A stretch of DNA of 64,000 nucleotides. Source: Desulfovibrio sp. 86. GTDB lineage: Bacteria; Desulfobacterota; Desulfovibrionia; Desulfovibrionales; Desulfovibrionaceae. Below, in pieces: positions 1 through 64,000 of the stretch. Under the pieces are notes generated by a model. That model worked only from the letters and a program-made list of their open reading frames with translations, had not been told where the DNA came from and ran no database searches. Location of the stretch: contig NZ_LR738849.1 of NCBI RefSeq assembly GCF_902702915.1, positions 2,239,001 to 2,303,000 of the forward strand, in the 5' to 3' direction. A program made the position numbers and the translations under genes. Numbering within the stretch: the first letter of the stretch is position 1; every line of letters begins with the position of its first letter.

Positions 1-874
1 CGGCGCGAAATTCCACACCGGCGGCGCCGAGTTTTTCCGCCACCATGGGCAGAAAACGCGCGGCCACGTCCTTGTGAACCAGCAGGCATTCCAGCGCGTT
101 GCACACGCCGGGGCGCTGCACCTTGCCGTTGAACACGATGTCCAGAGCCTTCTCGAGGTCGGCGTCCGGCTCGATGTAGGCGTGGCACACGCCCTTGAAA
201 TGCTTGAGCACGGGCATGGTGGCGGCCTCGGTAACGGCGCGCACAAGACCTTCGCCCCCACGGGGGATGATGACGTCAATGTACTGGTCGAGTTTGCACA
301 GGGCGTTGACGGCCTCATGTCCGGGCACGGTCACAAGCTGCGCGGCTTCGGCTGGCAGACCAGCCTGCACCATGGCATCCTGAAGCGCCTGCGCCAGGGC
401 CGTGTTGGAATGCAGGGCCTCGCTGCCGCCGCGCAGGATAACGGCGTTGCCAGCCTTGATGCACAAAATGGCCGCGTCAATGGTGACATTGGGGCGGGCC
501 TCGTAAATCATGGCGATGACGCCGAGGGGAATGCGCATCTTGCCCACCAGCAGACCGTTGGGGCGCTGCCACTGGCTTTCGGTGGCGCCCACCGGATCGG
601 GCAAATTGGCGACGTGCGCGCAGGCCGCGCGCATTTCTTCCATAATGGCGGGGGTGAGCGTGAGGCGGTCAAGGCGGGCGGAGTCCTGCCCGGCGCTCCT
701 GGCGGCTTCAACGTCACGGGCGTTGGCGGCCAGAATGTCAGCCTCGCGCTGGCGCAAAATTTCGGCCAATCCCAGCAGAGCCCTGTTTTTGGATTCGGGC
801 GTAGCCCTGGTCATGGCGCGCGCCGCGTTTTTTGCCTGCGCGCCAAGGCGCGCCATTTTTTCCGATGGCGTCAT
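1..874 (-). CDS. proA: Gamma-glutamyl phosphate reductase, N-terminal 291 residues (runs off window start)
   Basis: Catalyses NADPH-dependent reduction of gamma-glutamyl phosphate to glutamate-5-semialdehyde, the second step of proline synthesis in the cytoplasm. The frame reads from ATG at 874 (MTPSEKMARLGAQAKNAAR) to the window edge with no stop, so the C-terminal third lies outside. The family signatures KAGNAVILRGGSEA, IPRGGEGLVRA and the catalytic-cysteine segment QRPGVCNALECLL (Cys near residue 258) are all present. It is an aldehyde-dehydrogenase-fold protein, usually about 415-420 residues. An AAGGAG-like site (CAAGGAG) lies just before the start. It diverges from the TPR gene at 1058, with about 180 bases between the two starts to hold both promoters. 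No defect is seen in the visible part. Confidence 0.95.
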   Translation of the reverse strand, partial: MTPSEKMARLGAQAKNAARAMTRATPESKNRALLGLAEILRQREADILAANARDVEAARSAGQDSARLDRLTLTPAIMEEMRAACAHVANLPDPVGATESQWQRPNGLLVGKMRIPLGVIAMIYEARPNVTIDAAILCIKAGNAVILRGGSEALHSNTALAQALQDAMVQAGLPAEAAQLVTVPGHEAVNALCKLDQYIDVIIPRGGEGLVRAVTEAATMPVLKHFKGVCHAYIEPDADLEKALDIVFNGKVQRPGVCNALECLLVHKDVAARFLPMVAEKLGAAGVEFRA

Positions 875-1057
875 GCGAACTCCTTGTAACAGCGGCTGTG
901 GGCGCGCGTTTGCGGTCCTGGCCGGGGATATTTGTTTTGACAGAAGGACTGTTTGTGGCCTATGAAGAAGACTTCCGTCCTGAGTCCGTCCTCACGTGCG
1001 CGCTCTGCTTGCACGCCGGAAATGGCGGCGATCTCGCCCCTAAGGAGTTTTTGATAC

Positions 1058-1828
1058 ATGAATCCGCAAAAGAATCAAGGCGCGGACGACGCGCCCCTGC
1101 TGCGTGACCTGCAACTGGAAGTAAGCCAGGAGAGTGCGCCTCTTCTGCAATTCATGCTGCGTCATGCCGGTCTTATCGCTGGCGTGCTGGTGCTGTTTCT
1201 TCTGGTGCTCATAGGTACCGGCATCTATAACTGGCACGGCGACTCCCGGGCGGGAGAAGCCCGCGACGCCCTGGCGCGCACCCTTATTCAAAATCAGGGC
1301 GCGGATCAGGTCAAGGCTCTTTCGCAACTGGCGGAGGGCGCGCCCTCTTCCACCCGTTTTGCCGCCTATATGGCCCTGGCGCACAGCGCCCTTGAAAACG
1401 GCGATTACGCCACAGCCGCCCAGGCTTACGGCAAGGCCGCCAAAAGCACTGACGGCGCTTTCAGCCTGTCTGCTTCGCTTGGCGAAGCCGGAGCCCTGCT
1501 CAAGGCTGGCAAAAACGCCGAAGCCTTGACTCTGCTGCAAGGACTGCAAAACACCCAGCCCGGTGCGGCCAACGCTCCGCAGCTGCGGCAGATGATGGCT
1601 GAAGCCGCCATTGCCGCCGGTCAAAATGAACTGGCGGCCCGCACATATCTGGCCCTGGCCCGTGAGACTGACGGCGTCAACAGCAGCTATTTGCGCGCCC
1701 GCGCTGCCGAGCTTGACCCCAAGCTGGCCGCTGCGGAAGCCGCGCCCAGCGCTCCGGTCGCCAAGGCCGTTCCGGATGCGGACAAGGGCGGTCAAAAGCC
1801 CGTGCAGCCAGAACCGGCAAAGCCGTAA
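1058..1828 (+). CDS. Membrane-anchored TPR protein, YfgM-like
   Basis: A 256-residue protein with a cytoplasmic N-terminal stretch of about 35 residues, one hydrophobic segment (about 38-57, AGVLVLFLLVLIGTGIYNW) and an Ala-rich helical domain. That domain repeats the TPR pattern, for example around YMALAHSALENGDYATAAQAYGKAA and the Ala/Gly helices that follow. This plan matches the tetratricopeptide-like domain of YfgM-type ancillary subunits, which associate with the SecYEG translocon and periplasmic chaperones; the function here is inferred from architecture only. The C-terminal 30 residues are low-complexity (Ala, Pro, Lys). The start is fixed by AAGGAG ten bases before ATG at 1058. It is followed by its own hairpin terminator and then iorA, so it is probably monocistronic. 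Confidence 0.7.
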   Translation: MNPQKNQGADDAPLLRDLQLEVSQESAPLLQFMLRHAGLIAGVLVLFLLVLIGTGIYNWHGDSRAGEARDALARTLIQNQGADQVKALSQLAEGAPSSTRFAAYMALAHSALENGDYATAAQAYGKAAKSTDGAFSLSASLGEAGALLKAGKNAEALTLLQGLQNTQPGAANAPQLRQMMAEAAIAAGQNELAARTYLALARETDGVNSSYLRARAAELDPKLAAAEAAPSAPVAKAVPDADKGGQKPVQPEPAKP

Positions 1829-1840
1829 CGATTTCATACA

Positions 1841-1875
1841 ACAACCCGCAGCATGCACAGCACTGCGGGTTGTTG
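1841..1875 (+). terminator. Hairpin terminator after the TPR gene
   Basis: A perfect 11-bp inverted repeat, ACAACCCGCAG (1841-1851) and CTGCGGGTTGT (1863-1873), starts 12 bases after the stop codon of the TPR gene. The following run is only weakly T-rich (TGTTGTGC), so termination may be partial. Confidence 0.6.
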
Positions 1876-1958
1876 TGCAATAAAAGCGCGCCCACCCGGG
1901 CGCACATTGCATTTAGCAGAAGCGGCCCGCGTGCCACGCGCCGGGGCCGGGAGGAAGC

Positions 1959-3815
1959 ATGAGCAACAACCCCCTGTTGCACGGCGCTCACGGTGAGCGT
2001 CATTTGTTGTTGGGCAACGAGGCCATCGTGCGCGGCGCTCTTGAGGCGGGCGTGCACATCGTCACCTGTTATCCGGGCACGCCTTCATCCGAAGTGCCGG
2101 ACACGTTTCACCGCATCGGCGGTGAAGGGCGTTACCGGCTGGAGTATTCCGTCAACGAGAAGGTCGCCATGGAAGTGGCGGCGGGCGCTGCTCTGGGCGG
2201 CGCTCTGAGCCTTGTGACCATGAAGCACGTGGGCCTCAACGTGGCCGCCGACCCGTTGTTCACGGCCGTGTACACGGGTCTGCCCGGCGGGCTGGTGGTG
2301 CTCACCGCTGACGACCCCGGCTGTCACTCCAGCCAGAACGAGCAGGACAACCGCTATTACGCGCGTTTTGCCATGCTGCCCTGTTTCGAGCCTGCCTCGG
2401 CACAGGAAGCCAAGGACATGACCCGCGCGGCCTTCAGCCTTGCCCGCCAGCTTGAGCAGCCCGTGCTGCTGCGCACCACTACGCGCATCAGTCACATGCG
2501 CGGGCCGGTGGACTTTGACGATTTGCCAGCACCGCAGCCCAAGGTGGACTTTCGCCGCGAACCCTCGCGTTTCGTGCCCGTGCCCGCCGTGGCGCGCAGG
2601 CGGCATGTGGCGCTGGACGAAATTGTGGCCCGTGCCCGCCAGATTGCGGAGCAAAGCCCTTTCAATACGGTTACCGAACCCTCGACCCCCACGGATCTGG
2701 GCATCATTGTCAGCGGCGTCACGCGCAATTATCTGGCCGACGCGCTTTCTGCCAATGACTGGACAGACCGCGTGCGCGTGCTGGAACTGGGCATGACCTG
2801 GCCCCTGCCGGAAGAAAAAATCTGCACCTTCCTGAACCAGTGCAAGCGCGTGCTGGTGCTGGAAGAAGGGGAAGACCTGCTGGAGCAGGACATCCGCGCT
2901 CTGGCGCAGAAGCGCGGGCTGACCGTGCTCATTGACGGCAAGAATGACATTCTCACGCATCAGGGCGAGTATTCCACCACCCTTGTCACGCGCGATCTTG
3001 CGCAGTGGCTGGGAGTTTCCTGTAGCGTGCAGGAACCGCGCAGCGCCGAGCCGGATCTGCCGGGCCGTCCGCCCAACCTTTGCCCCGGCTGTTCGCACAG
3101 GGCCGTGTACTATACGGTGCGCCAGGTTTTCGGCGACGACGCCTACTATTCCAGCGACATCGGCTGCTACACCCTGGGGCTTCTGCCGCCCCTGCGCACA
3201 GCGGATTTTCTCGTCTGCATGGGTTCGTCCATCTCGGCGGGCAGCGGTTTTGCTCGCGCCTCCGAGAAGCCGGTCATCGCCTTTATCGGCGACTCCACCT
3301 TTTTCCATTCCGGCATGACGGGGCTGGCCAACGCTGTTTTCAACCAGCACAACGTGCTCATGGTCATTCTGGACAACGGCACCACGGCCATGACGGGCCA
3401 CCAGCCCAACCCCGGCATGTTGCAGGATGTGCTCGGCGGCATGAGCAGCCACATGGACATTGAGACCATCGTGCGCGGCATGGGCGTGACCCAAGTGGCC
3501 AAGGTGCGGGCCTTCAACATCAAGACTCTGACCAAGACGCTGGAAGAAATGAAGAGCAAGCCCGGCGTGCGTGTGCTCATCACCGAAGAGCCCTGCGTGC
3601 TGTATGCCCGCCGCCAGCTCAAAAAGACCTCGCCCCAGGTGGCGGAGGTGGCGCAGCAGGGGCCTGAGGCCATGCGCTGCCTTGAGCAGCTTGCCTGCCC
3701 CGCCTTTTACCGCAGTGGGGACAATCTGGCCGTGGACGCGACCCTTTGCACGGGCTGCATGGTATGTTTGCAGGTGGCCCCCGGGGCCTTCAAGGCGCGC
3801 AAGCGTCAGGGATAG
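1959..3815 (+). CDS. iorA: Indolepyruvate:ferredoxin oxidoreductase, alpha subunit
   Basis: TPP-dependent subunit that oxidatively decarboxylates aryl-pyruvates (indolepyruvate, phenylpyruvate) to aryl-acetyl-CoA, reducing ferredoxin. The 618-residue product shows the pyrimidine-binding part at the N terminus (GNEAIVRGALEAGVHIVTCYPGTPSSE, with NEKVAMEVAAGAA) and the TPP/Mg part near LCPGCSHRAVYYTVRQVF and IGDSTFFHSGMTGLANAV. The C-terminal ferredoxin-like domain is altered: C597, C600, C603 and C580 remain, so one [4Fe-4S] cluster can form, but the ligands of the other are Gly568, Ala571 and Ala607 with only C574 left. GGGAGGAAGC precedes ATG 1959. iorB follows with about 10 bases between stop and start, so the two form an operon. 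The assignment is firm; the loss of one cluster is inferred from ligand positions. Confidence 0.93.
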   Translation: MSNNPLLHGAHGERHLLLGNEAIVRGALEAGVHIVTCYPGTPSSEVPDTFHRIGGEGRYRLEYSVNEKVAMEVAAGAALGGALSLVTMKHVGLNVAADPLFTAVYTGLPGGLVVLTADDPGCHSSQNEQDNRYYARFAMLPCFEPASAQEAKDMTRAAFSLARQLEQPVLLRTTTRISHMRGPVDFDDLPAPQPKVDFRREPSRFVPVPAVARRRHVALDEIVARARQIAEQSPFNTVTEPSTPTDLGIIVSGVTRNYLADALSANDWTDRVRVLELGMTWPLPEEKICTFLNQCKRVLVLEEGEDLLEQDIRALAQKRGLTVLIDGKNDILTHQGEYSTTLVTRDLAQWLGVSCSVQEPRSAEPDLPGRPPNLCPGCSHRAVYYTVRQVFGDDAYYSSDIGCYTLGLLPPLRTADFLVCMGSSISAGSGFARASEKPVIAFIGDSTFFHSGMTGLANAVFNQHNVLMVILDNGTTAMTGHQPNPGMLQDVLGGMSSHMDIETIVRGMGVTQVAKVRAFNIKTLTKTLEEMKSKPGVRVLITEEPCVLYARRQLKKTSPQVAEVAQQGPEAMRCLEQLACPAFYRSGDNLAVDATLCTGCMVCLQVAPGAFKARKRQG

Positions 3816-3824
3816 GTGAGAACA

Positions 3825-4433
3825 ATGACTATGCAGAACAACCAGAAACGCATGCGCGTGTATTTTACTGGTGTGGGCGGGCAGGGCACCCTGACCGCCA
3901 CGACCCTGCTGGCCCGTACGGCCCTTGAAGCCGGGCTGGACGTTGTGGCTGGCGAGGTGCACGGCATGGCCCAGCGAGGCGGCGTGGTTGAATCCGTCAT
4001 GCTGCTCGGCGGCTGGCGTTCGCCCAAACTGGATCTGGGCGAGGCCGATGTCATGCTTGGCTTTGAACCTTTGGAAACCCTGCGCGGCCTGCCTTACCTC
4101 AAAAAGGGCGGCGCGGTGTTTTCCAGCAGCGATCCCATGCCGCCGTTAAGCGTGTCGCTGGGCAAGGCCGACTATCCCCCCTTGAGCCGCATTGAAGCCA
4201 GCGTGCGCGAAGTGGCGGGGCTGTGCCATTTCATCCCGTGTCGTGAACTGGGAATGCAGGCAGGCTCCGTGCAGAGCGGCAATACCGTACTTTTGAGCGC
4301 CGTTTGCGCTTCGGGCGTTTTGCCCTTTGGCGTTGACGCGCTTGAAGCGGCCATCAAAAAATTCCTGCCGGCCAAGCTTCAGGAAGTGAACCTGCACGCT
4401 CTGGAACTGGGGAAGAAGGCCCTTAAGGGCTGA
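3825..4433 (+). CDS. iorB: Indolepyruvate:ferredoxin oxidoreductase, beta subunit
   Basis: The gamma-domain-like small subunit of the 2-oxoacid:acceptor oxidoreductase family; it partners IorA. The N terminus reads RVYFTGVGGQGTLTATTLLA, the glycine-rich signature of the family, followed by AGEVHGMAQRGGVVESVMLLG, also characteristic. Length is about 202 residues, normal for IorB. Three starts are in frame: GTG 3816 directly after the iorA stop, ATG 3825 and ATG 3831. AGGTGAG at 3814-3820 overlaps the iorA stop and suits ATG 3825 or 3831 rather than GTG 3816. It is translationally close-coupled to iorA. A family 1 repeat and a strong terminator follow. Confidence 0.92.
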   Translation: MTMQNNQKRMRVYFTGVGGQGTLTATTLLARTALEAGLDVVAGEVHGMAQRGGVVESVMLLGGWRSPKLDLGEADVMLGFEPLETLRGLPYLKKGGAVFSSSDPMPPLSVSLGKADYPPLSRIEASVREVAGLCHFIPCRELGMQAGSVQSGNTVLLSAVCASGVLPFGVDALEAAIKKFLPAKLQEVNLHALELGKKALKG

Positions 4434-4444
4434 TAGCGTCGTTT

Positions 4445-4602
4445 TTAGGGAAACGCTGATTTATTCCCTTTGGCGGCGTTGCTTCCTTTTTTTGAAACAG
4501 TCGAGGACGTAAGAGTCCACTCCTGCTTCAAAAAAAGATCGCGCCTTGCCAAAGGAAACAACTTCGCGTTTCCAGGAGGCTCTTTAATCAGTGCTTCCTT
4601 AG
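4445..4602. repeat. Family 1 palindromic MITE-like element, copy 1 (long form)
   Basis: Element 4449-4598 (150 bp) begins GGAAACGCTGATTTA and ends TAATCAGTGCTTCC, an imperfect terminal inverted repeat, and is flanked by the direct repeat TTAG (4445-4448 and 4599-4602). Its core is a long palindrome centred on GAGGACGTAAGAGTCC with CTTTTTTTGAA/TTCAAAAAAAG arms. It has no coding capacity. TTAG fits the YTAR target preference of IS5-group insertion sequences. It lies between iorB and its terminator. Confidence 0.85.
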
Positions 4603-4614
4603 ATTATAATTGCC

Positions 4615-4651
4615 AAAGGCGGCCCGGCTTTGAAGTCGGGCCGCCTTTTTT
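4615..4651 (+). terminator. Rho-independent terminator of iorAB
   Basis: AAAGGCGGCCCG and CGGGCCGCCTTT form a 12-bp GC-rich stem with a ten-base loop, followed by a run of T. It is now separated from iorB by the family 1 insertion. Confidence 0.9.
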
Positions 4652-4761
4652 GCATATTGGGCGTACTATCTGGAAGGCGCTGTTGCTGTAGCCCCCTCTC
4701 CGGATCAGAAACCACCTTGTGGAGATGCTACACTATAATAAGAGTTTTAGGGGGTGGGGGC

Positions 4762-4802
4762 GTGGGGGAGGAGACCCTTTTGCAAAAGGGTCCCTCCCCC
4801 AC
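4762..4802 (-). terminator. Family 3 hairpin, copy a, downstream of rlmN
   Basis: A 41-bp near-perfect palindrome of the form GTGGGGGAG-GACCCTTTTG-CAAAAGGGTC-CTCCCCCAC, 17 bases past the rlmN stop. Read in the rlmN direction it is followed by CGCCCCCACCCCCTAAAACT, the tail shared by other copies. It probably terminates rlmN transcription. Confidence 0.75.
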
Positions 4803-4819
4803 AAAGCAGCATACTCAAT

Positions 4820-5908
4820 TTATTCGTAATCAACCCCATTCTCTTCCAACTGTTCCTTTTGCCTGGCGGCCTTGAGCTGGCCGCAGGCCGCCTTGATGTC
4901 CTGTCCCTTGCTTTTGCGCAGGATGGCCGTGACGCCGCGATCCCAGAGGTATTTCTCAAAAGCCAGCACGCGCTCATGGCTGGGCGCGGCGTAAGGCGAG
5001 CCTTCAGCGGCATTATACACAATGAGGTTCAGCTTGCCTTTGACGGAGTTGACCAGGGGCACCAGCTCGCGCGCGTGTTCCAGCCCGTCGTTGACGCCGC
5101 CGAGCAGCAAGTACTCAAAGGTGATGCGTTCCCGCGTGTTGAGCGAGTATGACTGGAGCGTGGCCATAAGGCGATCCAGAGGCCAGCGGGCGGCCTTGGG
5201 CATGATGCGGGCGCGCAATTCCTGATTGGGCGCGTGCAGCGAAACCGCCAGAAAAGCCAGGCCGCATTCGCCCAGTTCCTTGAGGTTTTTTTCAATGCCG
5301 CAGGTGGAAACCGTGATGCGGCGCGGCGAAAAGTTCAGTCCCTTGTCGCTGTTGAGGCTGACCAGCGAGCGCATGACTTCGTTAAAATTCAGCAGGGGTT
5401 CGCCCATGCCCATAAAAACGATGTTGCGCAGCATGGGCCAGTGCAGACGCGTGTCGCCCAAATGCTCGCGGGCTACCAGTATCTGCCCGAGAATCTCGGC
5501 CATGGTCATGTTGCGCTCAAAGCCCATCTGCCCTGTGGAGCAGAAGGTACAGCCCATGGCGCAACCAACCTGACAGGAAAGGCATTGGGTCCAGCGGCGT
5601 ACGCCTTCACGCGAGTCCGAGGGGATGAGGACGGTTTCCACCTGCGCGCCGTCTTCAAGGCGCAGCAAGAACTTGGTGGTTCCGTCCTGGCTTTCTTCCA
5701 CGGCGGTCACTTCAGGCCAGACGATGCAGGCCTTGGCGGCCATACGTTCGCGGCAGGGCCGGGAAATGTTGGTCATGATGTCGAAATCACGGGCCATGCG
5801 CTGCCAAATCCATTGCCAGATCTGCATGGCGCGGAACTTGGGTTCGCCCAGTTCGGCCTGCGTCCATGCTTCCAGTTCTGGAAGGGTGAGATTGAGAAGG
5901 TTGATCAT
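4820..5908 (-). CDS. rlmN: Dual-specificity rRNA/tRNA adenine-C2 methyltransferase
   Basis: A radical-SAM enzyme that methylates C2 of A2503 in 23S rRNA, and A37 of some tRNAs in characterised homologues. The 362-residue product has the radical-SAM cluster motif CxxxCxxC at C116, C120 and C123 (CAMGCTFC), the MGMGEPLLN glycine motif and the SLHAPNQELRARIMP segment. The second methyl-carrying cysteine lies near residue 342 in KAACGQL, so the complete two-cysteine mechanism is conserved. The N-terminal helical domain (about 1-90) is typical. Start ATG 5908. It stands alone, with the family 3 hairpin behind it and the AT-rich insert in front. Confidence 0.96.
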   Translation of the reverse strand: MINLLNLTLPELEAWTQAELGEPKFRAMQIWQWIWQRMARDFDIMTNISRPCRERMAAKACIVWPEVTAVEESQDGTTKFLLRLEDGAQVETVLIPSDSREGVRRWTQCLSCQVGCAMGCTFCSTGQMGFERNMTMAEILGQILVAREHLGDTRLHWPMLRNIVFMGMGEPLLNFNEVMRSLVSLNSDKGLNFSPRRITVSTCGIEKNLKELGECGLAFLAVSLHAPNQELRARIMPKAARWPLDRLMATLQSYSLNTRERITFEYLLLGGVNDGLEHARELVPLVNSVKGKLNLIVYNAAEGSPYAAPSHERVLAFEKYLWDRGVTAILRKSKGQDIKAACGQLKAARQKEQLEENGVDYE

Positions 5909-6785
5909 GCTGTCCTGCCGGGGCCGGGGGCGTCCTGGCTGCTGGTTGGTGTTACGGCCTCGCCTTGTGCGTGAAGGCCCGCCCTTTGTTTACCGGGAGG
6001 AGGAAAAGAGTACAAGGGGATTTGTTTGGGTGGGGGGCATTACACGACACCCGCAGATTTACTGGCCTTCTGCATTAGTTCAAGCCACTCTTGAAGAGTA
6101 TTGCTTCTTTTAGTTGGGTAGCAGTGCACCCTTTTCTCCTTAAATTAGGCCGCCCTTAGGGGATAAATTTTTCGATTTATGGCCTGTGGATGGCCGTGTT
6201 TTGTGGGGAATAATAATCAGCATGGTAAAAGCAATAATAGTAAAGTAGTTTTTCATTGTATTCGTTCGGTGTCCAGTTTAGATAGAGAAAAGGAGGATTA
6301 TGTTGTTTTAGTAATAAAGTAATCTTATAATCTCCTTGCTATGTATGCGCAAATAAAATGTTTCTTTGAAAAAAGTAATAAATTGTATAGTCTTTGCCAA
6401 GTTTCATGCTAATGCAGAAAGATTCAAAGGCGAAATTAAATTATACGATTATTATCGAAGGGGTCTAGCGTGCCGCATTGCCGATGTGGGCTTGTTGATA
6501 AGGGGTACGCGCCAATCTTCTGAGGTATGCGTGGGTTGGTGGGAGGCTCAACTGTCAAGTTTGATGTCAAGCTTCATAAGCGTTCTGTGAATAGAATCGA
6601 AGCGTTCTCAAAAAATTATTGTTGCAAATGCGGTATAAACCCTTCTGCAATTGCGCTTTTGGTACATGAAACGAGGTAATTTTTTTATTGGTTTTTTGTG
6701 CTCATTTTGGAAGCATGGAGAATGACAGGCCACGACTGATTAAGCAAATTAAGAAGTATTTTTTAAAAAAGAGTGTCGTTATATA
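5909..6785. other. AT-rich non-coding stretch, left part of the insert
   Basis: Base composition drops sharply from about 5985 onward compared with the GC-rich flanks. Only short frames without Shine-Dalgarno sites occur; one of 74 codons at 6366-6590 starts at TTG and resembles nothing I know. No tRNA, integrase or direct-repeat attachment site was recognised. The first 80 bases hold the rlmN promoter region. Confidence 0.5.
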
Positions 6786-7442
6786 ATGATAAAGAATTAT
6801 CTCTGCCTTGAAAAGGCTGTAAGGGTTGTCAATGCATTTGCAACTCTAGTAATTGCTGCTTGTGTTGCGTTTTTAACGTACCAACAATATTTAGTCCAAA
6901 AGAGTCTTTCCGAACCTTTTTTCAATCTTAAAATTGAAGGGCGATACGATGATGGCCTAAAAAAATTTGTTGATGACTTCTTGGTAGTTAGAAATGATGG
7001 AGCGCATGCTAGGAATATTATTGTAGATAGCGAAACTTTTTTCTTGATAAATGATTTAGACCAAAAATTTAAATATAAAAAGTTTTACATCCCGGCAAGT
7101 TATTATACTGCATCATTTCACACCGGGAACTCACAGGGAATAATTGTAAAAAGCTTTACATTTCAAAATAGGTTAACACTCATGAATGCAATAAATAAAA
7201 TTATAGAGAGTAGGATAATAATGGATATATCCGTTGTTTCGTTTACAACTATTTCATACAGGACTATTACAGGAGAAAAAAGAAAGATTTTTTTTCGTAA
7301 TGAAATAGAAATAGATGAAATGCCAGATTTTATTTATTCAATGAGACATATGAGAAAGTTAGATATAGAAAACCTTTCATACTCTAGCATTTGCGAACAT
7401 GTTGCTGAGGGTTCGATAATACCAATCTCTCAATCGCAATAA
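6786..7442 (+). CDS. Hypothetical membrane-anchored protein in AT-rich insert
   Basis: A 218-residue protein of unknown function. A single hydrophobic segment at about residues 14-32 (VVNAFATLVIAACVAFLTY) is followed by a mixed beta-rich domain (about 40-205) rich in Lys, Asn, Ile and Phe; it has no cysteine motif or enzyme signature that I can place. The plan, an N-terminal anchor followed by QQYLVQKSLSEPFFNLKI, resembles small anchored proteins of genomic islands, but that is only an architectural likeness. Codon use favours A and T at third positions, unlike every neighbour, which suggests recent acquisition. The Shine-Dalgarno site is weak (GAG about 13 bases upstream of ATG 6786). It has no gene partner nearby on either strand. 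Confidence 0.7.
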   Translation: MIKNYLCLEKAVRVVNAFATLVIAACVAFLTYQQYLVQKSLSEPFFNLKIEGRYDDGLKKFVDDFLVVRNDGAHARNIIVDSETFFLINDLDQKFKYKKFYIPASYYTASFHTGNSQGIIVKSFTFQNRLTLMNAINKIIESRIIMDISVVSFTTISYRTITGEKRKIFFRNEIEIDEMPDFIYSMRHMRKLDIENLSYSSICEHVAEGSIIPISQSQ

Positions 7443-8035
7443 AATCATTGCCAGCATCAGCGTCTTTTTTTGCTGTCCTGAGAACTCGGCCTTTCCTCCA
7501 TTTATTAGCTCTCATTTTTGTCTTTGTTTTACGGCGCTGCAAATTTTGGGCTGATGGGTATATCCTTTAGCACTTCCAACAGAGTGTATTAGCATTAACG
7601 TGACATTATGTTCCTAATGGACTATTTTTATTCTGGATTCAGATTAAGATTGTAACGTGAAACACAACCTCTTATGAAACAGAGGGGAGTGTTTTTGTTA
7701 TAAGTGCATTACTAGGCCTCGCTATGATAGTATACGTACGTTGTCCAGGAATGACATATGACAAATACTTGCGAATTATATGGTCAAAGGGCAATCCATG
7801 ATAATATCAGTTGGTTATTTCGAAAGGGTAAGAAATTAACATAAGGGCATTTTATTGCTCGAATGATGCTCTATGTAAGTAAATTGGGTGCATGTGATTT
7901 ATTATTAGTTGCCGCCTCGCTTGCGAATGAACCACGGGGGATTGAGGGGCGCTATATGCGTAAAACTAATAGACTCAACAATTGCACTATCCGTCTTTTG
8001 TCGTCCACCGCCTGTCTTGTGGATAACCCCCAAAA
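7443..8035. other. AT-rich non-coding stretch, right part of the insert
   Basis: Composition stays AT-rich to about 7900 and then returns toward the genome average. I see no convincing gene, RNA or repeat. The right end reaches the terminator of the HD-domain gene. Confidence 0.5.
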
Positions 8036-8063
8036 GGGCCGTCCCCTTTTGCAGAGACGGCCC
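8036..8063 (-). terminator. Terminator of the HD-domain gene
   Basis: On the minus strand GGGCCGTC and GACGGCCC form an 8-bp stem, followed by TTTTGG. It lies 40 bases after the stop codon at 8103. Confidence 0.75.
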
Positions 8064-8102
8064 CAATAGAGCAATATAAACTATACTGCCAGGCTGCTGC
8101 AA

Positions 8103-9434
8103 TTACCCTACAGACTTCCGCGCGTAGTCCCGCACAAAAAGCACTGCTGAATCCAGATCCGTGACCTCTCCGGCAATCTGCGCCTTGAGCAGGGCATCAC
8201 GAATAACCCCCACCTGCGGGCCAGGTGAAAGCTTTGTTTCGCTCATGATCTCATTGCCGTTGAGCAGGGGTTCCAGCATCTGTTCCGGCGTTTCCGCGCG
8301 GTCCAGATACTTCATATTGTGGTTGAACGAGGTGGGGATGCCGTCACGCGCCTTGAGGTCCGCCCGCGCCATGGCGATAAGACGGGGGTAATCGTCCAGC
8401 GCCTTGAAGCGGCGTATGCCCCTGTCCGTCATCATGAAGTGGAAGCGCATGTGATTGCGCACCAGGTTGCACAAAAGGTCGATGTCTTCCTGGGTAAAGT
8501 GCAGGCGGCGCAGTATCTTGCGCGTGACCTTGGCGCCGACGCGGTGGTGCTGGTAGTAGGTCCACAGGCCGTCATAGTACTCGCCGGTGTAGAGCTTGCC
8601 CACATCGTGAAAGAGCATGGCCATGGTGCCCAGCCAGTCGTAGTGAAAATCCTCTTCGGGATAGCGCTTCATGCACTCGAGCGTGTGTTCGAACACGTTT
8701 TCGGTGTCGCCTTCCTTGTTGCGCATCTGCGTCAGGCAGGAGAGCGACGCCACCTCGGGGATGAGCCCCTGAAGAATATGAGCGTCAAACAGCAAGCGGA
8801 CGAAGCGGTACATGTTTTCGGCGGCAACCTTGCGCCATTCATCCATGATGTCGGTGGCGGGCACGTAATCAAGCACACGGCTGGAGGCGCGGATAATGGC
8901 CAGCCAGGTGTTGGGCTCAATGGGCAGATCAAAGTTGGCGGCAAAACGCAGGGCGCGGACAGCCAGCAGATAGTTGTGGCGCAGGGTCTCGTCCGGCAGG
9001 CCCGCGAGGCAGATGGCTCCGCTCTTGATGTCTTCAAAACCGTCATACACGTCACCACTGGGTTCGGGCGCATTGAAGCCAGTAAGGCGCAGCTTGAGGC
9101 GTTCTTCCGGGCTCAAGAGTGCGATCATCGTGGGCGTGATCCTGACCAGCGAAAGTTCGGGGTGCCCGGCGGCGGCCACTTCAAGAGGATAAAAACGGAA
9201 TGTGACGCCGTTTTCTTCCATAACGGCCAGTGCCCGATTTTCGGATGTGGGCGTGGCTTTGGGAAAAAGCTTGAACAGGGTGTCCATGTCCGGCTCGCAG
9301 GCAATGTCCACGGCCAGATGGTTAACCTTCTGGAGCAGATGTTCCTGCAAGGGGGCATTGATGACATGCGCGTCATAGCCGTTGCGCAAAAAAGTTTTGC
9401 AAATGGTTATGGCGTCTTTAAGCGCTTGCTGCAT
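8103..9434 (-). CDS. HD-domain protein of the poly(A) polymerase/CCA-adding family, degenerate catalytic head
   Basis: A 443-residue protein laid out like class II tRNA nucleotidyltransferases. The head (about 1-115) is followed by the RNA-binding-like segment LLAVRALRFAANFDL (about 156-170), then an HD phosphohydrolase domain with H250 (FEHTLE) and the HDVGK motif at H276-D277. The head looks inactive: where active enzymes have GGxVRD it reads INAPLQE (25-31), and the metal-binding DxD position reads AVD (41-43). The HD metal site is complete, so phosphodiesterase or phosphatase activity on nucleic acid or nucleotide is possible. GGAG before ATG 9434 selects this start over an in-frame ATG 19 codons upstream. 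It is transcribed alone, with its own terminator. Confidence 0.75.
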   Translation of the reverse strand: MQQALKDAITICKTFLRNGYDAHVINAPLQEHLLQKVNHLAVDIACEPDMDTLFKLFPKATPTSENRALAVMEENGVTFRFYPLEVAAAGHPELSLVRITPTMIALLSPEERLKLRLTGFNAPEPSGDVYDGFEDIKSGAICLAGLPDETLRHNYLLAVRALRFAANFDLPIEPNTWLAIIRASSRVLDYVPATDIMDEWRKVAAENMYRFVRLLFDAHILQGLIPEVASLSCLTQMRNKEGDTENVFEHTLECMKRYPEEDFHYDWLGTMAMLFHDVGKLYTGEYYDGLWTYYQHHRVGAKVTRKILRRLHFTQEDIDLLCNLVRNHMRFHFMMTDRGIRRFKALDDYPRLIAMARADLKARDGIPTSFNHNMKYLDRAETPEQMLEPLLNGNEIMSETKLSPGPQVGVIRDALLKAQIAGEVTDLDSAVLFVRDYARKSVG

Positions 9435-9690
9435 CGTGATCTCCTTGCAAATAATGATGGCAATGGTCTGTACTATGCCTTTTGGGGGCAATGAAAGTCA
9501 AGCATGCCGCCTTGTTGAGCTTATGGCTCTGACTACGCGCCAGCGGCTTTGAACGTGTTGGCGCGTGCGCCTGTGCAAAGGCTTTGCCGTGTTTTTGTTT
9601 TTTCACGCGGGCGTGGTTGCGGGCGGCTCCGCGCGCTTCAAGGTTCACAGGCTCTGATAAGGGAATTTTATCACAAAGGGATGATAGATG
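9435..9690. other. Intergenic stretch between the HD-domain gene and the dsr operon end
   Basis: Contains the promoter region of the HD-domain gene and an 8-bp inverted repeat, ACGCGCCA (9535-9542) and TGGCGCGT (9559-9566). No gene or RNA is recognised. Confidence 0.4.
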
Positions 9691-9718
9691 AAAGCCCCCG
9701 TGCGAACACGGGGGCTTT
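9691..9718 (-). terminator. Terminator of dsrMKJOP
   Basis: AAAGCCCCCGTG and CACGGGGGCTTT form a perfect 12-bp stem with a CGAA loop, about 43 bases after the dsrP stop. Confidence 0.85.
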
Positions 9719-9760
9719 GGTAACGGATTTTTTCACCGTATGGCCGACCTCATGGTCAAC

Positions 9761-10930
9761 CTAGTCGTGCATGTGATCCACTTCCATCTTGACGCCAAGG
9801 GCGATACGCCAGAGCAGCGAGAGCACCAGAGCGCCGACGCCGTAGACGCCGAGAGCCACGGCAATTTCCTTGGCGCTGGGCATGTAGGGCGTGAAGGCTT
9901 CAAACATGTTGGGCGTGAAACCGGCCACCAGCAGGCCAAGACCCTTGTCGATCCAGGAGGCCAGCACCAGCATGATGAGGGCGATGGGCAGCAGACAGGG
10001 GTTTTCGCGCAGCTTGGGCGGAATAAGCAGGGCCAGAGAGGCAAAGGCCATGATAACAGCGCCCCACATCCAGTAGCTCACCCAGGGCAGATGACCTTCG
10101 TGCCCGAAGAAGAGGAAGTGGATGGGTTCTTCATGCCCGGGAACGCCGCTGTAGAAGGCGGTGAAGATTTCCAGCAGGTAGAAGAAGACGTTGATGCACA
10201 TGGCGTACACAATGATGATGGTCAGGGTCTTCACGGCTTCCTTGCCGGGCTCGAAGCCCGTCAGGCGGCGCAGCACCATCATCAGCAGGAGCAGGATGGC
10301 AGGACCGGAGCAGAAGGCCGAGGACAGGAAGCGGGCGGCCATAATGGCGGTGAGCCAGTAATGGCGGCCGGGAATGCCCGCGTACAGGAAGGCCGTGACC
10401 GTATGGATGGAGAAAGCCCACAGGACGGAGATATAGATAAGGGGCTTGATCCACTTGGGCGGCTCAATCTCGTGCCTTTCGGCCTCAAGAGTGACCCAGC
10501 CGATGATGATGTTCAGACCCAGGTACCCGATGAGCACCATCATGTCGTAGAACATGACGGAATGGGGCGAGGGGTGAAGCATGACGTTGAGCATGCGCTG
10601 GGGCTGACCAAGGTCCACCACGATGAAGAGCGCGCACATGACCACGGCCGCGACGGCCATGAATTCACCAAAGATGATCATGCGTTTGAACTTTTTGTAG
10701 TGATGGAAGTAGGTGGGCAGCACCAGCATGACGGCCGAGGCCGCCACACCCACGAAATAGGTGAACTGCGAAATGTACAATCCCCACGAAACGTCACGGC
10801 TGAGGCCGGTGACGGAGAGACCGTTCTGCAACTGATCGAGGTACACAAGGCCGCAACCCGCGATAAGAACCAGCAGGAAGATCAGCCACATGTAGTAGGT
10901 CTTAGGACCGTCGAGCAATTTTTCAAGCAT
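9761..10930 (-). CDS. dsrP: DsrP, NrfD-like integral membrane subunit of the Dsr complex
   Basis: The quinone-interacting membrane subunit of DsrMKJOP, which connects the quinone pool and periplasmic redox partners to cytoplasmic sulfite reduction. The 389-residue protein is almost entirely hydrophobic, with about ten predicted transmembrane segments starting at YYMWLIFLLVLIAGCGLVYL, and has the NrfD/PsrC-family look (for example SWGLYISQFTYFVGVAASA and VDLGQPQRMLNVMLHPSPHS). It has no cofactor motif, as expected for the family. It is the last gene of the operon, with 12 bases between the dsrO stop and the dsrP start ATG 10930, and a strong terminator follows. Confidence 0.95.
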   Translation of the reverse strand: MLEKLLDGPKTYYMWLIFLLVLIAGCGLVYLDQLQNGLSVTGLSRDVSWGLYISQFTYFVGVAASAVMLVLPTYFHHYKKFKRMIIFGEFMAVAAVVMCALFIVVDLGQPQRMLNVMLHPSPHSVMFYDMMVLIGYLGLNIIIGWVTLEAERHEIEPPKWIKPLIYISVLWAFSIHTVTAFLYAGIPGRHYWLTAIMAARFLSSAFCSGPAILLLLMMVLRRLTGFEPGKEAVKTLTIIIVYAMCINVFFYLLEIFTAFYSGVPGHEEPIHFLFFGHEGHLPWVSYWMWGAVIMAFASLALLIPPKLRENPCLLPIALIMLVLASWIDKGLGLLVAGFTPNMFEAFTPYMPSAKEIAVALGVYGVGALVLSLLWRIALGVKMEVDHMHD

Positions 10931-10942
10931 GGCCTGTTCTCC

Positions 10943-11725
10943 CTAGATAAGGTAGTAGACGCCGGGCTGGGTGCCCAGGCTGGGCTTGCGGCGAATACTG
11001 TAATTGGCGGCCAAAGCCTGGCGCACCGTTGAATTGGGGTCTTCCAGGTCGCCGAAAAGTATCTTGCCATTGGCCGCTTCCACGCAGGCGGGCAGCTTGC
11101 CTACGGCAAGGCGCTCGGCGCAGAACGTGCATTTCTCCACCACGCCGATCATGCGCGTGGGGTATTCGGGATTGGGCACGGGGTTGGACAGGAACTTGCG
11201 CGGGTCTTTGAAGTTGAAGGAACGCGCGCCGTAGGGACAGCCAGCCATGCAGAACCGGCAGCCGATGCAGCGGTGATAGTCCATGGCCACAATGCCGTCT
11301 TCCATTTTGTAGGTGGCCTGTGTGGGGCACACGCGCACGCAGGGCGGATTGGTGCAGTGGTTGCACAGCAGCGGGTACAGAGACTCGCGGGAGTGCGTGT
11401 TCAGGTGCGCGTTCATGTCGTCAGGGAAGACATGGGCGTAGCTGTCCAGCCAGAACCACTTGATTTCCTGGTTGCCGGGAATCTGCGGTACGTTGTGGAA
11501 GGCGTGGCAGGCGTCGCTCAGGGGCTTGTAGTCTTCGGGGCCCGCGAACTGGCGCGTGTCGATGACCATGGCCCAGCGCTTGGCATGCAGTGCATTGGCC
11601 GCGGGTTCATACTTGCCGGGGGCAATCTGCGCCTGGGCAACGCCAGACAGGGCAGCCATGCCGCTGGTAAGGGCGAAGGCCGAAAAGCCCGCCACTTTCA
11701 GAAAGCTTCTTCTGCTCTTGTTCAT
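10943..11725 (-). CDS. dsrO: DsrO, periplasmic Tat-exported iron-sulfur subunit
   Basis: Periplasmic electron-transfer subunit of DsrMKJOP. The start is ATG 11725 (MNKSRRSFLKVAGF), preceded by GGGGAG and overlapping the dsrJ stop as TAATG; an in-frame upstream ATG would spoil the signal. The N terminus is a twin-arginine signal (SRRSFLK) ending near AQAQ. Cysteine motifs: CNHCTNPPCVRVC and CIGCRFCMAGC are complete. A fourth motif is CTFC...PAC with Ala in the last ligand place (ACVEAAN), and the first motif keeps only one Cys (DACHAFHN). By ferredoxin ligand pairing this leaves three [4Fe-4S] clusters, in line with what is reported for DsrO. Confidence 0.95.
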   Translation of the reverse strand: MNKSRRSFLKVAGFSAFALTSGMAALSGVAQAQIAPGKYEPAANALHAKRWAMVIDTRQFAGPEDYKPLSDACHAFHNVPQIPGNQEIKWFWLDSYAHVFPDDMNAHLNTHSRESLYPLLCNHCTNPPCVRVCPTQATYKMEDGIVAMDYHRCIGCRFCMAGCPYGARSFNFKDPRKFLSNPVPNPEYPTRMIGVVEKCTFCAERLAVGKLPACVEAANGKILFGDLEDPNSTVRQALAANYSIRRKPSLGTQPGVYYLI

Positions 11726-12105
11726 TACTTGCTCCCCTGGGGAATAATGTGGCAAGTCCAGCAATAGGGATCAACGCCGTTAGCCGTATGGCACTTTTCA
11801 CAGAATCCCTTGTAGTCATTATGGCACTTCAAGCAGGTATTCTGGAGGCTGATGTTCCACTTTTTGCCGCTGGTGGCCACATAGACGCGGTTTTCCTTGC
11901 GCAGGGCCTCGTCGCGCCATTCATTGAGCAGGCGCATGTGCTGGTCGCGCATGAACTGCACGTCCTCGATGCAATCCTTTTCGCCCTTGGGCAGCTCAAT
12001 GCCGGTGCTCTTGTAATCCTTCCCCATCAAGCTCAGCCAGAAAGGGGAGGTGAACAGGGCCACAAATACTATGATTCCAACGATAACTGCTTTGGCGTTA
12101 TACAT
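11725..12105 (-). CDS. dsrJ: DsrJ, triheme cytochrome c
   Basis: Small periplasmic triheme cytochrome of DsrMKJOP. The 126 residues comprise an uncleaved-looking N-terminal anchor (about 6-26, AVIVGIIVFVALFTSPFWL) and three CxxCH heme sites at C91 (CLKCH), C102 (CEKCH) and C115... read as CWTCH. Cys45 in GEKDCIED is placed like the cysteine reported as an unusual distal heme ligand in Allochromatium DsrJ. Two further histidines, including His56 (RDQHM), are candidate distal ligands. The stop overlaps the dsrO start by one base, and the dsrK stop is directly upstream, so translation of K, J and O is probably coupled. Confidence 0.95.
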   Translation of the reverse strand: MYNAKAVIVGIIVFVALFTSPFWLSLMGKDYKSTGIELPKGEKDCIEDVQFMRDQHMRLLNEWRDEALRKENRVYVATSGKKWNISLQNTCLKCHNDYKGFCEKCHTANGVDPYCWTCHIIPQGSK

Positions 12106-13749
12106 TTATTGGCCCTCCCCCTGTGCTTCGGGCGCGTCCTCGTCGTCCACCACATTGGGCAGGTCTTCCTGACGCAGGTCCATGGTGCGCTTGCTTTCGC
12201 CCTTCATGACCAGGGCGTTGGCCACCAGTTCGTGCAGGCCGCTCACATTGACGCCCGGCGCCCAGTAATTGGCGAGCGGGGGCAGGGTGGCGCGGTCAAT
12301 GGCGCAAACGCAGGCCATGTGGTTGACACCGTACTTTTCCTGCACAAAGCGCAGGGCGTTGCCGCGCGGCATGCCCGCGCGCATGCGCAGTTCCATGATT
12401 TCTTCCGTATTGAGGCCGGAACCGGCGCCGCAGCAGAAGGTTTGCTCACGAATGGTGTTTTCGGGCATTTCATGGAAGTTGTTGCACACGGCTTTGAGCA
12501 CGTAGCGGGGCTCTTCCAGCAGGCCCATGCCACGGGCCGGGTTGCAGCTGTCGTGGAAGGTGGTGATGATATGGTCGTTACGGCTGGGATCAAGCTTCAG
12601 CTTGTTGTGATGAATGAGGTCAGCCGTAAATTCCGCAATGTGCACCATCTTGGTGGAAGCGGCATTCTTGAACACCGTGCCCGTAATGGGCGACACGGGA
12701 ACTTCCATGCTGGCCGGGGCAGGGCCGTTGTAGGTGTCCATGTACTGGTTGATCACGCGCCACATGTGCCCGCACTCGCCGCCGAGGATCCACTTGGAGC
12801 CCAGGCGTTCGGCCTCGGCGTACATCTTGGCGTTGAGCTTCTTGGCCATGTTGAAGGTGGTGAAGGAACCGAAGTTGCCGCCTTCAGAAGCGTAGGTGGA
12901 GAAGGTGTAGTCCAGATCAAGCTCGTGGAAGAGCATGAGGTAGCCCATGAAGGTGTAGATGCCGGGGTCGGCAAATACGTCGCCGGAGGGCGTGATGAAC
13001 AGGATTTCGTGGCCCTTTTCGTTAAAGGGCGTCTTGGGACGGATGCCGGTGACGGTTTCGCAGTCATCGGCCAGCATTTCCACGATTTCCACAAAGGAGT
13101 GGGGCTGGATGCCAAGGTGGTTGCCCGTGAAGCTGCAGTTTTTCACAGGATCCATGATCCAGTGGGTGCCGAGGCCCACTTCATGCAGCAGTTCGCGCAC
13201 GATGGCGGTGATTTCGGCCGTGTCGATGCCGTAGGGGCAGAAGAGCGAGCAGCGGCGGCACTCGGTGCACTGGTAGGCGTAGTAGAACAGTTCTTTGACT
13301 ACGGCCACGTCCCAGCCGCGGGCGCCGACCTTCTTGCCAAGGATCTTGCCCAGCATGGTGTAGTCGCGACGGTAGAGCGAGCGGAGCAGCTCGGCGCGCA
13401 GCACGGGCATGTTCTTGGGATCGTTGGTGCCAAGGAAGAAGTGGCACTTGTCGGCACAGGCGCCGCAACGCACACAGATGTCCATGAACAGCTTGAGCGA
13501 GCGGTGCTTTTCAAGCCTGTCGGCAAAGGCGTCGCACAGGATTTGTTCCCAGTTTTCGGGCAGGTTCCAGTCCTCGGCGGACGGATCCCACTCGTGGGGA
13601 TTAGGCATGTGCAACAGTTCCATGGTGTCTTTCTTGGCCGGATAGCAGAAGCTGCCCGGCGTAAATTCCGGCTTGACGTCAAGCCAGTCTTCGACCGGGA
13701 ATTCCGGACGGCTGGCTACAAGCATTTGCGGCGTAGGTAATTTTGCCAT
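12106..13749 (-). CDS. dsrK: DsrK, HdrD-like iron-sulfur subunit
   Basis: Cytoplasmic catalytic subunit of DsrMKJOP, related to heterodisulfide reductase HdrD; it is thought to reduce the DsrC trisulfide or disulfide. The 547-residue product has two ferredoxin motifs, C92-C95-C98-C102 (CVRCGACADKC) and C161-C164-C167-C171 (CTECRRCSLFC). The C-terminal half has CCG-type cysteine signatures (HDSCNPARGMG and EQTFCCGAGSGLN) that bind the special active-site [4Fe-4S] cluster. It starts 12 bases after the dsrM stop with GGAGT upstream, and abuts dsrJ. The C terminus is acidic and ends in EAQGEGQ. Confidence 0.96.
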   Translation of the reverse strand: MAKLPTPQMLVASRPEFPVEDWLDVKPEFTPGSFCYPAKKDTMELLHMPNPHEWDPSAEDWNLPENWEQILCDAFADRLEKHRSLKLFMDICVRCGACADKCHFFLGTNDPKNMPVLRAELLRSLYRRDYTMLGKILGKKVGARGWDVAVVKELFYYAYQCTECRRCSLFCPYGIDTAEITAIVRELLHEVGLGTHWIMDPVKNCSFTGNHLGIQPHSFVEIVEMLADDCETVTGIRPKTPFNEKGHEILFITPSGDVFADPGIYTFMGYLMLFHELDLDYTFSTYASEGGNFGSFTTFNMAKKLNAKMYAEAERLGSKWILGGECGHMWRVINQYMDTYNGPAPASMEVPVSPITGTVFKNAASTKMVHIAEFTADLIHHNKLKLDPSRNDHIITTFHDSCNPARGMGLLEEPRYVLKAVCNNFHEMPENTIREQTFCCGAGSGLNTEEIMELRMRAGMPRGNALRFVQEKYGVNHMACVCAIDRATLPPLANYWAPGVNVSGLHELVANALVMKGESKRTMDLRQEDLPNVVDDEDAPEAQGEGQ

Positions 13750-13761
13750 GATGAAGACTCC

Positions 13762-14781
13762 TTACTCGGCGGCCTTTTCGGGTTGCTTATCCAGCGGCAG
13801 CCCGGCTTCAGCCATGGCGTCGCGATAGGTATCCTCGTACTCGGCATAGGTGAAGTACTGCTTGGGCGGATTCCAGGGGTTGATGTGGCGTACCCGGCGG
13901 GAATTGTTGGCCAGGTTGCGCGTGGGGCTGAAGAACACGCCCGGCATATGCATGAGCTTGGAGAAGGGGAAGTAGAGCAGCAGTACGCACACCAGAGTAA
14001 GGTGGGTGAAGAAGAGCGCGTTGATGCCGGCAGTGGTCACGGGGGCAAAGTGGGTAAGCCCCATGACGAAAATCTTGACCTGGGCTATTTCGGTCTTGTC
14101 GAAATACCGAAGGCACAGGCCGCTGCTGATGATGCCAATGATGAGCCACAGCGGAAAATAGTCGTTGAACAGCGAGATGTAGCGCAGGCGCTTGTCATAG
14201 ATGCGGCGGCCAAGAAGAAAGAGCACGCCCACGAGCACCAGACCGCCGGTCATGAAAAAGCGGGGCGAGCCCACCTGCATGATGCCGTCGATGGTTTCGA
14301 GAAATTTGATACAGGAGGGGATGGGCTCCATAAAGAAGCGGAAGTGCCGGATGAAAACCAGCAGGAAACAGTAGTGGAACAGCAGGGCGAAAACCCACAA
14401 CCACTTGGAAGAAAAATAGATGGTACGCGGTCCCTTGCTGATGGGGTCGTTTTCGCGCACATCGGCCACAGTGTTGCGGAACAGCGAACGGAAGAAAAAC
14501 ACTTCCAGAAACATGCGCCGCACCACGTCCCAGGTGTTGCTGGGACAGTCGATCCGGTTGGGCTTGATGAAATCAAGCGACACTTCCTGCCCGCCCGTGG
14601 TGGGGATGCAGAAAGGCACGGGCGATTTGGCCCAGTACACCATGCGCCAGATGACACCGGCGACGAAGACGACGACTGCCACATATGGCAACACAACGCC
14701 GAACAGAGGCGCAAGCCCTATGGCCGCTCCCGCCCAGGCTGTGGCTCCTATGAGCAGCACCAGCAGTAATGAATTGAACAT
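13762..14781 (-). CDS. dsrM: DsrM, NarI-like cytochrome b subunit
   Basis: Heme b membrane subunit that pairs with DsrK, passing electrons between menaquinol and DsrK. The 339-residue protein has several hydrophobic segments (for example LLLVLLIGATAWAGAAIGLA at the N terminus and YCFLLVFIRHFRFF). Histidines placed within or near them (FHYCFLLVFIRHFRF, LTHFAPVTT, FFTHLTLVC) are candidate heme ligands as in NarI/HdrE proteins. It is the first gene of dsrMKJOP. The 121 bases upstream separate it from the RsbRD-like gene; no terminator is visible there, so co-transcription is possible. Confidence 0.94.
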   Translation of the reverse strand: MFNSLLLVLLIGATAWAGAAIGLAPLFGVVLPYVAVVVFVAGVIWRMVYWAKSPVPFCIPTTGGQEVSLDFIKPNRIDCPSNTWDVVRRMFLEVFFFRSLFRNTVADVRENDPISKGPRTIYFSSKWLWVFALLFHYCFLLVFIRHFRFFMEPIPSCIKFLETIDGIMQVGSPRFFMTGGLVLVGVLFLLGRRIYDKRLRYISLFNDYFPLWLIIGIISSGLCLRYFDKTEIAQVKIFVMGLTHFAPVTTAGINALFFTHLTLVCVLLLYFPFSKLMHMPGVFFSPTRNLANNSRRVRHINPWNPPKQYFTYAEYEDTYRDAMAEAGLPLDKQPEKAAE

Positions 14782-14902
14782 TCCCTACCTCACTTCCACT
14801 AAAGTTGCCTCAAAAGCCCACCACGGGATATTGAGAAATGCCTGGACCGCACGCCTGAAAAACCCGGCAAGGGCAAGATGCCGGGCAAAAAGCGCGTGGA
14901 TT

Positions 14903-15436
14903 TCAGCGTTCGTCAGCCGGATGCGGCGAGCCGCCTTCCAGCTGTTGCGCCCAGCGCGCCAGTTGGGCGTGCTGGTTGCGAATTTCTGTGATGCGCAGGT
15001 TGGCCAGAACCTCGCGGGCCTCTGTATACATGTCGAAGGCCAGCAGGGTCAGACTGTCCAGGCGCGATTCGGCTTCCAAATAGGGCGCCACGTCGCCCAG
15101 AGCCATGAACTTGGGCAGCAGATGCTCACGCAGAATGGGCTTCATGAGAAAAAAAACGCCCAGTCCCTGGCTTGGAGCAAATTTCTGCACAGCGCGCAGC
15201 TTGATGAACCGCTCAAGAGCGTGCTTGGTCTGGCCGGGATCAACGTGTTCGCCAGACATGGCGTCGTACAGCGCGTCGGCCGCTTCCTTGGTCATGTTGG
15301 CGACAGGATTGCTGAACGGGTCTTCGCGGGTACGCAAAAACCCCGTCGTTTCAAACGGGTAGGTGTTAAAAACCTCTTCAGCCCAAAGGCGAACGATTTC
15401 ACTTTTGTGCTCTCTGAACAAAGCCATTGCTTTCAT
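14903..15436 (-). CDS. RsbRD N-terminal-domain-like protein upstream of dsrM
   Basis: A soluble helical protein of 177 residues resembling the RsbRD N-terminal sensor domain (a globin-like helical fold found in stressosome RsbR proteins). Segments such as FREHKSEIVRLWAEEVFNTYPFETTGFL and RFIKLRAVQKFAPSQGLGVFFLMKPIL carry the pattern of that family. No STAS or other output domain follows, so it would be a free sensor or an adaptor. GAGGGCGGC before ATG 15436 supports this start rather than one 21 codons upstream. Position and orientation directly before dsrMKJOP suggest a link to that complex or its control. Function is not established from the sequence. Confidence 0.65.
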   Translation of the reverse strand: MKAMALFREHKSEIVRLWAEEVFNTYPFETTGFLRTREDPFSNPVANMTKEAADALYDAMSGEHVDPGQTKHALERFIKLRAVQKFAPSQGLGVFFLMKPILREHLLPKFMALGDVAPYLEAESRLDSLTLLAFDMYTEAREVLANLRITEIRNQHAQLARWAQQLEGGSPHPADER

Positions 15437-15882
15437 GCCGCCCTCATGCCTTAACGGGTAAGGCTGTTTCATATAAAGTGGAAGAGTAAAGGGCGTCAAG
15501 CCCCTTTACCGCTTGCCTGCACTACTTACGTTATTTTTTGCACAAAGGGGGCTTTCGCCGCATCCGTGCATGGGGTGACTGTCCATCCCACAGACCCCAA
15601 GCGCCTTTGCGCCACTGTCAGTCACGGTGCTTTTATCATTTCAACAAGGCGCTCCGGCCTGACGCCGTAACGTCGCGCGCCTGTTCCCGCCGTTGTCAGA
15701 GCGAGCGCATTGTGACGTCTAGAGCATTTAACACTTGAAACGCTCGCGTACGGCAGGCAAAAGCCCGCCTACTCGCATTTCGTGGCAAGGATTTTCAGAA
15801 AAATCCTTGCAGAGCATTTAACTCATTTCATTCGTAAACTGCTCTATCCCAAGCCGCTGGCGGCGGACTGTCCTGTCTGGGG
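15437..15882. repeat. Gene-free stretch with inverted repeats and family 2 fragments
   Basis: An 8-bp inverted repeat GTAAAGGG/CCCTTTAC lies at 15486-15509. From about 15718 there are family 2 end sequences (TCTAGAGCATTTAACACTTG and AGAGCATTTAACTCATTTC...GCTCTA), and a perfect hairpin GCAAGGATTTT-CAGA-AAAATCCTTGC at 15785-15810. I see no gene on either strand. Confidence 0.6.
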
Positions 15883-16028
15883 CAGAGTAACTTTGAAATG
15901 CCTCACATTTCAAAGTTTTCATCCAGCCGAAAAATGCGATTCGCGGCTGAATCCACGCCACGTTGTGGCGCGCTGCACGTTCGTGCAGCGTTTGAGCATT
16001 TACACTTTTTCAAAGGTAAACCGCTCTA
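15883..16028 (-). repeat. Family 2 multi-hairpin element, copy A
   Basis: About 146 bp with successive hairpins: AACTTTGAAATG/CATTTCAAAGTT; CAGCCG/CGGCTG; GCCAC-GTT-GTGGC; CGCTGCAC-GTTC-GTGCAGCG; and GAGCATTTAC...GTAAACCGCTC. The end at 16026-16028 is the TAG stop codon of the VKOR-like gene. The stem order is the same as copy B and opposite to copies C and D. Confidence 0.8.
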
Positions 16029-17051
16029 GTCGGGGCAGGGGGCAGGGCCGCTGCACTGTCCCGCTATCTGCGGATCCAGCGGCAACACGTCTGCGCTGCC
16101 TTGCGGTCTCTGCGCTGCGGCCGCGCCAGCGCCGCCGCCCGTCATGCCTCCGGCAGGCGCGCCCATGTTGGCGGAAGAACCCGCCGGGTTACGCTGCCCG
16201 GAATTCTGGCCCTGTTTGACCAGCATGGAAGGCAGGCCGTGATATTCAAGGAAGGGCACGGAATGGGAGCCCGCCAGAAAAACATGGGACTTGTTGCGCA
16301 GCAGGCGGAAGCGCAGCCAGAGCATGTCCAGGCTCCAGTTGGCGAGGCCGCCGGGGGCGGTCACGTTTTGCGCGTGCGCCAGGGCTTCGGCCATGCTGTC
16401 GCCCTGGTTCAGCCTGCGCAGCATGTGGGCCACGCGGTAGACGTCCGTGTCATTTTCCGCCAGGGGGTAGAAGGCCACATCCACATGGCCGGAAAGACGG
16501 GCAATGCCTTCGCGGCAACTGGAGCAGGAGGGCGAAAAGTACATGTGCACCGTGGCTTCCTGCGCATTGTCGGTAATGGCCCAGACAGTGGCCTGCGATT
16601 TGGCCACAGCGCCCAGATTGACGATAAAAAGCAGGCCCCAGACAAGCACAAGCGCTGAGCGGCCCGCCTTGCCGGAGCGGGTGCGCGCGGCCGCCGCCTG
16701 GCGAAAGCTCGCATAGGTAAGGGCAAAGAAAATGGCCACGATGAGACAGCTTACGCAAGGGGCGGTGAGGGCCATGACCAGCAGCAGCGCCACATCACCC
16801 GCAAGCGTCAGGGCGGCAAGAATACGGCCCCAGTGCGCAAGGCCGAGCAGGGCCAGAAAACTCAGGACAGCAAAAGCGCCTGCGCCAAGCCACCACAGTG
16901 AAATGCCAGCCAGGGCCGTATCTTGATATAATGAGCAGCCAGCCGTTACGCACAGATTGACCTCGTTGCCAAGGGCGCTCCATGCGCAGAATGCCGCGCC
17001 CAGCAGGGCAAGGCACAAGGCGCCGGTAACGATTTCGTGGGATCGGTTCAT
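16026..17051 (-). CDS. VKOR-like membrane domain fused to a thioredoxin-like domain
   Basis: A 341-residue inner-membrane protein probably involved in periplasmic disulfide formation. Residues about 5-150 form a bundle of four or five transmembrane segments with a loop cysteine pair (C34 and C39) and an in-membrane CxxC at C99-C102 (APCVSC), the arrangement of vitamin K epoxide reductase homologues. It continues into a thioredoxin-like domain with CxxC at C176-C179 (YFSPSCSSC). Bacterial VKOR-Trx fusions replace DsbB/DsbA. The C-terminal about 60 residues are Gly/Ala/Pro rich. ATG 17051 follows AGGTGG; an upstream in-frame ATG has no ribosome site. The TAG stop is shared with family 2 copy A. 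The function is inferred from motifs. Confidence 0.7.
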   Translation of the reverse strand: MNRSHEIVTGALCLALLGAAFCAWSALGNEVNLCVTAGCSLYQDTALAGISLWWLGAGAFAVLSFLALLGLAHWGRILAALTLAGDVALLLVMALTAPCVSCLIVAIFFALTYASFRQAAAARTRSGKAGRSALVLVWGLLFIVNLGAVAKSQATVWAITDNAQEATVHMYFSPSCSSCREGIARLSGHVDVAFYPLAENDTDVYRVAHMLRRLNQGDSMAEALAHAQNVTAPGGLANWSLDMLWLRFRLLRNKSHVFLAGSHSVPFLEYHGLPSMLVKQGQNSGQRNPAGSSANMGAPAGGMTGGGAGAAAAQRPQGSADVLPLDPQIAGQCSGPAPCPD

Positions 17052-17430
17052 GGACCACCTGTAGATGGGTTTGAGCGGGAACCGCCTGGGCACGCACAAA
17101 GCGCAGGCCAGAGGTGGCCCGCCCGCCGGAACATTCGGGCCGCCCGTTCATGGCAGCCAGCAACGACTTCTTTGCCCGAAATGTATCATTTAGCTATAGG
17201 CTTTTTTTTGCCTCAGGTAAAGCGCGGGCTGCTCCGGAAGGCAATGTCTCTCAAAAATACGGCAGACCACCGCCGAGGTGGGAGCGTCGAGATTTTTCGG
17301 CAAAAATGGCAGTTTGTTAGCTCAGAAGCGAACAGCTCGCAGTCCAGGGTATGCAGCACGGAGGACGCATACAGGGGCCGCACGGCGGGGGGGCAGGCGC
17401 GCGCCTGCCAGCGGCGCTGCGGCAAAACAA

Positions 17431-17454
17431 AAGGACGCCCTTGCGGGCGTCCTT
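17431..17454 (-). terminator. Terminator of sat
   Basis: AAGGACGCCC and GGGCGTCCTT form a perfect 10-bp stem with a four-base loop. On the minus strand it is followed by TTTTGTTTTG. It lies 22 bases past the sat stop. Confidence 0.9.
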
Positions 17455-17476
17455 TCGCGTTGTGACTGCGGCGTCC

Positions 17477-18748
17477 TTACATGGTGGAACCAGAGGCGGC
17501 ACGCTGCATCTTGACTTCGACTTTTTCGGTAAGGCTGGAATAGTACTCGCGCAGGATGGTGAGCACTTCTTCGCGACCGAAGTGATCCGGCACTTCCGCG
17601 CCTTCGGAGAGCATCTTGCGCAGCTTGGTGCCGGACAGGATGACGCGATCGTCTTTGCCGTGCGGGCAGGTGCGCATGCTGGCCATGCCGTCGCACTTTT
17701 TGCAGTAGAAGGTCCAGTCGATATTCAGGGGTTCGCAGAGCAGGCGTTTGCTGGGGTCAGCAGACGCGGGCATCTTGCGGAAGATTTCCTGGGCTTCGAA
17801 CATGCCGTAGAAGTCGCCCACGCCAGCGTGGTCGCGGCCAACCAGCAGGTTGTTGATGCCGTAGTTCTGGCGGAAGGTGGCGTGCAGCAGGGCTTCACGC
17901 GGACCAGCGTAGCGCATGTCCAGGGGGTAGCCGGCCTGGATGACGAAGTCTTTCACGAAGTACTTGTCAACCAGGGTGTCGATGCAGCGCACGCGCACTT
18001 CAGCGGGGATGTCGCCGGGTTTCAGGGAGCCCACCAGGGAGTGGATGACCACGCCGTCGCACACTTCAACGCCGATTTTGGCGAGGTATTCATGCGAGCG
18101 GTGCATGGGGTTGCGCAGCTGGAGGGCGGCAACCTTCTGCCAGCCGCGTTCGTCCATCTTGGCGCGCAGCTGGGCGGGGGTCATGTAGACGCCGGGGAAC
18201 TTTTCGGGGAATTCGCCCTGCGAAAGCACTTTGACGGGGCCAGCGATGTTGAATTCTTTCTGGGCCAGAACCATTTTCACGCCGGGGTGGTCTTCGGGGG
18301 CCACTTCCCAGAACTTTTCAGAGTCGGGGCCTTCGCCTTTGAAGACCAGTTCGCATTCCAGTTTCTTGTCGGCTTCAGTCATTTCATAGACTTCTTCGAC
18401 CTTCATGGTGGCCATGATTTCACCCTTACGGACCAGGGCCACTTCTTCGCCAGCCTTGATGGTCTTGGCTTCGTCAGCGGAGATGTCCAGGGTCACAGGC
18501 ACGGGCCAGAAGGTGCCGTCGGTGAGAGTCATCTTCTCGCACACGCTCTTCCAGTTGGCCTTGTTCATGAAGCCGTTCAGAGGCGAAAAGCCGCCAATGC
18601 CCATCATGATGAGGTCGCCCTTGGCGCGGGAAGAAATCTCGATCTGCTTGAGGCCTGCAGCCTTTTTCTTTTCGTCTTCCAGGGCCTTGCCTTCAAGCAG
18701 GCAACAGACCAGACCCTTACCGCCGTGAGGAGCTACCAATTTGGACAT
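17477..18748 (-). CDS. sat: Sulfate adenylyltransferase (ATP sulfurylase), dissimilatory type
   Basis: Makes adenosine-5'-phosphosulfate and pyrophosphate from sulfate and ATP, the activation step of sulfate respiration. The 423-residue protein has the nucleotide-binding segments [15 protein letters not shown] (the QxRNPxHxxH signature of homo-oligomeric ATP sulfurylases) and [15 protein letters not shown], and the C-terminal [14 protein letters not shown] motif. Zinc-type cysteines occur in [23 protein letters not shown] precedes ATG 18748. It is monocistronic: a strong terminator follows, and the upstream region carries a Rex-like operator overlapping a promoter. AprAB and Qmo genes are not in the window. 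Confidence 0.97.
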
Positions 18749-18833
18749 CGCGAAATCCTCCGTGTTTTAGTTATGACAGCCTCCCCCCGTGGAATCACGT
18801 TGACCGGAATGGGAAGGGCTTCTTTCAAACAGC

Positions 18834-18862
18834 ATCTTGTGAATAATCTAACAAAAAGTCAA
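18834..18862 (-). promoter_or_regulatory. Candidate sat promoter with Rex-like operator
   Basis: On the minus strand a TTGACT -35 box (18862-18857) is followed after 17 bases by CAAGAT (18839-18834), a weak -10. Between and across them lies the 18-bp near-palindrome TTGTTA-GATTAT-TCACAA (18854-18837), close to the Rex consensus TTGTGA-N6-TCACAA with one mismatch. Rex senses NADH/NAD and is known to repress sat in Desulfovibrio vulgaris. The position would block RNA polymerase. The operator match is clearer than the -10 box. Confidence 0.6.
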
Positions 18863-19334
18863 CCACCTCTCGCAACTTTTCCTGACAACATCAGCAAAAA
18901 TATACGAAAAGGCCTTGATCCCCGCCGAAAAACCTAAATGCCATCATACTGCAAGTTTTTAAAAAAGAGAAGCCCCCAGCCGGAAAAAAACGCGCAAGAC
19001 CGCACCTCCGGGGGTAAAAAAAACATGCGTGAAGGGTAAAGTTATCATGGCGGTTTTTCATGATATTTTGCTGCCGCCACAGCAAGGATTGTCGCGCTAA
19101 CATGCTAAAATTGTAATAAAAAGTTCATATAAAAAGAATAATGCGACAGCAGGGCACGCTGGGGGAGGCGCCACGCCGATTCTGGCATTGCATGATGCGA
19201 TACGGACGATGGCGCTTTTTTTCGCAATCTCGTCTGCAGAAGCATCTTGCGTGATTATTGGGGCATTGACGGCAGGTTGGGAAAAGCTGCGTGAAGGGCC
19301 GCGCGGAGTGTTGAAGGTTTTCGGGGGAGGGGGT
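18863..19334. other. Gene-free stretch upstream of the sat promoter
   Basis: A roughly 470-base region between the divergent end of the ssb unit and the sat promoter. I see no gene, RNA or strong repeat here apart from A-rich runs near 18950-19030. Confidence 0.4.
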
Positions 19335-19373
19335 GTGGGGAGGGACCCTTTTGCAAAAGGGTCCCTCCCCCAC
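19335..19373 (-). terminator. Family 3 hairpin, copy b, downstream of ssb
   Basis: GTGGGGAGGGACCCTTTTG pairs with CAAAAGGGTCCCTCCCCAC. The AAAGCATTTCAA flank lies on the ssb side, the same orientation relative to the upstream gene as the other copies. Confidence 0.7.
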
Positions 19374-19403
19374 AAAGCATTTCAAGCGTACTCTGCTCTA
19401 CAG

Positions 19404-19436
19404 AAAAGGCCGGAACCTGACGGTTCCGGCCTTTTT
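19404..19436 (-). terminator. Hairpin terminator behind ssb
   Basis: AAAAGGCCGGAAC and GTTCCGGCCTTTTT form a stem of 12 or more bp with T runs on both strands, so it can work in either direction. The nearest upstream gene is ssb on the minus strand. Confidence 0.8.
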
Positions 19437-19467
19437 CAACAATGCAGGCTGCAAAGGCGAATCGGTC

Positions 19468-19608
19468 TAGAGCAATTTCACCTTGAAATTGCTCTGCTGA
19501 CGCGAAGGCGGCAGCCGCCACGAAGTGGCGTGGATTCTGGTGAAAACCACGTTTTTCGCCAGAATGATGCGTTGAAACAGGGAGTGTTTCAAAAGCAAAA
19601 TGCTCTAG
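19468..19608 (+). repeat. Family 2 multi-hairpin element, copy C
   Basis: About 140 bp flanked on both sides by CTAG (19467-19470 and 19605-19608). Hairpins in order: AGAGCAATTTCA/TGAAATTGCTCT; GCTGACGC-GAAG-GCGGCAGC; CGCCAC-GAA-GTGGCG; ATTCTGG...CCAGAAT; TTGAAACA...TGTTTCAA. The stems differ in sequence from copies A and B but occupy the same places. The right end forms the TAG stop of ssb. Confidence 0.8.
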
Positions 19609-20144
19609 AAGGGCACATCGTCCATATTGGAAGCTTCGGAGGGAAAGGCCGGGCCAAGATCCTCATCCATGCCTTTGCGGCCACCCTGGCCGCCGCCCTG
19701 CGGCTGCTGCCGAGCGCCTCCGGTCTGGCCGCCGCGCGGGGCATTGCCACGGGGAGCGGCTGCGGGCGCGCCGTAGTCTTCTTCATAGCCACGTCCGCCG
19801 GTTTCACGCGGGGCGTCGCCCTTGCGGTCAAGAAACTGGACACGCTGGGCCTTGATTTCGGTGGTGTAGCGGTCCTGTCCCTGCTGATCCTGCCATTTGC
19901 GGGTCTGCAGGCTGCCTTCCACAAAGACCAGGCTGCCCTTGGTAAGGTAGTTGGCGCAATTTTCCGCCTGACGTTGAAAAACGGACACGCGGTGCCATTC
20001 TGTGCGGTCAACCTTGTTGCCCTCGCGGTCAGTATAGGATTCGTCAGTAGCAATATTGAGGCTGGCCACGGGCGAACCGCTCTGAGTGTAGCGCAACTCG
20101 GGGTCGCGGCCCAGACGGCCGATAATCATAACTTTATTCAGCAT
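19605..20144 (-). CDS. ssb: Single-stranded DNA-binding protein
   Basis: Binds and protects single-stranded DNA in replication, recombination and repair and recruits partners through its C-terminal tip. The 179-residue product has the OB-fold (about 1-110, starting MLNKVMIIGRLGRDPELRYT, with TEWHRVSVF and GSLVFVEGSLQTRKW). A Gly/Gln/Arg-rich linker of about 50 residues follows, and the acidic tip ends DDVPF, close to the usual DDxPF. The TAG stop is the end of a family 2 element. The gene upstream on the same strand (20186-20524) ends 41 bases before the ssb start and may be co-transcribed. Confidence 0.96.
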   Translation of the reverse strand: MLNKVMIIGRLGRDPELRYTQSGSPVASLNIATDESYTDREGNKVDRTEWHRVSVFQRQAENCANYLTKGSLVFVEGSLQTRKWQDQQGQDRYTTEIKAQRVQFLDRKGDAPRETGGRGYEEDYGAPAAAPRGNAPRGGQTGGARQQPQGGGQGGRKGMDEDLGPAFPSEASNMDDVPF

Positions 20145-20185
20145 GCGAATGCTCTCCGATAATAGACTGCTGCGTTCAGGATACG

Positions 20186-20524
20186 TCAGGCAACAAAAGC
20201 CTTTTCCAGAGTATCCAGTACGTCTTCCAGTTTGTCACTCAAAATGTTGGCCTCACGTGGCTGCCAGTCAGCCAGGGCGTTTTCCAGCGCCTGCTTGAGG
20301 CGGGCGGCCTCTTCAATGCCGGGGCCCATGGCTTTGCGCCTTGCCTCGGACCAGGGCAGGAACTGCAGGCCCTCGTGCAGGGCGCGCACCATCTCGAGCA
20401 CGCCGTGCTTCTCGTGCTTGATGGGCACGCTGAAGGCCAGTTCCGTCAGTTGGGGCCACAGTTTTTCGAGCAGGTCTTCGTTCCAGGTCACGGCAGTGAC
20501 ACGTATTTGCAAGGCTTCGCCCAT
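20186..20524 (-). CDS. Conserved-looking small protein upstream of ssb, function unknown
   Basis: A 112-residue, helix-rich, soluble and slightly acidic protein with no signal peptide, membrane segment or cysteine motif. It includes WNEDLLEKLWPQLTELAF, EMVRALHEGLQFLPWSE and a C-terminal amphipathic helix (ILSDKLEDVLDTLEKAFVA). I do not recognise a family. It is very probably real: GGAGGG lies five bases before ATG 20524, codon use matches its neighbours, and it sits just ahead of ssb on the same strand. Possible link to DNA metabolism by position only. Confidence 0.65.
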   Translation of the reverse strand: MGEALQIRVTAVTWNEDLLEKLWPQLTELAFSVPIKHEKHGVLEMVRALHEGLQFLPWSEARRKAMGPGIEEAARLKQALENALADWQPREANILSDKLEDVLDTLEKAFVA

Positions 20525-20691
20525 GATGACCCTCCGTGTTGTTGGCTGGCTTGTTACGAGGGAGCGTCTGGCCGTTCAGCCCCGGGAATGCGTATTCCCA
20601 GGGGTGCGGCATGCCCCCTTGCGGCGCGTCACAGAGCAGCCACCCTGTGTTTGCGCCTTCACGGCGCAGGCCTGTCCATGCAGCCTTCACG

Positions 20692-20736
20692 GCAATTTCA
20701 GCGTGAAATTGCTCCGGTTCAAAGGTACATTGCTCT
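20692..20736. repeat. Family 2 truncated copy next to copy B
   Basis: GCAATTTCA-GCG-TGAAATTGC followed by GGTTCAAAGGTACATTGCTC and a CTAG junction. It looks like the end hairpin of a family 2 element fused head to tail with copy B. The rest of 20525-20691 holds no recognisable gene. Confidence 0.6.
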
Positions 20737-20886
20737 AGAGCAGATCAACTTTGAAATGAGAAGCATTTCAAAGTGTTCATTCAGCCGAAAAATGCGATTT
20801 TCGGCTGAATCCACGCCACGTTGTGGCGCGCTGCACGAAAGTGCAGCGTTAGAGCATTTACACTTTTTCAAAGGTAAATTGCTCTA
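20737..20886 (-). repeat. Family 2 multi-hairpin element, copy B
   Basis: Hairpins in order: ACTTTGAAATG/CATTTCAAAGT; ATTCAGCCGAAAA/TTTTCGGCTGAAT; GCCAC-GTT-GTGGC; CGCTGCAC-GAAA-GTGCAGCG; AGAGCATTTAC...GTAAATTGCTCT. The right end is the TAG stop of the biotinyl-like gene (20884-20886). Closely similar to copy A. Confidence 0.85.
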
Positions 20887-21534
20887 CTCTTTTTCCGTCC
20901 ATTCCGTCTGCACGCGCATGATCACGTCCTGAATGGCGGGCAGTTGATCCTTGGGGCACACGCCAAGAAGGGGCGCGCCAGCGTCCATATTGTCGTTGAT
21001 CTTGAAGTAGACCGCGTAGATGACGCCGTCAGGACCCGTGTAGTTGAGGGGGACCTCACGCTTCATGCGCGACATGATGAGCAGTTCCATGCCGTCGCGA
21101 ACAGCCACAGACTGCGCGTCCGCCGCGCGGATTTTTTTGTCCACATCGGGAGTGAAGTAGTATTTGGCGCGTTCGGGCGCACGGAACAGGTGCAGGGTTT
21201 TTTGCAGAATGATGCTCTGCACCTCGTCCTTGGTCAGCATATGCCGCAGCACCGCCAGCGGAGTTCCGGCCTCCACGAACTGGCCCTCAAGGTTGCTGTG
21301 CACAACGCTTACTTCGCCCTTTTCAGATGCGTAGATGGGCTTGGGATTGCGCTCGCGCTCTAGCGTGGCAATGAGGGTGCCGGGTTTTTCCTTCCACTGG
21401 CCCTGGGGGCCGACGGCCTTGTCGCCCTGCGTGAGTCCCGCGAACGTGACCCGGCCCGTATGCGGGGTGCGGATGACGATTTCGCGGTAGGGAGAGGCTT
21501 TAATTTCGTCCAGCAGCGAAGATATATTAATCAT
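20884..21534 (-). CDS. Double biotinyl/lipoyl-like domain protein of the acetyl-CoA carboxylase cluster
   Basis: A 216-residue soluble protein, probably the biotin carrier (or a carrier-like partner) of the neighbouring carboxylase. Two hammerhead-type domains can be traced. The first (about 18-95) has the hairpin PIYASEKGEVSVVHSNLEGQ but Arg in place of the modified lysine. The second (about 140-205) reads LLIMSRMKREVPLNY, followed by GPDGVIYAVYFKINDNMDAG, which aligns with the biotinyl AMKM motif as RMKR, so the lysine is kept but its neighbours are unusual. It lies 102 bases after fused accDA on the same strand, and its stop is shared with family 2 copy B. Whether it is biotinylated is open. 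Confidence 0.6.
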   Translation of the reverse strand: MINISSLLDEIKASPYREIVIRTPHTGRVTFAGLTQGDKAVGPQGQWKEKPGTLIATLERERNPKPIYASEKGEVSVVHSNLEGQFVEAGTPLAVLRHMLTKDEVQSIILQKTLHLFRAPERAKYYFTPDVDKKIRAADAQSVAVRDGMELLIMSRMKREVPLNYTGPDGVIYAVYFKINDNMDAGAPLLGVCPKDQLPAIQDVIMRVQTEWTEKE

Positions 21535-21636
21535 GCTTGGTCCGTTATATGCTTGGCGCGTGTGCCGCCGGGGCGGCGCGGGCGTTCGGGTTCTCTCGTG
21601 GCGTGCCCGGTGGGGCGCGCATCCTTATTCCACCAC

Positions 21637-23886
21637 CTACCGATAGTACAGGTTTCTGCCGCCGATGGTGAGTAAAGCTTGTTTCAGGTTGGCACGAACC
21701 TGCCTTCTGTCCCATATGCCCTGAATGTGGCCGCGGGACAGGGCGCGGTACGAGCGATGGTACTTGGGCGGAATGTCCATGCCAGTGGTCTCCTTGATGA
21801 CGCCGGGGCCGGCAAAGCCGATATTGGACGAACGCACGGCGAACTGGTAGGGCGAGCAGCCAAGAAAGCTGGCCACGGGCCCGGCAAAGGAGTTGGTGTC
21901 GTACAGCACCATGTACAGGCCGCCGGCTTCAATGTAGCGGCGCACGGCCACTGTGCAGCGCGGCATCTGTATGACGCCGTGGGTGCCTTCCTGAATGCGT
22001 ATGCCCGCCGTGCCGTGTACATAGGCCAGGAAGGGATAGCGCTTTTTGGCGGCACGCTGGGCGGCTTCCACAAACTTGTAGCCTTCGGCGGCCCCGACGG
22101 AGCCACCGCGGAAGGTGCCCATAAGCATGGCCACCACCATCTTGGTATTGTCGATGCGCGCCTCAAAGGTCATGCAGCCGCTTTTGGCTCCCGTCTTTTT
22201 TTGCGCGTCGCTGATGCGGTCGCTGAAGCCAGGAAAGTCCAGGGGGTTGCCCGCTTCGATTTCGCTGTTGAACTCAAAGACCGAACCAGCGTCAAAGACG
22301 TTTCTCACATACCATTCCGGTTCCATCGGGAAGTGGTAGCCGCAATGGCTGCACACGCCCGCGAACTCGGCAAAGAGATCCGGCCCCCACAGGTCGAGAC
22401 AGCCGTAGGAAGCGCTGTTGGGGCAGGTGACCGTGCGGTCGATCTTGTACCGCGGGGATATGTAGTTCCACTTGAGGCGGCGCGAATCGTCCGCCCAGGT
22501 GGAAAGGGCCATGAGTTCCTTGGCCTTGCTGTCCTGCTTGCTGGGCAACTTGCGGGTGAGCTTGTGCCAGGGAGCCAGCAGGCGGCCCTTGAACACTTCC
22601 CATTCGTTGTCCATTTCTTCCACAAAGGTGCGGATGCGCCTTTGGTGCTTGCGGTAGAAGTCGTACTTGAAGCTGACCCAGGGTTTGGAGATCCAGTCCC
22701 AGGCGGCTCCCGCCAGCTTGGTGACAAAGGGCCTGCGGTCACGCGCGGCCTGGCGTGAAAGGCGCAGAAATTTCTGCTGCCGCCGTTCGCGCAGGCAATC
22801 CTTGGCGTTGGATGAAAGCCCCCAGCGGGTATACATTTCGTCCAGGTTGGCGTCGGGCTTGCGCAGGCGCGAGAGAGCCAGGCCTTTGAAAATGGGCATT
22901 TTGCGGGTGGAGACCACCACTTCGTCGGTGGCGCGGATGACTTCCTGCCGCAGGTTGCGGAAGAAGTCGAAGTGCCAGGGGCGCGCGCCCAGGGGCGGCT
23001 CCTGCACGATGCGGTCGATGTACCCGAACTTGAGGTTGTCCTGCGCCGTGATCTTGAGGTTCTGGGCGCAGTGTTCAATGAGCTCTGGGGTGGCGCGCTC
23101 TCCCGATTTGAGGCGTCCCTCGATGGCGGCGGCCCCTTCGGGCGAAATGACCGAATAGTAGCCGTGCGAAAGCATGAGCCTTTTGTCGGCAAGGCCAATG
23201 GCCTCGGCGCCGCCCGAGCCGCCCTCGGAGATCACGGCAATGACGGGAACACGCAAGCCAGCCATGCAGTAGATATTGCGGGCAATCTGCTGTGCCGCGC
23301 CAGGGTAGTCCTCAATGGGATACGAGCCGGGCGTGAAGATGTACGCATGAATGGGAATGCCCTCGGTTTCGGCCACGCGCATGTACTGCTGCGCCTTGGC
23401 GTTGCCCCAGGGCTTGACCGAGCCGCCGTTGCGGAACTCCGCGCCGTGGCCCTTTTCCTGCCCGATGACCATGACGGACTGGGTATAGGTTTTTTTGCCG
23501 CGCCGCCGGGTGATGACGGCCCTGGCAATGAGCATGCTGGGGTCGAGGCTGTGTTCGTCCTGTCCGCCGACTTCCGTGAAGTTGTCGTAGACGTTTTCCA
23601 GGATATCACGCAGGCAGACACGCTGCGGGTGACGCACGATGCGCACCTTGTCCATGGCGGTAATGCTGCCTTCAAGGCGGCGTTCCACATAGGAGAAAAG
23701 GTCTTCGACCGTGGCCAGCTCTGCGTAGGGGTCTTCAATGTCCCCCGCCCGGACGCGGGCCGCAAAGGAGGTGAGCTTCTCTTCCAGCAACTGGGCGTTG
23801 TCTTTGTGCTTGCCGGCGAAAATGTCCACCAGGTAGCTGAGCCTGTCGCGCAGGCTCTGGATGCGTTTTTCTATGTTGTTATCCAT
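21637..23886 (-). CDS. accDA: Acetyl-CoA carboxylase carboxyltransferase, fused alpha-beta subunits
   Basis: Transfers the carboxyl group from carboxybiotin to acetyl-CoA, giving malonyl-CoA for fatty-acid synthesis. The 749-residue protein joins both subunits in the order alpha then beta. The AccA-like part (about 1-400) has RDILENVYDNFTEVGG, EKGHGAEFRNGG and ISEGGSGGAEAIGLADK. A linker rich in basic residues follows. The AccD-like part (about 480-749) has a zinc-type Cys pattern (CPNSASYGC and CSHCGY), MLMGTFRGGSVGAAEG and TAGIRIQEGTHGV. Most bacteria encode these as separate genes. accC lies upstream on the same strand, separated by a 61-codon gene; the biotinyl-like gene follows. Start ATG 23886. 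Confidence 0.92.
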   Translation of the reverse strand: MDNNIEKRIQSLRDRLSYLVDIFAGKHKDNAQLLEEKLTSFAARVRAGDIEDPYAELATVEDLFSYVERRLEGSITAMDKVRIVRHPQRVCLRDILENVYDNFTEVGGQDEHSLDPSMLIARAVITRRRGKKTYTQSVMVIGQEKGHGAEFRNGGSVKPWGNAKAQQYMRVAETEGIPIHAYIFTPGSYPIEDYPGAAQQIARNIYCMAGLRVPVIAVISEGGSGGAEAIGLADKRLMLSHGYYSVISPEGAAAIEGRLKSGERATPELIEHCAQNLKITAQDNLKFGYIDRIVQEPPLGARPWHFDFFRNLRQEVIRATDEVVVSTRKMPIFKGLALSRLRKPDANLDEMYTRWGLSSNAKDCLRERRQQKFLRLSRQAARDRRPFVTKLAGAAWDWISKPWVSFKYDFYRKHQRRIRTFVEEMDNEWEVFKGRLLAPWHKLTRKLPSKQDSKAKELMALSTWADDSRRLKWNYISPRYKIDRTVTCPNSASYGCLDLWGPDLFAEFAGVCSHCGYHFPMEPEWYVRNVFDAGSVFEFNSEIEAGNPLDFPGFSDRISDAQKKTGAKSGCMTFEARIDNTKMVVAMLMGTFRGGSVGAAEGYKFVEAAQRAAKKRYPFLAYVHGTAGIRIQEGTHGVIQMPRCTVAVRRYIEAGGLYMVLYDTNSFAGPVASFLGCSPYQFAVRSSNIGFAGPGVIKETTGMDIPPKYHRSYRALSRGHIQGIWDRRQVRANLKQALLTIGGRNLYYR

Positions 23887-23901
23887 GACTCGCGTGTGCC
23901 G

Positions 23902-24087
23902 CTAAACGGGTGTTTTAAGGTAGTTGGAGGAGGACGAGCGCAGAGCGGCCAGAACCTTCAGTTCCACACCGGCCCCGTTCATGATCTTGGCCTGCAGCAC
24001 CGGATTGCGCATGGTCCCCGTCGTTGCGGGTTTGTGCGGGCGCCTGGCCTCAAGCCCCAGAGTGGCCTTGGACACGTTGTCCATCAT
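23902..24087 (-). CDS. Small protein between accC and accDA
   Basis: A 61-residue basic protein with no membrane segment or known motif (MMDNVSKATLGLEARRP... ending SSSSNYLKTPV). It fits exactly between accC and accDA: 13 bases after the accC stop and 15 before the accDA start, on the same strand. AAGGGA lies six to nine bases before the two adjacent ATG codons (24087 or 24084). That spacing and ribosome site make translation likely. I do not recognise a family; a role in carboxylase assembly is a guess from position. Confidence 0.6.
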   Translation of the reverse strand: MMDNVSKATLGLEARRPHKPATTGTMRNPVLQAKIMNGAGVELKVLAALRSSSSNYLKTPV

Positions 24088-24100
24088 GCATTTCCCTTGT

Positions 24101-25540
24101 TCAAAAGCGGAGGATTCGTCCGGTGTTGGCCGCTAAAAAATTGACATTGGACTTCAGTTCTTGGCCTGTGCCGTTGTGTCCCTCAAGGTGCAGGTCATTC
24201 AGAAACTCAAGGCCACGGGCCTTGGCTTCTTCCAGATCCTTGCCCCAAATGATGGCAAGAGCCAGGTTTGGATCGAATTCTGTCGGGATTTCGTAGGGTT
24301 CTTTTGTCGGCACATGGGTGAGCATGGTCAGCCAGGGCTGGTCGCTCCACTGGAAGCGCTCTATACGACCCACCCAGGGGGTAAAGTTGTTGTCGGGATC
24401 TTCGGCGATAAGGCGGTATTCAATGCCCACGCCGTCAAAGGTGATGTCGGACTGGCCGTAGCCCAGGGGTTCGCCGAGGCCGATGCGGATCTGCTCGGCG
24501 ATGATGTCCACGTTGCCCTGTCCCTTGACCTTTGAAATGCGGGCTGACACGCCGTTTTCCACCTGGATGCGGGTGTTGACCTCCATAAGGAAGGGTTCGC
24601 CCTTGCGGGTGACGATCCACTCCCAGGTGCCCACGTTGTCGTAGCCCACCTTGCGGGCCATGGTGAGGGAATAGTGAACGATGTCGGTCAGCACCTTGCC
24701 CGCGTCAAAGGTATATTTGAGTTCGTCGGGCACAAAGCCGGGGGCGACTTCAATGCGCTTTTGCAGGCCTGTGGACTGGATGGAGCAGTTGCGGGTGCCG
24801 AAATGCACGGGGTTCATGCCCGACCGGTCGGAAACAACCTGCACTTCCAGATGGTTGAAGTCGGTGATGCGCTGTTCGATCAGCACGCCCTCGTCCTTGA
24901 ACTGGCGCAGCGCGTAACTGCGTATGCGGCGGTAGACGGAACGGAACTGATCGGGGTCGTACACTTCCTCAATGCCCATGCCGCCGCCGCCAGCCGAAGC
25001 CTTCACAAGCACAAGGGGCCTGCTGATGCCCTGCTGGGCCTGAAATTCAAAAATGCTCTTGGCAATGCGTTCGGCTTCCATCTCGTCATAGATGGGGCGG
25101 TCGGAACCGGGCACCGTGGGCACGCCAAGGCTGCGGGCCAGGCGCTTGGTGTTGATCTTGTCGCCCAACTCACGGATGATTTTCCACGAGGGGCCGATGA
25201 AGATGAGCTTGCGGTCGCGCTTGGCAACGCGGCGGGCAAAGCGGAAGTCCTCGGCAAAAAAGCCGTAGCCGGGGTGTACGGCGGTGCAGCCCGCCTCATC
25301 GGCCACGGCCATGAGTTCGTTGGCGTCGTGGTAGGAAGAGACGCGGAAAAGGCTTTTTGCGCCCCCTTCTTCCCGCGCCATGCGCACGTGCCCGGAAGCC
25401 GCGTCTTCGGCGGTGAAGATGGCTGTAAAGGCCACGCCCAGCTTGCGGCAGGCTTTCATGATGCGAATGGCGATTTCGCCCCTGTTGGCTACCAGAATTT
25501 TATGCTTTTGCAGGGGGATGGTTTCCTGAGCTTTGTCCAA
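24101..25540 (-). CDS. accC: Biotin carboxylase subunit of acetyl-CoA carboxylase
   Basis: ATP-dependent carboxylation of biotin by bicarbonate. The 479-residue protein opens with KILVANRGEIAIRIMKACRKLG (biotin-carboxylase N domain), then VHPGYGFFAED, the ATP-grasp glycine loop ASAGGGGMGIEEV, and MEVNTRIQVENGVS in place of the usual MEMNTRLQVEH; NCSIQSTGLQKRIEVAPGF corresponds to the QRRxQKxxEEAPs region. The E-to-V and H-to-N changes suggest a divergent clade. The start is inferred as TTG 25540 (LDKAQETIPLQK) with GGAG six bases upstream; longer in-frame reading lacks a ribosome site and family similarity. First gene of the carboxylase cluster; diverges from the purine phosphorylase gene. 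Confidence 0.85.
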   Translation of the reverse strand: MDKAQETIPLQKHKILVANRGEIAIRIMKACRKLGVAFTAIFTAEDAASGHVRMAREEGGAKSLFRVSSYHDANELMAVADEAGCTAVHPGYGFFAEDFRFARRVAKRDRKLIFIGPSWKIIRELGDKINTKRLARSLGVPTVPGSDRPIYDEMEAERIAKSIFEFQAQQGISRPLVLVKASAGGGGMGIEEVYDPDQFRSVYRRIRSYALRQFKDEGVLIEQRITDFNHLEVQVVSDRSGMNPVHFGTRNCSIQSTGLQKRIEVAPGFVPDELKYTFDAGKVLTDIVHYSLTMARKVGYDNVGTWEWIVTRKGEPFLMEVNTRIQVENGVSARISKVKGQGNVDIIAEQIRIGLGEPLGYGQSDITFDGVGIEYRLIAEDPDNNFTPWVGRIERFQWSDQPWLTMLTHVPTKEPYEIPTEFDPNLALAIIWGKDLEEAKARGLEFLNDLHLEGHNGTGQELKSNVNFLAANTGRILRF

Positions 25541-25817
25541 GCCTGTCTCCGTATGCAGCGCCGTAGCGGCGCAAATAGTTGTTGTCTGTTTATTTCGGGC
25601 GGCCGCAAGCACGGCGAGCCGGAAATTGAGTCGAATCTGCCCGTGAGCCCTTGTGGGACAGGGCCGGGCGGGATATACAGAGTTTGTATCAAACGAGTAT
25701 ACGCACTTTCCGTGCGAAAATCCACACGCACAGTTGCTGTGCAGGTGGAAAAATCGCGTACCCGTTGCGGCTGCTGGGTTGCGGTTTTTTCGCCAGATCG
25801 GAATCAGGAGGGATAAT

Positions 25818-26732
25818 ATGCAAAATTCGCAGGAAGTCCAGTCGGCGACGGCGGCTCTGCGTGCGGCTTTGGAGGCAGCCAGCGGCGCCTTTTCGCAACC
25901 TTTTGGCGCGCACTGCATTTCGTGCGGCTCCACAGAAAAAAATGCCTCGCCCATAGGGCTCATACTGGGCACCGGCCTTTCCGGGCTGGCGGACAGGCTC
26001 GCCGAAAGGGTGGCAGTGCCCTATGCCGACCTGCCGGGCTTTCCCGCATCAAGCGTGGACTCCCACGTGGGCGCTTTTGTGTGGGGGCGGTTTCCCACGG
26101 CCTGTGGCGAAGATGACGACGTGCCGGGTCGGCCCGTGCTCATCCAGCAGGGGCGGTGCCATTTATATGAAGGGCGCACCCCGGCGGAAGTGTGCATGGG
26201 CGTACGCGTGATGGCGGGTATGGGCGTCAAGACCCTCATCATCACCAACGCGGCCGGGGCGCTCAATCCCACCTTTGACGCCGGTTCCATCATGTGCATG
26301 ACGGATTTTATCAACCATACCGGGCATTCACCCCTGGTGGGCTGTAACTGCGACCAGTGGGGGCAGCGCTTTCCGGACATGAGCATGCCCTTTGACGCGG
26401 AGCTTCGCGCTCTGGCCATGGAAACCTCGGCCAAGATGGGCCTGCGGCTTGAGCGCGGCGTGTATATCGGCGTGCGCGGCCCGGAAATGGAAACCCCGGC
26501 CGAGACGCGCATGTACCGGCAGTGGGGGGCTGACGCCGTTGGCATGAGCACAGTGCTTGAGGTCATTGCCGCGCGGCATATGGGCATGCGCGTGCTTGGC
26601 CTGTCCTGTCTTTCCAATAAAAATTTGCCGGACTGTATGACCCCGGCTCCTTTGGAAGAAATCATCCTTGTGGCTGCTCAGGCAGGCAAAAATCTGGGTC
26701 GCCTCATACGGGCAATGGTGACAAAACTCTGA
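25818..26732 (+). CDS. Purine nucleoside phosphorylase, trimeric class
   Basis: Phosphorolysis of purine nucleosides to free base and ribose-1-phosphate in purine salvage. The 304-residue product has the class signatures GLILGTGLSGLADRL, the phosphate-site GRCHLYEG, TLIITNAAGALNPTF (the substrate motif with Asn), GVYIGVRGPEMETPAE and GADAVGMSTVLEVIAARH followed by LSCLSNKN. AGGAGG seven bases before ATG 25818 fixes the start. The protein begins with an about 45-residue extension including two cysteines (HCISCGST) not usual in the family. The gene is followed by typA after 57 bases and may share a transcript with it. The promoter must lie in the 277 bases shared with accC. Confidence 0.92.
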   Translation: MQNSQEVQSATAALRAALEAASGAFSQPFGAHCISCGSTEKNASPIGLILGTGLSGLADRLAERVAVPYADLPGFPASSVDSHVGAFVWGRFPTACGEDDDVPGRPVLIQQGRCHLYEGRTPAEVCMGVRVMAGMGVKTLIITNAAGALNPTFDAGSIMCMTDFINHTGHSPLVGCNCDQWGQRFPDMSMPFDAELRALAMETSAKMGLRLERGVYIGVRGPEMETPAETRMYRQWGADAVGMSTVLEVIAARHMGMRVLGLSCLSNKNLPDCMTPAPLEEIILVAAQAGKNLGRLIRAMVTKL

Positions 26733-26789
26733 AAAATGCGTACAAGCGCTGCCCGGACACTTTTTTTTCTACCAAAAGGCAAGCGCTCT

Positions 26790-28619
26790 ATGCAGCACAA
26801 TGAATCTCTTCGCAATGTAGCCATTATAGCACACGTTGACCACGGCAAGACCACCCTTGTGGACGCACTCTTCAAGCAGGGCGGCGTTCTTCGCGCTGGC
26901 CAGCAGCTTGACGATCGCGTCATGGACAGTATGGATCTGGAACGCGAGCGCGGCATCACCATTGCCGCCAAAAACTGCGCGGTGTCGTGGAACGGCGTCA
27001 AGATCAACATCATCGATACGCCTGGCCACGCTGACTTTGGCGGCGAAGTTGAACGCTCGCTCTCGATGACCACGGGCGCCATCCTGCTGGTGGACGCCTC
27101 CGAGGGGCCGCTGCCCCAGACCCGCTTTGTGCTGCGTAAAACCCTTGAGGCCGGGCTGCCTGTCGTGGTCGTCATCAACAAGATCGACCGCAAGGACGCA
27201 CGCCCCCAGGAAGTGCTCAACGAAATTTACGACCTTTTCATCGACCTTGACGCCAACGAGGCGCAGCTCGAATTTCCGGTTCTATACGCCATCGGCCGCG
27301 CGGGCGTGGCCATGAACAACATCGATGACGAACAGAAAGACCTGTCGCCGCTTTTTGAAGCCATCCTCAAGTATATCCCCGGCCCGGCGCACGATCCCGA
27401 CCAGCCCTTCCAGATGCTGGTGGCCGACCTTGACTATTCCGACTATCTGGGCCGTCTGGCCGTGGGCCGCATCATGCACGGCCATGTGCAGAGCAAGGAA
27501 TCGCTTGCCTGCATAGGCGAAGACGGGCAGCCCCGCCCCCTGCGCGCCACCAAGCTTCAGGTGTATGACGGCCTGCAGCTGGCCGAGGTCGAAACCGCCC
27601 AGCCCGGCGACATCGTCGTGCTGGCGGGCATTGAAGATGTGACCATCGGCGACACCATCTGCACCCGCGAAAATCCCCGCGCCCTGCCGCGCATCCGCGT
27701 GGACGAACCCACCGTGGCCATGCGTTTTGGCATCAACACCTCCCCACTGGCCGGGCGCGAAGGCAAACTGGTGCAGAGCCGCGCCATCCATGACCGCCTG
27801 GTCAAGGAAACGCTGCGCAACGTGGCCGTTCGCGTTGAAGACACGGCAGACCGCGACGCTTTTCTCGTCAAGGGCCGTGGCGAATTCCAGATGGCCATTC
27901 TTATCGAAACCATGCGCCGCGAGGGATTTGAACTTTCCGTGGGCCGTCCCGAGGTCATCCTGCAAAAGGACGAAAACGGCAAGACCCTTGAGCCCATTGA
28001 ACGCCTCTATGTGGACTGCGACGAGACCTTTATGGGCGTGGTCACTGAAAAGCTGGCCCAGCGCAAGGGCCGCATGGTCAACTGCATCAACAACGGCACC
28101 GGCCGTGTGCGCCTTGAATTCAGCGTGCCCGCGCGCGGCCTTATCGGCTACCGCGACGAGTTCCTCACGGACACCAAGGGCACGGGCATCATGAACTCCT
28201 ACCTCGACGGCTATGAAGAATGGCGTGGCGATTTTCTCACGCGCTACTCCGGCTCCATCGTCGCCGACAGGGCGGGCAGTGGCGTGGCCTATGCCCTCTA
28301 CAACCTTGAGCCGCGCGGCATCCTTTTTGTGGAGCCGGGCGACCCTGTGTACGAAGGCATGATCATCGGCGAGCACAATCGCGATAACGACATCGACGTC
28401 AATGCCACCAAGGAAAAGAAGCTCACCAACCTGCGCGCGTCGGGCAAGGACGAAAACGTCACCCTTACGCCCGTGAAAAAGATGACGCTGGAGCATGCCC
28501 TGCACTTTGTGCGCGAAGACGAACTGGTGGAAGTGACGCCCCTGTCCATCCGTTTGCGCAAGTCGGAACTTTCGGCGCAGAAGCGGTACCAGACCGCAGG
28601 CAAGCGCAAGAGCAGCTAG
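26790..28619 (+). CDS. typA: Ribosome-associated translational GTPase TypA/BipA
   Basis: Elongation-factor-like GTPase that acts on 50S ribosome assembly and in stress or cold adaptation. The 609-residue protein has G1 AHVDHGKTTLVDALF, the switch RGITIAAKN, G3 DTPGHADFGGEVER and G4 VINKIDR. Domain II follows with YSDYLGRLAVGRIMHG, and the C-terminal TypA-specific half contains GRGEFQMAILIETMRREGFEL and PARGLIGYRDEFLTDTKG. Length and motif order are normal. The start ATG 26790 has only a modest ribosome site (AAGG). A family 3 hairpin, a family 1 element and a family 2 fragment follow in series. Confidence 0.96.
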   Translation: MQHNESLRNVAIIAHVDHGKTTLVDALFKQGGVLRAGQQLDDRVMDSMDLERERGITIAAKNCAVSWNGVKINIIDTPGHADFGGEVERSLSMTTGAILLVDASEGPLPQTRFVLRKTLEAGLPVVVVINKIDRKDARPQEVLNEIYDLFIDLDANEAQLEFPVLYAIGRAGVAMNNIDDEQKDLSPLFEAILKYIPGPAHDPDQPFQMLVADLDYSDYLGRLAVGRIMHGHVQSKESLACIGEDGQPRPLRATKLQVYDGLQLAEVETAQPGDIVVLAGIEDVTIGDTICTRENPRALPRIRVDEPTVAMRFGINTSPLAGREGKLVQSRAIHDRLVKETLRNVAVRVEDTADRDAFLVKGRGEFQMAILIETMRREGFELSVGRPEVILQKDENGKTLEPIERLYVDCDETFMGVVTEKLAQRKGRMVNCINNGTGRVRLEFSVPARGLIGYRDEFLTDTKGTGIMNSYLDGYEEWRGDFLTRYSGSIVADRAGSGVAYALYNLEPRGILFVEPGDPVYEGMIIGEHNRDNDIDVNATKEKKLTNLRASGKDENVTLTPVKKMTLEHALHFVREDELVEVTPLSIRLRKSELSAQKRYQTAGKRKSS

Positions 28620-28643
28620 CGTTTTTTATTTTTGAAGGTTCTT

Positions 28644-28685
28644 GTGGGGGAGGAAACCCTTTTGAAAAAGGGTTTCCTCCCCCAC
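28644..28685 (+). terminator. Family 3 hairpin, copy c, downstream of typA
   Basis: GTGGGGGAGGAAACCCTTTT pairs with AAAAGGGTTTCCTCCCCCAC; compared with other copies the GGGAC step is GGAAA on one arm and TTTCC on the other, a compensatory change. The tail CGCCCCTAA is interrupted by family 1 copy 2. Confidence 0.8.
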
Positions 28686-28689
28686 GCCC

Positions 28690-28823
28690 CTAAGGAAACG
28701 CTGATTTATCTCGTTTGGCGGCGTTGCTTCACTTTTTTTGAAACAGTCGAGGACGGAAGAGTCCACTCCTGCTTCAAAAAAAGATCGCGCCTTGCCAAAC
28801 GAAATAACTGCGCGTTTCCCTAA
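28690..28823. repeat. Family 1 palindromic MITE-like element, copy 2 (short form)
   Basis: Element 28694-28819 (126 bp) flanked by CTAA (28690-28693 and 28820-28823). Ends GGAAACGC/GCGTTTCC; the core is the same long palindrome as the other copies. The empty site, CGCCCCTAAAACTTCTA, is the tail of the family 3 hairpin, so this element inserted into that repeat. Confidence 0.88.
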
Positions 28824-28831
28824 AACTTCTA

Positions 28832-28874
28832 TGTCAGAGCGTGTGCCCTTTTTCAAAGGCAAGATGCTCTATTT
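28832..28874. repeat. Family 2 end-hairpin fragment
   Basis: TCAGAGCGTGTGCCCTTTTTCAAAGGCAAGATGCTCTA resembles the terminal GAGC...GCTC hairpin of family 2. The following 298 bases up to 29172 contain no recognised gene, only the promoter region of the Cache protein. Confidence 0.55.
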
Positions 28875-29172
28875 GCGGTAGAGGACAACGTCCGCCTTGT
28901 GACTGGTCTTTGCCCGGTTTTACACAGCCCGCCCCCTCGGGCTTCAAAACAGTGATCACGGTATTGGTGCGGCAATCCGAACGATGGAAGTGAAGGCTTC
29001 CCTCGCGGGTTGCCATTTTTTTTTGCTGTGCACGCGCTTTCGCAACGCAGGCACTGCAGCTTGCCGTACCTGCGCGAGCGTCTTCACGGCGGGCTTGTGC
29101 CCACACAGTCACGAAGGCCCGCTTCCTATGAACGTGCGAATCATTATGCTCCGGGTGTGAGCGAGGTGCTGC

Positions 29173-31218
29173 ATGCTGTGCGATCTTGATGCCCATACAA
29201 AGGCCGCTGTTGAAAAACTGGCTCCCTTCATGCCCGAAATCGGGCGCTGTCGCGCGGTGTTTTCGCAGCTTGAGCGGCAATGGACGTGGATTGCCCTTAC
29301 CGGCAAGATCAACTGCAATGCCATCGCGTCCACGCTGTTCGATTTCATCTTCAAAACGCGCGATACCTTCGGCAACCTGCGCCACGACCTGATCAGCATG
29401 CTGGCGGAAAAGCTGCTTGAAAAAGCCGTACGCGAGATGTCGCCCGTGGCCCAGGTGGTCATGGACATCATCAAGCGCAATCTTTATGAGCGCACGGCGG
29501 ACGTCAGCTTTCTGGCCACAGATGGAGAGATTGTCCGCTTTCTGCAGCAGGGTGGCGGCGACGAGGCCGGCATGCGCGCCCGGCTGCATGCCTATCGCTC
29601 CAAGTACAGCGTGTACCGCGATATTCTTGTGCTCGATGCGCAGGGGAATGTGCGCGTGCAGCTCAACACCGCAAGGCCGGTGCGCGTCTCGCACGATCCG
29701 CTCATGGGGCAGACGCTGGCTGCAACGGATTTTGTGGAAACCTTTCGCCCCACAGATCTTTCCCCTGACGGGAGCGCGGCGCTCGTCTATTCGCACGTGA
29801 TCCGCGCCGAGGGCGAAGCGGCCCCGCTGGGGGTGCTCTGCCTTGTTTTCGATATGGAAGGGGAGGCCGCCGATCTTTTTTCCGGCATGGCCCGGTTTGC
29901 CGACGATATGGTTGTGCTGCTGCTGGACGGGCAGGGGCAGGCTTTTGCCAGCAGCAGCGCCGTACGGGCTCCTGCGGGCCGTACCTATGACCTTGGCGGC
30001 GACGCGAGCTTTTCCATAACCGGCTTTGGCGGCCAGACGTCCCTGGCTGTTTCGCGCCCTTCCGACGGCTACCAGGGATACACAGGCCAGCCCTGGTGCG
30101 CGCAGGTGCTGCGCAGCGCGCAAAGCGCCTTTGCCGACAGGCCCGCAGATGGCCTGGATGCCGCGCTGGTGCGCCGCGAGGCGGATTTTTCGGCCCAACT
30201 GACCAGCATTGAGGAACAGGCGGGCGATGTCATGGGCGATCTTACGCTGGCGGCGCTCAACGGACAGATCATGGCCGCCCGCCAGAGCGGCAATGCCAGG
30301 GATGACGAGCGGCACGCCGCCCAGGCATTGCCCCCCATTCTGGACGCGGTGCGGAAAATGTGCAGGGAAATGGAGCGCGAGTTCCACCGCTTCACCGACG
30401 GCCTGCTGAACACGGTGACGGCCTCGCGCCTCAACGATGCCTCGTTTCTCGCATCCATCACCGTTGAAATTATGGACCGCAACCTTTACGAGCGCGCCAA
30501 CGACTGCCGCTGGTGGGCGCTGACGCCCGACTTTCGGCGGATACTGTCGCAACCCACTGTCAGCAGGAGCGATCTGACCCGGCTTGAGGGCGTGCTTGAG
30601 TACATCAACAGCTACTATACGGTGTACGCGAACCTCTTTCTGTACGACGCGCGCGGCGTCATCGTGGCCTGCTCCCGGCCAGCGGAGCGCGGCCATTATG
30701 GCGAGCAGCTCAATGAGGACTATGTGCGCCGCACCCTGGCGCTCACGGATTCCGACGATTTCGCCGTTTCGCCCTTTCGCGCCACAGACCTGTATCAGCC
30801 GGACGGCCTGCCCCGGCCCTCCTACATCTACAGCGCGCCGGTATTTCCGCTCGAGGGCGGCCCGGCGGTGGGCGGCATCGGCATTGTCTTTGACTCCCTG
30901 CCCCAGTTCGCGGGCATGCTGGACGATACGCTGCCCAGAGACTGCGCGGGCAAGGTGCTGGCTGGGGCGGAAGGCTTTTTTGCCGAGGCCGGGGGCATTG
31001 TGGTGGCCGCCAGCGCGCCGGGCCTGACGCCGGGCGAAAGCTGCCGCCTGCCCGACGAGTGGCTGGCTTTGGCCCAGGGCCAGTGCGCCTCGCGTCTGGA
31101 ATCCGTTGACGGCGTGCTCTATGCCGTGGGCTGCGCATGTTCGCGCGGCTACCGGGAATACAAGCGCGACGGCCGCTACGTCAACAACGTGCTGTGCGTC
31201 ATGCGCCTGCCCATTTAG
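29173..31218 (+). CDS. Soluble protein with two Cache-like modules around an MCP-like helical segment
   Basis: A 681-residue protein without signal peptide or transmembrane segment. Module 1 (about 100-310) and module 2 (about 430-660) are clearly related: NLYERTADVSFLATD recurs as NLYERANDCRWWALT, YRSKYSVYRDILVLDAQG as INSYYTVYANLFLYDARG, and ATDFVETFRPTDL as DDFAVSPFRATDL. Such patterns are typical of Cache ligand-sensing domains, normally extracytoplasmic. Between them (about 330-410) lies a coiled segment with DLTLAALNGQIMAARQSG, reminiscent of the hairpin tip of chemoreceptor signalling domains (LLALNAAIEAARAG). A cytoplasmic redox, ligand or chemotaxis-linked sensor is a reasonable guess. 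GAGGTG before ATG 29173 supports the start. It is monocistronic, with family 1 copy 3 behind it. Confidence 0.65.
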   Translation: MLCDLDAHTKAAVEKLAPFMPEIGRCRAVFSQLERQWTWIALTGKINCNAIASTLFDFIFKTRDTFGNLRHDLISMLAEKLLEKAVREMSPVAQVVMDIIKRNLYERTADVSFLATDGEIVRFLQQGGGDEAGMRARLHAYRSKYSVYRDILVLDAQGNVRVQLNTARPVRVSHDPLMGQTLAATDFVETFRPTDLSPDGSAALVYSHVIRAEGEAAPLGVLCLVFDMEGEAADLFSGMARFADDMVVLLLDGQGQAFASSSAVRAPAGRTYDLGGDASFSITGFGGQTSLAVSRPSDGYQGYTGQPWCAQVLRSAQSAFADRPADGLDAALVRREADFSAQLTSIEEQAGDVMGDLTLAALNGQIMAARQSGNARDDERHAAQALPPILDAVRKMCREMEREFHRFTDGLLNTVTASRLNDASFLASITVEIMDRNLYERANDCRWWALTPDFRRILSQPTVSRSDLTRLEGVLEYINSYYTVYANLFLYDARGVIVACSRPAERGHYGEQLNEDYVRRTLALTDSDDFAVSPFRATDLYQPDGLPRPSYIYSAPVFPLEGGPAVGGIGIVFDSLPQFAGMLDDTLPRDCAGKVLAGAEGFFAEAGGIVVAASAPGLTPGESCRLPDEWLALAQGQCASRLESVDGVLYAVGCACSRGYREYKRDGRYVNNVLCVMRLPI

Positions 31219-31249
31219 AGAATTTTAACTTTAAAAAAGCGTGAATAAC

Positions 31250-31405
31250 CTAGATTATTAAGTAAAGAGCCTCATGGAAACGCGCAGTTGTTTCGTTTGG
31301 CAAGGCGCGCTCTTTTTTTGAAGCAGGAGTGGACTCTTCCGTCCTCGACTGTTTCAAAAAAAGTGAAGCAACGCTGCTAAACGAAATAAATCAGCGTTTC
31401 CCTAG
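31250..31405. repeat. Family 1 palindromic MITE-like element, copy 3, inverted
   Basis: About 148 bp between CTAG at 31250-31253 and CTAG at 31402-31405. The right end is GGGAAACGC in inverse orientation; the left outer cap is degenerate but keeps TAAAGAGCCTC. The right duplication contains the TAG stop of the GNAT gene, so the element abuts that coding region exactly. Confidence 0.8.
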
Positions 31406-31935
31406 GGCCGTCGCCATTCCATATGTAACAGCGGGTACGGGCGGCCCTGCCCGTCCACGGGAGAGCGCCCCGTCACCACAAAGCCCATGTGTTCATAAAA
31501 AGCCAGGGCGGCGGGGTTCTGCTCATTGACGTCAAGGGTCAGCGTCGCGCTCTCCGCCATGGCCCGCTGCTGGGCATGGCCAAGAAGCATCTTGCCGATG
31601 CCAAGGCCGAAACATTCCGGCTCCACAAACAGCATTTCTATCTGCGGCCAGTTGCAGCCCATAAAACCCACAGGGCGGAGCGTATCCGGGTCGGGTACAT
31701 TTGGGCCGAGCGCTTCTGGGCTGGAAGGCTCGTATTCCGCCACCCACAATTCTTCCACGCCCGGCAGGTATTCCCGCAGGATGGCAGTATACAGCTCGTC
31801 CACGGCCTGCGGCGTGAGAAAGTGGTGTGTTGCGACAACGCTGCGCTTCCAGAGGGCGGCCAGGGCGGCATGGTCGGCGGTCACGGCGCGGCGCAGACGC
31901 GGCGCTGCTCCGGTAGTGGGGGTGGGCTGTTGCAT
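31402..31935 (-). CDS. GNAT-family N-acetyltransferase
   Basis: Acetyl-CoA-dependent acetyltransferase of about 177 residues; substrate unknown. The core GNAT motif A is visible as MLFVEPECFGLGIGKMLLGHA (V-x-P-x-x-x-x-x-G-I-G), followed by TLTLDVNEQNPAALAFYEHMGF, a typical motif B. The nearest recognisable relatives in layout are YjaB-type acetyltransferases. The start is ATG 31935 with AGGA upstream; a longer reading to 32082 has no ribosome site. The stop codon lies within the CTAG duplication of family 1 copy 3, leaving the protein end WRRP. Confidence 0.85.
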   Translation of the reverse strand: MQQPTPTTGAAPRLRRAVTADHAALAALWKRSVVATHHFLTPQAVDELYTAILREYLPGVEELWVAEYEPSSPEALGPNVPDPDTLRPVGFMGCNWPQIEMLFVEPECFGLGIGKMLLGHAQQRAMAESATLTLDVNEQNPAALAFYEHMGFVVTGRSPVDGQGRPYPLLHMEWRRP

Positions 31936-32045
31936 GTTCGTTGTCCTGAAATTTTGTGAAAAAAAAGCATCCTGCCGCAGTGCTGCAGGATGCGTCAAGC
32001 GCGCGTGGCAACCGTGCGATGGTGTGCCGCAGGACAATAAAGTTT

Positions 32046-32098
32046 TTAGGGAAGCACTGATTAAAGAGCCTCTTGGAAACAACTGCGCGTTTCCTTAG
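32046..32098. repeat. Family 1 element, copy 5, 45-bp internally deleted remnant
   Basis: Element 32050-32094 has only the ends: GGAAGCACTGATTAAAGAGC joined to AACTGCGCGTTTCC. TTAG duplications are perfect on both sides (32046-32049 and 32095-32098). It interrupts the TTTTTAGGAGGAGGGGG tail of a family 3 hairpin. The palindromic core seen in other copies is missing. Confidence 0.8.
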
Positions 32099-32100
32099 GA

Positions 32101-32119
32101 GGAGGGGGCCCTCCCCCAC
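32101..32119 (-). repeat. Family 3 hairpin, copy d, shortened, downstream of tamB
   Basis: GGAGGGGGCC followed by CTCCCCCAC keeps the outer stem of family 3 but has lost the central ACCCTTTTGCAAAAGGGT. Its AAAGCCTTTCAA flank faces the tamB stop, the standard orientation. Confidence 0.6.
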
Positions 32120-32142
32120 AAAGCCTTTCAATTCTACCGGCT

Positions 32143-35100
32143 CTAGTAATTGTACTTCCAGCGTATGCCGCCCCAGGTGTTTTGCTGTTCGGAGCGCAGT
32201 TCCAGGCTGGTGCGGGGCGTGATCTCAAGCTGTATGACAAAGGCCGTGCTGCCCTGCTTCATGCCCTGCTGTATGCCCAGGTAGATGATGTCTGTGATGT
32301 ACTTGCCCATTTCCACCGAGGTGCCGGCACCCATGCCTTCGTCTTCGGACTTGCCGCCAGAGGCGGAGTTTGGCGTGGAATTCAGCCGCAGCACATCAAC
32401 GCCCAGCGCCTTGCGGGTCAGGTCAAAGATGCCGTCGCCACCGGAGCCAAAGCCCGCGAGCTGGGCCACTGCTCCGGCGAGCCGCAGGTTTTCCAGCCGT
32501 CCCAGCTCGTTGGTGCTTTTGCCAAAAAGAATCTGGGCCAGGATTTCGTCCCTGGGCATTTCCGGTTCACTGCTCAGGGTCAGTTTCATCTTGCGCACTG
32601 TGCCAGATATGTTCACAAAGGACGTGAGATTGGGCGTTTCATTGGAAAGGCTGATGTCCAGCAGGGGGTTGCTCAGCGAGCCTCCGGCAAAGGTGATGTT
32701 GCCGCGTGAAAGCTTGAAAATCTTGGTCAGGAAGTCGAATGTGCCCTTGATGGCCGTGATTTGTCCCGTGATCTGCGGGTCTTCAGGAGTGCCGGACACC
32801 AGCAGGTCGGCCTTCCATTCACTGGTAAGTCCGTGTCCTTCCACAAAGAAGCGGCCGGGAATCACAATATTCAGGTTCAGGTTGCCCTGCGCAACGGGCT
32901 TTCCGGGGGCAACGGGCTTTTCGGAGCCGGAGGTCTGTTGCGCAACCTGAGACGGGTTGGGCGCTTCTGTTATGGGCAGGGTGGTAACGCTGCCGCCTAC
33001 GGCCAGCTTGTTAAGCAGTATAAGCCCCTGATTGACGACGATCTTGCCTGTCACCTGCGGGGCGGCGGCGCTGCCGGTTACGCCCGCTTCGCCTGAAAGT
33101 TCGATGCGTATGTCACGGCGGCTCAGGGGCCGCAGATGGTCGATGGTGGTCTTGATGTCCAGCCTGCTGCCGTCAAGATTGGCGAATCCGGCCACGCGCA
33201 GCTTGCCGCCGAGGCCGCCGGAGGCGTCCAGTTCCAGCCGGGCCACGCCGGGCAGGCCACCCTGTTTTTTCCCGGAACTGCCGCCGCGCCCTTCCTCAAG
33301 GTTGAGGCGCATGGTGATATTGGTCAGCAGTACACCCTGGACCAGGTTTTCGTACTTGCCCTTGTCCACCAGGACAGCGCCCTTGGCGGAAGGGGCAGCC
33401 AGGGTGCCGCCCAGATCGGCGTTTACGGCCACGTTGCCCGCGAAGCGCTGATCCGCGATGGGCAGCAGGGACCAGAGCGGCCCGGCGGCCCCTTTCCAAC
33501 GAACCTGACCGCGCAGGGGGCCCTGCATGTTGGGCTGCGGCAGGCCGTCCTTGCCGAACAGCAGGGGCAGGCGCACTTCAAGCCGCGCTTCGCTGCCGCC
33601 GAGCGCCTCAACGCTTTCCTTGTCCATATCCAGCCGGGCCACAAGGCTGCCGCTGGAGCCGCCGCTTGCCTCTATGCGGCCGGTGAGTCCCACATTGAGG
33701 GGCTTCAGCGGGCTGCCGGGAATGCGCAACTGCCGGACGCCAAGGCGGAAACTGCCGCCGGGCTGCGAGGGGCTGCCCGTAAGGCGGGCCTGCGCTTCCA
33801 CCGTGCCTTCGGGCAGGGCGGGCACAAATTTTTTCCACGGGGTGAGGGCGAGTCCTTCAAGGTCAAGGCGCACGTCCATCTTGTCCTGGGCAAGAGATGC
33901 CTGGGCGCGCAGTCTGCCGCCGGGGACAAGGCGGATGTCCAGTCCTTTGAGATCAAGTCCGTCATCGCCGTAGCGCAGGGAGGCTCCCGGCGTTGCGCGG
34001 AAGCCGAGATCGCGTCCGCTTATATGGGCCTCAAGCCTTTGCACCTGCACAAGGCCCGGCTGCCAGCGCGCGTTGACGTGGGCGGCCACCGTGCCGCTCG
34101 TTTCAATGCTGGCGTCCAGGGGACCGCTGAGAGCACCGTTTGCGCGCGCCTTGACGCCAAGAGAGAGATCGCCCTGATGGACAGTGCCAAGGTCTATGCG
34201 CGCGGTGAGACTGCCGGGCCCGAAAGCGTCCTTGAGCGTGAGCTCGCCCGCAAGATTGCGCAGGACAAGGGGAGCGTCGGCCCCGGCGCTGTAGCTCAGG
34301 CGGGGCACGTTGAAGCGCAGTTCGGCCTTCTGGCTGTATCGCTGCGCCGGGGCCGCCGTGGCGGACGCGGGCGCGGCAGAGCCACCGGACGCAGCGGGCG
34401 GGTTTTCATTGCCCGCCTGCGAGGCCTGAGCGGTCTGGGCTGCCTGAGCGTTTTGGGCGGTTTTGCCAGTTTGGGCCGCCTGCGAGGCCTGCGCGGCTTG
34501 GGCGGCAGCGCCGTGCCCGTTCTGGTCGTTGGGGGAGGCGGTGTTGCTGCCCGTTGTGGTCACGGCCACGCGGTCGGCCCGCAGTTCAAGGCTCAGGGCA
34601 GCCTCGCCGTCCAGGCGCGCGCCCGGCACAAGGGTGGAAAGCGCCGCCCAGTCAGCCACGCGCACATCCAGCTTGCCGTCACAGGCAGGCATGGAACCTG
34701 GGGGCAGAGAGGCCGTCACCTGTCCGGCGGCTGTAATCCCCAGGGCGTTGAGGCGCAGATTGCGCAGGCCAGCCTGCAGCATGTCTTCCTCACTCCGGCC
34801 CGCAAAAATCTGGCTTTCAAGGCTCAGGGGCTGACCGTCCCAGCGGCCGCTCACGTCCAGTTGCAGCGTGAGTCGCGGTCTTTGGGCCGGGGCGGCTTGT
34901 GGGGGCGCGGCATCGGCATCCTGTGCGGCAGCTTTATTGGGCACGGCATCGTTATGGGGCGCGGCGTCGGGAGCCTTGGGGGATGCGGTTGCCGGGGCGG
35001 TCGGAACGGCGTTGGGGGCGGCAGGATCCTGTTCGTGATCCTGAACCACCATTAGGGCTTCCTGCCAGTTCAGGGGGGCCGCGCCAAGATGCACAACTGC

Positions 35101-37278
35101 CTGTTCAAGCTTGTGCGCGCCCATGCGCAGCTCGGCGCATTCCACGTGCAGGGTAAGGTCAGGAGCGGCCAAAGGCCCGGCGGCGGTGAGGCGCAGGGTG
35201 GCAGGAGCGGCCAGCATGTCCAGCGGATCCGCGCTTTCTTCGGTCGCGGCGGTCTGGCTAGTGGTGTGGCCCGTGGTCTGGCCCGTAGTCTGGACAGTAG
35301 CCTGAGCGGGGGCCTGTGCGGCGGCCTGTGTACCAGCCTGGCGGGCAGCCGGGGCGGCAGCTTGCGTGGCGGTTGTGGACGCGTTTCTGGAGGGAGCGAT
35401 GCTGACCTGCAAGTCCACATCCAGGGGGCCTGAAAGCCACGAGGATTTCTGCGGGGAAGTTTTTTGCGACAGTGAGGCTTGTGACGGTGTGGCTTGCGCG
35501 GGTATGGCCTGCGGGCTTGCGGCCTGCGGGGTTGCGGTCTGTGCAGGGGCTGTGTGTGGTGACGCGGCCTGTGAAGATGGCGCTTGCGGGGTTGGGGGTT
35601 GCGCAGGAGCCGTCGATGGAGTTGCGCCTTGTGCAGGTGTCGCCAACGGGGATGCGGCCTGAGGCACAGCGGCCTTGGCAGGCGCGGCGGGCGCGCTTTG
35701 CCAGAAGGCATGCCCTGCCGTGGACAGCGGGCCAGCCTGAATGGAAAATTTGTTCAGGCCCACACGAGCGACAGTGGCCATGGCCTCCGGCGAGCCCGGA
35801 GCGCCGGGTTTTGCGGGGGCTTCCACTTCCGCGCCCAAGGCCAGCGAAATGCGGGCGCCGCCGCCGAGCAGGGTTGCCAGAGGGCCGGAGGCGGCTTTTG
35901 TTGCGGAGGTCTTGTCCATGCCCTGCGCGGCAACAGCAGCGGGTGCGGCAGCGGCGGTTGTGGTGGCTGCGCCAGAAGTGGCAGCGGTGGTTGTGCCGGA
36001 AGCAGCCGTGGCTGTGGCGGCGGGCGTGGCGGAGGGTGTTGCCTGACCAGCCTGTGCGTCCGCCGTCCCGGTGGACGGGTCTGCATGGGCGGCCCCGGCA
36101 TTTCCGACTGGCAGCACCGTGGCTTCAAGCGTGCTGTCCACGGTCAGCGCCAGGGCCGAGGGCGTGACTGTTCCCGATTGGCGCGGGGCGAAATTCACTT
36201 CAAGACTGGCCTCAAGGCCGCTGCTGGGCACGCCGGGCAGGGGCAGGGGGGCACTGTTTGCGCCATGGGCAGTCAGCAGGGCCGTGAGGTTGCCCCCCGC
36301 GCTTCCGGCCCTGAGGCTGGCTTCAACCGTGGCCAGAAAATAGCTGTCTGCGAGCAGGTTGGCAGCGGGCAAATTGTCATCGGCCAAATTGGCAGTTGGT
36401 AGAGCCGCAGTGGGCGACGCTTCACCCTTGGCCACATCAGGAGTACCGGCGGTCGGGGCATTGGCCGGAACATCGGGTTTGGCGTCTGGTTTGGCGTCTG
36501 CGCCGGAGCCTGTTGCGGCATCGGCCTTGGCATCAGCCTTGGTATGGGCTGGCGGCAGCGCGCCAAGCAGGCTGGCAGGAAGCTGCGCGTCCACAACGGC
36601 CACCCTGTCCAGAAGCACATCGGGCAGCCAGCCCGGCAATGAGCTGATGGCGCGTACCGTTTCGCCGAGCGCTTCGCGCAGCGACGCTTCCGTGAGCGGC
36701 GGCGAAGGCGGTTCAGGGAGCGAGGCGGGCAGGTCGGGCAAACGCAGGAGGCGCGGCGTTTTGCTGGTCAGTTCGGCAATGTGCACACGGCCCGGCAGGG
36801 CGGTCCAGTCCCAGATAAAGGTGTTTTGCGGCGCTTCAAGCCACAGGCCGTGGGCGTCGGCCAGTTCCACACCCATTTGCGCCGTGAAAGGCAGAGCGCC
36901 CGAAAGGTGCGTCAGACGGATATGCAGGCCGCTTTTTTCCGCTGAGGCGGCCAGAACGGCATTGACCTCGTCCTTGATCCATGCCTGGACGTTTTCATTG
37001 CGCAGGGCCAGCAGCACGCCAGTCAGAAAGAACAGCAGCAAAAGCAGCACAAAGGCCAGCCCGCGCCAGAGTACAGACCAGATGCGGGCAGCCGCGCCCC
37101 GGTTTTTATGGCTTTTGCCAGGCCCCTGTGGCGTGCCCGGCCCCGCCTCGGCCGCGCCAGATGCCGCCGCGCCAGAACCAACTGCGCCAGAACCAACTGC
37201 GGCAGCCGATCCGGCTCCGGTTCTGGAGCCGTCCGCCGTGGCGTCAGTCTGCGCGGGATGTGTGGATGCGCTCGTCAT
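32143..37278 (-). CDS. tamB: TamB-like translocation and assembly module protein, 1711 residues
   Basis: Inner-membrane-anchored AsmA/TamB-family protein that bridges the periplasm to an Omp85 partner and is linked to outer-membrane protein insertion or lipid transport. It has a Gly/Ala-rich N terminus, one anchor (about 71-91, RGLAFVLLLLLFFLTGVLL) and a long beta-rich body. The C-terminal TamB domain (about 1350-1711) contains GEAGVTGSAAAPQVTGKIVV, VSGTPEDPQITGQITAIKG and FGKSTNELGRLENLRLAGAVA. Several Ala/Pro/Gln/Thr-rich stretches (about 246-295, 400-455, 528-612, 630-685, 752-800, 895-960) interrupt the body and enlarge it. ATG 37278 overlaps the tamA stop (ATGA), and the TAG stop matches a family 2 end. 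The shared operon supports the TamA-TamB pairing. Confidence 0.88.
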   Translation of the reverse strand: MTSASTHPAQTDATADGSRTGAGSAAAVGSGAVGSGAAASGAAEAGPGTPQGPGKSHKNRGAAARIWSVLWRGLAFVLLLLLFFLTGVLLALRNENVQAWIKDEVNAVLAASAEKSGLHIRLTHLSGALPFTAQMGVELADAHGLWLEAPQNTFIWDWTALPGRVHIAELTSKTPRLLRLPDLPASLPEPPSPPLTEASLREALGETVRAISSLPGWLPDVLLDRVAVVDAQLPASLLGALPPAHTKADAKADAATGSGADAKPDAKPDVPANAPTAGTPDVAKGEASPTAALPTANLADDNLPAANLLADSYFLATVEASLRAGSAGGNLTALLTAHGANSAPLPLPGVPSSGLEASLEVNFAPRQSGTVTPSALALTVDSTLEATVLPVGNAGAAHADPSTGTADAQAGQATPSATPAATATAASGTTTAATSGAATTTAAAAPAAVAAQGMDKTSATKAASGPLATLLGGGARISLALGAEVEAPAKPGAPGSPEAMATVARVGLNKFSIQAGPLSTAGHAFWQSAPAAPAKAAVPQAASPLATPAQGATPSTAPAQPPTPQAPSSQAASPHTAPAQTATPQAASPQAIPAQATPSQASLSQKTSPQKSSWLSGPLDVDLQVSIAPSRNASTTATQAAAPAARQAGTQAAAQAPAQATVQTTGQTTGHTTSQTAATEESADPLDMLAAPATLRLTAAGPLAAPDLTLHVECAELRMGAHKLEQAVVHLGAAPLNWQEALMVVQDHEQDPAAPNAVPTAPATASPKAPDAAPHNDAVPNKAAAQDADAAPPQAAPAQRPRLTLQLDVSGRWDGQPLSLESQIFAGRSEEDMLQAGLRNLRLNALGITAAGQVTASLPPGSMPACDGKLDVRVADWAALSTLVPGARLDGEAALSLELRADRVAVTTTGSNTASPNDQNGHGAAAQAAQASQAAQTGKTAQNAQAAQTAQASQAGNENPPAASGGSAAPASATAAPAQRYSQKAELRFNVPRLSYSAGADAPLVLRNLAGELTLKDAFGPGSLTARIDLGTVHQGDLSLGVKARANGALSGPLDASIETSGTVAAHVNARWQPGLVQVQRLEAHISGRDLGFRATPGASLRYGDDGLDLKGLDIRLVPGGRLRAQASLAQDKMDVRLDLEGLALTPWKKFVPALPEGTVEAQARLTGSPSQPGGSFRLGVRQLRIPGSPLKPLNVGLTGRIEASGGSSGSLVARLDMDKESVEALGGSEARLEVRLPLLFGKDGLPQPNMQGPLRGQVRWKGAAGPLWSLLPIADQRFAGNVAVNADLGGTLAAPSAKGAVLVDKGKYENLVQGVLLTNITMRLNLEEGRGGSSGKKQGGLPGVARLELDASGGLGGKLRVAGFANLDGSRLDIKTTIDHLRPLSRRDIRIELSGEAGVTGSAAAPQVTGKIVVNQGLILLNKLAVGGSVTTLPITEAPNPSQVAQQTSGSEKPVAPGKPVAQGNLNLNIVIPGRFFVEGHGLTSEWKADLLVSGTPEDPQITGQITAIKGTFDFLTKIFKLSRGNITFAGGSLSNPLLDISLSNETPNLTSFVNISGTVRKMKLTLSSEPEMPRDEILAQILFGKSTNELGRLENLRLAGAVAQLAGFGSGGDGIFDLTRKALGVDVLRLNSTPNSASGGKSEDEGMGAGTSVEMGKYITDIIYLGIQQGMKQGSTAFVIQLEITPRTSLELRSEQQNTWGGIRWKYNY

Positions 37279-39335
37279 CAGAAGGACTGCCCTATGCTCA
37301 CGTAGATTTGTATGGGAGGATCACCCTCCCTTGGTCGCAAAGGTGTGGCCACGTCCAGCCGCAGCGGCCCGATGGGCGTGAAATAGCGCAGGCCAATGCC
37401 CGCGCCCCAATCCATGTCGCCCAGGATGCGGGGCACTTCGTCCCTGTAGACCATGCCGCCGTCCAGAAAGGGAACAATGCCCACATCATCGGTAATCTTG
37501 TAACGCGCCTCAAGGCTGATTTCCTGAAAGGATCGTCCGCCAAGGGGATCGCCGTTTTTGTCCTCCGGCCCTACGGACTGATAGGGGTAGCCGCGCACCG
37601 ACCCCGCGCCGCCAGCGTAGTAGCGCAGGCTGCCGGGAATGTTGCGCAGGGCCGCGCCGGACATGGCCCCGGCCTCAACCCGGCCCGCCAGGATCAGCTT
37701 GTCGTCGGGCCGCCCGTCTTTGTGGAAGGGCGCGTAGTAGCCGCTGGCTTCCAGCGAACCGGCCATGACCGTAAAGCTTTCGCCGTAGAAACCTGTGGAG
37801 GGGTTGGCCTTGACGATGATTTCAGAGCCGCGCGTGGGATTGAGGATATTGTTGCGGCTGTCGCGCCGCACGCTGGCCTTGGGGCCAATATAGCCGTAAA
37901 ACTGTTCGGACTTGTCGTTTTCCTTGATGGAGCCGCTCTGGCCCCCGGCCCCGAGGCTGGCCCACCAGAAACGCGAGACGCGCCGCTCCAGCGCGGCGGA
38001 GGCGCTGCCTGCCGTGCTTTTGTACGCCTCTGTATTCTCACGCAAGGCCGAGGCGGAGGCCAGCAGACGCTGCTCACGCACAAGAAAGGCGGGTTTTTCA
38101 AATGCCGCCTTGATGCCTTGAACCTGTGTGGCGATGGGGGCGCTGACCACCAGCTTTTCCCCATTGTCGAAAAGATTGCGGTGTTCCCAGAAGCCTTCCA
38201 CGCCAAGGCCCGTATCCGTGTCATACCGGGCGCTGCCGCCCACGGAACGGAAGGGCAGTTCGGCCACGGTCACTTCCAGGGGCAGCACGGGCACGCCGTC
38301 CTTGCTCCTGGTGGGTGCGCCGTTGGCAGCGGACGCGTTCTTGGCCAGCAATTCTTCCTGCGGGCGTATGTCCACGGAGCGGAAAAGCCCCAGCCCGCGC
38401 AGGTTGTTGGCGTAGTCGTCCACCAGTTCGGCGTCCCACGGTTCCTCGCCGGGAACCCAGAGGGCGAGCCTTTGCAGGTAGGTGGCGTTGACGCCCGCAT
38501 TGCCCTTCACGTCAATGCGGCCCATGAGGGCGGGCGGGCCGGGATCAAGGGTGATGTCGGCGTTGACCTGGCGTTTTTCGGGGTCAAGCGTATAGCGCGA
38601 CTGGGTCACTGACGCCAGGGGGTAGCCCTGGGTACGCAGTTTTTCCGGCAAATCTTCAACGGCGCTCAACAGGGCGTCGGCCACCACGGGTTTGCCCACG
38701 GCGACCCCCGGCAGGGTTGCCGGAAAGGACGGCGGCGGCAGGGTTTTGGTTTCCAGACCCCAAAAGCCCACTTCACGCTCGCGGGTCTTGAAATAGCCGG
38801 GCACGTCGGGCGGCGGATCGTAGGTCACGTTGGCGCGGCCCAGCGTATAGCGCGGCCCGGCCGTAAGAGTGAGGGTCACGCGCACGGGCTTTGTCTCTTC
38901 GTCCAGACTGAAGGCCGCCGTGCCTTCATAATAACATTGGGAGTGCAGAAGTTTGACGGCTGTTTCCACATCGGCGCGGGCGCGGCGTTCCAGGGCCAGC
39001 ATGCTGTCGGGCGGCTCCTTGGCAAGCTGCTCCAGCTGGCTCACGGACTTCATCTTGCCTTCAAGGGAGGAGGGCCCGTCCTTGACCTTGATGCGCAGGG
39101 TATAGGGCACAGGATCCCCACGCCATGCGGCTTCAAGGGATTCCTGCTCTTTTTGCTCGTGGGGATCCTCGGTCTTTGCCGACAGCAGGCCGCAGCCGGA
39201 AAGCTGCAGCAAGAACAGCAGCGCGCAAAGCGCGCGTAGCGGTGCAAGCCGGGGGCCTACGTATTTGCCGGGGGAGCTTTGGGCATGGAGGGGCCGTGCG
39301 GGCCGCAGGGGTTTTATGCTGAATACACTGCACAT
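37278..39335 (-). CDS. tamA: TamA/Omp85-family outer-membrane protein with apparent lipoprotein signal
   Basis: A 685-residue BamA/TamA-type protein with N-terminal POTRA-like repeats (about 60-330; for example VRVTLTLTAGPRYTLGRANV and IDVKGNAGVNATYLQRLALW) and a C-terminal 16-strand barrel (about 350-685). The barrel contains LAGRVEAGAM, YYAGGAGSVRGYPYQSVGP (the VRGY-type loop motif) and ends IQIYVSIGQSF with terminal Phe. The signal sequence is odd: after a long 33-residue lead, LCALLFLLQLSGCG carries a lipobox with Cys48, which would anchor the POTRA region by lipid. No better start is visible; ATG 39335 has a poor ribosome site. The stop overlaps the tamB start, so both are translated together. 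Confidence 0.87.
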   Translation of the reverse strand: MCSVFSIKPLRPARPLHAQSSPGKYVGPRLAPLRALCALLFLLQLSGCGLLSAKTEDPHEQKEQESLEAAWRGDPVPYTLRIKVKDGPSSLEGKMKSVSQLEQLAKEPPDSMLALERRARADVETAVKLLHSQCYYEGTAAFSLDEETKPVRVTLTLTAGPRYTLGRANVTYDPPPDVPGYFKTREREVGFWGLETKTLPPPSFPATLPGVAVGKPVVADALLSAVEDLPEKLRTQGYPLASVTQSRYTLDPEKRQVNADITLDPGPPALMGRIDVKGNAGVNATYLQRLALWVPGEEPWDAELVDDYANNLRGLGLFRSVDIRPQEELLAKNASAANGAPTRSKDGVPVLPLEVTVAELPFRSVGGSARYDTDTGLGVEGFWEHRNLFDNGEKLVVSAPIATQVQGIKAAFEKPAFLVREQRLLASASALRENTEAYKSTAGSASAALERRVSRFWWASLGAGGQSGSIKENDKSEQFYGYIGPKASVRRDSRNNILNPTRGSEIIVKANPSTGFYGESFTVMAGSLEASGYYAPFHKDGRPDDKLILAGRVEAGAMSGAALRNIPGSLRYYAGGAGSVRGYPYQSVGPEDKNGDPLGGRSFQEISLEARYKITDDVGIVPFLDGGMVYRDEVPRILGDMDWGAGIGLRYFTPIGPLRLDVATPLRPREGDPPIQIYVSIGQSF

Positions 39336-39546
39336 ACGTAACTATACGCTGTATGGTTTTTCTTAGCAAGAAACATTCGCATATTGTATGCTTTTTATGA
39401 GCAATATTGATTAGCTACGGTGACTTCTTCTCCATACGCCGCTTGGCAAAAGGTCTACCCCCTGCTACTACTTGTGTTGCAGGCGGCGCTGTGCGAGCGC
39501 GCCGTCGCCACCTGTGTTTCGGCTGCAATTTTACTGGAGAATGGAT

Positions 39547-39894
39547 ATGAACTACGATCTCTGCCTGCACATAGACAGCAAGGAGCCAGCCATTCTGAAG
39601 CTGGTTCTGATGAACGCGGCCAATTACATCAAGGCCTTGCCCAACGAACGCTATCAACTTGTGGTGGTGGCCAACGGCCCTTCCGCAGTCCAGTTCCACA
39701 AGAGCAATGAAGAGTTCCGCGCCATGGCCGCGCCCTTGCAGGAACAGGGGGTGCGCATCCGGGTTTGCGCCAATGCCCTGGCCAACAGCAATATGACGCC
39801 CGAAGACCTCTGGCCCGGCTGCGAAGTCGTGCCTGCCGGTCTGGTTGAAATAGTGCGTTTGCAGCGTGAGGGCTTTGCCTACATCAAACCCTAG
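39547..39894 (+). CDS. DsrE-family-like small protein
   Basis: A 115-residue soluble protein with the flavodoxin-like DsrE/YchN fold pattern: beta strand YDLCLHIDS, helix EPAILKLVLMNAANYIKAL, strand YQLVVVANGPSAVQF, helix NEEFRAMAAPLQEQGVRIRVC and ending VPAGLVEIVRLQREGFAYIKP. Cysteine at RVCANAL occupies the place where active sulfur-carrier relatives have their conserved Cys. Sulfur transfer is possible but not shown; many such proteins have unknown roles. GGAG seven bases ahead favours ATG 39547 over ATG 39541. Monocistronic; a family 1 element begins 11 bases after the stop. Confidence 0.75.
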   Translation: MNYDLCLHIDSKEPAILKLVLMNAANYIKALPNERYQLVVVANGPSAVQFHKSNEEFRAMAAPLQEQGVRIRVCANALANSNMTPEDLWPGCEVVPAGLVEIVRLQREGFAYIKP

Positions 39895-39904
39895 ACTGTG
39901 CCGT

Positions 39905-40063
39905 CTAGGGAAACGCTGATTTATTCCGTTTGGCGGCGTTGCTTCACTTTTTTTGAAACAGTCGAGGACGGAAGAGTCCACTTCTGCTTCAAAAAAAGAT
40001 CGTGCCTTGCCAAAGGAAATACCAGCGCGTTTCCAGGAGGCTCTTTAATCAGTGCTTCCACAG
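39905..40063. repeat. Family 1 palindromic MITE-like element, copy 4 (long form)
   Basis: Element 39909-40059 (151 bp) starts GGAAACGCTGATTTATT and ends TAATCAGTGCTTCC, nearly identical to copy 1. The left flank is CTAG, the right flank ACAG, so the duplication is decayed. A family 2 end fragment (CAGAGCAATTTCATG...) follows at about 40061-40090. From there to 40305 no gene is seen. Confidence 0.8.
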
Positions 40064-40305
40064 AGCAATTTCATGTTTAAATTGTTCTGGTGGATGCGGG
40101 CGTCTTGGAAGCATTAAGAATATACGTTTTCAAAGTTTGTGGCACGCTCACAACGGGGTTTAAGCGCGCAGGCAAAGAGCGCAGATGCCTCCGTAGTCGG
40201 CGGCAGGGCGCGGCAGGGCGGGTTCAGGGCTGCCGTGGCCTTTTTCGCCCCTGAGCGGCGTATGCTTGCGCATGGTGATCCGGCTGTGGCCGGAAGGAGA
40301 AGTGC

Positions 40306-41136
40306 ATGAGATTCTTTGCGGATATTCTGGATACCGTGCGGCGGCGCGGGCCTGTGGTGCACTGCATTACAAACTACGTCACCGTGAACGACTGCGCCAA
40401 CATGATTCTTGCCGCTGGCGGGTCGCCCATAATGGCCGACGACATTGCCGAAGTGGAAGATGTGGTGGCTCTGGCGCAGGCTCTGGTCATCAATATAGGC
40501 ACGCTCAACAGCCGCACGGTTGAGGCCATGCTTGTGGCGGGCCAGCGCGCCAACAGCCTGGGGCGGCCGGTGGTGCTTGATCCCGTGGGCGCGGGCGCTA
40601 CGGCCCTGCGTAACAGTGCCTTGCAAAGTCTGTTGCGCGAAGTGCGCTTTGCGGCCATCAAGGGCAATATTTCAGAGATAGGCTTTCTGGCCGGCGAGGA
40701 CGCCAGGGCCAGAGGCGTGGACGCCGAGGACGCCTCCCTTGTGACCGAGGGCAGCCTCAAGGCCGCCTCCGACATGGCCCGGCGGCTGAGCGACAGCACG
40801 GGAGCCGTGGTGGTGATCAGCGGAGCCATAGATATTGTGGCCCACGCCCAGGGGGTATGGACGGTGCGCAACGGGCATCCGCTCATGGCGCGCATCACGG
40901 GTTCGGGCTGCATGTCGGCGGCCGTCGTCGGCTGCTGCCTTGGGGCTGCGCCCGACGAAGGGGCCCAGGCATGCCTGTGCGCCGTAAGCAGCATGGGCGT
41001 GGCAGGGGAAATCGCCGCTGAAAATATGGTTGGCGCGGGGGGCGGCACGGGCAGCTACCGCGCCCTGCTGATTGACGCCATGAGCATGCTTGACGGCCCG
41101 ACGCTCACCTGCCGCGCCGACGTGAAAAACGGGTAG
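40306..41136 (+). CDS. thiM: Hydroxyethylthiazole kinase
   Basis: Phosphorylates 4-methyl-5-(2-hydroxyethyl)thiazole in the thiamine salvage pathway. The 276-residue protein shows the family features: VHCITNYVTVNDCANMILAAGGSPIMADD near the N terminus, VVLDPVGAGATALRN, IKGNISEIGFLAG and the anion-hole segment ITGSGCMSAAVVGC, all in the usual order of the ribokinase-like fold. GGAAGGAGAAGTGC precedes ATG 40306. thiE or thiD is not adjacent, so salvage genes are not clustered here. The leader carries a weak resemblance to a TPP riboswitch that I do not accept as proven. A terminator follows at 41358. Confidence 0.94.
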   Translation: MRFFADILDTVRRRGPVVHCITNYVTVNDCANMILAAGGSPIMADDIAEVEDVVALAQALVINIGTLNSRTVEAMLVAGQRANSLGRPVVLDPVGAGATALRNSALQSLLREVRFAAIKGNISEIGFLAGEDARARGVDAEDASLVTEGSLKAASDMARRLSDSTGAVVVISGAIDIVAHAQGVWTVRNGHPLMARITGSGCMSAAVVGCCLGAAPDEGAQACLCAVSSMGVAGEIAAENMVGAGGGTGSYRALLIDAMSMLDGPTLTCRADVKNG

Positions 41137-41357
41137 CGCAGCGCGAACGCGCGGTGAAGCCACCAGCCCGCCTGATGCTTTTTGCGTCCCTGCGCTTTCT
41201 ACGCCAAGTGCTTTTTGAGCACGATACTTTCTTGCCCGATGCTTTCCGGGTCTGTGCGCCTCTGGCGAACAATCTTTTGAAACCGTCCGCCCGTCCAAAG
41301 CGTTGTTACGCGAACATGCTCCGGTGAAACAGTAAGAAAGCGCAATGACCAGCAATG

Positions 41358-41387
41358 AAAGCGGGCCGCCCTGAGGCGGCCCGCTTT
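41358..41387 (+). terminator. Hairpin terminator downstream of thiM
   Basis: AAAGCGGGCCGCC and GGCGGCCCGCTTT form a perfect 13-bp stem with CTGA loop. It is about 220 bases past thiM; the intervening 41137-41357 holds no recognised gene. Confidence 0.8.
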
Positions 41388-41488
41388 CTGTCAGAACAGT
41401 TTTAACGCAGCGTAAGCCACTACCGTTACGGCGGGCAGTTACGCAGCCGCTATGCCAAGTGATAATAAGAGTTTTAGGGGAAGGGGGT

Positions 41489-41513
41489 GTGGGGGAGGAG
41501 GTCCCTCCCCCAC
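41489..41513 (-). terminator. Family 3 hairpin, copy e, downstream of the glycogen cluster
   Basis: GTGGGGGAGGAGGTCCCTCCCCCAC keeps the outer stem and lacks the inner CCCTTTTGCAAAAGGG. The AAAGCATTT flank faces the glycogen synthase-phosphorylase stop at 41553 and the AGTTTTAGGGG tail is distal, as in other copies. Confidence 0.65.
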
Positions 41514-41552
41514 AAAGCATTTAAAGCGGCATGGCTCTGGACTTCCCGTAAC

Positions 41553-44500
41553 CTATGCCCACAGGACGAGGCCCGTTTCAAGCGGCGAGGCCAGGTCTTT
41601 ATGGAAGGGCATGATGCGAACGCCATAGCGGTACTGCCCGCTTTGCGTCGGTATGTAGGTGGCCGCATAGGTTTTGCCGCCGTTGCCATTGTCCGAGGTG
41701 CGGGATTCAAGCCGCAGGATTTCGGGTTTGTCAATGAAGTTGCCGTCAATGAGCGCGCGGCCGATGACAAGCTGGGCCAGGATTTCTTCGGGCTGCATTT
41801 CGCCTATGTCGATATGCAGGCGAACGCTCACAGGCTCGCCGCAGATCATTGTATTGTTCTCCACGCCGCTGATGAGCATCTCCTCCACCTTGACGGTACC
41901 GAAACGGGCGGGCAGGTCTTTTGCCCATGCGGCAAGCTGGCGGCAGGCGGCCCAGTCGTTTTCGGCCAGCATGTTGCGACGGCGCGCCGCCCGCAGGTAG
42001 TACTGGCGGATGTAGTCGTTGAGCATGCGATTGCTGCTGTACATGGCGGTAAGGCTTTTGAGCGAGCGCTTGCCCATGGCTATCCACTGTGCGGGAAGGC
42101 CGTTCTGGTTGCGTTCAAAGTACAGGGGCAGCACGGCATTTTCCAGCAGGCCGTACAGCGATTCTGCGTCGATGTAGTCGTTCTGCTCGCTGCTGGGCAG
42201 TTCATTGGTGACCACGGGGCCGATGGTCCAGCCGTTTTGCCTGTTGTAGCCCTCGCACCACCAGCCGTCGGAGATGCTCAGGTTCACGCCGCCGTTGACG
42301 GGCAGTTTCATGCCGCTGGTGCCCGAAGCCTCGTGGGGGCGGCGGGGCGTGTTGAGCCAGACGTCGCAGCCCTGCGACATGAGCCGCGACACGGCCAGAC
42401 TGTAGTTTTCGAGAAAGAAGATGCGCCCCAGAAAGCGTTTGTCCTGGCACATGCGCATGACTTCCTGAATGAGGTTTATGCCCGCCTCATCCGCGGGATG
42501 CGCCTTGCCGGAAAAGACCAGCACCACAGGGCGGTCGGGATTGTTGAGAATGCGCGCCAGGCGGTCGGGATCGGCAAAGAGCAGGGTGGCGCGCTTGTAG
42601 GGCGCAAACCGTCGGGCAAAGCCGATAATGAGCGTTTCGGGCTTGAGCAGGGCCTCCATGTCCTTGCGGGTGGCGGGGTCCAGCTTGAAGCGCTGGGCAA
42701 AGACGGGAACCCGCTTGCGCAGGGCGTCGAGCAGGGCTTCTTTCTGGTTCTGGCGGGCAGCCCAGAAGGCTTCGTCGGGGATTCCGTCCACCTTGTCCCA
42801 TGTATCAGCGCCGGGCTGGGACTGCATCCAGCCGGAGCCAAGGTGCTTGAACAGCAGTTCGTGCATCCAGCTGCCCACGTAGGAGGGGGTATGCACGCCG
42901 TTGGTGACGTGGCCTATGGGCGTTTCGGCCGTGGGCAGGCCCTTCCACAACTTGTTCCACATGTGGCGGGAAACGATGCCGTGCAGGCGGCTGACGCCGT
43001 TGGCCCAGCAGGAAAGGCGCAGGGCCAGCACGGTCATTTCAAAGGACTGGCTGTCGCCGCCCTCGATCTGTCCCAGTTTGATGAACTGCTGCCACGAAAG
43101 GTTGAGGCTTTGCGCCATGCCGGTGAAATAGCGGCCCATAAGTTCGAGAGAGAAGGATTCGTTGCCCGCCGATACGGGCGTATGGGTGGTGAAGAGCGTG
43201 TTGGAGCGCACGCGCGTAATGGCTTCGTCATAGTCCATGCCCTGGGTCATGCAGTCGCGTACCCTTTCAAGAGCCATGAAGGCCGAATGCCCTTCATTCA
43301 TGTGATACACGCTGGGGATGATGTCCAGGGTGCGCAGAAGGCGCATGCCGCCCTGGCCCAGCAGGATTTCCTGCAGCAGCCGGGTTTCGCGGTTGGCTTC
43401 GTAGAGGCGGTCCGTGATGCGGCGGTCTTCATCGGTGTTGCGGGGGGTGTCCGTATCCATAAGGAAGAGCGTCACCCGGCCCACCTGCAAGCGCCACACG
43501 CGGGCAAAGAGGATGCGCCCCGGCAGTTCAAGCTGCACATAGATGTCTTCGCCAAAGGCGTCCTGCATCTGCTTTATGGGCATCTGGGCAAAGTTGTTGA
43601 CGGGGTACTGGGCCACCTGACGGCCGTTGGAGTCGATCTCCTGCATGAAGTAGCCGCTCTTGTAGAGCAGGCCGATGCCCATCAGCGGCAGGGCCATGTC
43701 CGAGGCGGATTTGAGATGGTCGCCGGAAAGTACGCCAAGGCCGCCGGAATAGATGGGTATGGACTCGTTGAGCCCGTATTCCGTGGAAAAGTAGACAATG
43801 GGGTTTTCGGGCGTCACGTCCTGACTGAGGGAGCGGATGGGTTCGGCCATATAGGCGTCAAAACTCTCCATCACCTTGTGGTACATGTCCATGTACTCTT
43901 CGTTGGCCATGAGCTCCTTGAAGCGGGCGGGCCATGCTTCTTCAAGCATTCTCAGCGGATTGCGGCAGGCTTCCCACAACTGGGGGTTCAGGGCCATGAA
44001 CAGGGCCTTGGCGTAGTCGTGCCAGCACCACCAGACGTTCTGGGCAAGCTCGCGCAGGCGTGCAAGCTCGCGGGGCACTTCGGCCACGGCCATGATGGGG
44101 CGCAGAAAGGGTGTGGCCGAGCAGGAGGCCGTGAGCACCCGCGTCAGCGCGCCGTGCCCTGCATCGTGATCGGCGCGGGTTTCGGATTTTGTGAGAGCTA
44201 TGCTAAATGCTTTCAAATAGTTATCGAAAAAATAACTCCAGGATGTTTTTTCGGCCAGGGCGCGGGCGTGGCCGCGCCAGGAGTGCATGTCCTCGACAGC
44301 GCAGGTGGAGGCAACAAGGATTTTTTCGTGCAGCACTTTGGCGCTCTGCTCAAAGTTCATGCCGCGCCGGGGCATGACGTACACGCCCCTGTGATCCATG
44401 CCCGCTTCCTTCATCTTTTCCCTGGCCCACATGCCGAAGCCCGAAAGGTCGGTGGTGAGCGTGGGCACGGCCCAGGCCGCGCTTTCCTGCGGCGTATAGC

Positions 44501-45809
44501 CCCATGGCTCGTACCAGGAGGGGAAGAAGCCCACATCGCAGGCGGCCAGTATTTCCTCGTAGGGCATGTTCAAAAAGCCGTCATGCCCGTCAAGCATGGC
44601 GGGCACAAAGATGACCTTGATGCGTCGCTCCGGCCTGTTGTTGAGTCCGAGGCGGCGGCAGGCGTTGATAATGGGGTCCTGCGGGGCGTTCCACACATAA
44701 TGGGTGCAGATGAAGGGCTGGCCGTTGTCCGTTTCAGCCGGGTCGCCGGACACGGCCGCCGGGTTGACGCCCGTGTGGCCGCCCATGACCATGCAGAGAA
44801 CCAGAACGGAGGCCTCAGTGCCGGACAGGTTGCGGTCGGCCTGGGCCAGGGCGTCCAAAAAGATGTCCACGCCCTTGTTGTGCATCTCATAGCGGCCTGA
44901 AATGATGAAGATACGGGTGTGATCCGGCAGGGGGCCGCGCAAAAAGCGCCCTGCGGCTTCCATTATCTTTGCCCGCGAGGCCGAAGGCACGATGCGGTCT
45001 TCGGAATAGTCGGGTATGACGCGCAGATCCAGACCGTTGGTGGTGATGACGTCGGGCTGGCGGCCCAGAAAGACCGTGGATTCCTCGCCGGTGATGGGGC
45101 TCACGGTGGTAAAGGCGTCGGCCTCGCGCGCGGCGGTGCTCTCCATGGACCATTTGGCCGTGATGTTCAGCGCCGCCGCCTCGTTGGCCGGATTGATGTT
45201 GCGCATGTTGCTGTAGATGTCGCGGCCGGTGGCGGCCAGGGCACGGCCCAGCATGGTGGCGTGGGTGGTAAAGACCGTGCCCACCCCCGGCGCGAGCTTT
45301 TTGACCATGAGCAGGCCTGCGGCGCACATCCATTCGTGAAAAAGGGCCACGCTGTGCCCCTGCATGGGCTCCACACGGCTTTCGTGCACGGCGGCGATGA
45401 CCTCACCGCAGGCAGCGGCGAACATGACGGGCTCAATATAGTCCCAGCCGCCGGAGAGGGAGTCCACGCCGTAGTTTTTCCACATTTCAAAAAGCAGCTG
45501 GTTGCTGGCGTAGCGCTTGTCGAACTCCACCAGTATGACCTTGGGGCGTCCGGGTATGTTCCAGCGGCCCAGGCGGCATTTGAGGTCACGGGTGGCAAGA
45601 CCTATGCGCAGGGAGTCCCAGGCGTGTTCGTCGGTTTCTTCAAAGCCGGGATTCTGCTTCAGGGCCGGGCCCAGAAGAAAGTAGTCTTCGCCGAAGTGTT
45701 CAACGGCCTGAAGGGCCTTGCTGGTGACGACGGAGTGAATGCCGCCCACCTTGTTGCAGACTTCCCAGCTCACTTCAAACAGGGTTACCGGGGAGGAATT
45801 GAAGTCCAT
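41553..45809 (-). CDS. GT3 glycogen synthase fused to GT35 alpha-glucan phosphorylase
   Basis: A 1418-residue fusion of opposing activities. Residues 1-545 resemble eukaryotic-type GT3 glycogen synthase: FEVSWEVCNKVGGIHSVVTSKA at the sugar-nucleotide site and the E-x7-E motif at E434/E442 (YEPWGYTPQE). Residues about 575-690 match DUF3417, the N domain of short alpha-glucan phosphorylases (LARLRELAQNVWWCWHDY). About 690-1290 is GT35, with STEYGLNESIPIYSGGLGVL and the PLP-lysine motif SGTSGMKLPVNGG. About 120 C-terminal residues form a beta-rich domain. Start ATG 45809 has AAGGAG upstream. It is the last gene of the glycogen cluster; 241 bases with a 10-bp inverted repeat (45980-45989 and 46015-46024) separate it from the GH57 gene. 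Synthase donor and phosphorylase direction are inferred. Confidence 0.88.
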   Translation of the reverse strand: MDFNSSPVTLFEVSWEVCNKVGGIHSVVTSKALQAVEHFGEDYFLLGPALKQNPGFEETDEHAWDSLRIGLATRDLKCRLGRWNIPGRPKVILVEFDKRYASNQLLFEMWKNYGVDSLSGGWDYIEPVMFAAACGEVIAAVHESRVEPMQGHSVALFHEWMCAAGLLMVKKLAPGVGTVFTTHATMLGRALAATGRDIYSNMRNINPANEAAALNITAKWSMESTAAREADAFTTVSPITGEESTVFLGRQPDVITTNGLDLRVIPDYSEDRIVPSASRAKIMEAAGRFLRGPLPDHTRIFIISGRYEMHNKGVDIFLDALAQADRNLSGTEASVLVLCMVMGGHTGVNPAAVSGDPAETDNGQPFICTHYVWNAPQDPIINACRRLGLNNRPERRIKVIFVPAMLDGHDGFLNMPYEEILAACDVGFFPSWYEPWGYTPQESAAWAVPTLTTDLSGFGMWAREKMKEAGMDHRGVYVMPRRGMNFEQSAKVLHEKILVASTCAVEDMHSWRGHARALAEKTSWSYFFDNYLKAFSIALTKSETRADHDAGHGALTRVLTASCSATPFLRPIMAVAEVPRELARLRELAQNVWWCWHDYAKALFMALNPQLWEACRNPLRMLEEAWPARFKELMANEEYMDMYHKVMESFDAYMAEPIRSLSQDVTPENPIVYFSTEYGLNESIPIYSGGLGVLSGDHLKSASDMALPLMGIGLLYKSGYFMQEIDSNGRQVAQYPVNNFAQMPIKQMQDAFGEDIYVQLELPGRILFARVWRLQVGRVTLFLMDTDTPRNTDEDRRITDRLYEANRETRLLQEILLGQGGMRLLRTLDIIPSVYHMNEGHSAFMALERVRDCMTQGMDYDEAITRVRSNTLFTTHTPVSAGNESFSLELMGRYFTGMAQSLNLSWQQFIKLGQIEGGDSQSFEMTVLALRLSCWANGVSRLHGIVSRHMWNKLWKGLPTAETPIGHVTNGVHTPSYVGSWMHELLFKHLGSGWMQSQPGADTWDKVDGIPDEAFWAARQNQKEALLDALRKRVPVFAQRFKLDPATRKDMEALLKPETLIIGFARRFAPYKRATLLFADPDRLARILNNPDRPVVLVFSGKAHPADEAGINLIQEVMRMCQDKRFLGRIFFLENYSLAVSRLMSQGCDVWLNTPRRPHEASGTSGMKLPVNGGVNLSISDGWWCEGYNRQNGWTIGPVVTNELPSSEQNDYIDAESLYGLLENAVLPLYFERNQNGLPAQWIAMGKRSLKSLTAMYSSNRMLNDYIRQYYLRAARRRNMLAENDWAACRQLAAWAKDLPARFGTVKVEEMLISGVENNTMICGEPVSVRLHIDIGEMQPEEILAQLVIGRALIDGNFIDKPEILRLESRTSDNGNGGKTYAATYIPTQSGQYRYGVRIMPFHKDLASPLETGLVLWA

Positions 45810-46050
45810 GTCATCTCCTTGCTCAAGATATCAGTAAGGGGCGCACCTAGTGGCCCCTTCGTGTCGGGGTATCCGTTTTCAGGGCAGTTTCACTGGCCAT
45901 GGGCCGTCCGCAAGACTTTGCGTCGCCCGTCGGCAGCCGCGTGAACGCGCTCTGGCGGCGGGGTATGCGGGCGCTTGCCGTGAAGGCGCACACGCGGGAC
46001 ATCCGCGCGGAGTCGCGCCTTCACGGGCGTGCCGTGGCCTTTGTGTGTTC

Positions 46051-47502
46051 TCAAGGCCGATCCGCTCCTGCGGGCGAAGCGGCGGGCTTTTTTTCTTTTG
46101 TGGTGGCCCCGGCCTTGGCGGCGGCTTTTTTCTTGGCTGGCTCCGCCTTTTTGGCGGGCGCTGCTTTTGTGCCCGTCACTGTTTTTTTGCCGGGCGTTTT
46201 TTTCGCAGTTTTGGGCTGCGCCCCGGGGCTTTGGCCTGCAGGGCTTTTTGCCGGAGCAGCCTTTGTCGGATCAGCCTTGGCCGGGTCAGCCTTGGCCGGG
46301 TCGGGAACCTTTGGCTGTTCCTCAACAACCTTGAGGCGCATTTCAAAGTCCGCCAGCACGTTCATGAAGGTGATGTAGGCGTCATAGGGACTGCCAAAGG
46401 GACTTGGCCTGTCCGGGGCCTCGCTGGAAAACCACTTGGTGGACATATGGCGGAAGTGGTCGGCGGTCTGTAACCTGTCGAAATCATGGCGCAGTTCGGC
46501 CGATCCGCAACGATCCGCCTGTGGGGCCAGGGCGTAGAGGGCGTGTATGGCGTCTTTTTGCATGTCGTTGCCAAGCCACGCGGTGAGGTCGCCGCTCTCG
46601 TCCTCCCAGGATATGAACTGGGGGATGTCCATCTTGCCCACAGGCTTGAATTGTTTGACCGCCACGGCGGGCGTGGCAAAGTAAAAGTCTTTGCGGGCCA
46701 GCAGAGCCTCCGGCAGGGCTTCCAAAAAGTCAAAAATGCCCGACTCCTTGCTGTGGCGCAGGCCGAACACGTGATAATCGTTGATAATATTGATGACATC
46801 AGCCGAGTCGGCCAATCCGTGGCACCAGGAGGCAAAGGCGTCGGCCGTGAGGGGCCATGCGGGCCAGGCAGTGTCGGAAAAGCGCAGGCCGATGTCGTTG
46901 GAAAGGCTGGTGTTGCGCAACAGCAGGCCAAGGCCGGGGGCGCTGACGGGCTGGTACAGGTAGTTGGCGCTGCGCCAGCCCAGCACCTGATCCGTGCCCT
47001 CGGCCAGCACGGCCTTAAAGCCGAGTTCGGCCACAGCTGCGGCGAGGTCGTTGTTGTACACGCATTCCGTATGCTTGAAGGTCACGGGCTTGACGCCGAA
47101 GAGCTTTTTCAGGCGGGCCGTCTGCGCCTGCACCTGGCGGTCAAACTCCTGGCGGGAATAGAGAAAGGCCAGGGAATGCGGCGCGGTCTCGGCCACAAAT
47201 TCCACGCAGCCTGTTTGCGCCAGGGCCGTAAAGCTTTCAAGCACTTCAGGAACGTACTGCTCAAAGAGGTCAAGGGCAGTGCCCGAAATGGCGTAGGAAA
47301 CGTGAAATGCCTTGCCGTAACGGCGGATGAGCTTGAGCATGAGCTCATTGGCGGGCAGGTAGCACAGGCGTGCCGCGCGCAGCATGGCGTCGCAGTTGTG
47401 GTCATCGTCTTCATAAATGGAATTCTGACCCATATCAAAAACCGTATAGCGGCGTAGCTGATAAGGTTCGTGAACCTCATAGCACAGGCATATGGCTGTC
47501 AT
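46051..47502 (-). CDS. GH57 family alpha-amylase-like enzyme with basic Ala/Lys/Pro tail
   Basis: A 483-residue protein of glycoside hydrolase family 57, probably acting on glycogen-derived alpha-glucan. The nucleophile region FKHTECVYNNDLAAAVAELG matches the TELIYNND motif of GH57 amylases (Glu conserved), and NDYHVFGLRH aligns with the MDYETFGEH acid-base motif, with Asp kept. The start ATG 47502 overlaps the preceding gene's stop (ATGA) and has CGGAGG upstream. The last about 88 residues repeat DPAKA, APAKK and KKAA units like a histone H1 tail; this tail is not a normal part of GH57 and may bind polyanions. It is cytoplasmic: no signal peptide is visible. Confidence 0.82.
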   Translation of the reverse strand: MTAICLCYEVHEPYQLRRYTVFDMGQNSIYEDDDHNCDAMLRAARLCYLPANELMLKLIRRYGKAFHVSYAISGTALDLFEQYVPEVLESFTALAQTGCVEFVAETAPHSLAFLYSRQEFDRQVQAQTARLKKLFGVKPVTFKHTECVYNNDLAAAVAELGFKAVLAEGTDQVLGWRSANYLYQPVSAPGLGLLLRNTSLSNDIGLRFSDTAWPAWPLTADAFASWCHGLADSADVINIINDYHVFGLRHSKESGIFDFLEALPEALLARKDFYFATPAVAVKQFKPVGKMDIPQFISWEDESGDLTAWLGNDMQKDAIHALYALAPQADRCGSAELRHDFDRLQTADHFRHMSTKWFSSEAPDRPSPFGSPYDAYITFMNVLADFEMRLKVVEEQPKVPDPAKADPAKADPTKAAPAKSPAGQSPGAQPKTAKKTPGKKTVTGTKAAPAKKAEPAKKKAAAKAGATTKEKKPAASPAGADRP

Positions 47503-48857
47503 GAGCGACCTCCGTGTACGTTGTGGTAAATGGCCAGCAACTGGTCGGCGGCATTTTCCCAACGGATGGACTTCATTTCTTCGCGGCAGTTTTTCACCAG
47601 TTCAGCCGCCAGGCAGGGATAGCGCAAGACGGCGCAGATTTTGTCGGCCATGTCGCGGGTATCCCAAAAATCGGCTTTAAGGGCGTGATCCAGCACTTCG
47701 GATACGCCCGATTGACGTGAGAGCAGCACAGGAACGTCGTAGAGCATGGCCTCAAGGGGCGTTATGCCGAAGGGTTCGGAAACCGACGGCATGACGTAGA
47801 GATCGCTGAGGGCAAACATGCGGTCCACCTCCTCCCCCTGCAGGAAGCCAGCGAAGTGAAAGCGGCTGCCCATGCGCAACTGGCCGGCCCTGCGGATGAG
47901 ACGTGGCAGCATGTCGCCGCTGCCAGCCATGAAAAAACGCACGTTGGGGATTTTTTGCAGCACCAGCCGTGCGGCCTCCATGAAATATTCCGGCCCCTTC
48001 TGAAAGGTGACGCGGCCCAGAAACAGCACGCGCTTTTCGTGCCGTATGCGCGGCGGGATGGGATAATGGCGCTGGGCCTCGTGACGGGCCACGGCGTTGT
48101 GCACGACCATCACCTTTTCCGGGGGGATGCCGTAGCGTTCGATGACGGTTTTGCGGGTGAGGCGGCTCACGGCCACCACCACATCGGCGGCCAGCATGCC
48201 CGCCCGTTCAATGCCCGCCACCTGTTCGTTGATGTCGCATCCGCTGCGGTCGTATTCGGTGGCGTGAATGTGGACCACAAGGGGTTTGCCCGTGAGGGTT
48301 TTGGCCAGCATGCCCGCTGGATAGGTCATCCAGTCATGGGCGTGGATGACGTCGAAGTCTTCCTGGACGGCCAGGGCTGCGGAAAGGCGGCTGTACCGCA
48401 GCACCTCGTCCATAAGGCTGGGGCCGTATCCGCCTTGCAGCGTATAGGTAAAGGATCGGGATTGACGGGACTCTTCTTCTCCCGCCGGGTGCTGCATCAG
48501 GCGATACGGTTCTCCCGCGCAGGTGCGGCCGCTGAGGCGGCCCAGCGCGCCGACGTAGTCCTGCGGGGTGAGATAGGGCATGAGCGGGCTGTCCACTGGC
48601 AGGCAGCGTATGCCGTTGCGCCAGACTTCCTGTTGCGCCCAGTCCATGCGCTGTACCAGGTCTTCAGTGATGGGAGTTCCGGATGCCGAACGCAGACGCA
48701 GAAATTCCCCTTTCCCCTTGCTGTCGTCGATACGGGGCAGTACAAAGATTATTTCCGCTCCCCTGCGGGCCAGGGCCTGGGTCATGCCAAAGCAGGCTGT
48801 GCCCAGACCTCCGCTGATGTGAGGTGGGAACTCCCAGCCGAACATAAGCACTCGCAT
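47499..48857 (-). CDS. GT4-family glycogen synthase-like glycosyltransferase
   Basis: A 452-residue retaining glycosyltransferase, probably elongating alpha-1,4-glucan or a related polysaccharide. The N terminus MRVLMFGWEFPPHISGGLGT has the KxGGL-type loop (here SGGLG), followed by DFDVIHAHDWMTYPAG, the C-terminal GT-B domain LFLGRVTFQKGPEYFMEAA, and the E-x7-E motif SEPFGITPLEAM. GAGGGAGAACAC before ATG 48857 selects this start. The stop overlaps the GH57 start by four bases. It resembles members described as glycogen synthases in sulfate reducers; donor specificity is not readable. Confidence 0.85.
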   Translation of the reverse strand: MRVLMFGWEFPPHISGGLGTACFGMTQALARRGAEIIFVLPRIDDSKGKGEFLRLRSASGTPITEDLVQRMDWAQQEVWRNGIRCLPVDSPLMPYLTPQDYVGALGRLSGRTCAGEPYRLMQHPAGEEESRQSRSFTYTLQGGYGPSLMDEVLRYSRLSAALAVQEDFDVIHAHDWMTYPAGMLAKTLTGKPLVVHIHATEYDRSGCDINEQVAGIERAGMLAADVVVAVSRLTRKTVIERYGIPPEKVMVVHNAVARHEAQRHYPIPPRIRHEKRVLFLGRVTFQKGPEYFMEAARLVLQKIPNVRFFMAGSGDMLPRLIRRAGQLRMGSRFHFAGFLQGEEVDRMFALSDLYVMPSVSEPFGITPLEAMLYDVPVLLSRQSGVSEVLDHALKADFWDTRDMADKICAVLRYPCLAAELVKNCREEMKSIRWENAADQLLAIYHNVHGGRS

Positions 48858-49016
48858 GTGTTCTCCCTCATGCGGCGGGGATTCTCCCGCCGGATTCAGC
48901 GGCCGTTCCTGTGGGCCGCCACAACTCTTCCCCCGCTCCTGTTCGAACATTCTTTTTGCTATTCGTGCCTGGCGGCGAAGCAGTATGGCCGCGCAGGCAT
49001 GGTTTGCTGGCTTTTT

Positions 49017-51155
49017 TTACGGTTGTGCTGCGTCCGGCGCGCACGGATGCTGTTTCTTGCAGCCTTCCAGTGTCATGCTCACGCGGCAGACTCCCGCCGT
49101 ATCGCCAATGACGGGGTGGGCCATGCGGTGCGCCGCCAGTTTTTGCCAGCGCTCGTAGACTGCGGGAGCGGCTTTTTGCAACCGCAGCAAAAGGCGCAGG
49201 CATTCGGCCACACTCCAGGCCTGGGCGATGCAGCCATTGGGTTTGTACGGGGGCGAGCCGTCAAACACTTCAGAAATGCTGCCAAGGCCCGCCTGGGAAA
49301 TATGGTCGCAGTAAAGTGGCGTGAGCGTGTCCAGAAGCGCCATGGCCGCGCCGTCCACATCCCAGGCCGTGCGCAGCAGGGCGTCCGCGTAGTGCCCCAG
49401 CAGCCAGGGCCAGACCGTGCCCTGGTGATAGGCCGCGTCCCGGCTGGCCGGGCCGCCGTCGTACCGTCCCCTGTAGTGCGGGTCGTCCGGGGCCAGGGTG
49501 CGCAGACCGTAAGGCGTGAGCAGTTTGTTGCGCACGCATTCCACCACCTGGGCCTGATAGTCTTCAGACAGCACGGGATGGGGCAGGGAAACCGCGAAAA
49601 TCTGGTTGGGCCGCACACTGACGTCGAGCTTGCCGTTCTGCCAGACGTCGCCAAGGTAGCCCCCGCCGCCGTATACCCAGAAGCGTTGGAAAAATGCCGT
49701 GCGCATGCGGCGCAGGACCATGTCCCCCGCCAGGGGCTCCTCGCCAAAACGCGCGGCGAGCTGGTCCGCAAAGGCCAGGGTGTTGTACCAGAGGGCATTG
49801 ATTTCAACCGGGCAGCCCTGCCGGGGCGTCACGGGGGCGTTGTCGGCCTGCGCGTCCATCCAGGTGAGCTGGCTGTGGGCGTTGCCTGCGTGCAGCAGGC
49901 CCTCGGCGTCCACATGGATGTCCAGCTGTCTGGCCCTGCCCTGGCCCGCACGGTAGCCGGAAATGACAGCCTTGAGCGCGGGCCAGGCATTTTCACGCAC
50001 CCAGGCGAGATGCCCGGCGTCCACCTCAAGGCAGCTTTGCAGCGCAAAGGCGTACCACAGGGCGGCGTCCACGGAGTTGTAGGCGTGGTCGCCCTGGGGC
50101 GAAAACATGTTGGGGATGAGCCCGTCCTCGACATGCCTGCCCATTTCGGCCAGAACGCGCAGGCCAAAATCCGTACGGCCAGCATGAAAGGTCAAGCCCG
50201 GCAGGCTGATGAGGGTGTCGCGGCCCCAGGCGTCAAACCAGTGGTAGCCCGCCAGCACCTCGGGCCGTCCCGAAGGGGATTCGATGCAGAACTGGCGTCC
50301 GACCTGGGCCAGATGCCCGGTGAGTCCGAAGCGGGCCTTGTGGGCCTTGGTGCGTTCACGGCTGGAATCATCCCACATCTGGCGCAGATCCTGCCCGCAG
50401 GGGTGGGTTCCCACCGCCAGGTAGACGCAGCTTTCCGCGCCTTCGGCAAGGGGGGGCATGCCCACGTCCAGCACGCCCGGCGTAAAGAGGTCTTCGCTGT
50501 AGGGAAAGCCGCGTTCACGCTCTTCAAGGTATTCCACATTGCGGCACCAGTCCGGGCGTGGCGTGAAAGAATGCTTCTGGTTTGTCTGGCACTGGATGTA
50601 GAGCGTGGGCAGCCCTTCATAGGGGGTGATGCTGAAGCCGTCGGACAGTGGGGTGGTTTCTGCGCGCAGGTCAGGATTGGCGTGGGTAAGCTTGTGAAAA
50701 TTGCGGTAGGCCAGCAGGGGGCGCAGGCGTAGTGTCAGTGGCGGTACGGGAGTGGGTCCGCGCACGCTGAAGCGCATCAAGAGCAGGCTTTCCCCACGGA
50801 CAAGCAGGATTTCACGGCACAGGCGCACGTCGCCGACGCGGTAGACGCACTGTGGCCACTGATCCAGGCGGAATGCCTCAAGATAGTCGTGGCCGTGAGG
50901 GTAGAGCGTGCCGGGGTGCTGGCGTGTGGAAAGCGTGAATTCCTTGCCGCCGCCCATGATGGATTCTTCAAGGGCGGAGAGCAGCACATGGCGGCCATAG
51001 GGCGTATTGACCGTGAGCAGGCCGTGGTATTTCCGCGTATTGCAGCAAAGGATGGTGCTGCTGGCGTAATCGCCAAGGCCATTGGTGAGCAGCCATTCCT
51101 TGCGCAACGCCCTGCGGGTGTTCTGGCAGGCAGCCTTGTCAAAGCTGAACCGCAT
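49017..51155 (-). CDS. Amylo-alpha-1,6-glucosidase (glycogen debranching enzyme)
   Basis: Hydrolyses alpha-1,6 branch points of glycogen. The 712-residue protein begins with the typical glycogen-debranching N domain (EWLLTNGLGDYASSTILCCNTRKYHGLL). The GH133-type (alpha/alpha)6 catalytic domain follows, with GYHWFDAWGRDTLISLPGL, NSVDAALWYAFALQ and TVWPWLLGHYADALLR; acidic residues of the WFxxWGRDT segment are conserved. GGAGG five bases before ATG 51155 fixes the start. It is first in the cluster of four minus-strand glycogen genes; the next gene starts 160 bases later. The promoter lies in the gap shared with the divergent liv operon. Confidence 0.93.
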   Translation of the reverse strand: MRFSFDKAACQNTRRALRKEWLLTNGLGDYASSTILCCNTRKYHGLLTVNTPYGRHVLLSALEESIMGGGKEFTLSTRQHPGTLYPHGHDYLEAFRLDQWPQCVYRVGDVRLCREILLVRGESLLLMRFSVRGPTPVPPLTLRLRPLLAYRNFHKLTHANPDLRAETTPLSDGFSITPYEGLPTLYIQCQTNQKHSFTPRPDWCRNVEYLEERERGFPYSEDLFTPGVLDVGMPPLAEGAESCVYLAVGTHPCGQDLRQMWDDSSRERTKAHKARFGLTGHLAQVGRQFCIESPSGRPEVLAGYHWFDAWGRDTLISLPGLTFHAGRTDFGLRVLAEMGRHVEDGLIPNMFSPQGDHAYNSVDAALWYAFALQSCLEVDAGHLAWVRENAWPALKAVISGYRAGQGRARQLDIHVDAEGLLHAGNAHSQLTWMDAQADNAPVTPRQGCPVEINALWYNTLAFADQLAARFGEEPLAGDMVLRRMRTAFFQRFWVYGGGGYLGDVWQNGKLDVSVRPNQIFAVSLPHPVLSEDYQAQVVECVRNKLLTPYGLRTLAPDDPHYRGRYDGGPASRDAAYHQGTVWPWLLGHYADALLRTAWDVDGAAMALLDTLTPLYCDHISQAGLGSISEVFDGSPPYKPNGCIAQAWSVAECLRLLLRLQKAAPAVYERWQKLAAHRMAHPVIGDTAGVCRVSMTLEGCKKQHPCAPDAAQP

Positions 51156-51518
51156 ACAGCCTCCGGCGGTACGGGTGCTTATGGGAAAGCGCTGCGTGAG
51201 GCGAGTGGGGGGAGGTGAGGTCGCAGCGGGCCTGTATGAGACTGCTGAGGGTGTGGAACCGGGCGGCGGAGAAGGTCGCGTGGTCAGGGCGGAAAGAACA
51301 CTTGCGGCAGCGCTTCGTCGTGCAATGCCTCTGAATCGCCAGCAGCAAGGTTCTGCCCGAAGCACGGTTGCGGCACATGCCGCGCACAGGGCGACTGCAC
51401 CTTTTCCAGCCTCTTTGGACTTTATCGTACCTCATGTTTTTATATCTGTCGAGTTTTACAGCTTTGCGTCAGGATTGCGGCAGAATTTGTACAGGCGGAA
51501 TGGGCAATGCGTGCCCGT
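51156..51518. other. Gene-free divergent region, glycogen-cluster side
   Basis: Expected to hold the promoter of the glycogen cluster. A long reading frame extends here upstream of the debranching gene but lacks a ribosome site. No RNA or regulator site is recognised. Confidence 0.4.
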
Positions 51519-51666
51519 TAGAGCATTTTACCCTTGAAAAAATATAAATGCTCTAACGCTGCGCGGAAGCGCAGCGCGCCACAACGTGGCGCGGATTCAG
51601 CCGAGCTTTAACGGATAAAGCTCGGCTGAATGAAAACGTTGAACCATGAAATATATCAAAGGTAAT
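51519..51666 (+). repeat. Family 2 multi-hairpin element, copy D
   Basis: Hairpins in order: TTAGAGCATTT...AAATGCTCTAA; CGCTGCGC-GGAA-GCGCAGCG; GCGCCAC-AAC-GTGGCGC; ATTCAGCCGAGCTTT-AACGGAT-AAAGCTCGGCTGAAT; then a degenerate last stem. Compared with copies A and B the second stem changes GCAC/GTGC to GCGC/GCGC and the fourth extends with paired changes. It lies in a divergent intergenic region, not behind a gene. Confidence 0.8.
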
Positions 51667-51993
51667 CTGGACTGGTTGTGCGATTTTTGTTCGGAGCGGA
51701 GAGCTTTTGTGAACATGCATTTGCAACATTCAGGGTACGCTCTTGTGGCGCGCTGCGAAGAGATTGCGTTTACGGCGCATTCAGAGGGCCGATTGCCCGC
51801 CTCGCCGGCACAGACCACGCGCTGCGCGCAACGCGCGGAAAACGCGCCGCCGCGCTCCCTAAGGCCATCCCTAAGGCCATCCCCGGCTGTATCCGTAGGA
51901 ATTGCGGGCAGAAAATCCGGGCTTTTTCTTTGTGACATTTTAGGGTATGCTATTTTGTTACTATCATCATCGCACAACGGACGGGGGATTTTT
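51667..51993. other. Leader region of the liv operon
   Basis: A 12-base tandem repeat CTAAGGCCATCC occurs twice near 51859-51884. An AT-rich stretch TTGTGACATTTTAGGGTATGCTATTTTG (read in pieces at 51930-51957) is the likeliest promoter area of livK, though boxes are not well spaced. The livK ribosome site GGGGGA precedes 51994. Confidence 0.4.
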
Positions 51994-53115
51994 ATGAAAG
52001 CACTTGGTCGTTTGCTTGGGGCTCTGACCCTTACCCTGCTGGTGCCCGTGGCGGCTCTTGCCGGAGACGTCAAAATCGGCCTCATGTGCCCGCTCACGGG
52101 TAAATGGGCCTCTGAAGGGCAGGACATGAAGAACATCGTCAGTCTGCTGGCTGACGAGGTGAATGCCAAGGGCGGCATCAATGGCCGCCAGGTCAAGATT
52201 GTGGTGGAAGACGACGCGGGCGATCCGCGTACCGCCGCTCTGGCCGCGCAAAAACTGGCTTCGGCCGGAGTGGTGGCCGTTATCGGCACCTATGGCTCCG
52301 CTGTTACCGAAGCAAGCCAGAACATTCTGGATGAAGCCCAGCTGGTGCAGATAGGCACGGGCTCCACCAGCGTGCGCCTGACGGAAAAGGGCCTGCCCCT
52401 TTTCTTCCGCACCAGCCCTCGTGACGACGCGCAGGGCCGCGCCGCCGCCGCCGCCATTGTGAAGGGCGGCTACAAGGCTGTGGCGCTTTTGCACGACAAT
52501 TCTTCCTATGCCAAGGGCCTGGCCGAAGAAACCAAGGCCATCCTGGACAAGGACGGCGTCAAGGTGGTCTTTTATGACGCTCTTACCCCCGGAGAGCGCG
52601 ATTACACGGCCATTCTGACCAAGCTCAAGTCCGCCAAGCCCGACCTTGTGTTCTTCACCGGCTACTACCCTGAAACGGGCATGCTGCTGCGCCAGAAAAA
52701 GGAAATGGGCTGGCCCGTGCCCATGATGGGCGGCGATGCCGCCAACCATCAGGATCTGGTAAAGATTGCGGGCAATGAGGCGGCGGAAGGCTATTTCTTC
52801 ATCAGCCCGCCCCTGCCGCAGGATATGGACACCGCCGAGGCCAAGGCTTTTCTTGACGCCTTCAAGGCCAAGTACAACACCGTGCCCGTTTCCGTGTGGG
52901 CCGTGCTGGCTGGCGACGCCTTCAAGGTTATTGAAGCGGCCCTTGCCGCTGGCAATGACAAGCCAGCAGCCATCGCCGCATGGCTGAAAAACCTCAAGGG
53001 CATGCCCGGCCTTTCCGGCAGCCTTGGCTTTGACGCCAAGGGCGACCGCGTGGGCGAGTTCTATCGCACCTATGTGGTTGACGGTAAGGGCGTATTTGTC
53101 TTGCAGCCCAAGTAA
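51994..53115 (+). CDS. livK: Branched-chain amino-acid ABC transporter, periplasmic binding protein
   Basis: Captures branched-chain or related amino acids in the periplasm and delivers them to LivHM. The 373-residue product starts with a cleavable signal (MKALGRLLGALTLTLLVPVAALAG) ending near ALA-GD. The type I periplasmic-binding fold follows: VKIGLMCPLTGKWASEGQDM, DEVNAKGGINGRQVKIVVEDD, GTYGSAVTEASQ, TYPE-like ligand loop GTGSTSVRLTEKGLPLFFRTSP and VFFTGYYPETGMLLRQ. ATG 51994 follows GGGGGAT; the longer frame running up to 51646 lacks a ribosome site and would bury the signal peptide. First gene of livKHMGF; 207 bases precede livH. Substrate within the amino-acid family is not determined. 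Confidence 0.93.
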   Translation: MKALGRLLGALTLTLLVPVAALAGDVKIGLMCPLTGKWASEGQDMKNIVSLLADEVNAKGGINGRQVKIVVEDDAGDPRTAALAAQKLASAGVVAVIGTYGSAVTEASQNILDEAQLVQIGTGSTSVRLTEKGLPLFFRTSPRDDAQGRAAAAAIVKGGYKAVALLHDNSSYAKGLAEETKAILDKDGVKVVFYDALTPGERDYTAILTKLKSAKPDLVFFTGYYPETGMLLRQKKEMGWPVPMMGGDAANHQDLVKIAGNEAAEGYFFISPPLPQDMDTAEAKAFLDAFKAKYNTVPVSVWAVLAGDAFKVIEAALAAGNDKPAAIAAWLKNLKGMPGLSGSLGFDAKGDRVGEFYRTYVVDGKGVFVLQPK

Positions 53116-53322
53116 ACTGGCCGTACAGTGTGCCCCGCGCCTGCGTTTCAGCGGCGCGAAAACAGTCAATATGTCATCAACGCCCGTGGCGGCGGCCCGG
53201 TTTTTTCCGTGCCGCCGCCCGGATGCGCCAATGGGAGCCGACCCGCGCGGCTCCAGCGGCGGAATTGCGCTCTTGCCGGCGACCTCCCCGGCAACAAGAG
53301 CGTGGCAAGGGTACAACGCTTT

Positions 53323-54228
53323 ATGGAACAGTTTTTACAACAGCTTTTGAACGGTCTTGCCGTGGGCGGCATCTACGCCCTGGTGGCCCTGGGGTACACG
53401 ATGGTGTACGGCGTGCTGAAGCTTATCAACTTCGCGCACGGCGATCTCTTCACCATTGGGGCATACCTTGGTCTGACCCTGCTTGTGAGCTGCAACTTTT
53501 CAGGCATGCTCAGCCCCATGCTGGCTGTGCTGGCCGTCTTTGTCATGGTCGCCCTGCTGGTGGCCATCATAGGTTTTCTTCTGGAGCGTACGGCCTACCG
53601 TCCCTTGCGGAACGCCAACCGTCTTTCCGCCGTGGTTTCGGCCCTCGGGGCCTCCATATTTTTTCAGAACGCCATCATGCTCATCTACGGCGCGCGCTTT
53701 TACGTCTACCCCGACTACCTCAGGCCCGACTTCACGGTGCATCTGTTCGGCCTGGCCGTTCCCGGCGTGCGCCTGCTGGTCATTGCGGCCAGCGTCATCC
53801 TCATGCTTGGCCTCTGGGCCTTTATCCAGCGTTCGCGCACCGGCGCGGCCATTCGCGCTGTGGCTATTGACCCCGGCGCGGCCCAGCTTATGGGCATCAA
53901 CGTGGATCGCATCATCAGCCTGGTCTTTCTTATCGGGCCGGGGCTTGGCGGCGCAGCCGGACTTATGGTGGGCATCTATTACGGGCAGATCGACTTTACC
54001 ATGGGCTGGACGTACGGCCTCAAAGCCTTTACAGCCGCCATCCTGGGCGGCATAGGCAATATCCCCGGAGCCATGATCGGCGGCCTTTTGCTGGGCGTTA
54101 TCGAGGCCCTGGCCGCAGGCTATATCGCCATCGCCTGGAAGGACGCCATTGCCTTCTTTGTGCTTATTCTCATTCTTATCATCCGCCCCACGGGCATTCT
54201 GGGCGAGCGCACGGCGGACAAGCTATGA
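53323..54228 (+). CDS. livH: Branched-chain amino-acid ABC transporter permease LivH
   Basis: First membrane permease of the Liv importer, 301 residues with about eight hydrophobic segments. It opens LLNGLAVGGIYALVALGYTMVYGVLKLINFAHGDLF, the hallmark of LivH, and ends with the cytoplasmic coupling region GLKAFTAAILGGIGNIPGAMIGGLLLGVIEAL. The start is ATG 53323 with a weak ribosome site (AAGGG), and the stop overlaps the livM start as ATGA (54225-54228), indicating coupled translation. Longer in-frame reading upstream is not membrane-like and is not supported. Confidence 0.94.
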   Translation: MEQFLQQLLNGLAVGGIYALVALGYTMVYGVLKLINFAHGDLFTIGAYLGLTLLVSCNFSGMLSPMLAVLAVFVMVALLVAIIGFLLERTAYRPLRNANRLSAVVSALGASIFFQNAIMLIYGARFYVYPDYLRPDFTVHLFGLAVPGVRLLVIAASVILMLGLWAFIQRSRTGAAIRAVAIDPGAAQLMGINVDRIISLVFLIGPGLGGAAGLMVGIYYGQIDFTMGWTYGLKAFTAAILGGIGNIPGAMIGGLLLGVIEALAAGYIAIAWKDAIAFFVLILILIIRPTGILGERTADKL

Positions 54229-55274
54229 TAACAGAGCCCATCCGCATTGCCGTCAGGGTCGCTTTGGCGGCCGTCATCTGCGCGCTGCCCCTCTTCAGCA
54301 ACGCCTACTGGACAGACGTGTGCGTGAGCATAGGCCTTTACGCGCTGCTTTCGCTGTCGCTCAACATCATTCTGGGGCAGGCGGGCATCTTTCATATGGG
54401 GCACGCGGCCTTTTTTGCCGTGGGCGCATATGTTACCGCCATACTGAACACCCTCTGCCATTGGCCCATATTCTGGACCATGCCCGTTGCCGGGGCGGCG
54501 GCGGCCCTCTTTGCCCTGCTGGTGGCGCGGCCCATCATCCATCTGCGCGGCGACTATCTGCTTATCGTCACCATTGGCATTGTGGAAATTGTGCGCATAG
54601 CCCTTATCAACGACGTTTTCGGCCTCACGGGCGGGGCCAACGGCATCTTCGGCATCAGCCGCCCCAGCTTTTTCGGCTTCAAGATAGTCAAGGGCATACA
54701 GTTCTACTATCTGGTGTGGGGCATGGTGGCCGTAAGCCTGCTGCTTTTCTACGGCCTGTGGCATTCACGCTTTGGCCGCGCTCTGAACTATATCAAGGAA
54801 GACGACGTGGCCGCCGAAGGCTGCGGGGTCAACGTCACCCATTACAAGCTCATGGCCTTTGTGCTGGGCGCGTTCTGGGCGGGCATGGCCGGCACGCTCT
54901 ACGCCGCGAAAATGACGACCATTTCGCCGGAATCCTTCAGCTTTATGGAATCCGTCATTATTTTTGCGGTGGTCATCCTTTCGGGCGGCAGCCAGATCGG
55001 CGTGCTTATCAGCGCCTTTCTTTTCATCGGCCTGCCGGAACTGCTGCGTGAGTTTTCCAATGCGCGCATGCTTATTTTCGGCCTGGCCATGATGATCATG
55101 ATGGTGTGGCGTCCCCAGGGGCTGCTGCCCCCGCGCCGCCGCCGCTACCATGTGAAATCACTGATGGAAAACGAAAACGGTGACGGTTCCGGGCCTGGCC
55201 CCGGCAGCCCGGAGGCCGGATCTGCCGTTGCTGCTGCAAGCGACGTACAGGCCGCTGGCGGGAGGCCCGCATGA
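54225..55274 (+). CDS. livM: Branched-chain amino-acid ABC transporter permease LivM
   Basis: Second permease of the Liv importer, 349 residues with about nine hydrophobic segments, including SIGLYALLSLSLNIILGQAGIFHMGHAAFFAVGAY and GRALNYIKEDDVAAEGCGVNVTHYKLMAFVLGAFWAGMAG, the typical LivM coupling loop. It carries a 40-residue hydrophilic C-terminal tail rich in Gly, Ala, Pro and Ser (about 310-349) that LivM proteins usually lack. The start overlaps the livH stop and the stop overlaps the livG start (55271-55274), so all three are coupled. Confidence 0.94.
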   Translation: MITEPIRIAVRVALAAVICALPLFSNAYWTDVCVSIGLYALLSLSLNIILGQAGIFHMGHAAFFAVGAYVTAILNTLCHWPIFWTMPVAGAAAALFALLVARPIIHLRGDYLLIVTIGIVEIVRIALINDVFGLTGGANGIFGISRPSFFGFKIVKGIQFYYLVWGMVAVSLLLFYGLWHSRFGRALNYIKEDDVAAEGCGVNVTHYKLMAFVLGAFWAGMAGTLYAAKMTTISPESFSFMESVIIFAVVILSGGSQIGVLISAFLFIGLPELLREFSNARMLIFGLAMMIMMVWRPQGLLPPRRRRYHVKSLMENENGDGSGPGPGSPEAGSAVAAASDVQAAGGRPA

Positions 55275-56041
55275 GTCTTTTGCGCTTGCAGGAAATAACC
55301 AAGGTTTTCGGCGGTCTTGTGGCTGTCAACGACCTGACCTTCAGCGTGGAGGCGGGCAGCGTGGTTGGCCTCATCGGCCCCAACGGCGCTGGCAAGACCA
55401 CGGTATTCAACTGCATCACGGGCAACTACACACCGGAGAAAGGCCGCATCTTTTTTGACGGCGAGCCAGTGGCCGGGCTGCGCCCCCACAGGGTGGTGGA
55501 GCTGGGCATAGCCCGCACCTTTCAGAGCATCCGCCTGTTCGGCAAGCTTTCAGTGCTGGAAAACGTTCTGGCCGGGCGGCATTGCCGCATGAAGTCGGGC
55601 ATGCTGTCCTGTATGCTGCATTTGCCCTGGCAGCGCCGCGAGGAGCGCGCTGCCGTGGCCCGCTGTATGGAGGAACTGCGCTTTGTGGGGCTGGCTGACC
55701 GCCACGCCGAAGCCGCCGGGGGCCTTTCCTACGGCAACCAGCGGCTGCTCGAAGTCGCCCGCGCCCTGGCCTCAGACCCGCGCCTGCTCATTCTTGACGA
55801 GCCCGCTGGCGGCATGAACGACCAGGAAACCGCCGCCCTGGTGGACACCATCGCGGCCATACGCGACAGAGGCATCACCGTGCTGCTCATTGAGCACGAC
55901 ATGCGTCTGGTCATGAAAATCTGTGAAAAACTGGTGGTGCTGGAACACGGCACCATGATCGCCCAGGGCGAGCCTGAGGCCGTGCGCCGCAATCCGGCCG
56001 TGGTTGAAGCCTACCTGGGCGTAGAAGACGAGAAGTGGTGA
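55271..56041 (+). CDS. livG: Branched-chain amino-acid ABC transporter ATPase LivG
   Basis: Cytoplasmic ATPase of the Liv importer, 256 residues. Walker A is GPNGAGKTT, the signature reads LSYGNQRLLEVARALASDPRLLILDEP (with the LivG-type LSYGxQR in place of LSGGQ), followed by the HD of the H-loop LLIEHDMRLVM. Residues RPHRVVELGIARTFQSIRLF are typical of LivG. ATGA overlap with livM. The LivF start lies three bases after the stop. Confidence 0.95.
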   Translation: MSLLRLQEITKVFGGLVAVNDLTFSVEAGSVVGLIGPNGAGKTTVFNCITGNYTPEKGRIFFDGEPVAGLRPHRVVELGIARTFQSIRLFGKLSVLENVLAGRHCRMKSGMLSCMLHLPWQRREERAAVARCMEELRFVGLADRHAEAAGGLSYGNQRLLEVARALASDPRLLILDEPAGGMNDQETAALVDTIAAIRDRGITVLLIEHDMRLVMKICEKLVVLEHGTMIAQGEPEAVRRNPAVVEAYLGVEDEKW

Positions 56042-56044
56042 GCC

Positions 56045-56755
56045 ATGTCCCTGCTGCAACTGTCGAATATACGGGTCAGCTACGGCAGCGTCGAAGTGCT
56101 GCACGGCATTGATCTGCGGGTGGAAGAGGGCGAGATCGTCACCATTCTCGGAGCCAACGGCGCTGGCAAAAGCACCACTTTGCTTTCCATCAGCGGACTT
56201 GTGCGGCCCTCGTCGGGCGAGATTCTTTTTGACGGGCAGGATTTGCTGCGTCTGCCAAGCCACAAGGTCGTGGGTCTGGGCATTGCCCAGTCGCCCGAAG
56301 GGCGGCGGGTTTTCGGCGTCATGAGCGTGCTTGAAAACCTGCGGCTGGGCGCCTTCTGCATTGAGGACAAGGCCCGCAAGGAACGCACCCTTGAATGGAT
56401 ATTCGACCTTTTTCCGCGTCTGCTTGAGCGCAAGGATCAGCTGGCTGGCACGCTTTCGGGCGGCGAGCAGCAGATGCTGGCCATAGGCCGGGCGCTCATG
56501 GCCGAACCGCGCCTCCTGCTGCTTGACGAGCCTTCCCTGGGCCTGGCCCCCCTGCTGGTGCGCTCCATCTTTGAGACCGTGCGGGCCATCAACAAGCGCG
56601 GCGTCACGGTGCTGCTGGTGGAACAGAACGCCCGGGCCGCCCTCAAGCTGGCATCACGCGGCTATGTGCTGGAAGTGGGCAAGGTCGTTATGGAAGACAA
56701 GGCCCAGAGCCTGCTCAACAATGCCAGCGTGCGCGAGGCATACCTGGGCGGATAG
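56045..56755 (+). CDS. livF: Branched-chain amino-acid ABC transporter ATPase LivF
   Basis: Second ATPase of the Liv importer, 236 residues, normal length. Walker A is GANGAGKST, then LPSHKVVGLGIAQSPEGRRVF, signature LSGGEQQMLAIGRALMAEPRLLLLDEPSLGLAPLL and VEQNARAALKLASRGYVLEVG, all characteristic of LivF. Last gene of the operon; a family 3 hairpin follows 66 bases later. Confidence 0.95.
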   Translation: MSLLQLSNIRVSYGSVEVLHGIDLRVEEGEIVTILGANGAGKSTTLLSISGLVRPSSGEILFDGQDLLRLPSHKVVGLGIAQSPEGRRVFGVMSVLENLRLGAFCIEDKARKERTLEWIFDLFPRLLERKDQLAGTLSGGEQQMLAIGRALMAEPRLLLLDEPSLGLAPLLVRSIFETVRAINKRGVTVLLVEQNARAALKLASRGYVLEVGKVVMEDKAQSLLNNASVREAYLGG

Positions 56756-56820
56756 GGCTGCGCGCGCATGGTTGCCGTTGCCGCGTGCTGTACGTGGCGC
56801 TTCTTTTTTTGAAATACTTT

Positions 56821-56861
56821 GCGGGGGAGGGACCCTTTTGCAAAAGGGTCCCCTCCCCCAC
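56821..56861 (+). terminator. Family 3 hairpin, copy f, downstream of livF
   Basis: GCGGGGGAGGGACCCTTTTG pairs with CAAAAGGGTCCCCTCCCCCAC, followed by ACCCCCACCCCTTAAAACTT, the complete shared tail. It probably terminates the liv operon. Confidence 0.78.
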
Positions 56862-57023
56862 ACCCCCACCCCTTAAAACTTTTAGTACACTTTGGTATGG
56901 CATGGGGTTGCTCGTTGCCACGTGCTGCGGACGTACGTTTTTCCCCCATGTAAAAACTGAATTTCCGAGCCGCCCGGCCACGTCCGCCAGCGCATGCCGG
57001 CGTTTCACGCAGAGTATTTCATG

Positions 57024-57059
57024 ACAGGCCCTGTTCTTACGCAAGGACGGGGCCTATTT
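57024..57059. terminator. Hairpin at the end of the EamA gene
   Basis: AGGCCCTGTTCTT and AAGGACGGGGCCT form an imperfect stem directly at the stop codon of the EamA-family gene. The T run (ATTTTT) is on the plus strand, so it could also catch plus-strand read-through from livF. Confidence 0.5.
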
Positions 57060-58046
57060 TTGCGCCATTTGGGGGGCGTGCCCCGGACGCAGGGCCACGT
57101 ACAGCCCCGCCACAATGGCCGCAGCGCCCACGACATCCTGAACGCCAATGGCAGTGCCGAGAAGCAGGGCGGAGAGCGCCAGTCCCGAAAGGGGGTTGAG
57201 CATGTTGTAGGAAGCGGCCATGGACGGGCCTTGCGTGCGTATGAGCAGCAGCCACAGGGCCATGCCCGCCAGACTGACCACTACCAGCCACAGCAGCGCG
57301 GCCAGCGCGGGCCAGGTGATGTGCAAAGGGTTTGCCGGGGTCATGAAGGCGGCGGGGGCAAAGCAGAGCATGCCGCAAAGGGTCATCCAGAAGTTCAACG
57401 CAAGCAGCGGCAGGGCGTCGTACTTGCCGCGAAACAGCACCGCGCCAGCCGAAAAGGACAAGGTGGCGGCGATGGCCATGCCAAGCCCAAGCCCCGCGCC
57501 TTCGTGCAGGCCCGTAATGCCCACCATGACGACCACCCCGGCAAAGGCCACGGTAAGGCCCAGCAGTTTTCTTTTGTCAAAAGATTCCTGGCCGCGCAGG
57601 GCCGCCATGGCCATGGTCATGAAGGGTGCGCAGGAAACCACGATGACGACCCATGAAGCGGCCAGATAGCGCAGGGCGGAAAAATTCAGGCCCAGATAGA
57701 CCACGTTATTGAGCAGCCCAAGAAGCAGGCCGGGCAGCATGGCCTGTCTGCCCTCAGGGCCAAGAAGTTTCTTGCCGCAAAAAAGCAGAAGCACCAGTAC
57801 GGTCAGCGTAAAGCGGTAAAACAGGGTGGCGAACGGCCCCATTTCCATCACGACCACCTTGCCCGCGATGAATGCCGAACTCCATATGACGCTGAAAAAC
57901 ACGCCCACGGCATAGCGCTTCCACCGCCGTCTGCCGGAGCGTGCTTCAGCCGTGGCCGGAGGTTGGCCTTTATCCTCCGATATGCTGGCCTGACGGTTTT
58001 CTGCGGGGGGCTGACTCCTGCCCTGTTCGGTATTGTTCTGAAGCAT
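57054..58046 (-). CDS. EamA/DMT-family transporter
   Basis: A 330-residue integral membrane protein with ten predicted transmembrane segments arranged as two EamA repeats; exporter of metabolites (amino acids, drugs) in characterised relatives, substrate unknown here. The first repeat begins VGVFFSVIWSSAFIAGKVV, with FYRFTLTVLVLLLF and LGLNFSALRYLAASWVVIV. The second begins LGLGMAIAATLSFSAGAVLFRGK, with AALLWLVVVSLAGMALWLLL and ASYNMLNPLSGLALSALLLG, an arrangement typical of the family. The about 45-residue N-terminal tail is hydrophilic. AGGGA before ATG 58046 supports this start. It is divergent from the LysR gene, a pairing that often means regulation of the exporter. Confidence 0.88.
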   Translation of the reverse strand: MLQNNTEQGRSQPPAENRQASISEDKGQPPATAEARSGRRRWKRYAVGVFFSVIWSSAFIAGKVVVMEMGPFATLFYRFTLTVLVLLLFCGKKLLGPEGRQAMLPGLLLGLLNNVVYLGLNFSALRYLAASWVVIVVSCAPFMTMAMAALRGQESFDKRKLLGLTVAFAGVVVMVGITGLHEGAGLGLGMAIAATLSFSAGAVLFRGKYDALPLLALNFWMTLCGMLCFAPAAFMTPANPLHITWPALAALLWLVVVSLAGMALWLLLIRTQGPSMAASYNMLNPLSGLALSALLLGTAIGVQDVVGAAAIVAGLYVALRPGHAPQMAQK

Positions 58047-58469
58047 ATGGCTGTTCCCTGTCAGAGCGCATGGCGTGCGGTTTTGACCGGCAATGAGGCC
58101 GTCTTCCGTATGCAGCATACGCGAAAAATGGTTTCATCGGCTTGAAGCGGTGCGGAGCGCCATTGTGGAGTCACAGGTTTTGGGCAGCAATCAGCCATGA
58201 AACCGCATGCAACGCCATTTCACGCGGGGCTGGCCCCATCATGCCGTTTGTCATAATACGGCGGCGGCGCAGCTTTGTATTTGCCCGGACAGACCGCGCC
58301 TTGCGTACCCTCCAGGGCAAAAACAGCAAGCCGGTAAAAAGGCCTGCTCACCTGCCTGCTGCCGGGGTTGAAAATATTTCCCTGGTCACTGAAGAGTATT
58401 TTTTGCTTGATAATTTGTAAAATTAATATTTAGCATGTTAAAATAAGTTTGATTGATATTGGGGGAATT
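58047..58469. promoter_or_regulatory. Divergent promoter region between eamA-like and lysR-like genes
   Basis: A 423-base region. The stretch 58380-58455 is AT-rich (TTGATAATTTGTAAAATTA, then TTAGCATGTTAAAATAAG), the probable LysR promoter and operator. Inverted T-N11-A type sites are present but too common in AT-rich DNA to pin down. No gene is seen. Confidence 0.45.
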
Positions 58470-59405
58470 ATGGCTTCAGATGTACTTGCTGTATCACAAA
58501 GCCGTGCCATTACGCTCGAACATTTGCGGGCCTTTGCCGAGGTTGCGCACTGCCGCAGCTTTCAGAAAGCGGGGATGAAGCTCTGTCGCAGCCAGTCAGC
58601 GATCACCCAGGCTGTGAGAAGGCTGGAGGCGCACCTCAATTGCACCCTGCTGCACCGAAGCCATGGTCATGTTGCGGGGCTCACGCCCGAAGGCGAACGT
58701 ATTCTGCCGGAAATTGTCGATGTTCTTTCGCGTCTGGATCACGTGATTCAGGCTGCCAGACGGCCGGAACTCAAGGGGCGGATTCAGGTGGGAATTCCGC
58801 CGAGCTTCAGCGCGGTTGAATTGCAGGGAGCCGTTGCCCGCCTGCTGGCACTGAATCCCGGTTTGCAAATAGGCATCATATCGGGCATGTCCCGTGATCT
58901 GCACCAGATGCTCATTGAGGGAAGTCTGGATGTGGCCCTCATCAACCAGTACAGGTTTGACGACGGTATGCCGCCGCAGGGGATGTTTCAGGAACTCTGC
59001 CGCCAGCCCCTACTGTGGCTGTGCAATGCGCCGAGAGTTGTGAACCATGCCGGGGAGATCCCTCTACTCACGTATTCGGCGGGCAGCCCCTGGCGTGCTG
59101 CTGCCGTGGATGCGCTGGAGCGGGCGGGTCTTGCCTATAATTTCGCCTATGTAAGTGCGTCCTATGAAAGCTTGTGCAGTTCGCTGCTGGCCGGGTTCGG
59201 CGTCACGGCATTGCCCGTATGGGATATTGATGAACGCTTTTGCGTGGTTGACGCCAGTCACAGTTTGCCGCCGTTGCCGCAGGTGCGCACGGTGCTGGCA
59301 AGCCGTTTGTGCAGCGAAGTTGTGGAGCAGTTTTGTGAATTTATCGCTGGATTGCCCTTTTTTGTCAGGGCCAGAGAACGCTGGCATGGCCTGGGATTTG
59401 GTTAG
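58470..59405 (+). CDS. LysR-family transcriptional regulator
   Basis: A 311-residue regulator. The winged HTH (about 15-75) reads ITLEHLRAFAEVAHCRSFQKAGMKLCRSQSAITQAVRRLE, typical of LysR. The effector-binding domain (about 95-300) has the periplasmic-binding-like pattern (KGRIQVGIPPSFSAVEL, LLALNPGLQIGIISG, EGSLDVALINQY and GFGVTALPVWDI). ATG 58470 follows GGGGGA; an in-frame TTG seven codons upstream is less likely. The stop TAG continues into AGCAAGG, a family 2-like end. The effector is unknown; the divergent EamA gene is the likely target. Confidence 0.9.
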   Translation: MASDVLAVSQSRAITLEHLRAFAEVAHCRSFQKAGMKLCRSQSAITQAVRRLEAHLNCTLLHRSHGHVAGLTPEGERILPEIVDVLSRLDHVIQAARRPELKGRIQVGIPPSFSAVELQGAVARLLALNPGLQIGIISGMSRDLHQMLIEGSLDVALINQYRFDDGMPPQGMFQELCRQPLLWLCNAPRVVNHAGEIPLLTYSAGSPWRAAAVDALERAGLAYNFAYVSASYESLCSSLLAGFGVTALPVWDIDERFCVVDASHSLPPLPQVRTVLASRLCSEVVEQFCEFIAGLPFFVRARERWHGLGFG

Positions 59406-59458
59406 AGCAAGGTCGTGATGGCATGAATGCCGTGTGATGAAAGAAGCGGGAGGGCAGC

Positions 59459-59500
59459 GTTAGAGCATTTACGCTTTTTCAAAGTTAACATGCTCTAACG
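59459..59500. repeat. Family 2 end-hairpin, solitary
   Basis: GTTAGAGCATTTACGC...AACATGCTCTAAC is only the terminal hairpin of the family 2 element, without the internal stems. It sits between lysR and the mipA terminator. Confidence 0.6.
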
Positions 59501-59525
59501 TATAGAAGTTTTAGGGGGAGGGGGC

Positions 59526-59566
59526 GTGGGGGAGGAGACCCTTTTCCAAAAGGGTCCCTCCCCCAC
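59526..59566 (-). terminator. Family 3 hairpin, copy g, downstream of mipA-like gene
   Basis: GTGGGGGAGGAGACCCTTTTC with CAAAAGGGTCCCTCCCCCAC, a perfect stem apart from one loop-side change; the GAAGTTTTAGGGGGAGGGGG tail lies distal in the minus-strand reading. Confidence 0.75.
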
Positions 59567-59596
59567 ACAGCATTCTAACCTAACTCAACCCTTACA

Positions 59597-60427
59597 CTAA
59601 AATGCGTAGAGCAAACCAGCGCTGAAGGAGTATGTTGTGGTGCGTTCCACCATGGGGCTGTCGGTAATCTCGTTGCCGAGAAAGAGCGCTTTGGCATTGG
59701 CAACGGCGCTCCAGTCCTCGGTGAGGATAACCCGCATGGTCAGGCCGGCGTAGGGCGAAAAGGCGCTTTCAGGGCTGTATTCCTTGAAGCCGCTGGCGCG
59801 GGATTCGCTGGAACTGATGCTGTAGTAATAGTCGTTATAGTTGGTGTCCGTCCACTGCACGCCCACGGTGGGCGCGATCATGACGTTTTCGAACCGCACG
59901 GGGTAGGCGTAGGCCACGTCGGCCTTGATGCCGTTGTTGACGCCCAGGGTGTCGGTGGACACCGTGGCGGACGCCTGGCCGTAGGGCGTGCGCAGCGTAT
60001 AGTTCAGTCCGGCCATGAGTGTGGAATACCTGTCGTCCAGACGCTTCATCCTGCTGTTGTCGCTCCAGGACGCATAGAAGTTCTGGGGCAGGTAGGACAG
60101 CTGGATGTTGAACTCCTGATAGTGGTCCCTGTACACGTGTACGCCGCCGTCCAGGCCGCGCAGGTACAGCCACTTGCCCTCATAGCCGATAAGGGGAAGC
60201 GGAGAACCGAGGGAGTCAATGCCCTTGTATTCCGACGTGCGCAGGCTTGCGCCGAGGCCGGTGTTGAAGCCCCATTTGTCGCCCTGGGCGGCTGCGTCAG
60301 CCGGATTTTCTTCCCAGGCTTCCTGAGCCGGAGCGGCAAAGGACGTGCCGGGGGTAATGGTCAGCAAGGTCAGCAGGGCCAGCAACGTCATCGAGGCCAG
60401 CCCGCCGAAGGGTATACGTTTTTTCAT
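59597..60427 (-). CDS. MipA/OmpV-family outer-membrane protein
   Basis: A 276-residue outer-membrane barrel of the MipA/OmpV family; members interact with murein machinery or are porin-like, and the role here is open. It has a cleavable signal (MKKRIPFGGLASMTLLALLTLL...SFAAPA), then alternating beta-strand patterns with aromatic girdles and the final strand YSFSAGLLYAF ending in Phe, the standard outer-membrane signal. Segments GLGASLRTSEYKGIDS and LPLIGYEGKWLYLRGLDGGVHVYRD are family-typical. It starts nine bases after the pgk stop, so the two are co-transcribed, an unusual pairing. A family 3 hairpin follows. Confidence 0.85.
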   Translation of the reverse strand: MKKRIPFGGLASMTLLALLTLLTITPGTSFAAPAQEAWEENPADAAAQGDKWGFNTGLGASLRTSEYKGIDSLGSPLPLIGYEGKWLYLRGLDGGVHVYRDHYQEFNIQLSYLPQNFYASWSDNSRMKRLDDRYSTLMAGLNYTLRTPYGQASATVSTDTLGVNNGIKADVAYAYPVRFENVMIAPTVGVQWTDTNYNDYYYSISSSESRASGFKEYSPESAFSPYAGLTMRVILTEDWSAVANAKALFLGNEITDSPMVERTTTYSFSAGLLYAF

Positions 60428-60436
60428 TAAACTACC

Positions 60437-61606
60437 TTAGCCCCGGTCCTCCAGGGCAGCCACCGAAGGCAGCTTTTTGCCTTCAAGCAGCTCAAGGGAC
60501 GCGCCGCCGCCAGTGGAAATGTAGCCCATGCGGTCGGCAAGTCCGTATTTTTCCACGGCAGCCACACTGTCGCCGCCGCCAACGACCACAAAGGCCTTGG
60601 AATTGCCAAGATATTCGGCCAGGGCCTTGGTGCCGTCCCCAAAGGGCTCGATTTCGAACGCGCCCACGGGGCCGTTCCACACCACAGTGGCGGCCTTGGC
60701 CAGATACTTTTCATAGAGTGTCAGGGTTTCGGGGCCCACGTCCAGTATCATCTGGTCGCCGGGCACGTCGCCCACGGCGTGCAGCGAGGCGTGCTGGCCA
60801 GGGGCCAGTTCCTCGGCGGTGATCACGTCCATGGGCAGGGGAAGTTCCTTGTTGAGGGTCTTGGCCTGTTCCATAACTTTTTTGGCTTCAGGCACCAGAT
60901 CTTCTTCGTACAGAGACTTGCCCACCATGTAGCCAGCCGCCGCCAGGAAGGTATTGGCTATGCCGCCGCCCAGGATCAGCACGTCCACCGTGTTCAGCAG
61001 GTTTTCGAGCAGGCCGATCTTGGTGGAAACCTTGGCTCCGCCGATAATGGCGACCAGGGGACGGGCGGGATTGTCGAGCACTTTTTCAAAGGCGTGCAGT
61101 TCTGCCTGCAGCAGGGGCCCGGCGCACGCCACTTTCGCGGCGCGTACCGCGCCTTCGGTGGAGGCATGGGCGCGGTGCGCTGCGCCAAAGGCGTCCATCA
61201 CGTATATGTCGCCAAGGTCGGCCAGTTTTTGGGCCAACTGGGGATCATTCTTTTTTTCGCCGGGCAGAAAGCGCACGTTTTCCAGCAGCACCACCTGACC
61301 GGGCTGCACTTTGGCCTCGTCCAGCGTTTTGGCCAGCGTCACGGGCTGACCAAGCTGCTTTTCAAGGCAGGCGGCCACAGGGGCCAGAGAAAACTGTTCG
61401 TCATACTGCCCTTCGGTGGGGCGGCCCAGGTGCGAAAGCAGAATGACGCCCGCGCCTTTTTCCAGCGCCAGTTTGATGGTGGGCAGGGCAGCGCGGATGC
61501 GCTTGTCATTGGTGACCTGGCCGTCCTTCATGGGCACATTGAGGTCTTCGCGGATAACAACGGTTTTGCCAGTGAGGTCCAGGTCCTGCATGTTCTTTAT
61601 AGGCAT
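60437..61606 (-). CDS. pgk: Phosphoglycerate kinase
   Basis: Interconverts 1,3-bisphosphoglycerate and ADP with 3-phosphoglycerate and ATP. The 389-residue protein shows REDLNVPMKDGQVTNDKRI, LLSHLGRPTEG, ENVRFLPGEKKND, MDAFGAAHRAHASTEG, the hinge and C-terminal nucleotide region VVGGGDSVAAVEKYGL and STGGGASLELLEGKKLP. ATG 61606 has AGGGAG upstream; a longer frame begins 14 codons earlier without a ribosome site. It lies between tkt (127 bases upstream on the same strand) and the mipA-like gene. Together with tkt and rpe it serves sugar-phosphate interconversion. Confidence 0.97.
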   Translation of the reverse strand: MPIKNMQDLDLTGKTVVIREDLNVPMKDGQVTNDKRIRAALPTIKLALEKGAGVILLSHLGRPTEGQYDEQFSLAPVAACLEKQLGQPVTLAKTLDEAKVQPGQVVLLENVRFLPGEKKNDPQLAQKLADLGDIYVMDAFGAAHRAHASTEGAVRAAKVACAGPLLQAELHAFEKVLDNPARPLVAIIGGAKVSTKIGLLENLLNTVDVLILGGGIANTFLAAAGYMVGKSLYEEDLVPEAKKVMEQAKTLNKELPLPMDVITAEELAPGQHASLHAVGDVPGDQMILDVGPETLTLYEKYLAKAATVVWNGPVGAFEIEPFGDGTKALAEYLGNSKAFVVVGGGDSVAAVEKYGLADRMGYISTGGGASLELLEGKKLPSVAALEDRG

Positions 61607-61732
61607 AGCGCGCTCCCTTTGTTGCTTGCAGATATTTCGTTGAGGCAACCGGCCCTGAGGGCCTTGCGTGCATGGGGCGCGGGGGAGGCCAAGGCCCGGC
61701 CCCCGCGCGAAACAGCGTCAGATGCGGCCCGT

Positions 61733-63733
61733 TCAGATGCGGCCCATGAGGGTGCGGGCCTTTTCCAGAGCGTTGGCCACGGTAAAGCCGAGGCGCTCGA
61801 AAACCACCTTGCCGGGGGCGGATGCGCCAAAGCCTTCCATACCGATGACAGCGCCGTCCAGCCCCACGTATTTGCTCCACCAGTCGCTGGCGGCGGCCTC
61901 AATGGCCAGGCGGGCGCGTACGGCGCGCGGCAGCACGCTTTCCTTGTATTCGGCGCTCTGGGCGTCAAACACTTCAGCGCAGGGCATGGACACGACACGC
62001 GCCTTGCGGCCGTCGGCGGCGAGCTGTTCGGCAGTTTCAAGGGCCAGGCCCACTTCGGATCCGGTGGCCATGATGATGATTTCGGGCGTGCCTTGGCAAT
62101 CGCGCAGCACGTACCCGCCACGGGCGATGGCCGCCACCTGCGCCTCGCTGCGCGGGCAGAAGGGCAGGTTCTGGCGTGAAAGGGACAGGCCGGAAGGCGT
62201 GTGGACGCTTTCCAGCGCGCAGATCCAGGCCGCAGCGGTTTCCACAGCGTCGCAGGGCCGCCAGAGATTGAAATTGGGCATAAGCCGCAGCATGCCAAGC
62301 TGTTCCACGGGCTGGTGCGTGGGGCCGTCTTCGCCCACGCCGATGGAGTCGTGGGTCAACACCCAGATTACACGGATGCCCATGATGGACGCAAGGCGCA
62401 GGGCGTTCTTGGCCTGATCGGCAAAAGCCAGGAATGTCCCGGCGTAGGGGATGAAGCCGCCGTGCAGGGCAAGGCCGTTCATGATGGCGCTCATGCCGAA
62501 TTCGCGCACGCCGTAGGAAATGTAGTTGCCCGTGTGCTCCTTCACGTCCATATGCACGGAGGAAGACGTAAGCGTGCCCACAGAGCCGGTAAGGTCGGCG
62601 GAGCCGCCCGCCAGTTCGGGCAGGCGCGGCACAAGGTATTCAAGGGTTTTTTTGGAGGCAACGCGGGTGGCGATGCTTTCGCCCTTGCTGATGGCGTCCT
62701 GCAACGCTCCGGCGGCTATGGCGGCCCAGTCGGCGGGAAGCTCGCCCTGCATGCGGCGGGTCAGTTCGGCGGCCAGTTGGGGATGGGCCTTGGCATAGGC
62801 GTCAAAACGCGTGTTCCACGCGGCTTCGGCGGCTTTGCCCGCGTCGTGGGCGTTCCAGGCCGTGTAGATGTCCTGCGGAATGGTAAAGGGCGCTTCGTGC
62901 CAGCCAAGGGCGTCGCGCGTGGCGGCAATGCCCTCTTCACCCAGAGGGGAGCCGTGGCAGGAGGCCGAATCGGCCTTGGGCGAGCCAAAACCTATGTGGG
63001 TATGGCAGATGATAAGGCTGGGGCGGGAAGTGTCGGATCTGGCCTCGGCCAGGGCCTTGTCCAGAGCGGCGGCGTCGTGGCCGTCCACAGGGCCGATGAC
63101 CTGCCAGTTGTAGGCGCGGTAGCGGGCGGCCACATCCTCGTTGAACCATCCGTCGATCTTGCCGTCAATGGAGATGCCGTTGGCATCGTACATGACAATA
63201 AGCTTGCCGAGGCCCCAGGTGCCAGCCAGGGAGCAGGCTTCGTGCGACACGCCTTCCATAAGGCAGCCGTCGCCCAAAAAGGCGTAGGTGTGGTGATCCA
63301 CCACCGTGTGCTCGGGCGTATTGAACTGGGCGGCCAGCATGCTTTCGGCCAGGGCGAAGCCCACGGCGGAGGCAATGCCCTGACCCAGGGGGCCAGTGGT
63401 CATTTCAATGCCCAGATGCGGTTCGTATTCGGGATGCCCGGCGGTCTTGGCCCCCCACTGGCGGAAATTGCGAATTTCGTCCATGGGCAGATCGTAGCCC
63501 GTGAGGTGCAGCAGGGCGTACAGCAGCATGGAGGCATGCCCGTTGGACAGGATAAAGCGATCGCGGTTGAACCACAGGGGATTGGCGGGATTGTGCCTGA
63601 ATCCGTGCCGCCAGAGGGCCTCGGCCATATCGGCCATGCCGAGGGGTGCGCCGGGGTGGCCGGAGCGGGCTTTTTCAATGGCGTCCATGGCAAGGGCGCG
63701 GATGGCGTTGGCGCACTGTCTACGGGTAGGCAT
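61733..63733 (-). CDS. tkt: Transketolase
   Basis: TPP-dependent transfer of two-carbon units between sugar phosphates in the non-oxidative pentose phosphate pathway. The 666-residue product has ARSGHPGAPLGMADMAEAL, GPLGQGIASAVGFALAE, the TPP/Mg motif GDGCLMEGVSHEACSLAG...DANGISIDG, and the pyrimidine domain with GVREFGMSAIMNGLALHGG and THDSIGVGEDGPTHQP. GAGG eight bases ahead makes ATG 63733 the better start than the ATG two codons upstream. It follows rpe after ten bases, so rpe-tkt is an operon; the pgk gene follows. Confidence 0.97.
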   Translation of the reverse strand: MPTRRQCANAIRALAMDAIEKARSGHPGAPLGMADMAEALWRHGFRHNPANPLWFNRDRFILSNGHASMLLYALLHLTGYDLPMDEIRNFRQWGAKTAGHPEYEPHLGIEMTTGPLGQGIASAVGFALAESMLAAQFNTPEHTVVDHHTYAFLGDGCLMEGVSHEACSLAGTWGLGKLIVMYDANGISIDGKIDGWFNEDVAARYRAYNWQVIGPVDGHDAAALDKALAEARSDTSRPSLIICHTHIGFGSPKADSASCHGSPLGEEGIAATRDALGWHEAPFTIPQDIYTAWNAHDAGKAAEAAWNTRFDAYAKAHPQLAAELTRRMQGELPADWAAIAAGALQDAISKGESIATRVASKKTLEYLVPRLPELAGGSADLTGSVGTLTSSSVHMDVKEHTGNYISYGVREFGMSAIMNGLALHGGFIPYAGTFLAFADQAKNALRLASIMGIRVIWVLTHDSIGVGEDGPTHQPVEQLGMLRLMPNFNLWRPCDAVETAAAWICALESVHTPSGLSLSRQNLPFCPRSEAQVAAIARGGYVLRDCQGTPEIIIMATGSEVGLALETAEQLAADGRKARVVSMPCAEVFDAQSAEYKESVLPRAVRARLAIEAAASDWWSKYVGLDGAVIGMEGFGASAPGKVVFERLGFTVANALEKARTLMGRI

Positions 63734-63743
63734 GATCATTCCT

Positions 63744-64000
63744 CTATTTTTGCTTGGGATGGGTATCGGCTGAAGATTGTCGCAAGGCTGCAGCCCGAAC
63801 GGCGGGGCGTGGTTCGTATCCGGCCAGGGGAGCCATAAAGGCGGCCAGGCGCGCGTCATAGGGTTTGTGCCCGAAAAAGGCCGAGCCAGACACAAGGACG
63901 TCGGCCCCGGCTTCCACCAGCTGGGCCGTGTTTTCGGGGCAGACGCCGCCGTCCACCTGAATGAGCACGTCCTCGCGGCCACAGGCGTCCAGCAGGCGGC
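63744..64000 (-). CDS. rpe: Ribulose-phosphate 3-epimerase, C-terminal end (runs off window end)
   Basis: Epimerises ribulose-5-phosphate and xylulose-5-phosphate. Only the last 85 or so residues are inside the window. The frame contains [31 protein letters not shown], which carries the family's C-terminal phosphate-binding motif (VDGGV, then AGAD-x-x-VSGSAxF). The last 40 residues ([19 protein letters not shown]...) extend beyond the usual end. The stop is ten bases before the tkt start. Confidence 0.93.

Follow-up and report, generated by a model that had tools for sequence, protein, structure and literature searches.

A glycogen synthase and an α-glucan phosphorylase on one polypeptide in Desulfovibrio: a probable bifunctional enzyme of glycogen chain ends

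We analyzed a stretch of 64 000 nucleotides from Desulfovibrio sp. 86 (hereafter, the window) and found that a single gene on the reverse strand encodes a eukaryotic-type GT3 glycogen synthase joined to a GT35 α-glucan phosphorylase. The gene lies exactly at positions 41553–45809, begins with ATG and runs without an internal stop as a continuous open reading frame (ORF) of 1418 residues. Both active sites are present and conserved in this one chain, each half is the single locus found for its family, the gene belongs to a glycogen cluster, and neither GlgC nor a GT5 synthase was found in the genome. The protein is probably a bifunctional glycogen chain-end enzyme that carries both opposing steps at a ratio of 1:1. 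This reading is supported by an ORF preceded by a Shine-Dalgarno sequence, domains scoring above their cut-offs, fold matches, invariant residues, low dN/dS and the order of the cluster.

In the proposed mechanism, the N-terminal GT3 half would use UDP-glucose to extend non-reducing ends by glucose, and the GT35 half at the C-terminus, which depends on PLP, would split non-reducing-end glucose off as glucose-1-phosphate. The two halves would fold separately and be joined by a flexible tether, which would fix synthase and phosphorylase at 1:1 and bring both to the same glucan. The net direction would be set by the levels of UDP-glucose (from GalU) versus phosphate, together with any regulation invisible in the sequence. 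Branching would be provided by a GlgB-like protein encoded elsewhere in the genome, and debranching and trimming by the debranching enzyme (GDE) and GH57 proteins of the cluster. We infer that both activities operate in vivo and that the tethering is beneficial.

The GT3 half comprises residues 1–545 (positions 44175–45809; all features described here are on the reverse strand), and contains H183, R306, K312, E434 and E442. It is followed by a sequence-variable linker of ~30 residues (546–575; 44085–44174) and by the GT35 half (576–1418; 41553–44084), which bears the lysine K1168 and includes DUF3417 (PF11897, residues 578–684; 43758–44078), the N-terminal portion of TIGR02094-type phosphorylases. 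In Pfam, Glycogen_syn (PF05693) matched in two stretches covering both Rossmann parts (328.7 bits against a cut-off of 27), DUF3417 scored 101.8 bits (cut-off 25), and the best stretch of Phosphorylase (PF00343) was residues 834–1182. The NCBIfam model TIGR02094, named 'more_P_ylases', matched residues 671–1272 at 804.4 bits (cut-off 191.7). No additional domain was reported by the Pfam and NCBIfam profiles. The top fold matches were a glycogen phosphorylase of Segatella copri and the glycogen synthases of human, worm and yeast. These results bear out a sequence-only reading of the locus, which had described the two families as fused in one polypeptide and as representing opposite directions of glycogen metabolism.

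That reading had also raised the question of a frameshift between the domains. None was found: the frame is uninterrupted here, and 24 of the 119 genomes of the family (this one included) carry the entire fused gene in one frame. Among 395 sampled genomes of the window's phylum, all 19 with an above-cut-off GT3 match carry the fusion, in frames of 1418–1481 residues. It was also present in 17 of 18 fetched loci of Planctomycetota, the remaining locus being cut by a contig end, and in some Bacteroidota, giving three phyla in all. Because the fusion is held by 24 of 119 family genomes and by 62 collected frames of >1300 residues (window included), a chance join is excluded. An assembly or frameshift artefact was likewise rejected, given the complete fused genes in the family and others in further phyla, and so was confinement of the fusion to this strain. 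In Bacteroidales, GT3 and GT35 are encoded by adjoining separate genes, which nested among fused sequences in both trees (fork support 88/70 in the full GT3 tree; the GT35 tree was a quick search and weakly rooted). In a 27-row subset, a tree constrained to unite every fused GT3 row in one clade was rejected (p-AU 0.004), the fused group having been named only after the first tree had been seen. We therefore rejected the Bacteroidales pairs as the ancestral, pre-fusion state; their nesting and the constraint test make fission the simpler reading, and suggest that these separate genes arose by it. The separate genes also indicate that the single chain is not essential, which counts against the bifunctional reading. 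In the open-licence papers searched, we found no published description of a GT3–GT35 fusion, an absence that is only weakly informative, and no report that this enzyme or one of its fused homologues had been assayed.

Synthase and phosphorylase are a textbook pair thought to be kept under opposite control, and two tentative proposals, each of low probability, concern how they might be coordinated here. One is an intramolecular reciprocal switch, in which a ligand or glucan bound to one half inhibits the other, and the protein acts as either synthase or phosphorylase with no futile cycle. It is consistent with the joining of directly opposed steps, with the occurrence of the fusion in three phyla and with the retention of both active sites; moreover, antagonistic bifunctional enzymes such as PFK-2/FBPase-2 and Rel/SpoT exist elsewhere. 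However, the linker is short, variable and predicted to be disordered (pLDDT <50 at residues 548–574), and the model of residues 1–1200, which carries no inter-domain error estimate, had a pTM of 0.53. Because of this pTM and the low-confidence linker, a fixed channel between the sites is not indicated. The GT35 active-site segments 961–964, 1069–1073 and 1154–1164 also had pLDDT <50, which counts against the bifunctional reading. No further domain was reported, and the arginines of eukaryotic glucose-6-phosphate control are mostly absent. According to one account, Arg579, Arg582 and Arg586 of human GYS1 bind glucose-6-phosphate (PMC9287172). Counted along the alignment, these correspond to V505, M508 and R512, so that one of three arginines is kept. 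We accordingly rejected the eukaryotic glucose-6-phosphate control, and regulation of the fused protein by that route appears unlikely from its residues. Some other rows contained up to five arginines in this stretch. The arginine cluster is a trait of regulated eukaryotic members and not of the whole GT3 family.

The other proposal, to which we give about the same low probability, is a bidirectional machine in which synthase and phosphorylase hand a glucan end to each other or compete for it, with the occupancy of each site suppressing the other. If true, prokaryotes would have, in one chain, an equivalent of the synthase and phosphorylase that animals control separately. Since the reciprocal switch and the primer-handling proposal considered below are refinements that could coexist with the bifunctional reading, the confidences assigned to these readings do not sum to one.

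The glycogen gene inventory also supports the bifunctional reading. In whole-genome searches with PF05693 and PF00343, the fused gene was the sole locus found for each, and PF08323 matched only the fused gene and a neighboring GT4 gene. Five NTP_transferase proteins were identified, namely RmlA, GMP/PMI, GalU, glucose-1-P cytidylyltransferase and GlmU; with neither GlgC nor a GT5 synthase found genome-wide, the classical bacterial GlgC/GT5-GlgA pathway was not recovered. Because GalU was found and these two were not, UDP-glucose is the likely glucosyl donor of the GT3 half. PF00128 matched one protein, which is GlgB-like and below NCBIfam cut-offs. The fused gene is the cell's only recognised GT3/GT5 synthase and its only phosphorylase.

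The usual gene order at fused loci is GDE–GT4–GH57–[GT3–GT35], which was kept in 44 of the 56 such loci whose upstream flank measured 5.5 kb or more. In the window, the first gene encodes an amylo-α-1,6-glucosidase (GDE_N and GDE_C in Pfam; 49017–51365), for which the lengths of homologues make a start downstream of the listed GTG probable. It is followed by the GT4 glycosyltransferase (47499–48950), a putative GlgM/GlgA-like protein by profiles and structural match, and by the Pfam-assigned GH57 protein (46051–47562), which, from the listed ORFs, likely starts at the ATG at 47502, overlapping the GT4 stop as ATGA. The GT4 protein had been called a second synthase coexisting with the fused one. 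The family was correct, but synthase function is not established: it scored 126.9 bits on the NCBIfam model glgA_Coryne, far below the cut-off of 302.4, and its closest solved chain is an α-maltose-1-phosphate synthase (6tvp).

Eukaryotic GT3 enzymes require a primer. No GT8 glycogenin-type gene was found in the genome, which counts against the bifunctional reading, and no GH77 match was found there either. It is conceivable, though distinctly unlikely, that the GT35 half handles maltooligosaccharides, elongating or trimming short glucans into primers for the GT3 half and thereby replacing glycogenin. The lack of GT8 and GH77 matches would fit this proposal, as would the 804 bits of the GT35 half on the Thermococcales maltodextrin phosphorylase model, a score below that model's cut-off of 1500. 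However, phosphorylases likewise require a primer, the GT4 neighbor, as a relative of maltose-1-phosphate synthase, is an equally good priming candidate, and site-to-site transfer has left no sign in the sequence.

We examined the catalytic residues in 74 aligned rows. H183, K312, E434, E442, N970, H973, R1066, R1067, K1072, K1102, E1160 and K1168 were identical in all of them, and the window protein had the standard residue at every position checked. E434 and E442 correspond to E510 and E518 of human GYS1 (counted along the alignment); these E-X7-E glutamates are the catalytic pair, and H183, R306, K312 and K20 are donor-binding residues. The site residues of the GT35 half aligned to canonical phosphorylases: the lysine of GTSGMK is the PLP lysine K1168, and R1066, K1072 and K1102 are the phosphate-site residues. 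Both motifs that had been described as intact are thus confirmed. Low dN/dS values were obtained for GT3 (0.09–0.19) and GT35 (0.07–0.21) in the five of six comparisons in which both were computable. Each half being also the sole locus of its family, it is very improbable that one of them has lost its catalytic role and merely anchors the other to glucan or acts as its scaffold. Nevertheless, the binding-site residues were not all invariant (K20 in 66/74, G23 in 70/74, R306 in 72/74 and E1134 in 69/74), R306 being altered in L058 and L070 and K20 replaced by proline in L047, L048 and L058. In these few divergent homologues synthase activity may be in the course of being lost, and such decay is possible in some lineages.

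For the bifunctional reading, the start context of the gene is AAGGAGATGAC-ATG, with a Shine-Dalgarno sequence graded as good (AGGAG, 45815–45819, read from the sequence 5 nt upstream of the ATG). Scans for promoters (2 sites, 2.3 expected) and terminators (18, against 13.2 expected, sd 4.1) were uninformative, and an RNA-based regulator at the locus was rejected, with no Rfam match at the gathering score within the window. That the fusion exists in the gene model only, with two proteins made in vivo through internal initiation or proteolysis, might fit the variable linker, predicted to be disordered, and the separate Bacteroidales chains, but we give it very little weight: at the junction, none of the internal starts has a Shine-Dalgarno sequence that convinces (the sequence 5΄ of M573 is CACACCCTTTCTGCGCCCCATC, and the nearest purine-rich run is AGGG, ~20 nt before V558), the halves run in frame throughout the 62 fused frames, and the linker gave dN of 0.000 and 0.016 versus dS of 0.28 and 0.48 in the two closest pairs, and dN/dS of 0.10–0.32 in more distant ones.

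A conserved one-chain pair that is the only locus found for each family raises the question of how the cell avoids a futile cycle. The fusion further suggests that Desulfovibrio makes glycogen from UDP-glucose by a pathway free of GlgC. Where a protein of ~1400 residues is labelled with one activity, it may need both labels.

The fused protein shares with GT3 enzymes of the CAZy classification (human GYS1, yeast Gsy2) the fold, the catalytic glutamates, the VGG loop, H183, R306 and K312; in contrast to them, its GT3 part is shorter, keeps a single one of the three arginines that bind glucose-6-phosphate and is joined to a phosphorylase. With TIGR02094/DUF3417-type GT35 proteins, represented by the S. 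copri enzyme (PDB 9l6i) and the Thermococcales model, it shares the PLP lysine and phosphate-site residues, and nearly the whole GT35 half aligned, at 39–40% identity in the structural match. These relatives, however, are separate proteins (PDB chains of 852–872 residues; a model of 816 positions), whereas here the phosphorylase is the C-terminal part of 1418 residues. The archaeon Picrophilus torridus has a GT4–GH57–GH133 glycogen cluster, whose three families are identical to those of the neighbors here; the passages on it mention no GT3–GT35 fusion, whereas in the window the fused gene closes the cluster (PMC11046441). The bifunctional TreS–Mak/Pep2 fusion of the GlgE pathway, described in the same source, likewise places two glycogen-pathway enzymes in one chain, but it joins consecutive steps, whereas the GT3–GT35 fusion joins opposing ones (PMC11046441).

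The gene at 41553-45809 on the minus strand reads as one frame of 1418 residues with no internal stops, and immediately 5΄ of its ATG stands AAGGAGATGAC. In the encoded protein, Pfam reported PF05693 (Glycogen_syn; 328.7 bits, in two stretches), DUF3417 (residues 578-684) and PF00343 (Phosphorylase), and the NCBIfam model TIGR02094 (alpha-glucan family phosphorylase) matched residues 671-1272 with 804.4 bits. Among solved chains, glycogen synthases of human, worm and yeast matched the N-terminal half, whereas the match of the C-terminal half was an alpha-glucan phosphorylase, the structure being titled as the glycogen phosphorylase of Segatella copri. The uninterrupted frame and these matches bear out the sequence-only reading, coordinates included, that a synthase and a phosphorylase lie in a single polypeptide.

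We aligned 74 proteins (62 fused proteins and 12 split pairs, i.e. adjacent separate GT3 and GT35 genes) and compared residues whose roles are presumed from background knowledge of the two families or from alignments to solved chains. H183, K312, E434, E442, N970, H973, R1066, R1067, K1072, K1102, E1160 and K1168 were invariant in all 74 rows, and both catalytic motifs, represented by E434, E442 and K1168, are intact, as had been claimed. Conservation was less than complete at K20 (66/74), G23 (70/74), R306 (72/74) and E1134 (69/74). K20 was replaced by P in L047, L048 and L058 and by R in L124 and L126, and was a gap in L053-L055, whose frames begin at a contig edge; R306 was altered in L058 and L070. 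L047, L048, L058 and L070 are divergent fused homologues (three from Planctomycetota and one from Bacteroidota) in which K20 or R306 is changed; their synthase half is possibly decaying while the checked phosphorylase residues are retained, and some Planctomycetota may thus be losing the function of the GT3 half. At the methionine position of the GTSGMK motif, 44 rows had M, 18 had E, 11 had Q and one had I; therefore, judged from this alignment, the methionine is dispensable. In five of six pairs of the window gene with a relative, dN/dS was 0.09-0.19 over the GT3 half and 0.07-0.21 over the GT35 half; in the sixth (L027), the GT3 synonymous distance was saturated.

Among the matches listed for 119 genomes of the family, 102 genomes had a match and 24, the window's own included, carried a complete fused gene as their one match; most of the remaining 78 had a separate phosphorylase (~37-41% identity), and fused-type pieces lay at contig ends in G073 and G030, beyond the 24. 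Across 395 genomes of the window's phylum, a GT3 match was found in 21 and exceeded the cut-off in 19, 12 of which belong to the window's own genus. All 19 frames were 1418-1481 aa long; the GT35 half was checked in 14, and the other five were assessed by frame length alone. In Planctomycetota (294 genomes), the 48 genomes above the GT3 cut-off comprised 14 with a separate classic GT3 gene, 33 with a shorter type and one whose match was weak and partial. In 28 of the 33 cases of the shorter type, including the seeds G504 and G505, which had been reached because they are fused, the frame was 1400 aa or longer. With these seeds left out, we fetched 18 of the 33 loci (all five short frames and 13 others), and GT3 and GT35 shared a common frame in 17, L139 stopping at a contig end; the frame of L140 is interrupted by in-frame stops. 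Among 395 Bacteroidota genomes, 18 exceeded the GT3 cut-off: 13 with classic separate genes, four with short separate genes, each directly adjoining a separate GT35 gene, and the seed G503. Since the seed alone is fused, the fusion is rare in Bacteroidota.

Trees were computed for GT3 (74 rows) and GT35 (103 rows), excluding matches that covered <440 or <700 query residues, respectively, and four near-copies from each. Single rows aside (L128, and L120 with L129/L131, were placed differently), both set Desulfovibrionaceae and relatives apart from Planctomycetota and Bacteroidota, and both placed the Bacteroidales split pairs as a single group within fused Bacteroidota. Constraining the fused GT3 rows to one clade was rejected in a 27-row subset (p-AU 0.004), the group having been defined with the first tree already in view. 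Of 29 phosphorylases standing alone in the GT35 tree, 28 fell on the same side of one branch (SH-aLRT 98); the 29th, L043, whose start coincides with a contig edge, is probably a truncated fused gene. The 13 split-pair loci (L113-L116, L049-L052, L056, L057, L059, L060 and L069) are probably fission products of the fused gene, and the simplest account of these trees is one fusion followed by one fission. Additional events are possible, given the long branches of L046 and L070, the weak GT35 root and the three classic GT3 rows serving as the outgroup. Near-copies included, 56 fused loci had 5.5 kb or more of upstream sequence: the order GDE-GT4-GH57 was kept there in 44, partly kept in seven and absent in five, and it was found in none of the nine split-pair loci with as much upstream sequence.

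The Desulfovibrio sp. 86 genome is one contig of 3.46 Mb (closest among named records: Desulfovibrio sp. MES5, whose best segment is 96% identical). Profile searches of the whole genome found the fused gene as its only PF05693 and only PF00343 locus, and PF08323 (GT5-type) matched this gene and its GT4 neighbour alone. The fused gene is preceded on its own strand by genes for a GDE-type debranching enzyme, the GT4 protein and a GH57 protein (46051-47562, minus strand; Pfam domain at residues 26-314), the GH57 stop being 241 nt from the fused gene. The GH57 protein matched no solved chain at E ≤ 0.001, and carries an Ala/Pro/Lys-rich, histone-H1-like C-terminal tail of ~85 residues well beyond the Pfam domain. 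Genes for a branched-chain amino-acid type ABC transporter (a periplasmic binding protein and two permeases; 51646-55274, plus strand) diverge from the cluster. Downstream of the fused gene, on the opposite strand, are a ThiM-like hydroxyethylthiazole kinase (40306-41136, plus) and a DsrE-like small protein (39472-39894, plus), and a TAM pair occupies 32143-39335 on the minus strand, its TamB-like (1711 aa, PF04357) and Omp85/TamA-like ORFs sharing one base at 37278.

The genome's five NTP_transferase proteins (RmlA, GMP/PMI, GalU, glucose-1-phosphate cytidylyltransferase and GlmU) all exceeded their own NCBIfam cut-offs, and because no ADP-glucose pyrophosphorylase was assigned among them, UDP-glucose is the likely glucose donor. 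The single PF00128 protein is closest to GlgB, yet falls below the NCBIfam cut-offs, and genome searches gave no match to GT8 (glycogenin-type) or GH77. Polyglucose accumulation is stated for Desulfovibrio gigas in an excerpt of PMC4287179, which makes it reasonable to expect a reserve glucan in this group.

We infer that both halves would work on non-reducing ends of the same glucan, the tether giving a fixed synthase:phosphorylase ratio and a common location, and that the levels of UDP-glucose and phosphate would set the net direction. An AlphaFold2 model of residues 1-1200, which leaves out the last 218 and used 32 fused sequences in its alignment, had a mean pLDDT of 82.3 and a pTM of 0.53. 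Each half was largely well modelled, their relative placement poorly, and pLDDT fell below 50 at residues 548-574, in several short stretches of the GT35 active site and at the cut C-terminal end. This model, whose output includes no estimate of inter-domain error, would fit halves held together flexibly better than halves that form a rigid channel. The reciprocal control that the sequence-only reading had considered, a true switch between the halves, is a possible but less likely reading, and no sequence feature demonstrates it; Pfam and NCBIfam reported no regulatory domain in the protein, and no Rfam element, riboswitch or other RNA family reached threshold within the window. Direct channelling of glucose-1-phosphate between the two sites is unlikely, because GalU first has to act on this product to make it usable by the synthase.

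Each enzyme family and the parts of the pathway are already known; in the literature searched we found no description of a synthase-phosphorylase chain. The glucose-6-phosphate contacts of human GYS1 include Arg579, Arg582 and Arg586 (PMC9287172, in excerpt); with alignment positions counted by hand, the window protein has V505, M508 and R512 in their place. Therefore, the eukaryotic allosteric site would not be expected here. The review PMC11046441 discusses both GT3 and GT35; its excerpts contain no mention of their fusion, and the portion searched has no word beginning Desulfo. The proposal that the GT4 neighbour is a second synthase was not supported, as it scored 126.9 bits on the NCBIfam model glgA_Coryne (cut-off 302.4) and its nearest solved chain is an alpha-maltose-1-phosphate synthase. 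It could act in priming, maltose-1-phosphate formation or elongation; counting it as a synthase is premature, and a synthase role should equally not yet be dismissed. In excerpts of PMC11046441, the role of GT4 in archaeal glycogen metabolism is left open, with an uncharacterised synthase suggested for one methanogen, and a GT4-GH57-GH133 cluster is described in Picrophilus torridus.
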